Assembly: GCA_023664685.1 (NCBI GenBank)
Contig: JAMPFC010000019.1
Span: 1-40,367 of the forward strand
Reading direction: 5' to 3'
Length of the DNA: 40,367 nt
Source: Roseburia sp.
GTDB taxonomy: Bacteria > Bacillota > Clostridia > Lachnospirales > Lachnospiraceae
Numbering within the stretch: the first letter of the stretch is position 1; the number at the start of each line of letters is the position of its first letter. This document shows, in pieces, positions 1 to 40,367 of the stretch. The notes under the pieces are model-generated. The model did no database searches and had not been told where the DNA came from. It was given only the letters and a program-made list of their open reading frames with translations. The position numbers were made by a program, and so were the translations under genes.

Positions 1-338
1 GCTATTTTCCCGACAGAACGAGCCTTAAAAAGAACATTTACCGAGGAGGGAGTACGAAGGTAAATTCTGATTTATACTCATAAAAAATAGTTCCCGCCTC
101 TTTCAAAGATAATTCATGGCTGCCCTGCTCAAATAATTCCCTGATACGTTTTGCCCCTGCTCCCAAAAAGAAATTTCCTGCTTTAAATATTTCGTAAAGT
201 ATTTCTTTGAAATGTTCTCCCAGCGTTTCTTATAGCAATCCAGTTCCAAACCATACTTGCCAATTATAAAACGAATTGTTTCTGCTTTACTCTTGCTATA
301 ATCAACCAGCGTATTACCAATGTCAAAAAAATCATACT
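1..338 (-). pseudogene. Frameshifted HAD-like hydrolase fragment
   Basis: Read on the minus strand, the bases just after the stop of the neighbouring hydrolase encode a HAD motif I segment, FDIGNTLVDYS, followed by about 60 codons of plausible protein. A start at ATG-ATT near 335 would enter this frame only if the run of seven T were eight T, so either one T is lost or the homopolymer was misread. Near position 114 this frame stops, while another frame continues with GAGAKRIRELFEQG, so a second frame change is needed. That second part faintly resembles the C-terminal end of divergent AAA/RecG-like ATP-binding proteins, so the fragment may be chimeric. It shares the unusual D-x-G-x-T motif with the intact downstream-strand neighbour, which suggests a tandem duplicate that has decayed. 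It runs off the left edge. Confidence 0.5.
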
Positions 339-1071
339 AATCTCTCTTCTCCTCAAGCATTCCAATCAGCTCCTCCCAGTCCCCAATCTCCACATAAGGA
401 ACATCGGTCTGCACCTGATAATCTCCGTCGATGCAAACCGGATACCAAATCGGTTTCATGCCCGCATCGTAAGAACCCTGAATATCACAAAGCAGATTGT
501 CCCCGCAAAACCAAATCTTCTCTGCCGGCAGCTCTGCCTTATGTAACGCCATCCGGAAAATCTGCGGATACGGCTTGCGGAACACATAATCACTGGAAGT
601 AAGGATAAATTCAAAAGAAAAGTCGGGCAGCATCCGTTCTAATCTGCGTCTCAAAAGTTCTCCGCTAAACATCATATTGCTTACCACGCCCGTCCGGATA
701 CCCTCCTGCTTTAAATACGAAAGCAATTTTTTAATGTTCTTCGTCGGCTTGCCGGACGCAGAATAGTCCCAAAATATATCGGTCATCTCTTGTGGTTCCA
801 AGTCAAACTCTACATCCAAATATTCATACAGATAACGGTTAAAACATTCACTCGTTATCTCCAACGGATGATGACTTCGGTTGGCATTCGGAAATGACTC
901 CGCAATATCCTTCGTCATCTGAGCCGCCACCTGCTGAATCTCACGCACTCCCACGTGATTCGGGTTTTTTACTGCCCGGTCGAGAAGTGCTTGGTCGCCC
1001 GCCAGCGGATTGAACTTATCCTCGCAAATCAAGGTCTGTCCATAATCAAAAAGTATCATTTCCGGTCTCAT
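337..1071 (-). CDS. HAD-family hydrolase (YjjG-like)
   Basis: This 244-residue protein has the haloacid dehalogenase fold. Motif I is FDYGQTL with nucleophile Asp9, motif II is VVSN near residue 131, a conserved Lys sits in FRKPYPQIF, and motif IV is FCGDNLLCDI. The cap region lies between motifs I and II, as in the subfamily that includes 5'-nucleotidase YjjG. The second Asp of the usual DxD is Gly (D-x-G-x-T). That residue normally acts as general acid/base in phosphatases, so activity may be altered, although this variant is common in clostridial relatives. Start ATG at 1071 is preceded by AAAGGAAA. The substrate cannot be told from sequence. A decayed paralogue follows it. Confidence 0.85.
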   Translation of the reverse strand: MRPEMILFDYGQTLICEDKFNPLAGDQALLDRAVKNPNHVGVREIQQVAAQMTKDIAESFPNANRSHHPLEITSECFNRYLYEYLDVEFDLEPQEMTDIFWDYSASGKPTKNIKKLLSYLKQEGIRTGVVSNMMFSGELLRRRLERMLPDFSFEFILTSSDYVFRKPYPQIFRMALHKAELPAEKIWFCGDNLLCDIQGSYDAGMKPIWYPVCIDGDYQVQTDVPYVEIGDWEELIGMLEEKRD

Positions 1072-1117
1072 AAAAACATTTCCTTTCTGTGTTTATAAAT
1101 ATTCTTTCATTTTCTCT

Positions 1118-1146
1118 ATTGTAACACAGGACTCTTTTATAATAAA
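1118..1146 (-). promoter_or_regulatory. Candidate sigma-A promoter for the HAD gene
   Basis: On the minus strand there is TTTATT, a 17-nt spacer, then TACAAT, about 50 nt ahead of the ATG at 1071. The -10 is good and the -35 is weak. Confidence 0.35.
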
Positions 1147-1390
1147 GATTTTTTCATAATTTAATCTAATAATCGACAGTAGCACTGGAATCAACCAATA
1201 ATCCTTTCACTTTTATTATCGCAAGCATTTCAAACAGTCCAACTACATAATTTGTTATATTACTTTACTGTTTTTTGTTTCCCTCATTTTTGCCCTTATT
1301 AACACTTGTAATTGTAAGGGAAATCCAATCCCAAAATCATACAGGGATATCCATTTTTGGTAGAATATATTTTCCGGGACATATAGTAGT

Positions 1391-1487
1391 CTTCCCTATC
1401 GGAAGGAAATCGAGGGGCGGGCAGACTTGATTGCGATTCGTAGATCAATCCGTCTGCCCCGCCCCCGATTTCCTTCCGTTGGGAACA
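1391..1487. repeat. Long imperfect inverted repeat (hairpin)
   Basis: Arms at 1401-1426 and 1452-1477 are complementary over 26 positions with three mismatches. They include GGAAGGAAATCG, a GC-rich stretch and GCAGAC. The loop contains a further 5-bp stem (TTGAT/ATCAA), and the outer flanks (TTCCC ... GGGAA) also pair. It stands in the 550-bp gap between the divergent HAD and transporter genes. There is no U-tract, so it is not a simple terminator. It could be a MITE-like element or a structured leader of the transporter mRNA. The rest of 1072-1623 is AT-rich and shows no gene I can support. Confidence 0.6.
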
Positions 1488-1623
1488 TCCATTGGGAACC
1501 TCTATACCTCCACCCACCCCAAAAAATGAATAACATCCCCCGCTTTGGTTCATACTCTCCATAAGAACGCAAAAAACCGACAGCACAAATAAGACTGCGG
1601 TTTTGGAAAGGATGGGATTTTTT

Positions 1624-2058
1624 ATGTGGGGAATCGTGATCGGGCTGATTTCGGGGGCGCTCATGAGTATTCAGGGGGTATTTAACGCAGAGGTGACGAA
1701 GCAGAGCAGTATATGGCTGGCGGCGGCGTTTGTGCAGATTTCCGCCTTTGTGGTCTGTGTGGCGGCGTGGCTTGTGACCGGAAGGGATGGCAGTGTAAGC
1801 AGTCTGTGGGGCGTGCAGCCGAAGTACATGCTTTTGGGCGGAGCCATCGGCGCATTTATCACCTACACGGTCATTCAGGCGATGAACCAGTGCGGCCCGG
1901 CGAGAGCAGTTGTATTTATCGTGACAGCGCAGATCGTTCTGGCGTATGTGATCGAACTGATGGGCATTTTCGGGGTGGAAAAGCAGCCTTTTGAGTGGAG
2001 AAAGGTGATCGGACTGGCAGTGATCATTGCCGGGATTTTTACTTTAAAATGGAAATGA
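1624..2058 (+). CDS. YdcZ/DUF606-type DMT-superfamily membrane transporter
   Basis: This protein of about 144 residues is almost entirely hydrophobic, with five predicted membrane segments starting at the extreme N-terminus (WGIVIGLISGALMSIQG). The small glycine-rich helices, the internal NAEVTK segment and the size match the YdcZ family of half-size drug/metabolite transporters, which are often thought to pair as dimers. I chose ATG 1624 because GGAAAGG lies 12 nt upstream and the mature family start is MWG; TTG 1603 and ATG 1612 would add residues unlike the family. Just upstream, 1573-1604 can form a small hairpin (AAAACCG.CAG/CTGCGGTTTT) ending beside the ribosome binding site. The substrate is unknown. 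It appears to be a single-gene unit. Confidence 0.8.
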   Translation: MWGIVIGLISGALMSIQGVFNAEVTKQSSIWLAAAFVQISAFVVCVAAWLVTGRDGSVSSLWGVQPKYMLLGGAIGAFITYTVIQAMNQCGPARAVVFIVTAQIVLAYVIELMGIFGVEKQPFEWRKVIGLAVIIAGIFTLKWK

Positions 2059-2099
2059 AATGATTTTGTAAAAGAGTTGTAAAAAATATCATTTTGTAG

Positions 2100-2128
2100 T
2101 TGTCAAATTTTCATTTCATTGATACAAT
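2100..2128 (+). promoter_or_regulatory. Sigma-A promoter of the comEA operon
   Basis: TTGTCA at 2100-2105, a 17-nt spacer, then TACAAT at 2123-2128, with transcription expected near 2135. This lies about 65 nt before the comEA ATG at 2199 and excludes the more upstream in-frame start codon at 2100. Confidence 0.65.
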
Positions 2129-2198
2129 TATAGTATGCACCTTAGTCTTTATTCCAGATACATCGAGTGGGATGTATCTTATTTGGGAGAGACAAAAT

Positions 2199-2807
2199 AT
2201 GGAAAAAAGTCAGTACAAATATGTACTTGTGGTACTTGCGATCATTATTTGTGGAGCGTTTTGGTTTTTTGGGCAGCGTAGTAATGAAGGACAAGAGGAG
2301 AATGCGGACTTCTTTACTGGAGAGACCACAGATGAGGGAGAGAACGAGGAGACTGAACAGACCGGACAGAAGATCTATATCCATATCGTTGGTGCAGTGA
2401 AGAAACCGGGAGTATACATATTTGATGAAAAGCCGAGAGTTGTTGAGGTAGTCGAAAAGGCGGGGGGATTTAAGAAAGGGGCCATAAAGTCAGAGATCAA
2501 TCAGGCGGAAATTGTAGAGGATGGCGCCCAGATCGTAGTCCGCTCATCGGCGGATAAAAAACAGGACTCTCGTGAGGAGCAGACCGAAGAAAGCGGCGGT
2601 AAACAGGGAGATTCCGGTCTGCTTGATATTAACCATGCTACGAAAGAGGAGCTTATGACCCTGAGCGGGATCGGGGAAGCCAAAGCGATGGCGATCATAT
2701 CATACCGGGAAACAAATGGAAATTTTAAGAAAATAGAAGATATCATGAACATTACCGGGATCAAGTCAGGTGTTTATGAAAAGATCAAAGATCAGATCAG
2801 GGTATAG
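2199..2807 (+). CDS. comEA: Competence DNA receptor ComEA (SLBB + helix-hairpin-helix)
   Basis: This protein of 202 residues has one N-terminal membrane anchor (about residues 7-26), then an acidic linker. A SLBB/soluble-ligand-binding beta-grasp segment follows (IHIVGAVKKPGVY to about residue 120), and the C-terminus carries two helix-hairpin-helix motifs (LSGIGEAKAMAIISYR and the MNITGIKSGVYEKI region). ComEA binds double-stranded DNA on the outer face of the membrane and hands it to the ComEC channel. ATG 2199 is chosen because GGGAGA lies just upstream and the operon promoter overlaps the longer start. It heads an operon that ends with comEC, with a two-component system between them. Confidence 0.9.
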   Translation: MEKSQYKYVLVVLAIIICGAFWFFGQRSNEGQEENADFFTGETTDEGENEETEQTGQKIYIHIVGAVKKPGVYIFDEKPRVVEVVEKAGGFKKGAIKSEINQAEIVEDGAQIVVRSSADKKQDSREEQTEESGGKQGDSGLLDINHATKEELMTLSGIGEAKAMAIISYRETNGNFKKIEDIMNITGIKSGVYEKIKDQIRV

Positions 2808-2839
2808 AGCATTCTTTTTAAGGAAAGGAAAATGGGGAA

Positions 2840-3532
2840 ATGGCAAGGAAGGTTTTGGTTGTGGACGATGAGAAACTCATCGTAAAGGGATTGCGGTTTA
2901 GTCTGGAGCAGGATGGTATGGAAGTGGATTGTGCATATGATGGGGAAGAGGCATTGAAGGCGGCGGAAAGCAAAGCGTATGATGTGATTCTTCTGGATGT
3001 TATGCTTCCTAAATTTACGGGATTTGAGGTGTGTCAGCAGATTCGTGAGTATTCGGATGTTCCGATCGTCATGCTGACTGCAAAGGGCGACGACATGGAC
3101 AAAATCCTCGGGCTTGAGTATGGAGCCGATGATTATATAACAAAACCGTTCAATATTCTTGAGGTAAAGGCGAGGATCAAGGCGATCATGCGCAGGAGTT
3201 CCAAAAAGGTGGAAAAACCGGTGGAGGATCCCTCGATCCATACGTTTGGAAATATGAAGATCGACGTCGACAGCCGGCGTGTTTTCATTGACGACAGCGA
3301 AGTGAACCTTACGGTGAAAGAATTTGACCTTCTTGAACTTCTGGTCAACAATCCGAACAAAGTCTACAGCAGGGAAAAACTTTTGAATGATGTATGGGGA
3401 TATGAATATCTCGGTGATGTCAGGACAGTAGATGTACATGTGCGGCGTTTGAGAGAGAAAATCGAGAAAATCCCAAGCGATCCCAAATATATACATACAA
3501 AATGGGGTGTTGGTTATTATTTCCAAGCTTAA
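2840..3532 (+). CDS. OmpR/PhoB-family response regulator
   Basis: This 230-residue protein has a receiver domain at about residues 3-115, with acidic pair Asp9-Asp10, phospho-acceptor Asp53 (LLDVMLP), a conserved Thr in MLTAKGDD and Lys in ITKPF. A winged-helix DNA-binding domain follows at about 135-228 (VWGYEYLGDVRTVDVHVRRLREKI). It is phosphorylated by the histidine kinase whose gene overlaps its 3' end. The sequence resembles the WalR/PhoP branch but I cannot assign orthology. It lies 32 nt after comEA and very probably shares its transcript, so it may couple envelope signals to the competence-type genes. The regulon is unknown. Confidence 0.92.
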   Translation: MARKVLVVDDEKLIVKGLRFSLEQDGMEVDCAYDGEEALKAAESKAYDVILLDVMLPKFTGFEVCQQIREYSDVPIVMLTAKGDDMDKILGLEYGADDYITKPFNILEVKARIKAIMRRSSKKVEKPVEDPSIHTFGNMKIDVDSRRVFIDDSEVNLTVKEFDLLELLVNNPNKVYSREKLLNDVWGYEYLGDVRTVDVHVRRLREKIEKIPSDPKYIHTKWGVGYYFQA

Positions 3533-4949
3533 AGAGAAAATAAATGTTTTGAAAAGCCTGCACATCCAGAGCATGGGTGTGCTTATACTGATCGGCATCG
3601 TCCCGCTTATTATTTTTTCCCTGATTTTTCTAAATACGTATCGGACGAGAAATATTTCGCAGCGGATTTCAGAGATTCAGGTCAGGGGAAATGTGATCGC
3701 AAATCTGATCATGAGTTCCGCTTATTTTACAAATGAGGAAAAGACAGAAGTTGATGCGGAATTGTCCCAAGTCTCGGATATGTATGATGGTAGGATCCTG
3801 ATCGTGGATTCTGGCCTGAAAGTGATACAGGACACGTATGGACTTGAAGAGGGGGAGATCGTGATTCTCCCGGAGGTGATCAAATGTTTTCGCGGTGATG
3901 CGGTAAAAGTAGTGAACCAGCACAGGGATAATGTGGAAATTTATGTACCGATCATTGGTGCAGACAATAAAACTGTGCATGGTGTTATTGTGATGAATTT
4001 TTCTTTTCAGTCGATCAATACCCTGTTTGAAAATATCCGGACGGTAGCTTTTTCTATCATACTTCTTTTTTCTGTGATCATCATTGTCGTTGCGTGGATT
4101 CTTTCCGCAAATCTCGTGAAGCCGATGAAGAAGGTGGTCGATTCGATCAATCATATTGAGTCCGGTGATTTTAGTGAAAAGATGGAAGTGACAGACAATC
4201 TGGAGGTAGAAAATATTTCAGATGCGGTCAATTCGATGCTGACTGCGGTGCAAAATCTGGAAGATTCCAGACAGGAGTTTGTATCCAACGTATCCCATGA
4301 GTTGAAAACCCCGATCACGTCGATCAAGGTGTTAGCCGAGTCGCTTACGGTTCAAGAGGAGGTTCCGGTTGAGTTGTATAAGGAATTTATGGTGGATATC
4401 AACGAGGAATTAGAGCGTATGAATAAGATTGTAAATGATCTTTTATCGCTCGTGAAAATGGATAAGTCGGCGGCTCAGATTTCCATAGAAGAAGTAAATA
4501 TCAATGAGTTTATCGAGGGGATTTTAAAGAGGGTCAAACCGATCGCCTCACAGCGTAATATCGAAATTATTTTTGAGAGCGTCCGGCCGGTATCTGCCCA
4601 GATCGACAGCGTGAAACTGGGAATGGCATTTACAAATATCATTGAAAATGCGGTGAAATATAATTTTGACAATGGGTGGGTGAAGGTTGCCCTAAATGCC
4701 GACCACAAGTTTTTTTATCTGCGGGTGTCCGATTCCGGCGTGGGGATTCCGGAGGAGCTTCAAGATCATATCTTTGAGCGGTTTTACCGTGTTGACAAGG
4801 CACGTTCCAGAGAAACCGGTGGAAATGGTCTCGGGCTTGCGATCACGCGAAGCGCGATCCTGCTTCACCGCGGTTCGGTCAAGGTTCACAGCATAGAAAA
4901 ACAGGGAACGACGTTTGCAGTGCGTATTCCTTTGAATTATCAGGCATAG
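3507..4949 (+). CDS. Sensor histidine kinase (dCache-like/HAMP/HisKA/HATPase)
   Basis: This 480-residue membrane kinase has a transmembrane helix near residues 22-44, an extracellular sensor of about 125 residues, a second helix near 175-197, a HAMP segment, and a HisKA domain with phospho-acceptor His264 (VSHELKTPITS). The HATPase_c domain shows an N-box (IENAVKYN), G1 (DSGVGIP), F-box (FERFYRVDKARS) and G2 (GGNGLGLAI). The domain order matches PhoR/WalK-type kinases, without a PAS domain. The start is GTG at 3507, which overlaps the regulator gene by 26 nt and points to translational coupling. Its partner is the preceding response regulator. The signal is unknown; a product acting at the cell surface is encoded next. 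Confidence 0.9.
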   Translation: MLVIISKLKEKINVLKSLHIQSMGVLILIGIVPLIIFSLIFLNTYRTRNISQRISEIQVRGNVIANLIMSSAYFTNEEKTEVDAELSQVSDMYDGRILIVDSGLKVIQDTYGLEEGEIVILPEVIKCFRGDAVKVVNQHRDNVEIYVPIIGADNKTVHGVIVMNFSFQSINTLFENIRTVAFSIILLFSVIIIVVAWILSANLVKPMKKVVDSINHIESGDFSEKMEVTDNLEVENISDAVNSMLTAVQNLEDSRQEFVSNVSHELKTPITSIKVLAESLTVQEEVPVELYKEFMVDINEELERMNKIVNDLLSLVKMDKSAAQISIEEVNINEFIEGILKRVKPIASQRNIEIIFESVRPVSAQIDSVKLGMAFTNIIENAVKYNFDNGWVKVALNADHKFFYLRVSDSGVGIPEELQDHIFERFYRVDKARSRETGGNGLGLAITRSAILLHRGSVKVHSIEKQGTTFAVRIPLNYQA

Positions 4950-4995
4950 GACGATTCATGATAAGACAGGCATTGAAAAGAAGTGGAGAGAAGAG

Positions 4996-5901
4996 ATGAA
5001 GACGATAAAAAAGTTTTTCCTGATCCTTTTTGCAGCGGTTATGCTGTGTGGATGCAGCGACCGCGAGCCGCAGGGGGCTGAGGGTGAGGTTCTTTTATAT
5101 CAGGTTTCCGAAAATGGGGCGGAGCTTAAAAAGACCCCTTACCGGGTTCAGTCGGAAAGCGACGATACGGTCGGTATTGTTCGGGAGCTTTTGGAGAACT
5201 ATAAAATGATCGACGTGCGGGATTTTCAGATCAAGGAGAGACAGCTTTCGTTGTATTTTTCTTCTGCGTATGAAAATTTCACAGGAATTGACGAGGTGCT
5301 TTTGAGGGCGGGGATCGTCAAGACGCTCTGTCAGGTGGACGGAGTGGAATATGTGGAGTTTTTTGTGGACGAGGAGCCGCTTTCTGTGGACGGAGAGCCG
5401 GTGGGAGTTATGAGCCGGCTTTCATTTCTCGATTCCATCGGAGGTACCGGGGATACACAGGATAAATATGTCACGCTGTATTTTTCAGACGTATCGGGAA
5501 CAGGAATGAAAGAAGTTACATCGAAACTCACCCATGATATGACAGTTCCGCTCGCAAGACTTCTCGTGGAGCAGCTTTTGAAAGGCCCGGAGGAGCTGAC
5601 CGATGTAAATACGTCGGAACTCCGCCAGACGATTCCGGATGGGACGACACTCAATTCGCTGACGATACGGGATAATGTGTGTTATGTGGATCTTAGCAGG
5701 GAGTTTGATAACGTTCAGGCAGAGGTAAAAAGTGAAATCGTGATCTACAGCATCGTAAATACCCTGTGTGAACTTTCGGATGTGAACAAGGTGCAGTTTA
5801 TGATCGATGGGGAGCAGCAGAAGGTGTACGGTGATACAAAGGATTTTAACGTTCCGTTTGAGAGAAATCTTGATCTGGTGAGCGGGGGAAGTAAAGGATA
5901 A
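4996..5901 (+). CDS. GerMN-domain lipoprotein
   Basis: This 301-residue lipoprotein has a signal peptide ending in lipobox LCGC (Cys20). Two GerMN (sporulation/spore germination) modules follow: one at about residues 45-130 and one at about 155-285 (LLKGPEELTD, NSLTIRDNVCYVDLS). GerM-type proteins are exported and take part in spore or envelope assembly. In many Firmicutes the same domain forms the extracellular part of a lipoprotein paired with a two-component system, and the position here directly after the sensor kinase fits that. It may be a sensor accessory protein; that is inference. It starts at ATG 4996 after GGAGAGAAG and lies 12 nt before comEC. Confidence 0.8.
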   Translation: MKTIKKFFLILFAAVMLCGCSDREPQGAEGEVLLYQVSENGAELKKTPYRVQSESDDTVGIVRELLENYKMIDVRDFQIKERQLSLYFSSAYENFTGIDEVLLRAGIVKTLCQVDGVEYVEFFVDEEPLSVDGEPVGVMSRLSFLDSIGGTGDTQDKYVTLYFSDVSGTGMKEVTSKLTHDMTVPLARLLVEQLLKGPEELTDVNTSELRQTIPDGTTLNSLTIRDNVCYVDLSREFDNVQAEVKSEIVIYSIVNTLCELSDVNKVQFMIDGEQQKVYGDTKDFNVPFERNLDLVSGGSKG

Positions 5902-5913
5902 AGGAGGTAGCGC

Positions 5914-8088
5914 ATGGTCACAAGGCGGCCATTATTGATCATCTTTACCGGCATGATCGCATTTATTTGCATCTGGTATCATTTTTCGGGAGATGACAGC
6001 GCAGGAACACTGGAAAATGTTCCGGTGGAATGCGTGGGACAAATTGATGAAATACAAATGAAAACGTCCGGGAAAGTACTGGTTTTATCGGACGCACAAG
6101 CAAGAAATACAGATATGAATAAGACGATTGAGATAGAAAAAATTCTAATTTATGATTTTTCGGAAAACAATCTTTTTTCTCATTCCAGAGTCGGAAATAT
6201 CGTCAGGGTTCAGGGGAAATATTCTACGTTTCAAAAGGCTTCCAATCCGGGTGAATTTGATGAATACGCATATTATACAGGCAAAGGGATCAGCGGCAGG
6301 GTTCTGGCATCTTCTTTTGAAGTGAAGGATGCGGGGTACGACCCGGTCAGGCACGGTCTATATATGCTGCGCCAGAGGGCGATGGAAAATCTTCGGTCTG
6401 TCATGACGGACGAAGACGCCGGTGTTCTGGGGGCAATGATACTTGGCGACAAGACTTTTCTGTCTGCGGAGACAAAGGAATTGTATCAGCAGAGCGGGGT
6501 CGGACATATGCTGGCGATTTCGGGGCTTCATATATCCCTGATCGGCGCCGGACTGTTTTTCTTCCTGCGAAGTTACGTCCTGCCGATGAAAAAGGCGGTG
6601 ATCGTGACGGTGGTCTTTTTGCTTTTATACGGGCAGTTTACAGGATTTCCGGTAGCGACAACGAGGGCTGTCCTCATGATGTGTTGTGCGCTGTTTGCGA
6701 GATACGTCGGACGGAGTTATGATGCCCTGTCGGCGATATCACTTAGCGGGATCGTCACGCTTTTACAGGAGCCGGCACAGCTTTTTCAGTGTGGATTTTT
6801 ATTATCGTATACTGCGATCGCAGGCATTCTTTTATTTTCTCCGGTATGGGAGCGTTTGGATGACCGGAAGCCTTTTCTTAAAACAGTGGTTTCCGGAATA
6901 TCGGTATTTTTCATTACGCTTCCTGTCATGCTATGGTTTTTCTATGAAATATGCCCGTATTCTGTCGCAGCAAATCTTATTCTGCTCCCCTTTCTTTCAC
7001 TGTTGATCGGTGTGGGGATCCTCGGATGTGCTGTCACATTTTTCTGGCAGGCCGGAGGCGGTTTTCTTCTTTCTACTGCGCATTATATCCTCAAGTTTTA
7101 TGAGTTTGTATGCAGCCTGATCGAAAGGCTTCCATTTAGCCGGATGATCGTCGGAAGGCCTTCGCTTTTTTTGATCGTTGCCTATTATGCGGTGCTTGTA
7201 CTTATAGTTTATTTTTATATGAAATGTGAAAAGGGGAAGGGGATAACTTGTTTTGCCATCGGGGGAATGGCACTGTGCGGTATTTTGCTATTCTTTCCAC
7301 CGCAAATGGGATTTTTGTATACACAACTGGATGTGGGGCAGGGAGATTGTGCCTGCATCTTTTATGGAGACAAAACGTATCTTATCGATGGCGGAAGTTC
7401 TTCGGAAAATGAGATTGGAAAATATACGCTCCAGAAGTTTCTAAAATTTTATGGGCGAGACCATATTGATCAGATTTTTATCACGCACAGCGACGCCGAC
7501 CACACAAACGGGATTTTAGAACTCGTCACAAACCAGAGCAAATGGGGAATCCGCATCGGCAGTATCGTTATGCCGGAAATACAAAAAAAGGATGCGGGAT
7601 ATCTTGCGTTAATTCGTACTTTTCAGGAATATAATACAAAAGTTTTCCAGATGAAGAGAGGAGACCATTTTTCATCCGGGGAGCTTTCGGTGAAGTGCCT
7701 GCATCCGTTCCCGGATTATGAGTGGGAGAGTGAGAATGATTATTCGCTTACACTGGAACTTTCTTACCGGGAACTCAGGATGCTTACGACCGGAGATTTG
7801 GAGGAGAGCGGGGAAGAAGAACTGGACATTCCCGAAGAGAAGTATGATATCCTGAAAGTGGGACATCATGGCTCGAAGACTTCCAGTTCAGAAGAGTTTT
7901 TGGCGCAGACATCACCGGAAAATGCCTTCATCTCAGCGGGGAGAAATAACCGGTACGGACACCCGGCAGAGGTGACACTGGATAAACTGAATGCGGCAGG
8001 GGCGAGGATCTGGAGTACAGCGGAGCAGGGGGCGATTTTTGCAGAGTGTGATGAGAGGGGGAAACGGATTTATTCTTTTTGGGAGTGA
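5914..8088 (+). CDS. comEC: ComEC/Rec2-family DNA uptake channel
   Basis: This 724-residue membrane protein contains an N-terminal DUF4131-type region after two early hydrophobic segments, and a Competence domain with many helices at about residues 180-475 (LAISGLHISLIGAG is the family signature). The C-terminus is a metallo-beta-lactamase-like domain at about 480-724, with LDVGQGD, the metal motif THSDADHTNG, VGHHGSKTS and the terminal RYGHP. ComEC forms the channel that carries single-stranded DNA across the membrane, and the C-terminal domain is thought to degrade the other strand. All metal ligands of the HxxDxDH type appear present. A strong AAAGGAGG precedes ATG 5914. It closes the operon that starts with comEA. 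Confidence 0.92.
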   Translation: MVTRRPLLIIFTGMIAFICIWYHFSGDDSAGTLENVPVECVGQIDEIQMKTSGKVLVLSDAQARNTDMNKTIEIEKILIYDFSENNLFSHSRVGNIVRVQGKYSTFQKASNPGEFDEYAYYTGKGISGRVLASSFEVKDAGYDPVRHGLYMLRQRAMENLRSVMTDEDAGVLGAMILGDKTFLSAETKELYQQSGVGHMLAISGLHISLIGAGLFFFLRSYVLPMKKAVIVTVVFLLLYGQFTGFPVATTRAVLMMCCALFARYVGRSYDALSAISLSGIVTLLQEPAQLFQCGFLLSYTAIAGILLFSPVWERLDDRKPFLKTVVSGISVFFITLPVMLWFFYEICPYSVAANLILLPFLSLLIGVGILGCAVTFFWQAGGGFLLSTAHYILKFYEFVCSLIERLPFSRMIVGRPSLFLIVAYYAVLVLIVYFYMKCEKGKGITCFAIGGMALCGILLFFPPQMGFLYTQLDVGQGDCACIFYGDKTYLIDGGSSSENEIGKYTLQKFLKFYGRDHIDQIFITHSDADHTNGILELVTNQSKWGIRIGSIVMPEIQKKDAGYLALIRTFQEYNTKVFQMKRGDHFSSGELSVKCLHPFPDYEWESENDYSLTLELSYRELRMLTTGDLEESGEEELDIPEEKYDILKVGHHGSKTSSSEEFLAQTSPENAFISAGRNNRYGHPAEVTLDKLNAAGARIWSTAEQGAIFAECDERGKRIYSFWE

Positions 8089-8156
8089 GATGAGACGGTC
8101 AAGATAAAAATGCGGGTGGATATTTTTTGGGGGGTATGTTAAAATGAACGCATAGA

Positions 8157-8281
8157 GCATGAGTGCAATCAGCAGATTACAGACAAATAGCTGCTTGCAG
8201 ATAATTTTGTTTGTAATCTGCTGATTATATGAGTGTCAACGAACACCGAAAAAACCGTAGGTTTTGAGGTGGCACTCATGC
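8157..8281 (+). ncRNA. Candidate structured leader RNA upstream of holA
   Basis: A 10-bp closing stem (GCATGAGTGC at 8157-8166 with GCACTCATGC at 8272-8281) encloses two hairpins. The first has 21-bp arms at 8167-8187 and 8207-8226 with one G-U pair. The second is 8244-8271, with stem CACC, tandem GA/GA mismatch, AAAACC, loop GTA, GGTTTT, GA, GGTG. The heptamer ATGAGTG occurs twice (8159-8165 and 8229-8235), so both copies could compete for CACTCAT at 8273-8279. I do not recognise a riboswitch class. It could be a regulatory leader of holA or a mobile palindromic element. Confidence 0.5.
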
Positions 8282-8338
8282 ATAGAAGGCATATATTCAT
8301 GCACAAAAATCATCTTCTGAGGAAAGGGGGAAGCTCAG

Positions 8339-9316
8339 TTGCAGACGATCGCAGCGCAGATCAAATCGGGGGAATTATCCCGCTTTCATCTGCTTTACGG
8401 GGAAGAGCCATATATGGTTCGTTTTTATAAAAATAAATTAAAAACAATGCTTTCTGCGGAGGGCGACGACATGAACGCTTCTTTTTTTGAGGGAAATGCA
8501 GTGCCTCTCGATGAGGTGATGTCGCTCGGAAGTACGCTGCCTTTTTTTGCAGAAAAGCGCCTGATCCTCATGGAAAATACGGATTTGTTCAAGTCGGCGA
8601 ATGATGTGGCGGAGATGCTTGAGAGCTTCCCAGAGACTACACATGTAGTATTTGTGGAAAAAAATGTGGACAAGAGGAACCGCCTTTATAAATGGCTCCA
8701 GAAAAATGGATGTGTCACAGAATGCAAACAACAGCAGGAGAAGGAACTGGTTCCGTGGGCTGCCCGGTATCTGAAAGGACATGGAAAGAACATATCCCGC
8801 CATACGGTGGAGTATTTGATCTCGAAGGTTGGGTTCCAGATGGACACACTTGTAAATGAACTAGACAAGCTGATCGGCTACACCGGGGAGCGGACGGAGA
8901 TCAGCAAAGAGGATGTGGACGAAGTCTGCTCCGGCCAAGTGGTAGGAAAGATTTTTGACATGATCGATGCGGTGATCGCAGGGGAAAATGAGAGGGTGTT
9001 CCGTCTCTATGGCGATCTTTTGGAACTGAAAGAGCCGCCCCTCGTCATCTTGCATTTACTCGGACGCCATATCAACATTCTTCTCCAAGTGAAGGAGACC
9101 GGAAGCAGCCTGTCAGACCGGGAACTGGCGAAAAAGGTCGGAATCCCCTATTTTACAGTGGGTAAGTACAAGGGACAGGCAAAACATTTTTCCAAAAGAC
9201 AGTTATTGGAACTTTTAGAGGAACGGGCGGACTATGAGGAGCGCTTTAAGACAGGAAAGCTCGGCGAGAAACTGGTGGCAGAATTCTTTCTTGTAAAAGC
9301 ATTGACAAAATCATAA
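8339..9316 (+). CDS. holA: DNA polymerase III delta subunit (clamp-loader HolA)
   Basis: This 325-residue protein matches the Firmicute HolA/YqeN family. It has an N-terminal AAA+-like domain beginning QIKSGELSRFHLLYGEEPYM, the delta signature KLIGYTG near residue 180, and a C-terminal helical collar (GIPYFTVGKYKGQAKHFS). It works in the DNA polymerase III clamp loader, opening the beta ring for loading on primed DNA. The start is TTG at 8339: AGGAAAGGGGG sits 8 nt upstream, and no in-frame ATG fits the family N-terminus. A rare start codon plus the structured leader suggests controlled translation. In many relatives rpsT follows; here a tRNA-Ser follows instead. Confidence 0.9.
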   Translation: MQTIAAQIKSGELSRFHLLYGEEPYMVRFYKNKLKTMLSAEGDDMNASFFEGNAVPLDEVMSLGSTLPFFAEKRLILMENTDLFKSANDVAEMLESFPETTHVVFVEKNVDKRNRLYKWLQKNGCVTECKQQQEKELVPWAARYLKGHGKNISRHTVEYLISKVGFQMDTLVNELDKLIGYTGERTEISKEDVDEVCSGQVVGKIFDMIDAVIAGENERVFRLYGDLLELKEPPLVILHLLGRHINILLQVKETGSSLSDRELAKKVGIPYFTVGKYKGQAKHFSKRQLLELLEERADYEERFKTGKLGEKLVAEFFLVKALTKS

Positions 9317-9330
9317 AAAAATGGTAAAAA
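9302..9330 (+). promoter_or_regulatory. Promoter of tRNA-Ser, inside the 3' end of holA
   Basis: Consensus TTGACA at 9302-9307, a 17-nt spacer and TAAAAA at 9325-9330, about 32 nt before the tRNA. It overlaps the last codons of holA. Confidence 0.55.
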
Positions 9331-9361
9331 TAAAAGGATGGTGTTTTGATGCCATTCATCC

Positions 9362-9447
9362 GGAGACGTATCGAAGTGGTCATAACGAGAACGACTCGAA
9401 ATCGTTTTGCCTTCACGGGCACGTGGGTTCGAATCCCACCGTCTCCG
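9362..9447 (+). tRNA. tRNA-Ser (anticodon CGA)
   Basis: The acceptor stem is GGAGACG (9362-9368) with CGTCTCC (9440-9446) and discriminator G at 9447; CCA is not encoded. The anticodon arm is AACGA-CTCGAAA-TCGTT, giving anticodon CGA, which reads UCG. A long variable arm (about 9410-9421) and a T-arm GTGGG-TTCGAAT-CCCAC follow, as expected for a class II tRNA-Ser. Mobile-element remnants and a recombinase lie downstream, so this tRNA could be an integration site; I see no second copy of its 3' end in this window. Confidence 0.95.
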
Positions 9448-9512
9448 CTAGGTTGGGTGTGGGGGAGTATATTTTTACATTACAAGCTTCATAATTCTCA
9501 TAGGTAAGATAA

Positions 9513-9544
9513 AGGATCTTGATATAATGTCAAGGTTCTTTTTT
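9513..9544 (+). terminator. Rho-independent terminator after tRNA-Ser
   Basis: Arms AGGATCTTGA (9513-9522) and TCAAGGTTCT (9530-9539) form a 10-bp stem with two G-U pairs, followed by a run of T. Confidence 0.7.
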
Positions 9545-9594
9545 GTTTGGTTTTCCCTATTTTGTAAGTACATTATAATATACAGAATAAACAA

Positions 9595-9655
9595 ATATAG
9601 CGGACATATTTTGTATGTTTTGTATATAGTGGACATATTTGTTATGTGGTATACT
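9595..9655 (+). promoter_or_regulatory. Promoter with direct-repeat operator for the TA-like genes
   Basis: The 16-bp unit ATATAGYGGACATATT occurs at 9595-9610 and 9624-9639, 29 bp apart. The second copy overlaps the -35 area of an extended -10 promoter (TGG-TATACT, 9647-9655) that ends 25 nt before the first gene. Ribbon-helix-helix antitoxins bind such repeats and repress their own operon, which fits the next gene. Confidence 0.5.
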
Positions 9656-9680
9656 TTTAGAAATGGAAGGAGGCGGCAAC

Positions 9681-9872
9681 ATGGCATATACGGAGGCACA
9701 AAAGAAGGCCAGTATTAAATATATAACGGAAAAAACGGACGATATAAGGTTACGTGTTAAAAAACGATTAAAAGAAAAGTATAAAAGCGAAGCCGACAAA
9801 AGAGGCATAAGCATGACGCAATTTATCGTTGCGGCGGTTGATGAAAAAATGGAAAGAGAGGGCAAGGTATGA
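9681..9872 (+). CDS. Small ribbon-helix-helix (Arc/CopG-like) protein
   Basis: This 63-residue basic protein has a central strand-like segment (DDIRLRVKKRLKEKYKSEADKR) and a C-terminal helix (SMTQFIVAAVDEKMERE), which is the usual layout of RHH DNA-binding proteins. ATG 9681 follows the strong site GGAAGGAGG; the longer in-frame start at 9639 overlaps the promoter and is rejected. It overlaps the next gene by 4 nt (ATGA), so the two are translationally coupled. It probably represses the operon through the direct repeats upstream. It could also act as a second antitoxin. Confidence 0.7.
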   Translation: MAYTEAQKKASIKYITEKTDDIRLRVKKRLKEKYKSEADKRGISMTQFIVAAVDEKMEREGKV

Positions 9873-10087
9873 GCAACAAAGAAAGGGCGATACAGTTATT
9901 AGAGGACATCCCAGAAAGCAAGCTTTTTTTTGTCGTGGATATGCTAGAAAATCTGAAGGCATACGCCGGGGAAGAAATAGAGCCGGATGAGTGGGATTTA
10001 GAAATGATAGAGCGTGCAAAAAAAGAAAATGACGGTCAAGGTGTGCCGATCGAAACACTTGCCGCCGAGTTGGGTGTAACATTATGA
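9869..10087 (+). CDS. RelB-type antitoxin
   Basis: This 72-residue acidic protein begins with a helix (NKERAIQLLEDIPESKLFFVVDMLENL) and ends in an acidic tail, like antitoxins of RelBE/ParDE-type pairs. It overlaps both the RHH gene (4 nt) and the toxin gene (4 nt), which is typical of a toxin-antitoxin operon. Its job would be to bind and silence the RelE-type product, which is broken here, so the antitoxin may be left without a partner. Confidence 0.65.
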   Translation: MSNKERAIQLLEDIPESKLFFVVDMLENLKAYAGEEIEPDEWDLEMIERAKKENDGQGVPIETLAAELGVTL

Positions 10088-10337
10088 AGTATGATATTGT
10101 CATTCAAAAATCCGCCGAAAAGTTTCTGAGAAAGAAGAACACAAAAACGCAGGAAAGATTATTGAAAGCGATTTACAGACTGCCAGACGGAACGGACATT
10201 AAAAAATTAAAAGGTCATAGTCTTTACCGCTTGCGTATTGGTAATTACAGGGTTCTATATAGCACATTGATGACAGCGTGAAAATTATTGCTGTAGAAGA
10301 TATAGATAACCGTGGGGACGTCTACAAAAGAATTTAG
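10084..10337 (+). pseudogene. RelE/ParE-family toxin, frameshifted
   Basis: The first 60 residues match the RelE superfamily (YDIVIQKSAEKFLRKKN, LKGHSLYRLRIGNYRVLYS). After RVLYS near 10262 the frame shifts and stops at 10281. Two bases out of frame, the missing end is intact: DDSVKIIAVEDIDNRGDVYK, ending at the TAG at 10335-10337. One base lost or two gained explains this. The shortened protein lacks the last strand, which carries functional residues in this family, so it is probably inactive. A sequencing error is possible. Confidence 0.75.
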
Positions 10338-10429
10338 TAGAACACAGGGAACTGACATATATTTGCAGATGACGCAAGTAGAGTTAAAAGCGATGGCGGT
10401 GGTCATGATTACTTTATTCTCGCCTGCTC

Positions 10430-10738
10430 CATATCATAAGGTAGCTTTTTGAGAATCGAGGACATTACGGATAAATAATTCCATCTTATCTGTGATGTCT
10501 GTTTGGTATCCCTCTAGTTTCTTCCTTTAACTACTTCATAGATGCATGGAGTGCCTCAGAAAGACCTTCTAAGACCGGTTCCTTTGTGTTGTCGATTGTC
10601 CCTACCTCATAATGCGCAATTGTGGAAGTGGCTATACTATCTTTTCTGCGAAATAAGACTGTTTTAATCTCAACTCAACCATTCGCTGTTTTACCCCATT
10701 GCCGATCAGCTTGCGTAAGACAATTTGTAAGGAAGTGA
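10430..10738 (-). pseudogene. Decayed XRE-family regulator remnant
   Basis: Minus-strand fragments in shifting frames resemble an HTH_XRE protein: VKQRMVELRLKQSYFAEKI, then STIAHYEVGTIDN with EPVLEGLSEALHASM, then TDKMELFIRNVLDSQKATL. At least two frameshifts and stops separate them. Taken together they give the helix-turn-helix and a C-terminal tail of a small repressor. I see nothing else coding in 10338-10780. Confidence 0.4.
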
Positions 10739-10781
10739 ATCAATAACGGAAAGAGTAGTGCAAGTGTAATTATCACAATTT

Positions 10782-11184
10782 TTACTGATTAAAGCCTTTT
10801 GAAATTATACCCATAATATCTTCTAAATTATTAACCGGAACATATATTCCGTTATTTACACATTCATACATTTTTAATAATGATATCATAGATGTCTTAT
10901 CGCCATATCTAAATTTTGTTTTTTCTATTTTCTCTAATAATTACTTGTAAAAAATCTGAAATGAAGTGTTCTCCGACTTTATTTTTACCATTCCAATGTT
11001 TTATTTCGATGATGTAACTTTCTCCTTTATACCAAACTATTACATCTTTGCCACCATCTTTTGCTGATGGATTAAGTTGAACATCATAACCAAAATCGGA
11101 AAATACAGTTGCAATTATTCTTTCTAAGTCACGCCATTCAATTTCCATAAATTGTTCTGGATTTTGTGCAAGTACTCTTGCCAA
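10782..11184 (-). pseudogene. Mrr-like restriction endonuclease domain, truncated
   Basis: The reading frame 11184-10909 encodes a PD-(D/E)XK nuclease core: WRDLERIIATVFSDFGYDV, then the catalytic stretch DGGKDVIVW ... SYIIEIKHW (Asp, Glu-x-Lys). The frame stops after FLQVIIRENRK. In another frame, RYGDKTSMISLLKMYECVN to SKGFNQ ends at 10782 and looks like the family C-terminus, so an internal piece is missing. The N-terminus is also cut: ETRQLARVLAQ precedes it directly after a stop codon. Such proteins are type IV-like or Mrr-like nucleases; this copy is surely dead. Confidence 0.6.
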
Positions 11185-11278
11185 TTGTCTTGTTTCTCAT
11201 TACTGTGTGAATAACACCGTAGATTTTCGTTTATAATTGATTAGGATATTTAGTATATAAATGGAAAGGATGAGAGAG

Positions 11279-12127
11279 ATGAAAAAAATCATTACGGAAG
11301 AACTGTTGGAGCAGTACGAGACATATTTGTATGAGGAGGAGAAAAGACCTGCCACGATCAAGAAGTATGTTGCGGATGTGAGAAAGCTGCAGGCGTTTGC
11401 ACAGGGACAAGAGATTACCAAGAAGAGAATGATAGAATTTAAGGCGTATCTTATGGAGGAGAGACAGTATAAAGAGCGAAGTGTCAACTCCTTTTTGGTG
11501 GCGTCAAACTGTTTTTTGCAGTTTATGGGATGGAACGATGCGAAGGTAAGGCTGAACAGGATACAAAATGAGATATTTTGTCAAGAGGAGCGGTTTCTTA
11601 GTAAAGAAGAATACAAAAAGTTAGTGAGGACAGCCAAGCAGAGCGGAAAAGAGCGGCTAGCGATGATTCTGCAGACGATTGCAGCGACCGGGATGCGGAT
11701 CGGTGAGTTGAAATTTGTGACGGTAGAGGCGGTTAGGCGGGGATGCTTGGAAATCCGTAACAAAGGAAAATTCAGAAAAGTGCTGCTGCCGAAGCAATTA
11801 AAAATCAGCTTGATAAAATATGTAAAGAGCAGAGAAATTGAGAGTGGCATGGTATTCATCACAGTAAATGGCAGTGCGGTTGACAGAAGTAATATATGGC
11901 GGGAGATGAAAATGCTCTGTACGAAGGCAGGTGTCAGAGAGGAGAAAGTATTTCCTCACAACCTCCGGCACCTTTTTGCCAAATGCTTTTACGAACTGGA
12001 GAAGGATATTGCAAAACTGGCAGATGTTTTAGGTCATAGCAACATAGAGACGACGCGGATTTATATTAAGGAAACAGGAATCCGACATTTGCGGCAGTTA
12101 GAAAAAATGGGAATGGTTTTCGGATAA
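11279..12127 (+). CDS. Tyrosine-type site-specific recombinase
   Basis: This 282-residue integrase has an N-terminal SAM-like core-binding domain (about 1-95) and a C-terminal catalytic domain. The full catalytic set is visible: Arg140 (TGMRIGEL), His227 and Arg230 (PHNLRHLF), His253 (LGHSN) and nucleophile Tyr262 (TRIYIKE). The length is that of XerC/D-like or simple invertase-type recombinases, with no arm-binding domain as in lambda Int. ATG 11279 is preceded by AAAGGATGAGAG. One base after its stop lies the first of two oppositely oriented loxP-like sites, so the obvious inference is that it inverts the 12.15-12.33 kb segment. An alternative is that it is left over from an integrated element. 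Confidence 0.9.
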   Translation: MKKIITEELLEQYETYLYEEEKRPATIKKYVADVRKLQAFAQGQEITKKRMIEFKAYLMEERQYKERSVNSFLVASNCFLQFMGWNDAKVRLNRIQNEIFCQEERFLSKEEYKKLVRTAKQSGKERLAMILQTIAATGMRIGELKFVTVEAVRRGCLEIRNKGKFRKVLLPKQLKISLIKYVKSREIESGMVFITVNGSAVDRSNIWREMKMLCTKAGVREEKVFPHNLRHLFAKCFYELEKDIAKLADVLGHSNIETTRIYIKETGIRHLRQLEKMGMVFG

Positions 12128-12128
12128 T

Positions 12129-12153
12129 ACAACATATTTTTTATTATGTTGTT
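12129..12153 (+). repeat. Left recombination-like site (IR-L)
   Basis: Arm ACAACATA (12129-12136), asymmetric core TTTTTTAT (12137-12144), arm TATGTTGT (12145-12152). This is the layout of loxP- or FRT-type crossover sites. It is the exact reverse complement of 12329-12353 over 25 bp and begins 1 nt after the recombinase stop codon. Confidence 0.75.
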
Positions 12154-12183
12154 CTAGACTTTTTGAGCAAACCTACATATATG

Positions 12184-12212
12184 ATTCTACTACAAATTGC
12201 TTATGATAACAA
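12184..12212 (-). promoter_or_regulatory. Promoter inside the invertible segment, facing left
   Basis: On the minus strand, TTGTTA (12207-12212), a 17-nt spacer, then TAGAAT (12184-12189). As sequenced it reads into the 3' end of the recombinase gene, away from the operon. Confidence 0.5.
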
Positions 12213-12316
12213 GATATTTTTTATGAGGGGAGTGCAGACTTTGTGTGACGAGTATGATTCTACTCCCTTATTTTTCATGGAATGTCATAAAATTTCCATA
12301 AAAATCACAGAAATTA

Positions 12317-12366
12317 GCATTTTGGCAAAACAACATAATAAAAAATATGTTGTTTTGCCAAAATGC
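12317..12366. repeat. Extended palindrome around the right site
   Basis: Perfect 21-bp arms at 12317-12337 and 12346-12366 flank the 8-nt core ATAAAAAA. The inner 8 bp of each arm belongs to the recombination-like site; the outer GCATTTTGGCAAA/TTTGCCAAAATGC exists only at this end. There is no U-tract. Inversion would split the outer arms, so this long hairpin can form only in the present orientation. Confidence 0.7.
12329..12353 (-). repeat. Right recombination-like site (IR-R)
   Basis: Arm ACAACATA (12330-12337), core ATAAAAAA (12338-12345), arm TATGTTGT (12346-12353). The core is the reverse complement of the left-site core, so the two sites are oppositely oriented and recombination between them would invert the DNA between. 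Confidence 0.75.
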
Positions 12367-12443
12367 GGCTTGGTGCAAATGTTAGGATTACGGTAGGCGA
12401 CCAGTCAAAAAGTGAGTTAAAACGTACAAAAAAAGTGTCATTT

Positions 12444-12471
12444 TTTACATTTTCCTGAAAAAGAATATAGA
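12444..12471 (+). promoter_or_regulatory. Candidate fixed promoter of the kinase/FHA operon
   Basis: TTTACA (12444-12449), a 16-nt spacer, TATAGA (12466-12471), about 65 nt before ATG 12543. It lies outside the invertible segment. If it is active, the switch would modulate rather than fully control the operon. Confidence 0.4.
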
Positions 12472-12542
12472 AGGATTATACTGAGGGCAAAAGAAAATGA
12501 CATCGAGAGAACAGCAGGAAAAATGAAAGGAATGAATATAGG

Positions 12543-15194
12543 ATGAAGAGGAGAATTTTTAGCGCTGTTTTGATCATCGCTTTTATTGTCATGTCATTGA
12601 GCGGATGTGGGGAGGACGAGAAAGAATCGTCTGAAAATCGCCCGGTTACGGGAAGTGCGGTGTCATCATCCGAGAAGCCAAAGGCATCCTCCGAACCGGA
12701 ATATCTGTATGATGAGTTTATCAATTCCGAGGCTCCGGATACGAGCGAACTCGGAAAAGACGAGGGGACAGATGAAGAGGCAAAAGAAGTAGAGAATGAT
12801 ATTAAAAAAGTCGAAAAGGAATTAAAAACCGTAAAAAAAGAGTATCGGAAGAACGGTGTAGTTGAAGAAGGAGATGTTCACTCGTATTTATGGGCGGCAG
12901 AGGAAAAACTCGGAGAGTTATATGACAATGGCGAAATTGCGGATTATAAAGAAGGAAAAAACTGTATCGAGGTTACACTGAACTCCGGCGTGACATATAT
13001 CATATCTCCGGAAATCAAGGATTGCGATGCCGGTGGGTCGGGTACGAAGATTCAGGTGGCGACGTATCAGCCCTGTCGTTCGTCCCAGATCAAGGATAAA
13101 GTCCCGGTTCGGTATTTGGATAAGTTGGATGAAGGTGCGGAACTGGTAGCAGATCAGTTGGAACAATACGAATTTTACCGTGATGGCAGTGATTCGGATA
13201 ATGATTTCGAGGATGAAGAGGTGTCACTGGAGTCCATTCTGCGTTTTCAAAATTATAATCTTATCATGTGGCATGGGCATGGCGGCTATACGGATACCCT
13301 TGGTTCATATATGGTGGTTGGTGTTGAGGTGACAAAAGCCAACAATAAAAAGTATATGAAGGATTTGATAGCGGGGCGGCTGATCTGTATGGAATCCGGG
13401 TATTATGCGATCACGAGTGGTTTTATCGAAAAATATATTTCGGATGGGGCGCTGAAAAACAGCATCATTTATCTGGGAGCGTGTTGTAGCGGCGAAAGTG
13501 ACCTTTTGCCCCAGTCGTTTTTGGATAAGGGAGCGATGGCGGTATATGCCAACAGCGGAACGATAAATACCCAATACAATCTGTCAATGATTTATTCCGT
13601 GGCACAAGGACTGACGAGACAGTCAGGGACTGGCACCTACTATACGACAGAAGAGGCATTGGAATATGCAAAGGAAAAGAATGGTTCATATGACACTCAT
13701 GGTACGGAGACTAAACTGTATACCAATCCGGATAATGGGGTTGTGGCACTGGACTGGTATCAGGATTATGTCAAATCCGAGCGGGATGTGGTCATGGTAC
13801 TGGATGCGTCCGGCAGTATGTCAGGGGAACCGCTTAGGGAGACAAAAGAAGCAGCATCCAAATTTGTCGATACAGTACTGGAACAGGAGGCACGCATTGC
13901 ACTTGTTTCTTATGGCAGTTCTGCCAGTCTGCGAAACAACTTTTCAACACAAAAAGAGGCGCTGAACGAGAATATCAATGCACTGGATGATGAAGGGGGA
14001 ACGAATACATACGAGGCATTGCAAATGGCGGACCAAAAACTAGAACGAAGTTCGGCAAAGAAGAAGATCATTCTTCTGATGACCGACGGATTGCCTAACG
14101 AGGGAGAGATGGTCAATGGGAGTTACGAGGAGGCTCTGGTCCAATACTGCGAAGAAATGAAAAATAAGGGATATTACATATATACACTTGGATTTTTCTC
14201 ACAACTTTACGACGAAGATAAGGCGGTTCCGCAACAGATGCTGCAGGACATGGCGAGTCCGGGATGCCATTATGAGGTTCAGGATGCAAGTGATCTGGTA
14301 TATTTCTTTGACGACATCGCACAGCAGATCGGAGGAGCAGGTTATGTGTATATACGGATTGCGTGTCCGGTCGATGTCACGGTGTCAAAAGGCGGAGAGA
14401 CATTGTCGTCCTCCGAAGAGGAAAAAAATACGCGAACCTCGTTTGGAAGTCTGATGTTTGAGGGAGAGTCCGATGAAATCAAAGTGCTGCGGCTCAAGAG
14501 CGATGCGGCATATGATGTGGATATTCAGGGAACTGGCGATGGTACGATGGATTATGCCATCAGTTATATGGATGAGAATGGCGAATATTCTGATAAGAGG
14601 ACATTTTCCAAGATTCCGATTACGCCTGAGACGAAGATTGATACGAATACGGATGGGAGCGACAGTACGATCTTAGAGTTAGACAGCGATGGCGACGGAG
14701 AGGTTGATAAGACATATGAGGCAGGAGCCAATGAAGAGGGAAAAGAAGTCGAGAAAAAGAGTAATTGGATTCTCTATGTGGCGATCGGAGGTGGAAGTGC
14801 GGCACTGATCGCGGTTATTATCATTATCATTGTAGTTTGTAGAAAAAAGAAGAAGAAAAGCAGTAGTGATGACAGTCTCAAGCAGCCGGTGCTGATGCCG
14901 GCATTGATATGTATTCAGGGCGAGTATCAGGGAGGTGTGTTTGAGGTGCCTGCCGCATCGACGATTTCAATCGGAAGAGAAAACACCTGCAATATCATAT
15001 TAAGCCATCCGAAGATCAGCAGGATGCACTGCATGATTTATGCAAGTCCGGGCGGTGGGTATCAGGTCATGGATTACTCTTCCAACGGTACTTATGTGAA
15101 CGATATGCAGATTCCGAAAGGCACACCGTATTATGCGATGTCTGGACAGCTCATAACGATCGGCAAATCCGGCAACGTATTTCAGCTTAGATAA
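12543..15194 (+). CDS. Lipoprotein with caspase-like, VWA and FHA domains
   Basis: This 883-residue protein begins with a lipoprotein signal (lipobox LSGC, about residues 19-22), then an acidic and coiled-coil-prone stretch (about 70-130). Residues about 165-400 resemble a clan CD (caspase/CHAT) peptidase: His244 in IMWHGHGG and Cys314-Cys315 in LGACCSG are spaced like the family His-Cys dyad. A von Willebrand A domain follows, with MIDAS residues Asp421-x-Ser423-x-Ser425 and Asp515 (MTDG). One helix at about 742-766 and a basic stop-transfer (RKKKKK) lead to a C-terminal FHA domain with Arg812, Ser826 and SSNGTY. Predicted layout: protease-like and VWA domains outside, FHA inside. It is the first gene of the operon. 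Confidence 0.8.
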   Translation: MKRRIFSAVLIIAFIVMSLSGCGEDEKESSENRPVTGSAVSSSEKPKASSEPEYLYDEFINSEAPDTSELGKDEGTDEEAKEVENDIKKVEKELKTVKKEYRKNGVVEEGDVHSYLWAAEEKLGELYDNGEIADYKEGKNCIEVTLNSGVTYIISPEIKDCDAGGSGTKIQVATYQPCRSSQIKDKVPVRYLDKLDEGAELVADQLEQYEFYRDGSDSDNDFEDEEVSLESILRFQNYNLIMWHGHGGYTDTLGSYMVVGVEVTKANNKKYMKDLIAGRLICMESGYYAITSGFIEKYISDGALKNSIIYLGACCSGESDLLPQSFLDKGAMAVYANSGTINTQYNLSMIYSVAQGLTRQSGTGTYYTTEEALEYAKEKNGSYDTHGTETKLYTNPDNGVVALDWYQDYVKSERDVVMVLDASGSMSGEPLRETKEAASKFVDTVLEQEARIALVSYGSSASLRNNFSTQKEALNENINALDDEGGTNTYEALQMADQKLERSSAKKKIILLMTDGLPNEGEMVNGSYEEALVQYCEEMKNKGYYIYTLGFFSQLYDEDKAVPQQMLQDMASPGCHYEVQDASDLVYFFDDIAQQIGGAGYVYIRIACPVDVTVSKGGETLSSSEEEKNTRTSFGSLMFEGESDEIKVLRLKSDAAYDVDIQGTGDGTMDYAISYMDENGEYSDKRTFSKIPITPETKIDTNTDGSDSTILELDSDGDGEVDKTYEAGANEEGKEVEKKSNWILYVAIGGGSAALIAVIIIIIVVCRKKKKKSSSDDSLKQPVLMPALICIQGEYQGGVFEVPAASTISIGRENTCNIILSHPKISRMHCMIYASPGGGYQVMDYSSNGTYVNDMQIPKGTPYYAMSGQLITIGKSGNVFQLR

Positions 15195-15208
15195 AAGGAG
15201 GATGAAGG

Positions 15209-15928
15209 ATGGTAGATCTTTCTTATGATACATTGACGAACCGGGGGGAGAGGAGCATCAACGAAGACTCGTTGGGCGTGACCGTACTTCCAAACTCTGT
15301 GGTGTTCGTGCTGTGTGATGGGTTGGGCGGTCATGGCAACGGAGATGTCGCATCTTCCCATGTGGTGTCTATGATGGACTTCTGCATCAGACAGGGGATG
15401 ACAGTCGAGGAAAGTATCGTTCGTTCACAGCAGACGCTGTTAGAGCGTCAAAAAGCAGAACATCAAGAAGATTCGATGAAGACGACGTTGACGTGTCTGG
15501 AGATTTCCGGCGATACCGCGCAGTTTGTTCATGTGGGGGACTCTAGGATTTACTGGTTTGACAGAGGCAGATACCGTGCTCGGAGCCAAGACCACAGTGT
15601 GCCACAGATGCTTGTCAACAGTGGAGCGATCCGTGAAAAGGATATTCGTCATCATGAGGACAGAAGCCGCCTTCTTCGGGTCATGGGGACTGAGTGGAAT
15701 ACACCGAAATATCAGTTTGGCGAGAAAATCGCTCTGACAGCGGGTACTTCATTTTTGCTTTGCAGCGATGGGTTCTGGGAACTGATTGATGAAAAGATGA
15801 TGGCAAAACATCTGAAAAGATCAGAGACGCCGCAAGTATGGCTGCAGAAGATGGAGCAGGAAATCATAAAAAATGGCAGAGGAACCAATATGGATAATTA
15901 TTCGGCAATCGCCGTTTACATAAGATAG
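15209..15928 (+). CDS. PP2C-family Ser/Thr phosphatase
   Basis: This 239-residue soluble PPM phosphatase shows every core motif: RGERSINEDS, the metal site CDGLGGHGNGD, HVGDSRIYW, LLCSDGFWE and the final MDNYSAIAV. It removes phosphate from Ser/Thr using two Mn/Mg ions, so it should reverse the kinases encoded downstream. The start at ATG 15209 has AAAAGGAGG at ideal spacing, 14 nt after the previous stop. It has no membrane segment or extra domain. The operon encodes a second PP2C at 19740; the two are diverged, so they may serve different substrates. Confidence 0.93.
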   Translation: MVDLSYDTLTNRGERSINEDSLGVTVLPNSVVFVLCDGLGGHGNGDVASSHVVSMMDFCIRQGMTVEESIVRSQQTLLERQKAEHQEDSMKTTLTCLEISGDTAQFVHVGDSRIYWFDRGRYRARSQDHSVPQMLVNSGAIREKDIRHHEDRSRLLRVMGTEWNTPKYQFGEKIALTAGTSFLLCSDGFWELIDEKMMAKHLKRSETPQVWLQKMEQEIIKNGRGTNMDNYSAIAVYIR

Positions 15929-15943
15929 AAAAGAGGATTCGCT

Positions 15944-16570
15944 ATGGTAACAAAATGTAAAAACGGACACTGGTTTGACCCCAATGTGACGCGAGAATGT
16001 CCGCACTGCAAAAGAAACGGTGAGAAATTGAGCCTGCAGATTGATAATGTAGAAGAAGATGACAAGACGGTATCCATCGCAGATCTCGATCTTTCGTTGG
16101 GAGAGCAGCTAGGGGAAATCATCGGCGATGCGGTGATGGGGATGCCCGATCTTGGAGAAATTGCGGGGAACGAAGATGATGACGACAAGACGATTTCCTT
16201 TGGCTTTTTTGGCGTGACGGGTGTGCAGCCGGTCACAGGGTGGCTGGTATGTCAAAATGGCGGGGAGAAAGGAAAAGACTACCGCCTCCGCTCCGGGCGC
16301 AACTTCGTGGGAAGAGGAAACGCTATGGATGTCTGCCTGATCGATGATAAAAGCATATCAAGGAACAGGCACTGTTCCATCTCTTATGACCCGAAAGGAA
16401 ATGCATTTTATCTGGCAGCAGAGGGAGGAAATACCGTATATCTGAACGGTGTCTTGATCGAGGAGGCAGAGAAGCTTGCGACAGACGATGAAATTATGAT
16501 TGGAGACACGAGACTGATCTTTGTAGAGTACTGTAAGGAGGGAAGGACATGGGACAAAGAGGAAGAGTAA
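15944..16570 (+). CDS. Zinc-ribbon FHA protein with acidic phospho-Thr-like motifs
   Basis: This 208-residue cytosolic protein begins with a zinc-ribbon-like segment (CKNGHWFD ... ECPHC, about residues 5-23). The linker contains two acidic threonine motifs, DDKTVSI (Thr42) and DDKTISF (Thr83). The FHA domain at about 95-200 has GRGNAMD, SISRNRH and GNTVYLNG, which are the residues that bind phosphothreonine. The architecture recalls GarA/OdhI, where a phosphorylated N-terminal Thr binds the protein's own FHA domain and switches it off. That mode is inference here. The gene overlaps the next one by 22 nt. A paralogue with the same layout is at 20661. Confidence 0.85.
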   Translation: MVTKCKNGHWFDPNVTRECPHCKRNGEKLSLQIDNVEEDDKTVSIADLDLSLGEQLGEIIGDAVMGMPDLGEIAGNEDDDDKTISFGFFGVTGVQPVTGWLVCQNGGEKGKDYRLRSGRNFVGRGNAMDVCLIDDKSISRNRHCSISYDPKGNAFYLAAEGGNTVYLNGVLIEEAEKLATDDEIMIGDTRLIFVEYCKEGRTWDKEEE

Positions 16571-18384
16571 GGTTCCGGTTTGGCATAGGGCTGGCTGCGT
16601 TAGTCGTTTTAGCGGTTCTAGCGGCGGCGCGCCCGGCAGAGGCAAAATATTATTCAAATTCCTATATCGTCGAACAAGCGAGGGGTGAGGCCCCAAATGT
16701 GAAGGCATACGTGACAGGAAAGGAGGTATCACCGAAAGCGGCTTTCAGCGGAAAACTTGGAAAAGAAATAGAACTCAGCCAGTCAGGGAAAACGACGGTA
16801 TTTAGTAAAACTAAGGAAGGCGTTCACTATATCGTACTGCTTGATAATTCGGGTTCAGTCAATAAAAAGCAGTTTGCTGAGGTAAAAAAGCAGTTGGCTG
16901 TCTTCCGGCAGAAAATGAAAAAAAAGGACAAGCTTTCTTTGTACGTGGTGGGAACAAAAAGCGCGTCCGGTAATCGAAAGAACATATTGAAAAAAACGGT
17001 AGTCGGAAATAAGAAAAAGGATATAAAAAGCGACAAGAAAAAGATAGCAAAGATCAAGCAGGACGGAGGGGCGAAGAGCAAGACGGTCTTGTACCGTTCC
17101 CTGAATGATGTGTTGGCAGAGCATGCAGCTCCAGAGATGCGGACGGTAGTTCTTCTGATTACGGACGGAGAAGATGATTCTGCCGGGAAAAACAATTCCA
17201 AGCAGAGTACGTTAAAAAACGTAACTTCTGCGACGATTCCTGTGTACTGCATCATGCTGAACAATCAGGCGAAAAAGCCAAACAAGTCGAAAATACGCAA
17301 TACCTTTGTCATCATGGAAGAGAAAAACAGCCGGGGATACTGTGCGGACTGCAGCGCCGACGGTTCTGTAAAAAAGGTCAAAAAGGCATTTACTGCGATT
17401 CGCAAGATCATCTATGAGAATACCTATGTGGTTAATCTGACCGCGCCGAACAATAAGCCGGTCGAGGGAATCGCCAAGTTGGAACTGAGTGCGGATAAAG
17501 GCGGCAAGGTCACGCCCGTACCGATTGCAGCAGGGGTTGATTACAGCGGCTCCATACCAGATACAGAGGCACCGGTCGTCGGCGAGATCACGAAAGCAAA
17601 GAGCAACGCCATTACCTTTACGATCACGGATGATTCGGGAGCTGTGTCCGGTGCGGACCAGACAGCAAATTATATTGTAAAGACAAAAGAAGAAGGGGAA
17701 GACGGAAAGGTCTGGAATATCAGCAATGTCAATTACAATAGTGTGGATCATACGGTGGTCCTGACGTTTGCAGAAGATTTGTATACGGGAGAGTATGTGC
17801 TGACATGCAGCAATATCCATGATGATACAAATGAAAAAAATATGATAAACCAATCTTATGAATTTACTTTTGAGGGGATAAGCGAGCAGGCAGAGCAGCG
17901 AAAGGAGTTCGCCCGCTCGTACTGGTGGATTGTGCTTGTTGTGATCGCTGTCATCGTCAGCATCATAATCATCCTAATGATAAAGAAAAAGCCGGGCAAG
18001 GTAATTGAAATCGATCCGAATGATCTGCTGAAAGCAGATTCAAAATTGATCAAGCTTACGATCACGGACCGCACCGGAGCGATCAAAGATGTTGAGTGGA
18101 ATGTCGAGGGCAGCCTTTTCATCGGGCGTTCCGAAATCTGTAATATTTATTTTGACGACGAGCGTTTGTCAAAACAGCATTTTGTCATTGAGGTAACAAA
18201 GATGGCGTGCTATATCGAGGATTTGGAATCGACGAATGGGACATTTGTCAATGGTGTGAAAATGACAAACCGGCGAATGCTTTTGGACGGAGATGTTATA
18301 ACAGCAGGCAGGGAAAAGTTCGTATTCCATGTGATTCAGGAAGAGTATTTCGATAAAGAAAAGCCCGAAAATGCAAATGTGTGA
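16549..18384 (+). CDS. VWA-TM-FHA membrane protein
   Basis: This 611-residue protein has a signal peptide (about 1-33, cleavage after AEA), a von Willebrand A domain at about 90-275 with MIDAS Asp99-x-Ser101-x-Ser103 (LLDNSGS) and LLITDGEDD, and a beta-rich Ig-like region (about 300-450). One helix at about 459-481 precedes a cytoplasmic FHA domain with Arg527 (FIGRSEICN), LSKQH and ESTNGTFVNG. The VWA domain should bind a metal-dependent ligand outside while the FHA domain reads phosphothreonine inside. It is Lys-rich, as many cell-wall-facing proteins are. It shares this VWA-TM-FHA plan with the first gene of the operon but lacks the caspase-like part. ATG 16549 follows AAGGAGGGAAGG within the previous gene. 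Confidence 0.85.
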   Translation: MGQRGRVRFRFGIGLAALVVLAVLAAARPAEAKYYSNSYIVEQARGEAPNVKAYVTGKEVSPKAAFSGKLGKEIELSQSGKTTVFSKTKEGVHYIVLLDNSGSVNKKQFAEVKKQLAVFRQKMKKKDKLSLYVVGTKSASGNRKNILKKTVVGNKKKDIKSDKKKIAKIKQDGGAKSKTVLYRSLNDVLAEHAAPEMRTVVLLITDGEDDSAGKNNSKQSTLKNVTSATIPVYCIMLNNQAKKPNKSKIRNTFVIMEEKNSRGYCADCSADGSVKKVKKAFTAIRKIIYENTYVVNLTAPNNKPVEGIAKLELSADKGGKVTPVPIAAGVDYSGSIPDTEAPVVGEITKAKSNAITFTITDDSGAVSGADQTANYIVKTKEEGEDGKVWNISNVNYNSVDHTVVLTFAEDLYTGEYVLTCSNIHDDTNEKNMINQSYEFTFEGISEQAEQRKEFARSYWWIVLVVIAVIVSIIIILMIKKKPGKVIEIDPNDLLKADSKLIKLTITDRTGAIKDVEWNVEGSLFIGRSEICNIYFDDERLSKQHFVIEVTKMACYIEDLESTNGTFVNGVKMTNRRMLLDGDVITAGREKFVFHVIQEEYFDKEKPENANV

Positions 18385-18399
18385 TAGAGGAAGATGTCT

Positions 18400-19743
18400 A
18401 TGAAATTTTGTCCGAATTGTTTTCAGTCAGGGTATGGAGGAGTTCGCTGTCATCTGTGCGGGTATGAAAATAAGCAGATGACAGAACAGCGGGCGCTGGC
18501 GCCGGGCATCTGGCTAAAGAACAGATATATGGTAGGCAGGGTGCTTGGCATCGGTGGGTTTGGAATCACCTATCTTGTTTTTGATTCGCAGACCAGACAG
18601 CGGTGGGCGATCAAGGAATATTTCCCGGCAGAGTGGGCGAGCCGCCTGCCGGGTTCCAATCAGATCGCAGTAAACAGCCAGTCGAAAGATGAGTACTATC
18701 TTCACGGAAAAGAAGTGTTTGCGGATGAGGCGAGGACGCTTTTGAAGTTCAAGGCAAACCCGGTGGTTGTGAATGTGATCGATTATTTTCAGGAAAATGG
18801 AACATCTTATCTGGTTATGGAATTTCTGGATGGAGCGACGTTAGCGCAGTATATGAAAGAGCGGAAAGCACCGCTGCCGATCGAGATTGCAAACCGGATG
18901 GTAAAAGAAATCGGTGATGCGCTTACGCTTATTCATGGCAGTATGATGCTTCACCGGGATGTGAGTCCGGATAATATCATGCTTACCAACCACAATGAAC
19001 TGAAATTGATCGATTTTGGAGCGACACGGGTGTATGCGTTAAATTCTCCGAAAAACATGTCCGTTTTGGTAAAACCGGGATTTGCACCGCTCGAGCAGTA
19101 TTCCAGTTCTGGTGTGCAGGGGCCTTGGACGGACGTGTATGCGTTGGCGGCGACGTATTATTACTTGGTATCTGGCAAAAAGCCGCCGACGGCACCGGAG
19201 CGTCTGACAGGTGCAGATTTGACGCCTTTGCATACATTGAATCCGCTTGTATCCAAAAGGATGGAGCAGGCAATCGGACATGCTTTGCAGACAGAGTGGA
19301 AAAAGCGCCCAGACAATGTGCAGCAGTTCATCCGGGAAATGGGATTAAGTCAGCTGAAGGTCACAAAGCAGGATATCCATTCGCTGCGGACAGTGCATGA
19401 AGGCGAATGGAAAAAATACAACCAGATCCAGAAAAAACCACAGCTCTTGCTGCAAAATGGCAGTGCTGTGACCCGGTATTCCTTTGCATCCAACCGTCTG
19501 CGGATCGGGCGGGGTGCGGACTCAGATATACGGATCGCCAACTCCCAGATCAGCAGTAACCACTGTGAAGTGATCTATGAGGCATCCGGATACAGTTTTA
19601 AGGTCATCAATTATTCGTCCAACCGCACATTTAGCAGCAAGGGGACACTCGGAAAAAATAATTTTGTATATTTGGGGCCGGGAGAATGGTTTTATCTGCA
19701 GACAAGCAGTGACAGATATATTTTTTATGTGGAGGTGCAGTGA
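18400..19743 (+). CDS. Zinc-ribbon Ser/Thr kinase with C-terminal FHA
   Basis: This 447-residue soluble Hanks-type kinase starts with a zinc ribbon (CPNC ... CHLCG). The kinase domain has P-loop GIGGFGITY, catalytic Lys72 (AIKEYF), His-Arg-Asp187 with Asn in SPDN, and Asp205-Phe-Gly. The activation end is FAPLEQY, the form shared by all kinases of this locus. A C-terminal FHA domain at about 350-447 shows Arg371 (RIGRGADSD), ISSNH and SSNRT, so the kinase can bind phosphothreonine partners or itself. ATG 18400 is chosen because GAGGAAG directly abuts the alternative ATG at 18394. Its stop overlaps the start of a PP2C gene by 4 nt, which pairs a kinase with a phosphatase. Confidence 0.92.
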   Translation: MKFCPNCFQSGYGGVRCHLCGYENKQMTEQRALAPGIWLKNRYMVGRVLGIGGFGITYLVFDSQTRQRWAIKEYFPAEWASRLPGSNQIAVNSQSKDEYYLHGKEVFADEARTLLKFKANPVVVNVIDYFQENGTSYLVMEFLDGATLAQYMKERKAPLPIEIANRMVKEIGDALTLIHGSMMLHRDVSPDNIMLTNHNELKLIDFGATRVYALNSPKNMSVLVKPGFAPLEQYSSSGVQGPWTDVYALAATYYYLVSGKKPPTAPERLTGADLTPLHTLNPLVSKRMEQAIGHALQTEWKKRPDNVQQFIREMGLSQLKVTKQDIHSLRTVHEGEWKKYNQIQKKPQLLLQNGSAVTRYSFASNRLRIGRGADSDIRIANSQISSNHCEVIYEASGYSFKVINYSSNRTFSSKGTLGKNNFVYLGPGEWFYLQTSSDRYIFYVEVQ

Positions 19744-20624
19744 TGTTTGGAAAGAGAAAAAGAGAGCAGGGATTGGCAGAACCAAGACAGCCTATGCAGA
19801 TACCGGTCTCTCATTCTATACATAGAAAAGTGCCGGAACTTCATACGCTTTGCTATACCGAGACGGGAAACCGCCAGTATCAGCAGGATGCAGTCTATGT
19901 GTCAAACAGCAAGATTCTGGCGGCGAACAAGAAGACGAGAGTGCTGGGGGTTGTCTGTGACGGTATGGGAGGAATGGCAGATGGGGGCAAGGCGAGCCAG
20001 ACAGCGATCCAGATGATGGTTCAGGGCTTCAAACAGATTGAAAAATGCTCCGAAGTCGATATTCCGGCATTTTTCCGAAGCGGTATCGTATCGATCGATA
20101 AGACGATCCATGATTTTCCGAAAGAGAATGGGAAAGGCTCTGGGACGACGATGGTAACGGTCATCGCAGAAGACAATAAGCTTTATTGGGCATCGGTAGG
20201 CGACAGCAGGATTTATATCATCCGCGGAGGCAATATGAAGCAGGTCACAAGAGACCACAACTACTGGCTGCGCCTTCAGGAAATGGTGGCGGCAGGGCAG
20301 ATGACGCGGGAAGAGGCGATGGCAAAGCGGCAGAAAGAAGCACTGATCAGCTTTCTTGGAATCGGAAATGTGAGCTTGATGGACATCAACATACAGCCAT
20401 TTGAGATGCAGCCCGGCGATACCGTGATGCTGTGCAGTGACGGAATTACGAAAACGCTCCCCGACGAGCAGATCAAGAAAATCATTACTGCCGACATCGT
20501 CTCGATGGAGGAAAAGGCAAAGACGTTAGTTCGGGCAGCAGTAACCAATAACACTCATTCCCAAGATAATACATCGGTTGCAATCTTGCAATACAGGGAA
20601 GTGGAAATAAAAAAATCAAAATAA
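19740..20624 (+). CDS. PP2C-family Ser/Thr phosphatase (second copy)
   Basis: This 294-residue PPM phosphatase contains GNRQYQQDAVY, CDGMGGMADGGKAS, ASVGDSRIYII, MLCSDGITKTL and SQDNTSVAIL. Metal-binding Asp residues are all present. Compared with the other PP2C of the locus it has a basic N-terminal extension of about 40 residues (FGKRKREQG) and an insertion at RDHNYWLRLQEMVAAGQM. In the first family motif Arg/Asn-Glu-Asp is QQD. The ATGA overlap with the kinase-FHA gene implies translational coupling, so that kinase or its substrates are the likely targets. Confidence 0.92.
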   Translation: MMFGKRKREQGLAEPRQPMQIPVSHSIHRKVPELHTLCYTETGNRQYQQDAVYVSNSKILAANKKTRVLGVVCDGMGGMADGGKASQTAIQMMVQGFKQIEKCSEVDIPAFFRSGIVSIDKTIHDFPKENGKGSGTTMVTVIAEDNKLYWASVGDSRIYIIRGGNMKQVTRDHNYWLRLQEMVAAGQMTREEAMAKRQKEALISFLGIGNVSLMDINIQPFEMQPGDTVMLCSDGITKTLPDEQIKKIITADIVSMEEKAKTLVRAAVTNNTHSQDNTSVAILQYREVEIKKSK

Positions 20625-20660
20625 GTTACGAGTGCAAACGCACGAAGAAAGGAGTCTGTT

Positions 20661-21491
20661 ATGAATTTAAGCAGATGTGCAAATGGACATTTTTTTGACA
20701 AGGAGAAATATACGACCTGCCCGCATTGTGCAGGAGGGGCGTCCGCAGATGACAGCCTGACTACAGTATTTACAGAAGACGTAAATCCGGCAGGGATGCC
20801 GGCAGCACCGCTTATGCCCGATGCGTTTTCGACGCCGGCGAAAGAGGGAACCGTACCGGTGGATTTTGCGATTGAAGACACGCTGCCGACAGCGCCGCTT
20901 GCAGAGTCGCATCCTACGATGCCATTGTCAGATGTACATTCTTTTGATACGCCGACCGTGCCGCTTAGTGAGGCAGAGGGAATTGTGGCATCGACAGCTT
21001 CCATGTCGATGGATTCGGATGATGACGACCATACGGTGGCATTTTTTGATGATGTATTTTCAAATGTGGCACCGGCATCATCTGCATCGGCAGTTGTAAA
21101 AAAAGAAAATACGGTATCTTCACCGTGCGTCGGCTGGCTGATCGCGATCGGCGGTGTTCATATCGGTCAGGATTTCCGATTGAAAGTTGGAAAGAATTTT
21201 ATCGGAAGAGATGAGACGATGGATGTGGCGATGACAGGTGATAAGAGCGTGTCAAGAAACCGCCATGCTATCGTTGTGTACGAACCAAAACAGCATTTGT
21301 ACCTGATTCAGCCCGGGGAGTCTAGCGCTTTAGTATACTGCAATGACGAAGTGGTGCTAGGACCGGTCAAACTCAAACCGTATGACATCATAACCATTGG
21401 CGAAGTAAACCTTCTGTTCCTGCCTCTCTGTGGCGAGCAGTTTAACTGGAGTGCGCTGTTTGAAGAGATGTCAAAAAAGACTAACGAATGA
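20661..21491 (+). CDS. Zinc-ribbon FHA protein with Thr-Pro-rich linker
   Basis: This 276-residue paralogue of the 15944 product starts with zinc ribbon CANGHFFD ... TCPHC. The linker (about 30-150) repeats short Thr motifs: TAPL, TMPL, TVPL and an acidic DDHTVAFF (Thr125). The C-terminal FHA domain (about 160-270) keeps GRDETMD and SVSRNRH, but where the conserved Asn-Gly/Thr turn is expected it reads PGESSALVY, so the Asn contact appears lost. The linker threonines look like kinase targets, which is inference. RBS AAAGGAG lies before ATG 20661, 36 nt after the phosphatase stop. Confidence 0.85.
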   Translation: MNLSRCANGHFFDKEKYTTCPHCAGGASADDSLTTVFTEDVNPAGMPAAPLMPDAFSTPAKEGTVPVDFAIEDTLPTAPLAESHPTMPLSDVHSFDTPTVPLSEAEGIVASTASMSMDSDDDDHTVAFFDDVFSNVAPASSASAVVKKENTVSSPCVGWLIAIGGVHIGQDFRLKVGKNFIGRDETMDVAMTGDKSVSRNRHAIVVYEPKQHLYLIQPGESSALVYCNDEVVLGPVKLKPYDIITIGEVNLLFLPLCGEQFNWSALFEEMSKKTNE

Positions 21492-21507
21492 GAGGACGGA
21501 GAACACG

Positions 21508-22482
21508 ATGAATCGTTCAGCAAAGGGGATGCGGGTCGTCTGCGGCTTGCTGCTTCTTGTTAATCTGGCGCTGTTTTTCCTGCCAGTCACGCAAATTGAG
21601 AGAAAGAATGCAGCGGGAAAAAGTGAACTGAACTACTCGCAGTTTGACTATGTGAGAGAGATGACGAAAGGCGAACTTCCGCATGATGAATATTTAGAAG
21701 TAGATGCATTTGAGGGAATCTGCTATGTGGTAACGATTGTCTTTATGGTAATTCCGTTTGTGTGTTCAGTTGCCGGAGGGATCTGCGGACTTGCTGGTGG
21801 TCCGAGACAGCTTGTGACCGGAATCGGCTCGCTCTTGGTTTTGGGATGCTATCTGGGGCAGTATTTTATGCTAGAGCAGATGTGGCCGGATGTCACGGCG
21901 GATCTGAGCTGTCAGAGAGGATTCGGCAGCATGCTGACGCTCGCTGTCTCCGGTTGTGCCACTTTGTTTGGCATTCTTAGTTTTGTTTTTATGCCGAGGC
22001 GAAAAAAGCCAAACGAGAATAAAATCCCACAGGTGCAGGAGATACGGACCGAGCAGAACCGTGCCATGTATCATATGGTGGATGCTGTCAGCGGCAGCGG
22101 GGAAGAGAATCTCAATATGAATACTGCGGCATCAGCGGCATTGCCGCCGTATGTGCCGCAGGGAGAACCAAGAGGAGTACTGGTAGGACTGACCGGTATG
22201 TATGCCGGAGCAGAAATCGCTTTCACGGACCGGATGATGATTCGGCTTGGGCGCCTGCCAGACAATGATCTGGTCTTTGAAAATGAACAGCACATCAGCC
22301 GCAGACATTGCGAGATCACATGGTATGCGGTAGAAAAGATATTCCGGATTAAGGATTTTTCAAGCAGCGGCAGTTATATCAATGGTTCCGAGGACTGCAT
22401 TCCACAGAATATCGATACGCCGTTGCCGCCGGGAACGGTACTTGATATCGGGGATGCGAACAATCGATTTCGTCTTGAGTAA
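21508..22482 (+). CDS. Polytopic membrane protein with C-terminal FHA
   Basis: This 324-residue protein has four predicted helices (about 6-26, 70-96, 105-125 and 142-165) and then a cytoplasmic linker. The FHA domain at about 228-324 has GRLPDNDLV and HISRRHC; the usual SSNGT is SSSGSYING, so Asn is replaced by Ser. An extracellular loop of about 40 residues lies between helices 1 and 2. I choose ATG 21508 (MNRSAKG, followed by a typical first helix) because the in-frame start at 21430 lies inside the previous gene. It probably anchors a phosphothreonine-reading module to the membrane. Similar plans recur at 35861 and 37020. Confidence 0.8.
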   Translation: MNRSAKGMRVVCGLLLLVNLALFFLPVTQIERKNAAGKSELNYSQFDYVREMTKGELPHDEYLEVDAFEGICYVVTIVFMVIPFVCSVAGGICGLAGGPRQLVTGIGSLLVLGCYLGQYFMLEQMWPDVTADLSCQRGFGSMLTLAVSGCATLFGILSFVFMPRRKKPNENKIPQVQEIRTEQNRAMYHMVDAVSGSGEENLNMNTAASAALPPYVPQGEPRGVLVGLTGMYAGAEIAFTDRMMIRLGRLPDNDLVFENEQHISRRHCEITWYAVEKIFRIKDFSSSGSYINGSEDCIPQNIDTPLPPGTVLDIGDANNRFRLE

Positions 22483-22500
22483 AAGGGAAAGAGGTACAGT

Positions 22501-24855
22501 ATGGCAAGTGAATTGTGCATGAGATGCTTTCATGTAAAAGGAAAATATGAAGTATGTCCGATGTGTGGATATGCGGAGGGTACGCCGCCGGAGCAGCCGC
22601 ACTATCTGATGCCGGGAACGATTTTAGGCAATCATTTTCTGGTGGGGACGGCAATCGGAGCGGGTGGGTTCGGAATTACCTATCGCTGCTTTGATATTAC
22701 ACTGGGTGTCGCCGTGGCGGTCAAAGAATTTTATCCGGCAGGGCTTGTAAACCGTGCGCCGGGTGAGACGACGGTCGGGCTGCTGTCTGGGGACAAAAAA
22801 GAGCAGTATCAGGCGCAGTTGGGCAGATTTTTGATGGAGGCGCAGAGCATCGCCCAGTTCGGGAAAGCCAAAGACATCGTAAATGTATATGATTTCTTTG
22901 AGGAAAATAATACTGCTTATATCATTATGGAGTACATCGATGGTGTACTTATGAAAGATTATCTGGAAAAACAAGGACGTCTGGATGTCGATGTGGCACT
23001 GAGCGTCATCTCACCGGTCGTCGATGCTGTGAAGAAAATTCACGCCAAAGGGATCATACACAGGGACATCAGCCCGGACAATATTTTTATATCGGGCGAG
23101 GATTCGATCAAAGTATTTGATTTTGGTGCAGCGCAGCTGAATGACAGCTCTGCCGGAATGGCAGCAGAGAAAGTGATCAAGGTTGGGTACTCGGCGCCGG
23201 AGCAGTATAGAGATCACAGCAAGCAGGGATATTTTACAGATATTTATTCCGTGGGTGCGATCTTGTATCAAATGCTTACCGGCATCAAGCCTGTCGAGTC
23301 TACAGAGCGGGAGTTCAAGGATGATTTGAAATCGCCGGCAGAACTTGGGGTTCGGATTGAGCCGAATATCGACCGCGCTGTAATGGAGGCGATGGCAGTC
23401 AAGCCGGAATTGCGTTTTCAGAGTATCCAACAGTTTGAGGACGCCCTGAAAAGCAAGCGCATTGCCGAATATCCAAAAGTAAAACTAAAAAAGAGAAAAC
23501 GCAGACGAGCGTGGATCATCAGTTCGGCGGCGGCACTGGTGCTTGGAGTCGGCGTATTGATCGGACTGATGAATACGGTGTTCAAACCGAAAAATGTTAT
23601 TTTTGATTCCTCGCTGAAAGAAGATACGGTCACGGTGTGGGTGGATAGCAAGGAGGAGAAAGAAAAGCTGAGCCGCATCGTGGAATACAATTTTTATCCG
23701 AGCGAAAAGACTACGACAGATAGCGAAGAATTGAAAAAGATGCGCAAGGACAACCAGAAAGTAAAGGTGGAGATCAAGGATGTAACAGAAGATGATTCCA
23801 AGGCAACGATGGATAAAAAACTCGCAGAGGCAAAGGAAAATGGAACGATGCCGGATATGTTTTTATCGGATCATGTCAGCCATCTGGAGGACTATTCTCT
23901 GGTATCACTGAGGGAAAATGTCTATGCGGCAGTCGAACCGGAAAAATATCTGTATTTTGATACGTATCCAACGTACTCCGGCGGCATGAAAGAGATACCG
24001 ACGGGGATTGACAGCATGTTTGTGTACAGCGTCAAGATGAAAGAGAACAAGAAAAATGAACGCAAAGACAGTAGCTTTTTTGCCGGTACGGAGCCTTCTG
24101 TGGAACTGCAGGCGGTACTCGGACAGAATACGGTACAAGAACGTCAGGAATTTACGAAAGTAGCGGATGGTTTCAGCACGAAAGCGAGTATCCTATACAA
24201 TCCAAGCTGTTTTGCAGAGGGCAGTGGGGAGTTGATGCCGGACACGGACATGGTAAATAATTTATATAATTTTGCTTACCGCATGAGGATACCGATAAAT
24301 GAAAAATCGAAAAAAGATAAGGATGGAAGCAGCGTCGACGAAAACAGCGTAATTGCCGGAGTGGATTACCGCGGGACGATAAATGAACTTGTGAGCAAGG
24401 GAAAAAGCGGGGATAACAAGAGTATCAATCAGGTAGATGATTATTCGGTACAAGTAGCAACACAGAATGGCAAAATGCTTGTCAGCTACGAAGATAAGTT
24501 TGCGATTTCCGGGGAGTCATCAAGAAACAGACAGATTGCCTGTATGCGCCTTTTATGGATCTGCCTGCTCGAGTCTTCCCAGACAGAGAATTATTCTTCG
24601 ACTGGAAAGACACCATTTCCAATCTTGAAAAGTGCGTTTGACGAGTTTTTTAAATATAATGACAAGTTTGAGTGTTTTCAAGATATGGTGGGAACATCAG
24701 CCCTGCTCATTGGCAGTGGACAGGCAGAAATCCTGTCATTTGATGAGGGGCTGTGTAACCTGAGCAGTGGTGACTTGACACAACTGAATCAGGTTCATAA
24801 ATATTGCGTCGAGTATGCAGCACAGAAAAAGAAACAGTCGGAACAGACGGAATGA
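22501..24855 (+). CDS. Transmembrane Ser/Thr kinase with solute-binding-like ectodomain
   Basis: This 784-residue protein begins with zinc ribbon CMRC ... CPMCG. The kinase domain has GAGGFGITY, Lys75 (VAVKEFY), HRD with Asp189 and SPDN, and Asp207-Phe-Gly. A basic stretch (KKRKRRR) and one helix at about 338-360 follow. The ectodomain of about 420 residues resembles an ABC-transporter solute-binding protein: MDKKLAEAKENG-TMPDMFLSDHV, GGMKEIPTGIDSMFVY, and a C-terminal SALLIGSGQAEIL. Such a fold normally binds sugars, peptides or similar solutes, so this kinase may sense a small extracellular ligand. Kinases with this ectodomain are unusual compared with PASTA kinases. All catalytic residues are present. 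Confidence 0.87.
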   Translation: MASELCMRCFHVKGKYEVCPMCGYAEGTPPEQPHYLMPGTILGNHFLVGTAIGAGGFGITYRCFDITLGVAVAVKEFYPAGLVNRAPGETTVGLLSGDKKEQYQAQLGRFLMEAQSIAQFGKAKDIVNVYDFFEENNTAYIIMEYIDGVLMKDYLEKQGRLDVDVALSVISPVVDAVKKIHAKGIIHRDISPDNIFISGEDSIKVFDFGAAQLNDSSAGMAAEKVIKVGYSAPEQYRDHSKQGYFTDIYSVGAILYQMLTGIKPVESTEREFKDDLKSPAELGVRIEPNIDRAVMEAMAVKPELRFQSIQQFEDALKSKRIAEYPKVKLKKRKRRRAWIISSAAALVLGVGVLIGLMNTVFKPKNVIFDSSLKEDTVTVWVDSKEEKEKLSRIVEYNFYPSEKTTTDSEELKKMRKDNQKVKVEIKDVTEDDSKATMDKKLAEAKENGTMPDMFLSDHVSHLEDYSLVSLRENVYAAVEPEKYLYFDTYPTYSGGMKEIPTGIDSMFVYSVKMKENKKNERKDSSFFAGTEPSVELQAVLGQNTVQERQEFTKVADGFSTKASILYNPSCFAEGSGELMPDTDMVNNLYNFAYRMRIPINEKSKKDKDGSSVDENSVIAGVDYRGTINELVSKGKSGDNKSINQVDDYSVQVATQNGKMLVSYEDKFAISGESSRNRQIACMRLLWICLLESSQTENYSSTGKTPFPILKSAFDEFFKYNDKFECFQDMVGTSALLIGSGQAEILSFDEGLCNLSSGDLTQLNQVHKYCVEYAAQKKKQSEQTE

Positions 24856-24878
24856 TGAAAGAGAAAGGATGAGTGGAG

Positions 24879-26597
24879 ATGAAGGTAAAAAATCATAAGT
24901 GGATCGTGTTTTTATTGATTTGCTCCCTGTTTGCAGGAATGTGGAGTGGAGGCGTGGTAAAGGGAGAGGGGGAAGAAGGCACAACGACGGTGTCGGAGAC
25001 GACAGAAGAGGGAAGGCCGGAATCAGTTAGAATCATAAAAGAGGTAACTATCAAGGGAGTGGAGCCGCCGGAAAGTATAAGCGATGCACCGAATACTCAA
25101 GAAATACAGGTAGAGACTGTTGCGGTGGAGACTGGAACTGTGGAGACTCCTTCTGTGGAGACAGTAGAGGTGGAGAAAGCGATAATAATAAAATCTACAT
25201 GGGAACCAAATGAAGATAAATCCGTGTATCGGTTATCTGTTAGTTTGGAGGCAGAGGCTGGGTATAAATTTAAAGTTCAAGGCAATAACTTAGATTTAGA
25301 TATCGTAATCAAGGATGTGAGAGGTAAAGAGATAGACTTGAAAGACAAGAATTTGGATATTCGTTTAGAAAACGGGAGGGCGGTGATTACTTGTGATTTT
25401 CAGGTTGAGCCACCAGAGCCTATAAAAATCGATGAAGTACCAATAAGTAATATTGTGATTCCGAAAGGTGGACAGTCGCTTCCAGAAGAAACACCTACTA
25501 TAGATACTAAGGGGATTGAGATATTGAAAGAGCACATAGAATGGAAGGATGAAGATGGGAAATCTATTACAGATAAACAGGCTAAATATGATACCACTTA
25601 CAAACTGTGGATTCCATTACAGGCAGAAAAAGGCTATGAGTTTCGGGACTGGCTAAAAATAACAGTAAATGATATTTTAGATAAGAATATTGCTTGGGAA
25701 CGAGATGGAAACAACAAGAACATTATAATTGTAAAAATCAAATTTACAACAGACAAGGATCTGTCATCAACCTCACCACTAGAAACACCGACTGTTACGC
25801 CGCCCGATTCGCCAAATGTTGAACCCTCGGCATCACAGGCACCAGTACCAATACTCCAACCGACCATTCCTCCAACTACCTACACCATCACTTTAGATGT
25901 CAATGGCGGAACGTTGTCTCAGAAGAGCATTACATTCACAGCAGAAACGATGAGCGGGGTTAAGCTTCCGACACCTACAAAAAAAGATTCCCTATTTCTC
26001 GGTTGGTATCAGGGAAAGAAAAGGGTGTCTCAAATTATGGAGGCAAAAGACATTTCGCTAAAAGCGCAGTGGGCGAGTGCCAAGATAACGATGAAATACT
26101 GGTCCACGATTAGTTGTGTCAAGAAGTTGAAATTAAGTTCGGATGTCAAGTTGGAAAAGATAGAATTTGACAAAAAATACAAAAAGTATTTCAAGGTTGA
26201 TCAAAAGAAGTTGACGATCAAGGGGAAGAAATATGTTAAAAAGGCGACAGTGAATTTGACGATTGACGGGAAGAAATTAGAGAAAGGTGTTACGGTTAAG
26301 ATGGAATTACCGCAACCGGAGATTAAGATTGTAAGTAAGGGAAGACCGAAAGCTTATGCTATAGGAATATACCGGACATTTAAGCTTTCTTATACATATG
26401 CTCCGGGAGCGACAAAAGCTGTTGCAGAATATTCAAAAAAGAAGAAAAAAGGCTATAAAAAATGCGGAAAAGCGTTGAATCAGTTAAAAGGTGGAAGTGC
26501 TAGCATAAGAAAGGGAACAACAATCTATATGAGAGTAACAATTTATTATGGGAAAAATGCGTCCAAGAAATCAGCGTTTGTTACCTTAAAAGGATAA
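24879..26597 (+). CDS. Secreted InlB-repeat-type surface protein
   Basis: This 572-residue protein has a signal peptide (about 1-30), a Thr/Glu/Val-rich low-complexity stretch (VETGTVETPSVETVEVE), and two beta-rich modules with matching EAGYKF and EKGYEF turns. A Pro/Thr linker (about 290-325) leads to an InlB B-repeat-like module (YTITLDVNGGTLS ... FLGWYQGKK ... LKAQW), then a Lys-rich C-terminal region. No LPxTG motif or membrane anchor is seen. Sitting between two receptor kinases of the same operon, it could be a ligand or wall component they monitor; that is inference. Base composition is visibly more AT-rich than its neighbours, which suggests separate acquisition. GTGGAG and AAAGGA precede ATG 24879. 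Confidence 0.75.
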   Translation: MKVKNHKWIVFLLICSLFAGMWSGGVVKGEGEEGTTTVSETTEEGRPESVRIIKEVTIKGVEPPESISDAPNTQEIQVETVAVETGTVETPSVETVEVEKAIIIKSTWEPNEDKSVYRLSVSLEAEAGYKFKVQGNNLDLDIVIKDVRGKEIDLKDKNLDIRLENGRAVITCDFQVEPPEPIKIDEVPISNIVIPKGGQSLPEETPTIDTKGIEILKEHIEWKDEDGKSITDKQAKYDTTYKLWIPLQAEKGYEFRDWLKITVNDILDKNIAWERDGNNKNIIIVKIKFTTDKDLSSTSPLETPTVTPPDSPNVEPSASQAPVPILQPTIPPTTYTITLDVNGGTLSQKSITFTAETMSGVKLPTPTKKDSLFLGWYQGKKRVSQIMEAKDISLKAQWASAKITMKYWSTISCVKKLKLSSDVKLEKIEFDKKYKKYFKVDQKKLTIKGKKYVKKATVNLTIDGKKLEKGVTVKMELPQPEIKIVSKGRPKAYAIGIYRTFKLSYTYAPGATKAVAEYSKKKKKGYKKCGKALNQLKGGSASIRKGTTIYMRVTIYYGKNASKKSAFVTLKG

Positions 26598-26616
26598 GAA
26601 CGAAAGGAGTTCAGCG

Positions 26617-28695
26617 ATGAAATTATGCATGGGTTGTATGAATCAGATGGAAGACCATATGTCGGTATGTCCTTATTGTGGGTTTAATGAGGCAGAGCTG
26701 CGGCAGGAATCTTATTATCTGGCGCCGGGAACGGTAGTAGGTGGTAAGTATATCGTCGGAAAGGCGATGAGTTACGGAGGATATACCGTTACTTACTTAG
26801 GAATGGATGCAGAGAAAAATCGCAAGGTCATGATAAAGGAGTATTTGCCGAGTGATTTTTCGACGCGTTCCGAAGGAGATAGCGAGGTCACGATTTACTC
26901 AGGAGATGCACAAGAGCAGTTTGAGCAGGGACTGACGACATTTCTCAACGAGGCAAATCGAATCCAACAGCTGCATAATCCAAGGGGAATTATGCAAGTG
27001 TATGATTGTGTGGCAGAAAATGATACTGGTTATGTGATTTCCGAATATTTGGAAGGAAAGACACTCAAACAGATCATGGCAGAGGGAAAGCGTTTCTCAC
27101 CACAGGAGGCAAAAGATTTTATCTGCCAAATTCTCGAGGGCTTGCGTCAGGTTCATCCGCTGGATATTATTCACTGTGATATTGCACCGGAGACAATCTT
27201 TGTGACCAATATGGGAGAAATCAAGCTTCTGGATTTTGGTGCGACCAGATATGTCACGACAGCAAATTCCAAGAGCCTTGCCATCATTTTAAAGCAGGGC
27301 TATGCACCCGAAGAGCAGTACCGCAGTCAGGGGGTGCGCGGACCGTGGACGGACGTATATGCGCTAGGGGCAGTCATGTACCATATGATCACGGGCGTGG
27401 TTCCGCTGGAATCGGTTGACCGTGCCTTGGTCGATGAACTGAAAGAACCGTCGAAGTTGGGAATACAGATTCCGCCCAACATGGAAAATGCACTCATGAA
27501 TGCCTTGAATGTATATCAGGCAGAGCGTACGCCGTCGGCGGAAGTGTTCTATCAGGAACTGAACAGTCCGCAAGTACAGCGCATCCAAGTAAAAAAGAAA
27601 AAATACGAGACCGGAAAATTCCCGACTTGGGCAAAAGTTCTTGTGGCAGGGCTGCTTTGCGTCGTTGTGGCAGGAGGAGTAATCATCGTGATGAGTTCGG
27701 GGGAACACAAAAATGTAGGTGCTGATTCTAAGGTGGCAAAGGCAGAATCGGTTCTCGGAATGAGCGAAACAGATGCAAATGAGAAATTGAAACAAAACGA
27801 AATTACGTTTGAGGCAAATGAAGTTATTTTTGACAAGTCGGTCAAAGATGGCAGTGAAATCTTGACGCAGGAACCGGCTGCCGGGGAAGCAGTTTCGGAT
27901 GGGATGATCAAGGGAACGGTTCTCAGCAGTGAAAAATGCATGTATGATGAACTGCTTGACCAAAAGGATAATGTCTATTCGCTGGCAGAAAATTTTGGGA
28001 TTGATAAATCGCAGCTGCAACCGTCAGAAGAAAAGGATGCCTCGGATAAAAGTAAAAAATTTCAAAACCTTTATGGGGTTATCTTGAACGACGGAACAAA
28101 ATTGAACCTGAAAGACTTGGAAAAGAGGGAAAAAGACAACGCCATATTGGAGTTATCGGATGTTCAGACAGTTACATATTATACCAGTCCGTATTTGTAT
28201 AAAAAGAAACTTGGCAATTATGTCGGGCAGAATATTTCCCAAGTGTCATTCACCAGTTACACTGCGGGTAAGAACGGAGCGAGAAAAAAAGCAGGAACAG
28301 GGACACCGACATGCGACAGCAGGTACTATTCCTTTGACAAAGAAAAAGGAGATATCGTAAAGCAGAATGTAAAGCCGGGCAAGACTTACGATGCCTCAAA
28401 AATGGAGGGCGCACTTTTTGTCACAGTAAAAGAGCGGTTATATCGTCAGGAAAGTGAGACAGCGGATGCGCTGATCAAACGATTGAAGGACAGGGGATTT
28501 AATGTAAAGGAAAACGGTAGTGGTTCGGAAGTTGATTCGGTCACAGTAAGCGGTGAAGGCGGCGCAAAATATTTTACAAAAAGCGATAAGGTTACGGTTA
28601 CAAGGAAAGAGAAAGTCGTTTCATCAGAAAGCCGAAGTAGTAATAATTCATCAAATACTACAAAGAAAACTCAGCCGAATAACCCCCTCAACTAA
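26617..28695 (+). CDS. Transmembrane kinase-like protein, probable pseudokinase, PASTA-like ectodomain
   Basis: This 692-residue protein has zinc ribbon CMGC ... CPYCG and a kinase-like domain that departs from the consensus. The glycine loop is AMSYGGYTVTY (first Gly replaced), the HRD is His-Cys-Asp188, and the metal-binding Asn is Thr193 (DIAPETIF instead of DIAPDNIF). Lys74 and Asp232-codon Asp206-Phe-Gly are kept. Loss of the Asn suggests weak or no phosphotransfer. One helix at about 341-361 precedes an ectodomain beginning with a PASTA-like module (AESVLGMSETDANEKLKQNE ... TQEPAAGEAVSDG) and further repeats. That ectodomain is nearly identical to that of the next kinase, including 491 bp of identical DNA. 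It may form mixed dimers with the active kinase. Confidence 0.82.
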   Translation: MKLCMGCMNQMEDHMSVCPYCGFNEAELRQESYYLAPGTVVGGKYIVGKAMSYGGYTVTYLGMDAEKNRKVMIKEYLPSDFSTRSEGDSEVTIYSGDAQEQFEQGLTTFLNEANRIQQLHNPRGIMQVYDCVAENDTGYVISEYLEGKTLKQIMAEGKRFSPQEAKDFICQILEGLRQVHPLDIIHCDIAPETIFVTNMGEIKLLDFGATRYVTTANSKSLAIILKQGYAPEEQYRSQGVRGPWTDVYALGAVMYHMITGVVPLESVDRALVDELKEPSKLGIQIPPNMENALMNALNVYQAERTPSAEVFYQELNSPQVQRIQVKKKKYETGKFPTWAKVLVAGLLCVVVAGGVIIVMSSGEHKNVGADSKVAKAESVLGMSETDANEKLKQNEITFEANEVIFDKSVKDGSEILTQEPAAGEAVSDGMIKGTVLSSEKCMYDELLDQKDNVYSLAENFGIDKSQLQPSEEKDASDKSKKFQNLYGVILNDGTKLNLKDLEKREKDNAILELSDVQTVTYYTSPYLYKKKLGNYVGQNISQVSFTSYTAGKNGARKKAGTGTPTCDSRYYSFDKEKGDIVKQNVKPGKTYDASKMEGALFVTVKERLYRQESETADALIKRLKDRGFNVKENGSGSEVDSVTVSGEGGAKYFTKSDKVTVTRKEKVVSSESRSSNNSSNTTKKTQPNNPLN
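27835..28325 (+). repeat. Gene-conversion tract, copy 1 (ectodomain of 26617 gene)
   Basis: Reading base by base, I find no difference between 27835-28325 and 29966-30456 (offset 2131). The similarity continues with scattered changes to about 28590. The kinase halves of the two genes are far more diverged, so the tract was probably copied recently rather than being kept by selection alone. Confidence 0.8.
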
Positions 28696-28711
28696 GAAAA
28701 GGAGGCACACC

Positions 28712-30823
28712 ATGAATTTTTGCTATAGCTGCATGAGGCAGCTCCCTAATCAAAAATTGAATACATGCCCATACTGTGGGGAGATGCTGAATCGTCCCGC
28801 AGCAGTGCCGGATGTGCTGCCACAGGGGACGCCCCTGCAGGGCAAATTCGTCATAGGCAGGCTGTTGGGAGCCGGCGGCTTTGGCAATACCTATATCGGA
28901 TGGAATCATGTGCTGTCATGTCGTGTGGCAATCAAGGAATTTTTTCCACGGTACATGTCAAAACGAGGTGCGGATGGAAGGACCATTTCCATTTCGGATG
29001 TGACCTTAAGGAGCCGGTACGAGCAGAGTCTGCGGAGCTTTTTGGAAGAGGCAAGAAGTCTTGCCGAACTCGGCAGTGTTCCCGGCATACCGGATGTGTA
29101 CGGATATTTTGAGGAAAATGGAACGGGCTATATCGTGATGGAATATCTCGAGGGGATTACGGTCAAGCAGCTACTCAAAGATTCTGGAGGAAAACTCAAC
29201 TATGAATGGAGCCGCCAGATCATGCTTTCTGTTTTGTATACATTAAAAGAGATTCACCGGCGCGGCATCTTGCATCGGGATATCGCTCCAGACAATATCA
29301 TGATAACCAGTGAGGGAATCATCAAGCTAATTGATTTTGGTGTTGCCAAAAAGTGGCTTGACGACGCAGAGGATCCAGTCATCATGCTAAAAGAAGGCTA
29401 TTCGCCGCCTGAGCAGTACGCAAGAGGCGCAGCTCAGGGAGTATACACGGATTTATATTCCGTGGCAGCTACTTTTTATCATATGCTGACAGGAGAAAAA
29501 CCACCGGGCGCACGGATACGCATGGGGCAGGACATGCTGCCGCCGCTGTCGTCTTATGGAGTCCAAATACCAAAGCCGGCAGAAATGGCGATCATGATGT
29601 GCCTGTATCTCCAACCGGAATATCGCCTTGGAAGTGCCGAAGAATTTATGACAGCACTGCAAGGCAGGGATTTTAAACCGATCGTGGAGTTGAAACAGCG
29701 GGTGGACAGTGTCGGTGAGAAAAAGCCAGAGAAGAAAAACTGGGAATTTCCGCTAGCTGGGAAGATTGCAAGCATGCTATTTTTGGCAGCGGTCGTCGCG
29801 GCAGGAGTAATAATCGTTATGCCAAATCGGTCTGAACATAGAAATATAGACAGTGATTCCAATGTGGCAAAGGCGGAGTCGGTTCTCGGAATGAGCGAGA
29901 CAGATGCGAATGAGAAACTGAAAGAAAACGAAGTTACGTTTGAGCCAAATGAGGTTATTTTCGATAAGTCGGTCAAAGATGGCAGTGAAATCTTGACGCA
30001 GGAACCGGCTGCCGGGGAAGCAGTTTCGGATGGGATGATCAAGGGAACGGTTCTCAGCAGTGAAAAATGCATGTATGATGAACTGCTTGACCAAAAGGAT
30101 AATGTCTATTCGCTGGCAGAAAATTTTGGGATTGATAAATCGCAGCTGCAACCGTCAGAAGAAAAGGATGCCTCGGATAAAAGTAAAAAATTTCAAAACC
30201 TTTATGGGGTTATCTTGAACGACGGAACAAAATTGAACCTGAAAGACTTGGAAAAGAGGGAAAAAGACAACGCCATATTGGAGTTATCGGATGTTCAGAC
30301 AGTTACATATTATACCAGTCCGTATTTGTATAAAAAGAAACTTGGCAATTATGTCGGGCAGAATATTTCCCAAGTGTCATTCACCAGTTACACTGCGGGT
30401 AAGAACGGAGCGAGAAAAAAAGCAGGAACAGGGACACCGACATGCGACAGCAGGTATTATTCCTTTGAGAAAGAGAAAGGGGATATCGTAAAGCAGAATG
30501 TAAAGGCGGGCAAGACTTACGATGCCTCAAAAATGGAGGGCGCACTTTTTGTCACGATAAAAGAGCGGTTATATCGTCAGGAAAGTGAGACAGCAGATGC
30601 GCTGATCAAACGATTGAAAGATAGGGGATTTAAGGTAAAGGAAAAAGGCAGTGGTTCGGAAGTCGCCTCGGTCACAGTAAGCGGTAAGGGTGGTGCAAAA
30701 TATTTCACAAAAAGCGATGCGGTTACGGTTATGAGGAAAGAAAAAGTAGTGCCGAAAGCGACAAAAAAACCAAAATCACAGTCGAAACCGTCAGATCAGC
30801 TAATGGCGGCATCGTTTGATTGA
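28712..30823 (+). CDS. Transmembrane Ser/Thr kinase with PASTA-like ectodomain
   Basis: This 703-residue protein has zinc ribbon CYSC ... CPYCG and an intact Hanks kinase: GAGGFGNTY, Lys75 (VAIKEFF), HRD Asp190 with APDN, Asp208-Phe-Gly and YSPPEQY. One helix at about 350-370 leads to an ectodomain with a PASTA-like first module (ESVLGMSETDANEKLKENE) and later repeats of the same kind. PASTA domains bind peptidoglycan fragments in PknB/PrkC; here the match is by pattern only. I choose ATG 28712, which follows AAAAGGAGG; the longer in-frame start at 28553 lies inside the previous gene. It shares its ectodomain with the probable pseudokinase upstream. Confidence 0.88.
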   Translation: MNFCYSCMRQLPNQKLNTCPYCGEMLNRPAAVPDVLPQGTPLQGKFVIGRLLGAGGFGNTYIGWNHVLSCRVAIKEFFPRYMSKRGADGRTISISDVTLRSRYEQSLRSFLEEARSLAELGSVPGIPDVYGYFEENGTGYIVMEYLEGITVKQLLKDSGGKLNYEWSRQIMLSVLYTLKEIHRRGILHRDIAPDNIMITSEGIIKLIDFGVAKKWLDDAEDPVIMLKEGYSPPEQYARGAAQGVYTDLYSVAATFYHMLTGEKPPGARIRMGQDMLPPLSSYGVQIPKPAEMAIMMCLYLQPEYRLGSAEEFMTALQGRDFKPIVELKQRVDSVGEKKPEKKNWEFPLAGKIASMLFLAAVVAAGVIIVMPNRSEHRNIDSDSNVAKAESVLGMSETDANEKLKENEVTFEPNEVIFDKSVKDGSEILTQEPAAGEAVSDGMIKGTVLSSEKCMYDELLDQKDNVYSLAENFGIDKSQLQPSEEKDASDKSKKFQNLYGVILNDGTKLNLKDLEKREKDNAILELSDVQTVTYYTSPYLYKKKLGNYVGQNISQVSFTSYTAGKNGARKKAGTGTPTCDSRYYSFEKEKGDIVKQNVKAGKTYDASKMEGALFVTIKERLYRQESETADALIKRLKDRGFKVKEKGSGSEVASVTVSGKGGAKYFTKSDAVTVMRKEKVVPKATKKPKSQSKPSDQLMAASFD
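29966..30456 (+). repeat. Gene-conversion tract, copy 2 (ectodomain of 28712 gene)
   Basis: Partner of 27835-28325, identical over 491 bp as far as I can read. The direct orientation and 2131-bp period mean that recombination between the copies would delete one ectodomain-kinase unit and make a hybrid gene. Confidence 0.8.
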
Positions 30824-30840
30824 TAAGAGAGGTTGCATTT

Positions 30841-32229
30841 ATGAAAGACAGGATGTGTTATAGCTGCATGCAGCAGATAAAAGATGAGCGTGCGGACGTG
30901 TGTCCGGCATGCGGTGCTGCGCTGAGACAGTCCGAGCCGAATCCCCGGTATCTTCGGGAGGGTACGGTTCTTCAGGGAAAATTCATCATAGGAAAACCGC
31001 TAGGGGCGGGCGGTTTTGGCAATACCTACATCGGATGGAACCAAGTGCTTCTCTGCCGGGTGGCGATTAAGGAATACTATCCCGGGGAGATTTCCGGGCG
31101 GGATGCGGATGGCGTCACCGTGACGGTGTCCGAGCAGACGATGAAGACCCGCTTTCAGTCAGGACTGAAACAGTTTTTGGAAGAGGCAAGGAACGTAGCG
31201 AATCTCCAACACATCAAGGGCGTCGTATCGATCTACAATTTTTTTGAGGAAAATGGAACCGGTTACATTGTCATGGAATACCTCGAAGGGATGGATGTGA
31301 AGACAATTCTGAAAAAGCGGGGAGACCGTCCGGATTATGAGTGGAACAGGCGTATCATATTGACTGTGCTGCATACGCTGCGTGAAATACACAAGCAGGG
31401 GGTTCTTCACCGGGACATTGCTCCGGACAATATTTTTGTCACGAACGAGGGTGTGATCAAGCTGATTGATTTTGGGGCGGCAAAGCACGAATCGGATTTT
31501 GGCAAAATACAGTCAGAAATTGTCTTGAAGGTTGGTTATGCGCCGATCGAGCAGTACAGCCGGACAGCGAGGCAGGGACCCTATACGGATCTGTATGCGG
31601 TAGCGGCATTATTTTACCGTCTGCTTACAGGAGTTAAACCGCCGCCGGCAAACGAACGAAAAAAGGAAGATACTCTGAAACCACCGTCTGAACTTGGAGT
31701 CAGCATTCCAGAGCAGGCAGAGATGGCGATCATGGTCTGTCTGAATATTGAACCGAAGTACCGTCTGCAGTCGGCCGGGGAATTTATGGAGGCGCTCGAT
31801 GGGCTTGCGTTTGTCCCGGTCTATGAACCAGAGTGGATTTTGCCGCCGGAGCCGAAAGAGAGGGGCAGACTGAGTACGGGAAAGAAAGCGCTGATCGTAT
31901 TGCTGCTGATCTGCTTGCTCGGAGGCGGCATCGGTGCTGGGGTGGTGCTGTTTGGACAGCGGAATCAAGCGGTACATGGGATTCAGGATGCCACAGAACG
32001 GTTTGCGATGCCGGATTGTTCGGTGATGGACCGTGAGGAGGCAGTACAGTATTTTCAAGAAAAGAATATTCCGGTCGCCATTCACGAGGAATATTCCGAA
32101 AATGTGGGACAGGGCGGATTTATCTCACAGAGTGTAGAAAAAGGAACGCTTCTCAGCGAGGGCGAACCGGAACAGATCATACTTACATACTCACTTGGCA
32201 GAGACCCGGGGAAGGATTCAGGAGGATAA
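30841..32229 (+). CDS. Transmembrane Ser/Thr kinase with one PASTA-like module
   Basis: This 462-residue protein has zinc ribbon CYSC ... CPACG and an intact kinase domain: GAGGFGNTY, Lys77 (VAIKEYY), HRD Asp192 with APDN, Asp210-Phe-Gly and YAPIEQY. One helix at about 355-378 is followed by a single small ectodomain of about 70 residues that reads like a PASTA unit (MPDCSVMDREEAVQYFQEKN ... ISQSVEKGTLLSEGE). ATG 30841 is chosen with GAGAGG upstream; a TTG 21 nt earlier overlaps the previous stop. The kinase half is closest to that of the preceding gene, so these arose by tandem duplication. Confidence 0.9.
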   Translation: MKDRMCYSCMQQIKDERADVCPACGAALRQSEPNPRYLREGTVLQGKFIIGKPLGAGGFGNTYIGWNQVLLCRVAIKEYYPGEISGRDADGVTVTVSEQTMKTRFQSGLKQFLEEARNVANLQHIKGVVSIYNFFEENGTGYIVMEYLEGMDVKTILKKRGDRPDYEWNRRIILTVLHTLREIHKQGVLHRDIAPDNIFVTNEGVIKLIDFGAAKHESDFGKIQSEIVLKVGYAPIEQYSRTARQGPYTDLYAVAALFYRLLTGVKPPPANERKKEDTLKPPSELGVSIPEQAEMAIMVCLNIEPKYRLQSAGEFMEALDGLAFVPVYEPEWILPPEPKERGRLSTGKKALIVLLLICLLGGGIGAGVVLFGQRNQAVHGIQDATERFAMPDCSVMDREEAVQYFQEKNIPVAIHEEYSENVGQGGFISQSVEKGTLLSEGEPEQIILTYSLGRDPGKDSGG

Positions 32230-32231
32230 AG

Positions 32232-33386
32232 ATGGCGAAAAAGCTAGTAGACCCCAACAAATTGTGTCTGGGGTGCATGGAAGGGCTGGAGATGCCCGGT
32301 CAGAGATGCCCGCACTGTGGCTTCTCTGCACAGGAATACAAACAGGTAAAAAACAGCTTGCCGCTATATGAAATATTGAACGGAAAGTATCTGGTCGGCA
32401 GGGTGATCGGCGTCGGAGGATTCGGCATCACTTATATTGGCTGGGATTTTTATCAGGGAAAGAAAGTCTGCATCAAAGAATATTTTCCGAGAGGTGTGGC
32501 GGCGCGTCTGACCGAAGAAGAAAAAGCAGTACAGGGCGAGGTGTCGATTCAGTATAGCGTGGATGTCTATACGCAGAATACGGTGCAGGCGAGAAATGCT
32601 TATGTGCATGGCTTGGAGACGTATATAAAAGAGGCACAGACTTTGTCCGGGTTTTTCTCTATGCCGGGGATCGTGTCTGTCCGGGATTTTTTCTATGGAA
32701 ATAAGACCGCTTATATCGTAATGGAGTTTATCGAAGGAATCAACCTCAAACAGTATGTCAAAAAATGTGGGGGAAAACTACCCCCGGAGAGATTATTTCC
32801 GCTTTTGAAAGACGTCCTGCGGGCGCTGCATGAGGTGCATCAGGCAGGGATCATCCACCGTGACATCAGCCCCGACAATATGATGATGTCCGCAGACGGC
32901 AAGATAAAGCTGATCGATTTTGGGGCGGCAAAAAGCTTTAGTAATGGAGGGGATAGTGCTGTTCTTCTCAAGCATGGCTATGCACCGGTAGAACAGTATG
33001 ATAAGTACGGAGACCAAGGACCTTGGACGGATATATACAGCATTTGTGCAAGTATTTATTATCTTCTTAGCGGAAAGAAACTTCCTAGCGCACTCGACAG
33101 GCAGAGGCAGGATACCGTGCAGCTTTTACAGGTTATGGGCGTTCCGGTATCGGAGGAGCAGGATGCTGTGATCCAAAAAGGCTTAAATATATATAAAGAA
33201 GACCGTTATCAGAATATCGCAGAGTTTTTTCAGGCGTTATATGGAGAGCCTGTCGCAGCGCCACTAATGGCACCAGTGCCAACAATGTCAGCACAAGAAG
33301 CGGCACGGAAATATTTGGAGGAACAGATGAAAAAGCAGCGGAAGGAACAGGAGGGAATACAACATGGAGAGACTGACAACCTGTAA
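32232..33386 (+). CDS. Soluble zinc-ribbon Ser/Thr kinase
   Basis: This 384-residue protein has zinc ribbon CLGC ... CPHCG and a complete kinase domain: GVGGFGITY, Lys82 (VCIKEYF), HRD Asp211 with SPDN, Asp229-Phe-Gly and YAPVEQY. After the kinase fold there is only a short charged, helix-prone tail (AARKYLEEQMKKQRKEQEG), and no membrane helix, so it should act in the cytoplasm. An extra insertion between Lys82 and helix C (about residues 90-125) is longer than in the sister kinases. GGAGG lies just before ATG 32232. It overlaps the next kinase gene by 23 nt, so the two are probably made together. Confidence 0.9.
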   Translation: MAKKLVDPNKLCLGCMEGLEMPGQRCPHCGFSAQEYKQVKNSLPLYEILNGKYLVGRVIGVGGFGITYIGWDFYQGKKVCIKEYFPRGVAARLTEEEKAVQGEVSIQYSVDVYTQNTVQARNAYVHGLETYIKEAQTLSGFFSMPGIVSVRDFFYGNKTAYIVMEFIEGINLKQYVKKCGGKLPPERLFPLLKDVLRALHEVHQAGIIHRDISPDNMMMSADGKIKLIDFGAAKSFSNGGDSAVLLKHGYAPVEQYDKYGDQGPWTDIYSICASIYYLLSGKKLPSALDRQRQDTVQLLQVMGVPVSEEQDAVIQKGLNIYKEDRYQNIAEFFQALYGEPVAAPLMAPVPTMSAQEAARKYLEEQMKKQRKEQEGIQHGETDNL

Positions 33387-34755
33387 AGGCTGTTTTGCTG
33401 AGTGGAATGAAGTAGATTTTCAGTGCTTTTGGTGTGGATGGTGTCCAGATATGGAGGAGGCTGTCAGCGACTATGATTCTGGATGGAAGATTGGTGACAT
33501 GCTAGCGAATCGGTATCAGTTAGGAAAAATCTATGTCCGGACGGATGATGGATATACGGTATGGCGGGCATATGACCACAGTTTAGAGATTCCTTGCTTT
33601 CTGCTTGTGACACAGACAGAGAATATCCACTGGCTGATGAAGATCGCTTGGGGATTTTGCGGACAGCCGACGTGTGGGATCAAAGTACTTGGCCTGCGGG
33701 AAATCGAAGGAAACTACGCACTGGTACTCTCGATGAAAAATCAGTATCTCGATATCGAGACATTCCGCAGGCTGATTCAGCCACAGACAGAACCGCCGGA
33801 GCCGCTGTTTGGCGAGGTGGCATATCAGATGAATGAAGAGGTGAGAGAGCAGGTGCTTCCCATTGATACGCTGCTCGGGAACTGTTACCGGATCGCCGGC
33901 TGTATCGGAGTGGGGGGCTTTGGGATCATTTATCTGTGTGAAGACGTGCTGTTGCAGAGAAATGTGGCAGTGAAAGAGTACTTCCCAGAGCAGTGGGCGC
34001 AGCGGGAAGAGACATATGTTGATATCCGGGAGTCCGGCATGTTGGAGGCGTATCGGTTTGGATTGCAATCTCTTCTGAAAGAAGCGAAGATCACAGCGCA
34101 TTTTATCCAGTCGCCTCATATCGGAACCATTTATGATGTGTTTGAGGAAAATGATACTGCATATCTTGTGATGGAATATCTGACGGGCAGCAGTATCGGA
34201 AAAGAGTTTAAAAAGTGGAACAATACGCCATACAAGCCGCACGAGATGGCAGAGATCATGTCTCCGGTTTTGAAAGCGCTAGAAGAAATCCATAAGCAGG
34301 GGATCGTCCATAGTGATTTGTCTCCGGGAAACATTATGCGCACGAAAAAAGGAGACATTACTCTGATTGATTTTGGGGCCGCCAAGTACAGCAGAGATGA
34401 TCAGCCTGCGATCAGCGCCGCCTTTTTGAAGACAGACTATGCCGCTCCAGAGCAGTACCGCACAGCAAAAGAGGGAAGAGCAGAGGATGAAGGCCCGTGG
34501 ACAGATATTTATGCTGTAGGTGCAATGATGTATTATTTTCTGACCGGGCATAAACCTTCGAGTGCGCTTGCAAGGCTTTCGGGAAATTCGACGGAATTAG
34601 TCTCTCCGAAAGAATATGGCGTCAAACTGAAAAAAGGATGGATGCGGTTGATCCACCGCTGTATGGAGCTAGAGTACAGTCGACGCATCTCTTCTGTGCG
34701 GACAGTTCGGGAGGAACTGAAAAAGCTGTTGGCGCATGAAAAAGAGGGGAGGTAG
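33364..34755 (+). CDS. Soluble kinase with degenerate extra N-lobe
   Basis: This 463-residue protein has zinc ribbon CKGC ... CFWCG. Residues about 45-130 look like a worn kinase N-lobe (MLANRYQLGKIYVRTDDGYT-VWRAYDHSLEIPCFLLV) that has lost its glycine loop and lysine. A full kinase domain follows from about 170: GVGGFGIIY, Lys204 (VAVKEYF), His-Ser-Asp318 with Asn323 (DLSPGN), Asp336-Phe-Gly and YAAPEQY. HRD is HSD, a non-RD form that usually does not depend on activation-loop phosphorylation. There is no membrane helix. The architecture suggests an ancient double kinase whose first copy became a regulatory or docking module. Confidence 0.85.
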   Translation: MERLTTCKGCFAEWNEVDFQCFWCGWCPDMEEAVSDYDSGWKIGDMLANRYQLGKIYVRTDDGYTVWRAYDHSLEIPCFLLVTQTENIHWLMKIAWGFCGQPTCGIKVLGLREIEGNYALVLSMKNQYLDIETFRRLIQPQTEPPEPLFGEVAYQMNEEVREQVLPIDTLLGNCYRIAGCIGVGGFGIIYLCEDVLLQRNVAVKEYFPEQWAQREETYVDIRESGMLEAYRFGLQSLLKEAKITAHFIQSPHIGTIYDVFEENDTAYLVMEYLTGSSIGKEFKKWNNTPYKPHEMAEIMSPVLKALEEIHKQGIVHSDLSPGNIMRTKKGDITLIDFGAAKYSRDDQPAISAAFLKTDYAAPEQYRTAKEGRAEDEGPWTDIYAVGAMMYYFLTGHKPSSALARLSGNSTELVSPKEYGVKLKKGWMRLIHRCMELEYSRRISSVRTVREELKKLLAHEKEGR

Positions 34756-34759
34756 CCGG

Positions 34760-35470
34760 ATGCTGTACCTAGGAATATGTGACGATGAAAGAGAATGTAG
34801 AGAGCAGATTTATGAGATGTTCAGCCATGCTTTTTTCCAATACGATGAAATCGAAACCACTTATTTTAAAAATGCAGAGGAGATCATTGAGGATGTTGAA
34901 AAGGGACAGTTCCAAGCAGACTTGCTGCTATTGGATATTCACATGCCGGGAAAGAGCGGGCTGAAACTGGCAGAATATATACGGTTGCATCAGGTGGATG
35001 TGGATATTATTTTCATCACGGTTTCTCCGGATTATGTGTTTGACGGTTATACATATCAGGCATTTACTTATCTGCTGAAACCGCTGGATTACGGACGGAT
35101 CCAAGATGAAGTACGACGGTATATGGAACTAAAGACGAAAAATTCTGACTGCCTGCATATCAGCATCAATGGCAGGAGGGAACGGATATTTTTGAACGAG
35201 GTGTTCTACATCTCTGTCGAGGGACGAAAAGTCTTATTTCACAGACGGGATGGGGAAATCGCAGCATATGCGAAACTGAATGATCTGGAGGAGACGTTGC
35301 GGGAGTCCGGATTTATCCGGTGTCATCAGAGTTTTCTGATCAATAAAAAATTTGTCCAGTCGCACTCACGGATGATGCTGACTGTGGCGGGGGAAGAGAT
35401 TCCCATCAGCCGCCGGTATATCGAGAGTGTCAGAGAGGCGATGAAAACAGAAGAAGGAGGAAAAATATGA
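34760..35470 (+). CDS. LytTR-family response regulator
   Basis: This 236-residue protein has a receiver domain (acidic pair Asp8-Asp9, phospho-acceptor Asp59 in LLLDIHMPGKSG, Lys in YLLKPLDYG) and a LytTR DNA-binding domain from about 130 (FLNEVFYISVEGRKVLFH ... FIRCHQSFLINKKFVQSH). Such regulators bind promoter repeats and are normally driven by a histidine kinase, but none is encoded nearby. It lies inside a Ser/Thr kinase operon, so it may be the transcription output of that system; that is inference. ATG 34760 follows GAGGGGAGG. Its stop overlaps the next FHA gene by 4 nt, and the FHA protein could be its direct partner. Confidence 0.9.
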   Translation: MLYLGICDDERECREQIYEMFSHAFFQYDEIETTYFKNAEEIIEDVEKGQFQADLLLLDIHMPGKSGLKLAEYIRLHQVDVDIIFITVSPDYVFDGYTYQAFTYLLKPLDYGRIQDEVRRYMELKTKNSDCLHISINGRRERIFLNEVFYISVEGRKVLFHRRDGEIAAYAKLNDLEETLRESGFIRCHQSFLINKKFVQSHSRMMLTVAGEEIPISRRYIESVREAMKTEEGGKI

Positions 35471-35841
35471 CAAAAGTCAATACGAGGGCGACGATGCAGG
35501 TTACAAGAAGTCTTGCGATGTCGTCTGAGCCATCCGGAGGTTTGATCTGCATCCGTGGAAAGCACATAGGGCATATGATCGTACTGCCGGCAGATAAAGT
35601 AATGGTGTTCGGGCGTGACCCGGGCGAGTGCAATGTGGTCATGGATGACAACCTGATCAGCCGCAGGCACTGCCAGATCACATATATTGCCTCCATCGAC
35701 CAGTACCGGATCATGGACTGTTCCAAAAACGGTACGTTCTTGGGGGATGGGACAAGATTGCAGTCGGGAAAAGAGTACTATGTCAAGCCGACGACAGAAA
35801 TCTATATGGGTAATCGGAACAATTTATACAAATTCAAATAG
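35467..35841 (+). CDS. Stand-alone FHA-domain protein
   Basis: This 124-residue protein is little more than an FHA domain (about 22-124): ICIRGKHIGHMI, GRDPGECNVV with the key Arg, LISRRHC and CSKNGTFLG. All phosphothreonine contacts appear intact. It has no helix or zinc ribbon. The ATGA overlap with the LytTR regulator gene implies coupled translation and possible physical partnership. It is likely an adaptor that binds a phosphorylated kinase or regulator. Confidence 0.9.
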   Translation: MTKVNTRATMQVTRSLAMSSEPSGGLICIRGKHIGHMIVLPADKVMVFGRDPGECNVVMDDNLISRRHCQITYIASIDQYRIMDCSKNGTFLGDGTRLQSGKEYYVKPTTEIYMGNRNNLYKFK

Positions 35842-35860
35842 AAGATAGGAGGAACAGTAG

Positions 35861-36976
35861 ATGTTTTGTAGTAATTGCGGAAAAAATATTCCTGCCGGCA
35901 GTAATGTGTGTCCATACTGCGGAAAACCGGTCGCAGGCATGAGAGGCGGTACTTATCAAGGTCAGCCCGCCCGCATCGATAATATTTTTACAGCACTGGT
36001 GAACGAGCGGACAGCGGGAGCCATATGGGAGTTTTCGCTGTGGTGTGCGGTGTGCCTCAGTGTGATCTTTTCACTGGCAGCGCTGATAAGTGTAGATTGG
36101 TGGGGGGAAGTTTCTGCTTTGTGCCGGATGGTATGGCTGTTTGTCATGTTGTTTGAGGCAGGAACCGGTGTCTTGATGGCATTTCGCTTAAAACCGATCA
36201 TGCTTTATGCCTCGTCGCTAGCGATCCAACTGCTGATGACAATCTTTTTATATGCACTTTTTGCGTATATCTATGTCGAGATAAGGGATGAAGTGGCAGT
36301 CGGCATGTTATTCACGTTTATTTTGCTTTTGCTCGTTGCACTTGGACTGGCGGTCTGTAGTTCCATTCATTTTTTTACAAGGACGGAACTTGGGAAAATA
36401 AGCGCGATACTGGATGTCGTAGTCGCCGGGTTGATGTTGATTTTTGCGATCGTCGTCGGTGTCTCGACGAGTTCGCTTAGATGGGCAATTATCGGAAATA
36501 CTGGATTTGGACTCGGGATCACGTCGTTAGTTATCGTGAATGCAGTCATTGCGGTCTTTTATATGCTGTTTTTCTTCGGATGCATCGACAGCAGCAAGCG
36601 GAAAATCATCAATTACGGTGGTTCATCCGGTGGAACACAAAGAGCGAAAGCGCCATTTTCGCCCGGTGTGCAGTGTATTCGCGGGCAGTACCAAGGGCAG
36701 GTCATGTACTTGCAGGGACAGGAGTTGACTTTTGGCTCGCAGGCAGCGTCTGCAGCGATCGTCATCCCAAGCCCGCATGTCAGCCATCGTCACTGCGCCA
36801 TCCGTTATAATCCCGGCATGGGAATGTATGAGGTGGTGGACTTTTCAGCCAATGGCGTCTATGTGACAGCACAAAGTGGCGGGACGCAGAGGATTCCGGC
36901 GGGCAGCTATGTACCGTGTGCGAGAGGAAGCGTCATCAGTCTGGGAAGTATGGAGCAGCAGTTCCGGCTGCTGTAG
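35861..36976 (+). CDS. Zinc-ribbon polytopic membrane protein with FHA
   Basis: This 371-residue protein has an N-terminal zinc ribbon CSNCG ... CPYCG, then five or six predicted helices (about 55-235). A cytoplasmic linker and an FHA domain (about 275-371) follow. The FHA domain has FGSQAASAA where GR is expected, so the phosphate-binding Arg is replaced by Ser, while VSHRHC and SANGVYV are kept. It may bind an unphosphorylated partner or be a structural scaffold. AGGAGG precedes ATG 35861. The membrane part does not resemble a transporter I recognise. Confidence 0.82.
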   Translation: MFCSNCGKNIPAGSNVCPYCGKPVAGMRGGTYQGQPARIDNIFTALVNERTAGAIWEFSLWCAVCLSVIFSLAALISVDWWGEVSALCRMVWLFVMLFEAGTGVLMAFRLKPIMLYASSLAIQLLMTIFLYALFAYIYVEIRDEVAVGMLFTFILLLLVALGLAVCSSIHFFTRTELGKISAILDVVVAGLMLIFAIVVGVSTSSLRWAIIGNTGFGLGITSLVIVNAVIAVFYMLFFFGCIDSSKRKIINYGGSSGGTQRAKAPFSPGVQCIRGQYQGQVMYLQGQELTFGSQAASAAIVIPSPHVSHRHCAIRYNPGMGMYEVVDFSANGVYVTAQSGGTQRIPAGSYVPCARGSVISLGSMEQQFRLL

Positions 36977-37019
36977 GTAAAATGGAGAGATTATTTTAAT
37001 TATGAGGAGGAAATGGAAT

Positions 37020-38270
37020 ATGAAACAGAGAAATACGATGAAACTGTGGCAGATGATAGTGCTAGCAAGTCTGTTACTGCTTATAACAATCAGTATGTTT
37101 TTGCCGGTAATAAGCATTCGGGGGACAAAGATTGTGGATGCCGCCAGAGAGGTGCAGGAGATGGCTGTCAAGATGATTGACAAGGAGGCATCCGGACTGG
37201 AAGGTATTCTTGATGCAGACGGCTGGGATGATGAAGAAAGCAAAAAGCAAGCAGAAGAATTTGATGAAATCATAGAAAAGGGAGAAGATCAAACAGGAAT
37301 CAATTTGTCTTCCTTGAGCGGTATTGAATTTATCTCGATGGATACGAATGCTTTGTTCATAGGCAATAAGGACTATGACAAGGAGAGTTTGGAAAAAATC
37401 AAGGATGATGAGGATGTTAGTAAAATTAAAACAGCAATTGTAACGTATAAAATTTTGTTAGCAATTGTATATTTTGGTGCAATTGTGATTTTGGTACTCA
37501 CATTATTGAGTTTTTTCTTGAAATGGGGCAAATATATCATGGCTATCATTTCTTCTGGTTTTGGTCTTATAGTATCAATCATTTTTGCAATATGCCGCTG
37601 GGGAATTCCGGCAAAAATTGTAGATTACAGTAGCGGAGTTACAGATGAAGCAATGACTGAGTTCGGTAAAATGGGGATAGAATTTTTTGGAAGCGGCGAG
37701 GAACTTATTGAACAAGGATTGAAATTGTATTGCAAGGCGATAATCGGTATGGGAGTCATGACTTGTTTTATTCTTGGGATTTTGTTGCTTGTAATGGGAA
37801 TTGTAACATGTATTGTGGGGAAGGCACCCGCAGTATACATAGATCCAATCCCAGATCCGGGGCCAATATTTCCACCGCTTGACCCACCACCAGTATTTTC
37901 ACCGTTTCCACCAGTGAAACCAGAACCAAAACCGATCGTGAAACCAGAACCGCCGAAACCCAAATACGGACGAGTAAAATGTACACAAGGTATTGCTGTA
38001 GGACAAGGCTTCAAACTCCCCGAAGACAGAAAAGTTATCGTAGGAAAAAGCCCACAGAATGCGACACTGGTTATTCACGATCAGCATATCAGCAATGTGC
38101 ATTGTAGCATCCGCTACTGTGCAGAGACGGATTCCTATATTGTTACCGACCACTCGACGAATGGAACATTTGTACATGGGGTTCGGCTTGCGAAAGATAT
38201 AAAAATGGAGTACCCGGCAGGGACGGTGTTGTCACTGGCAGATGGGTCAAATAAGATTACGCTAGGATAA
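37020..38270 (+). CDS. Polytopic membrane protein with Pro-rich linker and FHA
   Basis: This 416-residue protein has one helix near 8-28, an acidic extracellular loop of about 110 residues, three more helices (about 140-165, 172-195 and 240-270), a striking proline-rich linker (about 280-320) and a C-terminal FHA domain (about 325-416). FHA residues are VGKSPQNATLV (Lys in place of Arg), HISNVHC and HSTNGTFVHG. ATG 37020 is chosen because AGGAGG (37005-37010) fits it, while the ATG at 37002 overlaps that site. The middle of the gene is AT-rich compared with its ends. It is the last gene of the operon. Confidence 0.82.
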   Translation: MKQRNTMKLWQMIVLASLLLLITISMFLPVISIRGTKIVDAAREVQEMAVKMIDKEASGLEGILDADGWDDEESKKQAEEFDEIIEKGEDQTGINLSSLSGIEFISMDTNALFIGNKDYDKESLEKIKDDEDVSKIKTAIVTYKILLAIVYFGAIVILVLTLLSFFLKWGKYIMAIISSGFGLIVSIIFAICRWGIPAKIVDYSSGVTDEAMTEFGKMGIEFFGSGEELIEQGLKLYCKAIIGMGVMTCFILGILLLVMGIVTCIVGKAPAVYIDPIPDPGPIFPPLDPPPVFSPFPPVKPEPKPIVKPEPPKPKYGRVKCTQGIAVGQGFKLPEDRKVIVGKSPQNATLVIHDQHISNVHCSIRYCAETDSYIVTDHSTNGTFVHGVRLAKDIKMEYPAGTVLSLADGSNKITLG

Positions 38271-38293
38271 GGCGATGGGTGGGAGGAAAATAG

Positions 38294-38320
38294 GTTATCC
38301 CTCAATTCATTTGAGATAAC
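38294..38320 (+). terminator. Weak hairpin after the kinase/FHA operon
   Basis: GTTATC-CC-TCAA pairs with TTGA-GATAAC around a 5-nt loop. There is no T-run, so termination here would be weak or factor-dependent. Confidence 0.3.
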
Positions 38321-38384
38321 ATAAATATTAATAATTAAGGAAAGGTTCTGAACAAAAAGGTTTAGGACGGAAAAGGAGGTAACG

Positions 38385-39581
38385 ATGAAAAACGTTATGA
38401 AAAGAATGACCGCGCTGTGTCTTGCAGTACTGATGATGGTGTGTACTGTGGGAGAAACAGATGTGGCGAAAGCAGCAGTTGACTACTCCAGTTTGGCGAC
38501 GGATCTGCCACTGAACGGAATCTGGAGCGGAGAGTACTGGATGACGGATACCGATAAAGAAGATTATTATCGGATTACGATTCCATCGGATGGAAAATTG
38601 ACGTTTAAGGTAATGTCATATATGTCGGATATAGAGTGGGGATTGTATACACAGGACTGGTCGAACCAATTACACGGGACTTCATGGTTTGGTATTTATG
38701 GGACGGATACAACACCTACGACAGAAGAGTATTCTTATTCACTCAGTGCAGGAACCTATTATTTGAAAGTGTATACTGGCAATACAGGTCGATACAAGAT
38801 GTATGGTGCGTTCACTAGCTATAATACGACAGATGCGGGGGCAAATTCCTATGATTCTCCGTTAAACTTAGGAGAGGGAGTACCAGTTACAGGTGCGATT
38901 ACGGATACGGACAAGGAAGACTGGTATCGAATTAATGTACCGGCGACCGGAAGTTATACGGTAAAAATAACGGCATATACGCATGTTGATTACAATTTGT
39001 ATAACTGGGATTTGTCAAAAGAAATAACAGATTCTTCTACCGGATATGGAGAAGAATTAACACCGGACACAAAGACATGGGATTATATATTAAGTGCCGG
39101 AACTTATTACATAAAAATAAGCTATGGTACCGGCAAATACATTCTCTCTTGGTCAGCACTTACCCCGGAAAATTGTACACACAGTTACGAATCATCGTCG
39201 GTGTATGCCACCTATCTGAGCCGGGGCTACACATTACATACCTGTACCAAATGCGGACATCAGTACAAAGATAATTATAGGAGTAAATTGGTACTGGGGC
39301 AAGCAAGCATCAATTATCTGGTTGCAGGTAAACGTAAAATTACCGTCAACCACTGGGGAGTGTCCTATGCAGATGGATTTGAAATTCGATATTCCAGAAA
39401 TAAAAAGTTCAAGACGGGGACCAAAATCATAAAAGTCAAAGGAGGAAGTTTCGGAAAGAGGACATTAAAAAAACTCAGCAGACGCAAACGCTATTACGTT
39501 CAGATGCGTGCTTATAAAAAAGTAGGCAGTAAAACCGTATACGGAAAATGGTCTGCCAAAAAGAGTGTAAAGGTAAAATAA
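38385..39581 (+). CDS. Secreted protein with two PPC-like domains and Fn3-like end
   Basis: This 398-residue protein has a signal peptide (about 1-33, AKA cleavage). Two similar beta-sandwich modules resembling the bacterial pre-peptidase C-terminal domain follow, at about 40-140 (DTDKEDYYRITIPSDGKLTF ... SAGTYYLKVYTGNTGRY) and about 150-255 (DTDKEDWYRINVPATGSYTV ... SAGTYYIKISYGTGKY). A short cysteine-containing segment (CTHSYE ... HTCTKCGHQY) and a basic Fn3-like tail (FEIRYSRNKKFKTG) close it. PPC modules mostly mediate adhesion or substrate contact outside the cell. No protease domain or sorting signal is present. A strong AAAAGGAGG precedes ATG 38385. It may be a separate unit, 115 nt after the operon. 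Confidence 0.8.
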   Translation: MKNVMKRMTALCLAVLMMVCTVGETDVAKAAVDYSSLATDLPLNGIWSGEYWMTDTDKEDYYRITIPSDGKLTFKVMSYMSDIEWGLYTQDWSNQLHGTSWFGIYGTDTTPTTEEYSYSLSAGTYYLKVYTGNTGRYKMYGAFTSYNTTDAGANSYDSPLNLGEGVPVTGAITDTDKEDWYRINVPATGSYTVKITAYTHVDYNLYNWDLSKEITDSSTGYGEELTPDTKTWDYILSAGTYYIKISYGTGKYILSWSALTPENCTHSYESSSVYATYLSRGYTLHTCTKCGHQYKDNYRSKLVLGQASINYLVAGKRKITVNHWGVSYADGFEIRYSRNKKFKTGTKIIKVKGGSFGKRTLKKLSRRKRYYVQMRAYKKVGSKTVYGKWSAKKSVKVK

Positions 39582-39667
39582 AGTCAAAATCTACAAAATC
39601 CGGATCATAAAAAGTTTCTGTTACAATGGATGCAACAAAAAGCATTCGCTGTAGCGGAAACTTTTTT
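39581..39667 (+). terminator. Repeat A, copy 1: terminator-like hairpin
   Basis: Arms at 39613-39633 and 39642-39662 pair over 21 positions with four G-U pairs and one A-C mismatch, followed by a T-run (39662-39667). The upstream part AAGTCAAA...CTACAAAATCCG is also repeated at 40253-40275. It follows the secreted-protein gene and can act as its terminator. Confidence 0.65.
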
Positions 39668-39673
39668 AATGGT

Positions 39674-39752
39674 CAAATAAGTTCTGACGAACTTATTAGC
39701 GAGTTGCTTTGAAACATCAATATGTGTAAAAAACATGCACAAAAATTATGGT
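39674..39752. repeat. Repeat B, copy 1 (79 bp)
   Basis: This 79-bp unit begins with palindrome AATAAGTTC-TGAC-GAACTTATT and contains two more small stems (near 39705-39717 and 39722-39738). It is flanked by AATGGT (39668-39673) and TATGGT (39747-39752), as if it had been inserted with a short duplication: without it, repeat A copy 1 would read straight on like copy 2. Confidence 0.65.
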
Positions 39753-39771
39753 GAAGGGAAAGGTGATCAAT

Positions 39772-39834
39772 ATGAAAAGTAGAGGTATTCGATATTTCTA
39801 TATGGGCTGTTTTTTTCTGGGAAAATCAAAATAA
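39772..39834 (+). CDS. Possible 20-residue peptide
   Basis: ATG 39772 has an excellent ribosome binding site, GGGAAAGGTGATCAAT, and opens a 20-codon frame reading MKSRGIRYFYMGCFFLGKSK. The peptide is basic with a hydrophobic centre and one Cys. The same leader sequence GAAAGGTGATCAATAT recurs at the right edge of the window, so a second peptide may start there. Without homologues I cannot say whether it is a real gene, a leader peptide, or the start of a decayed gene. Confidence 0.35.
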   Translation: MKSRGIRYFYMGCFFLGKSK

Positions 39835-39860
39835 TATGGAACATAGTTAGAATTTATGGT

Positions 39861-39939
39861 AAAATAAGTTCTGACGAACTTATTAGCGAGTTGCTACGCA
39901 ACATCGGTATGTGCAAAAAGCATGCACAAAAAATATGGT
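39861..39939. repeat. Repeat B, copy 2 (79 bp)
   Basis: Second copy of the 79-bp unit, about 87% identical to copy 1 by eye. It is flanked by TATGGTAAAATAA at 39855-39867 and 39934-39946. One stem shows a compensatory change: GTGT-AAAAA-ACAT in copy 1, GTGC-AAAAA-GCAT here. Confidence 0.65.
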
Positions 39940-40218
39940 AAAATAAAAATAGATAATAAGAAATGTAACAGTATTTGGCACAGGACTGGGGGCGAAATTT
40001 TGAGCGAGGATGAATTGGAACAATCTAAAAATATTATGTCGAAAGATATTATTTTGGATGACTGGGCATTACCATCAGCTATTGGTGTTTGCAGGAAAAG
40101 TCAGAGAGAATATAATATAGACAAGGAGGAATTGGATCGGGATATTCAACAGAATCGTGAAATTGTAAAACGTATACGGAATAATAAAAGGTATGCAAAA
40201 ATTTTGCAGGAAGTATGA
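39922..40218 (+). CDS. Small hypothetical protein
   Basis: A 98-codon frame, charged and mostly helical (SEDELEQSKNIMSKDIILDD, DKEELDRDIQQNREIVKRIRNNKR). The ATG at 39922 lies within repeat B and has no good ribosome binding site. TTG 40000 with GGGGGCG upstream is an alternative start and would give 72 residues. I do not recognise the family; the tail has the look of a small antitoxin or regulatory protein. It may also be the 3' part of a gene cut by repeat B. Confidence 0.4.
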   Translation: MHKKYGKIKIDNKKCNSIWHRTGGEILSEDELEQSKNIMSKDIILDDWALPSAIGVCRKSQREYNIDKEELDRDIQQNREIVKRIRNNKRYAKILQEV

Positions 40219-40252
40219 AGAGGAATCACTCCGGTTAAAACCTACAAAATCT

Positions 40253-40367
40253 AAGTCAAATCTTACAAAATCCGAATCATAAAAAAGTTTCTGTTACAAT
40301 GAATGCAACATAAAACATTCGCTGTAGCGGAAACTTTTTTAACGGTGAAAGGAAAGGTGATCAATAT
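40253..40367 (+). repeat. Repeat A, copy 2, with shared downstream leader
   Basis: Same hairpin as 39581-39667 (arms 40286-40305 and 40316-40335, then a T-run), here followed directly by GGTGAAAGGAAAGGTGATCAATAT at the window edge, without an inserted repeat B. One G-U pair of copy 1 is A-U here. It can terminate the small hypothetical gene. Confidence 0.6.

Follow-up and report, generated by a model that had tools for sequence, protein, structure and literature searches.

In the window, by which we mean the entire 40,367-nt contig of a Roseburia sp. assembly (3.0 Mb, 131 contigs), a tyrosine recombinase gene, a short segment bounded by inverted sites and a 19-gene operon very probably make up a self-contained DNA-inversion switch, in which the recombinase flips a promoter segment and so sets the operon ON or OFF. 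The anatomy of the locus (Table 1) and the fact that recombinase, site pair and promoter are conserved across the family can be read directly from our comparisons and, with its inverted repeats, predicted inner promoter and adjacent intact recombinase, the segment would be classed as an inverton. Recombinase would bind the palindromic arms of both inverted sites, and strand exchange in their asymmetric centre would invert the 175-nt segment together with its sigma-A-type promoter. As sequenced, presumably the OFF state, this promoter would face the 3' end of the recombinase gene and, once flipped, it would drive the operon of Ser/Thr kinase, PP2C and FHA genes from a position some 240 nt before ATG 12543. 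That the neighbouring recombinase works on this site pair, that the strain contains the two orientations and that flipping sets operon expression is our inference.

Table 1. Coordinates of the proposed switch and its surroundings in the window.
Feature	Position	Strand	Basis or remark
Tyrosine recombinase, 288 aa	11261..12127	+	SAM-like core-binding and catalytic domains; Pfam, PDB relatives, residues
Recombination site 1, recombinase side	12129..12153	.	Exact reverse complement of site 2; place conserved in relatives
Invertible segment, 175 nt, presumably OFF as sequenced	12154..12328	.	Family comparison
Promoter TTGTTA-17-TAGAAT, facing recombinase	12184..12212	-	Promoter scan and family comparison
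Palindrome around site 2, perfect arms of 21 bp	12317..12366	.	RNA folding energy -31 kcal/mol, z -7.8
Recombination site 2, operon side	12329..12353	.	Exact reverse complement of site 1
Leader, site 2 to first operon gene, 189 nt	12354..12542	+	Weak fixed-promoter candidate inside
Candidate fixed promoter CTGAAA-16-TATACT	12455..12482	+	Score 8.3 versus shuffle 95% level of 9.1
Operon, 19 co-directional genes	12543..38270	+	ORFs, gaps of at most 36 nt, Pfam; 18/19 in same order in G027
Protein with weak PPC-domain match	38385..39581	+	25.5 bits, under the cut-off of 25.9

The recombinase matches PF00589 (5e-24) and PF02899 (3.1e-06) and keeps R146, H233, R236, H259 and Y268, the complete R-H-R-H-Y set that had been recognized in a sequence-only reading of this DNA, as well as K168 and K170. 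The stretches bearing its catalytic residues align with those of Xer recombinases of known structure in the PDB and, judged by these alignments, the protein is Xer-like. Its scores against the NCBIfam equivalogs for XerA, XerD and XerC (137.4, 101.5 and 97.0 bits) are far under the respective cut-offs (220, 329.6 and 335.15), so that it is not classed as a XerC, XerD or XerA chromosome-resolution recombinase. In Cre-loxP, as in the window, an arm-core-arm site is paired with a tyrosine recombinase, whereas the window recombinase is Xer-like and both the site sequence and the proposed promoter-switch role differ; the description 'loxP-like' given in the sequence-only reading is thus apt for the site architecture and not beyond it. 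The intact gene directly adjoins the segment, an adjacency conserved in its relatives. Just upstream, a short ORF (10909-11184, minus strand) matches an Mrr-type restriction nuclease and is likely a remnant. No relative of the recombinase was confirmed in the viral contigs searched.

Both sites are 25 nt long and are exact inverted copies of each other 175 nt apart, with a single base separating the recombinase stop (ORF end at 12127) from site 1, in full agreement with the earlier reading. With at most one mismatch allowed, they form the sole neighbouring site pair in the 3.0-Mb assembly, two single sites being on other contigs. A search of the same assembly for a flipped copy of the segment found none, one orientation being present.

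We then compared the locus across a genus set of 39 genomes and a family set of 397 genomes from 334 genera. Relatives of the recombinase occur in 14 of the genus genomes (E 1e-40; own genome included, and counting a 33% paralogue family) and in 36 of the family genomes (E 1e-80; own included). Merging 145 rows left 92 places, 68 with at least 45% identity, of which 55 have at least 500 nt downstream. A palindromic inverted site pair (pattern ACATAAT-N4-ATTATGT, at most four mismatches to the pattern and two within the pair) lies downstream in 43 of these 55, and in one of the 13 relatives with under 500 nt downstream, so that 44 loci in all share the layout. The same test gave no pair far downstream (0/44), upstream (0/50) or in shuffles (0/1100). 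That the palindromes are terminators or regulator-binding sites, and the recombinase the unrelated integrase of a mobile element, is therefore hardly credible: the folding energy of the palindrome around site 2, the one minus-strand terminator-like site flagged by a scan and the nuclease fragment upstream of the recombinase would suit it, but against it stand the core-matched inverted pairs in 43/55 relatives and in none of the controls, and the cassette DNA, searched against phage records, found no match there.

Twelve of the 55 relatives lack the site pair. Six of them (L096, L099, L097, L147, L112 and L103) have another inverted repeat of 13-21 nt, which may represent diverged sites, and the other six have none of at least 13 nt; the pair was also missing at L034, just under the identity cut at 44.9%, and at the single relative from the genome-contig search (Candidatus Gemmiger). 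In L096, L097 and L099, all from genome G067, the repeat is of a different, ACATTC type with roughly 470 nt between copies, perhaps reflecting a shifted site specificity.

Site-to-site distance among the relatives is 178-365 nt (median 250). Common to them is the consensus ACATAAT-N4-ATTATGT, with four variable central bases and arms that often extend to about 10 nt; the arm-core-arm form proposed from sequence alone is thereby borne out, and its division into 8-8-8 is not. The four central bases are reverse-complementary within the pair in all 39 non-redundant loci, a match partly built in because pairs were chosen with at most two mismatches in 18 nt. Among these loci there are 26 distinct cores, none of them palindromic, as compared with 2.4 expected by chance. 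Each of the window sites is one base off the family pattern, the AATATGT variant being present also in L008 on a related recombinase branch. This departure and the single orientation in the assembly could be taken as signs of a relic, with recombinase or sites defunct and the promoter frozen facing left. We give this little likelihood, however, since the recombinase ORF is intact with all catalytic residues kept, the sites are exact copies including the shared departure, an identity that decay would break, and L008 has the same variant.

The promoter TTGTTA-17-TAGAAT was located on the minus strand at 12212-12184, pointing left as first read, and in silico inversion moved it to 12270-12298 on the plus strand, facing ATG 12543, again as anticipated. 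On an approximate sigma-A matrix, applied in both directions, its score of 8.9 against a shuffle 95% level of 9.7 is not above chance when taken alone, and its weight therefore comes from its conserved place in the relatives. Of the two directions, the one towards the recombinase has the better promoter in 35 of the 39 non-redundant loci (40/44 of all), and the mean best score over the 39 is 9.98 for left-facing matches, as against 7.11 for right-facing ones and 7.09 for shuffles (sd of mean 0.22). Moreover, the best left-facing -10 box ends 23-50 nt from site 1 in 36/39 loci, whereas the best right-facing matches are scattered from 9 to 301 nt from site 2. The exceptions are L008, L091, L092 and L130, of which L091 and L130 also carry a left-facing promoter at the usual place.

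Past site 2, the first ORF of at least 80 aa shares the strand of the recombinase in 39 of 42 loci and is on the other strand in L119, L092 and L106, while two of the 44 loci had none. With promoters facing the recombinase and ORFs running away from it, most assemblies, the window included, show what would be the OFF state for the downstream genes. The view taken in the sequence-only reading that the sequenced orientation is OFF fits this family pattern, and its proposal of a promoter-inversion switch gains support from the 44 loci of the same layout, the conserved promoter place and the strand of the downstream ORFs, as well as from sites ahead of kinase operons homologous to this one in G003 and G027, two further species of the genus. 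By eye, the N-termini at the other loci suggest a cargo of, among others, NusG-like regulators, proteins resembling signal peptidases, large surface-type proteins and additional recombinases.

In G028, four segments of 81-100% similarity lie in a single orientation relative to their recombinase, and opposite orientations were not found among similar segments of G028, G032, G034 and G031. Since mixed orientations should break assemblies at the sites, we counted contig ends near the recombinase: they fall within 400 nt of it downstream in 13/68 relatives and upstream in 1/68 (p 0.002), or, without G028, G067 and G032, which contribute 7 of the 13, in 6 versus 1 of 50 (p 0.125). This contig-edge bias downstream of the recombinase lends weak support to mixed orientations.

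Two smaller elements were noted within the segments. In 15 of 38 family segments, compared to 1.7 expected from shuffles, ATGTA occurs at most 22 nt past the -10 box of the promoter that faces left; the window copy is at 12174-12178 on the minus strand, and the element, which resembles part of a site arm, may be regulatory. In the window, TATGATTCTACT is found twice in the segment (12180-12191 and 12253-12264, 73 nt apart), its first copy including the promoter -10 box.

The palindrome around site 2 scores 20 as sequenced and 8 after in silico flipping, because one of its arms lies mostly within the invertible segment and the long form thus exists only in the sequenced orientation. On the operon strand its hairpin has no U-tract, and it could hinder read-through from the recombinase. 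A state-dependent hairpin was dropped as a general family feature, the trend among relatives being weak: site 2 is the more palindromic of the two sites in 24 of the 39 loci and the less so in 12, with 3 ties (p 0.08).

Behind the switch, the operon encodes, by Pfam, seven protein kinases of the Hanks type (three with PASTA), two PP2C phosphatases and nine FHA-domain proteins, one of the latter also being a kinase and two also VWA proteins, besides a LytTR response regulator and a Listeria-Bacteroides-repeat protein. Its VWA-FHA first gene is rare, with relatives in 2/39 genus genomes (E 1e-40) and 3/397 family genomes (E 1e-60), own genome included in both. PADLOC, run on 10 proteins, matched the four tested kinases to kinase-containing families and one PP2C to a candidate family; we did not take this naming as membership of a defence system.

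Homologous operons lie behind such sites in G003 and G027. G003 has a complete cassette ahead of a kinase/FHA/PP2C operon with 35-73% identity and the window's gene order (PP2C, FHA, VWA-FHA, kinase-FHA, PP2C, FHA, FHA, kinase, PASTA-kinase), with the promoter facing left (12.6 versus 8.4), that is, OFF. Its PP2C ORF opens 28 nt past the site, an ATG at about 51 nt, preceded by GGAGG, being the likelier start. G027 has 18 of the 19 window operon genes, in order. We rejected its classification as a kinase operon without a cassette when the formal site search revealed a perfect site at positions 37-54 of the contig, at the contig edge and 45 nt ahead of the first operon ATG; it is the only one in that genome at up to one mismatch. 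The first gene behind the site differs in the window, G003 and G027, that of G027 being a homologue of the window gene with the weak PPC-domain match.

These two species bear also on the fixed promoter candidate in the window's leader, which might drive the operon in either state, so that the segment would invert and matter little. The leader is among the longest of the loci, with room for such a promoter, and it holds the CTGAAA-16-TATACT candidate (Table 1). Yet the score of this candidate is below the shuffle 95% level, and the first genes 28-51 nt (G003) and 45 nt (G027) past the site leave little room for a fixed promoter there, and we therefore regard it as rather unlikely that the flip has little consequence.

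Under the inversion switch that we favour, G027 may represent the opposite state. The 36 nt inside its site best match, among all flanks compared, the promoter-side flank of G021 (26/36, local score 19, with a maximum of 17 in 200 shuffles), followed by another promoter-side flank (14) and then a far-side one (11). Thus, the promoter side adjoins the recombinase in G021 but the operon in G027, which is suggestive of an ON-like arrangement as far as a between-species comparison over 36 nt can indicate. Comparison of orientation among related genomes, put forward in the sequence-only reading as a check, hence yields a promoter that mostly faces the recombinase, and opposite promoter sides facing the operons of G003 and G027. 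A search of G027 for a recombinase of this branch found none (best match 33%, on a different contig), and its operon contig ends at the site.

In the midpoint-rooted tree, the recombinases of the window and of G003 fall on separate branches, and a tree constrained to unite them is 28.7 log units worse (AU p 0.025, 30-row tree), in a test of a question posed after the first tree was seen. This points to kinase operons having acquired recombinase cassettes more than once. It is possible, and we put it forward tentatively, that the whole Ser/Thr phospho-network (seven kinases, two phosphatases and nine FHA readers) is phase-variable as a unit, that cassettes were recruited to such networks repeatedly and that the layout may bias itself to OFF. 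In such a self-bias, antisense transcription from the OFF promoter would run into the recombinase gene, whose expression it could reduce; in the ON state, this antisense brake would be lifted and the segment would flip back. A switch on a multi-kinase operon would divide a clonal population into cells that have a large protein-phosphorylation system and cells that lack it. Our survey of relatives makes the OFF bias testable, and the consensus of the sites, the position of the promoter and the default orientation that it yields offer a means to find and score such switches without reads.

To our knowledge, the recombinase of the C. difficile CmrRST switch is not encoded beside it, whereas that of the window is adjacent. 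CmrRST is otherwise a fitting parallel as a phase-variable signal transduction system in a clostridium (PMC6837544), as the window operon probably would be too, and differs in that it comprises a histidine kinase and response regulators, rather than Ser/Thr kinases. In C. difficile too, the invertible site Cdi6 is upstream of a signal-transduction operon, and signalling and chemotaxis are described as the functions met with most often near clostridial invertible sites (PMC5903667). The cwpV switch of C. difficile is likewise an inversion just upstream of a gene, mostly OFF and with a state-dependent hairpin (PMC2784873). In cwpV, however, the segment does not include the promoter, and the OFF transcript is proposed to contain a terminator (PMC2784873), while in the window the promoter is inside and the hairpin is without a U-tract on the operon strand. 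A switch of the cwpV type was discarded, given the conserved promoter inside the segment and a scan of 12100-12600 with no terminator-like site on the plus strand. As 96% of cwpV in genomic DNA from strain 630 is in the OFF orientation (PMC2784873), an OFF bias in our case would be unsurprising.

Closest among the systems compared is inverton group 139, in which 32 of 33 members are from Clostridia, which is linked to tyrosine invertase group 35 and for which reads show shifts between orientations (PMC11892184). As in the window, a short segment has a tyrosine recombinase nearby, the example from Clostridium sp. D5 having 26-bp repeats with 205 nt between them, by its printed coordinates (PMC11892184). 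As judged from its description in the text, this pairing of inverton and invertase groups is where the window switch likely belongs, and the mechanism is of a known kind, that of invertons in clostridia whose recombinase lies next to them. Discussion of phase variation in gut bacteria, in PMC11892184 as elsewhere, mostly concerns surface structures; the main text of that paper nowhere has the word 'kinase', in contrast to the kinase cargo of the window. Among the matches listed for open-licence literature, no paper deals with invertible promoters and Ser/Thr kinases. The multi-kinase cargo and its repeated link to such sites seem the unusual and interesting part of this system.

Recombinase copies are numerous in some of the genomes surveyed, namely G028, G067 and G032 (L117-L120, L096, L099 and L153), G028 alone having 14 matches, nine at no less than 49% identity, and several copies in the three genomes are followed by a second recombinase gene with 33-38% identity to the query. 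Lastly, at L002 (G000:C53:6617-6901) a 33% recombinase paralogue is followed by a mosaic intergenic repeat of 285 nt with 28-nt inverted ends, which, whole or in pieces, has 57 matches in the genome, itself included.
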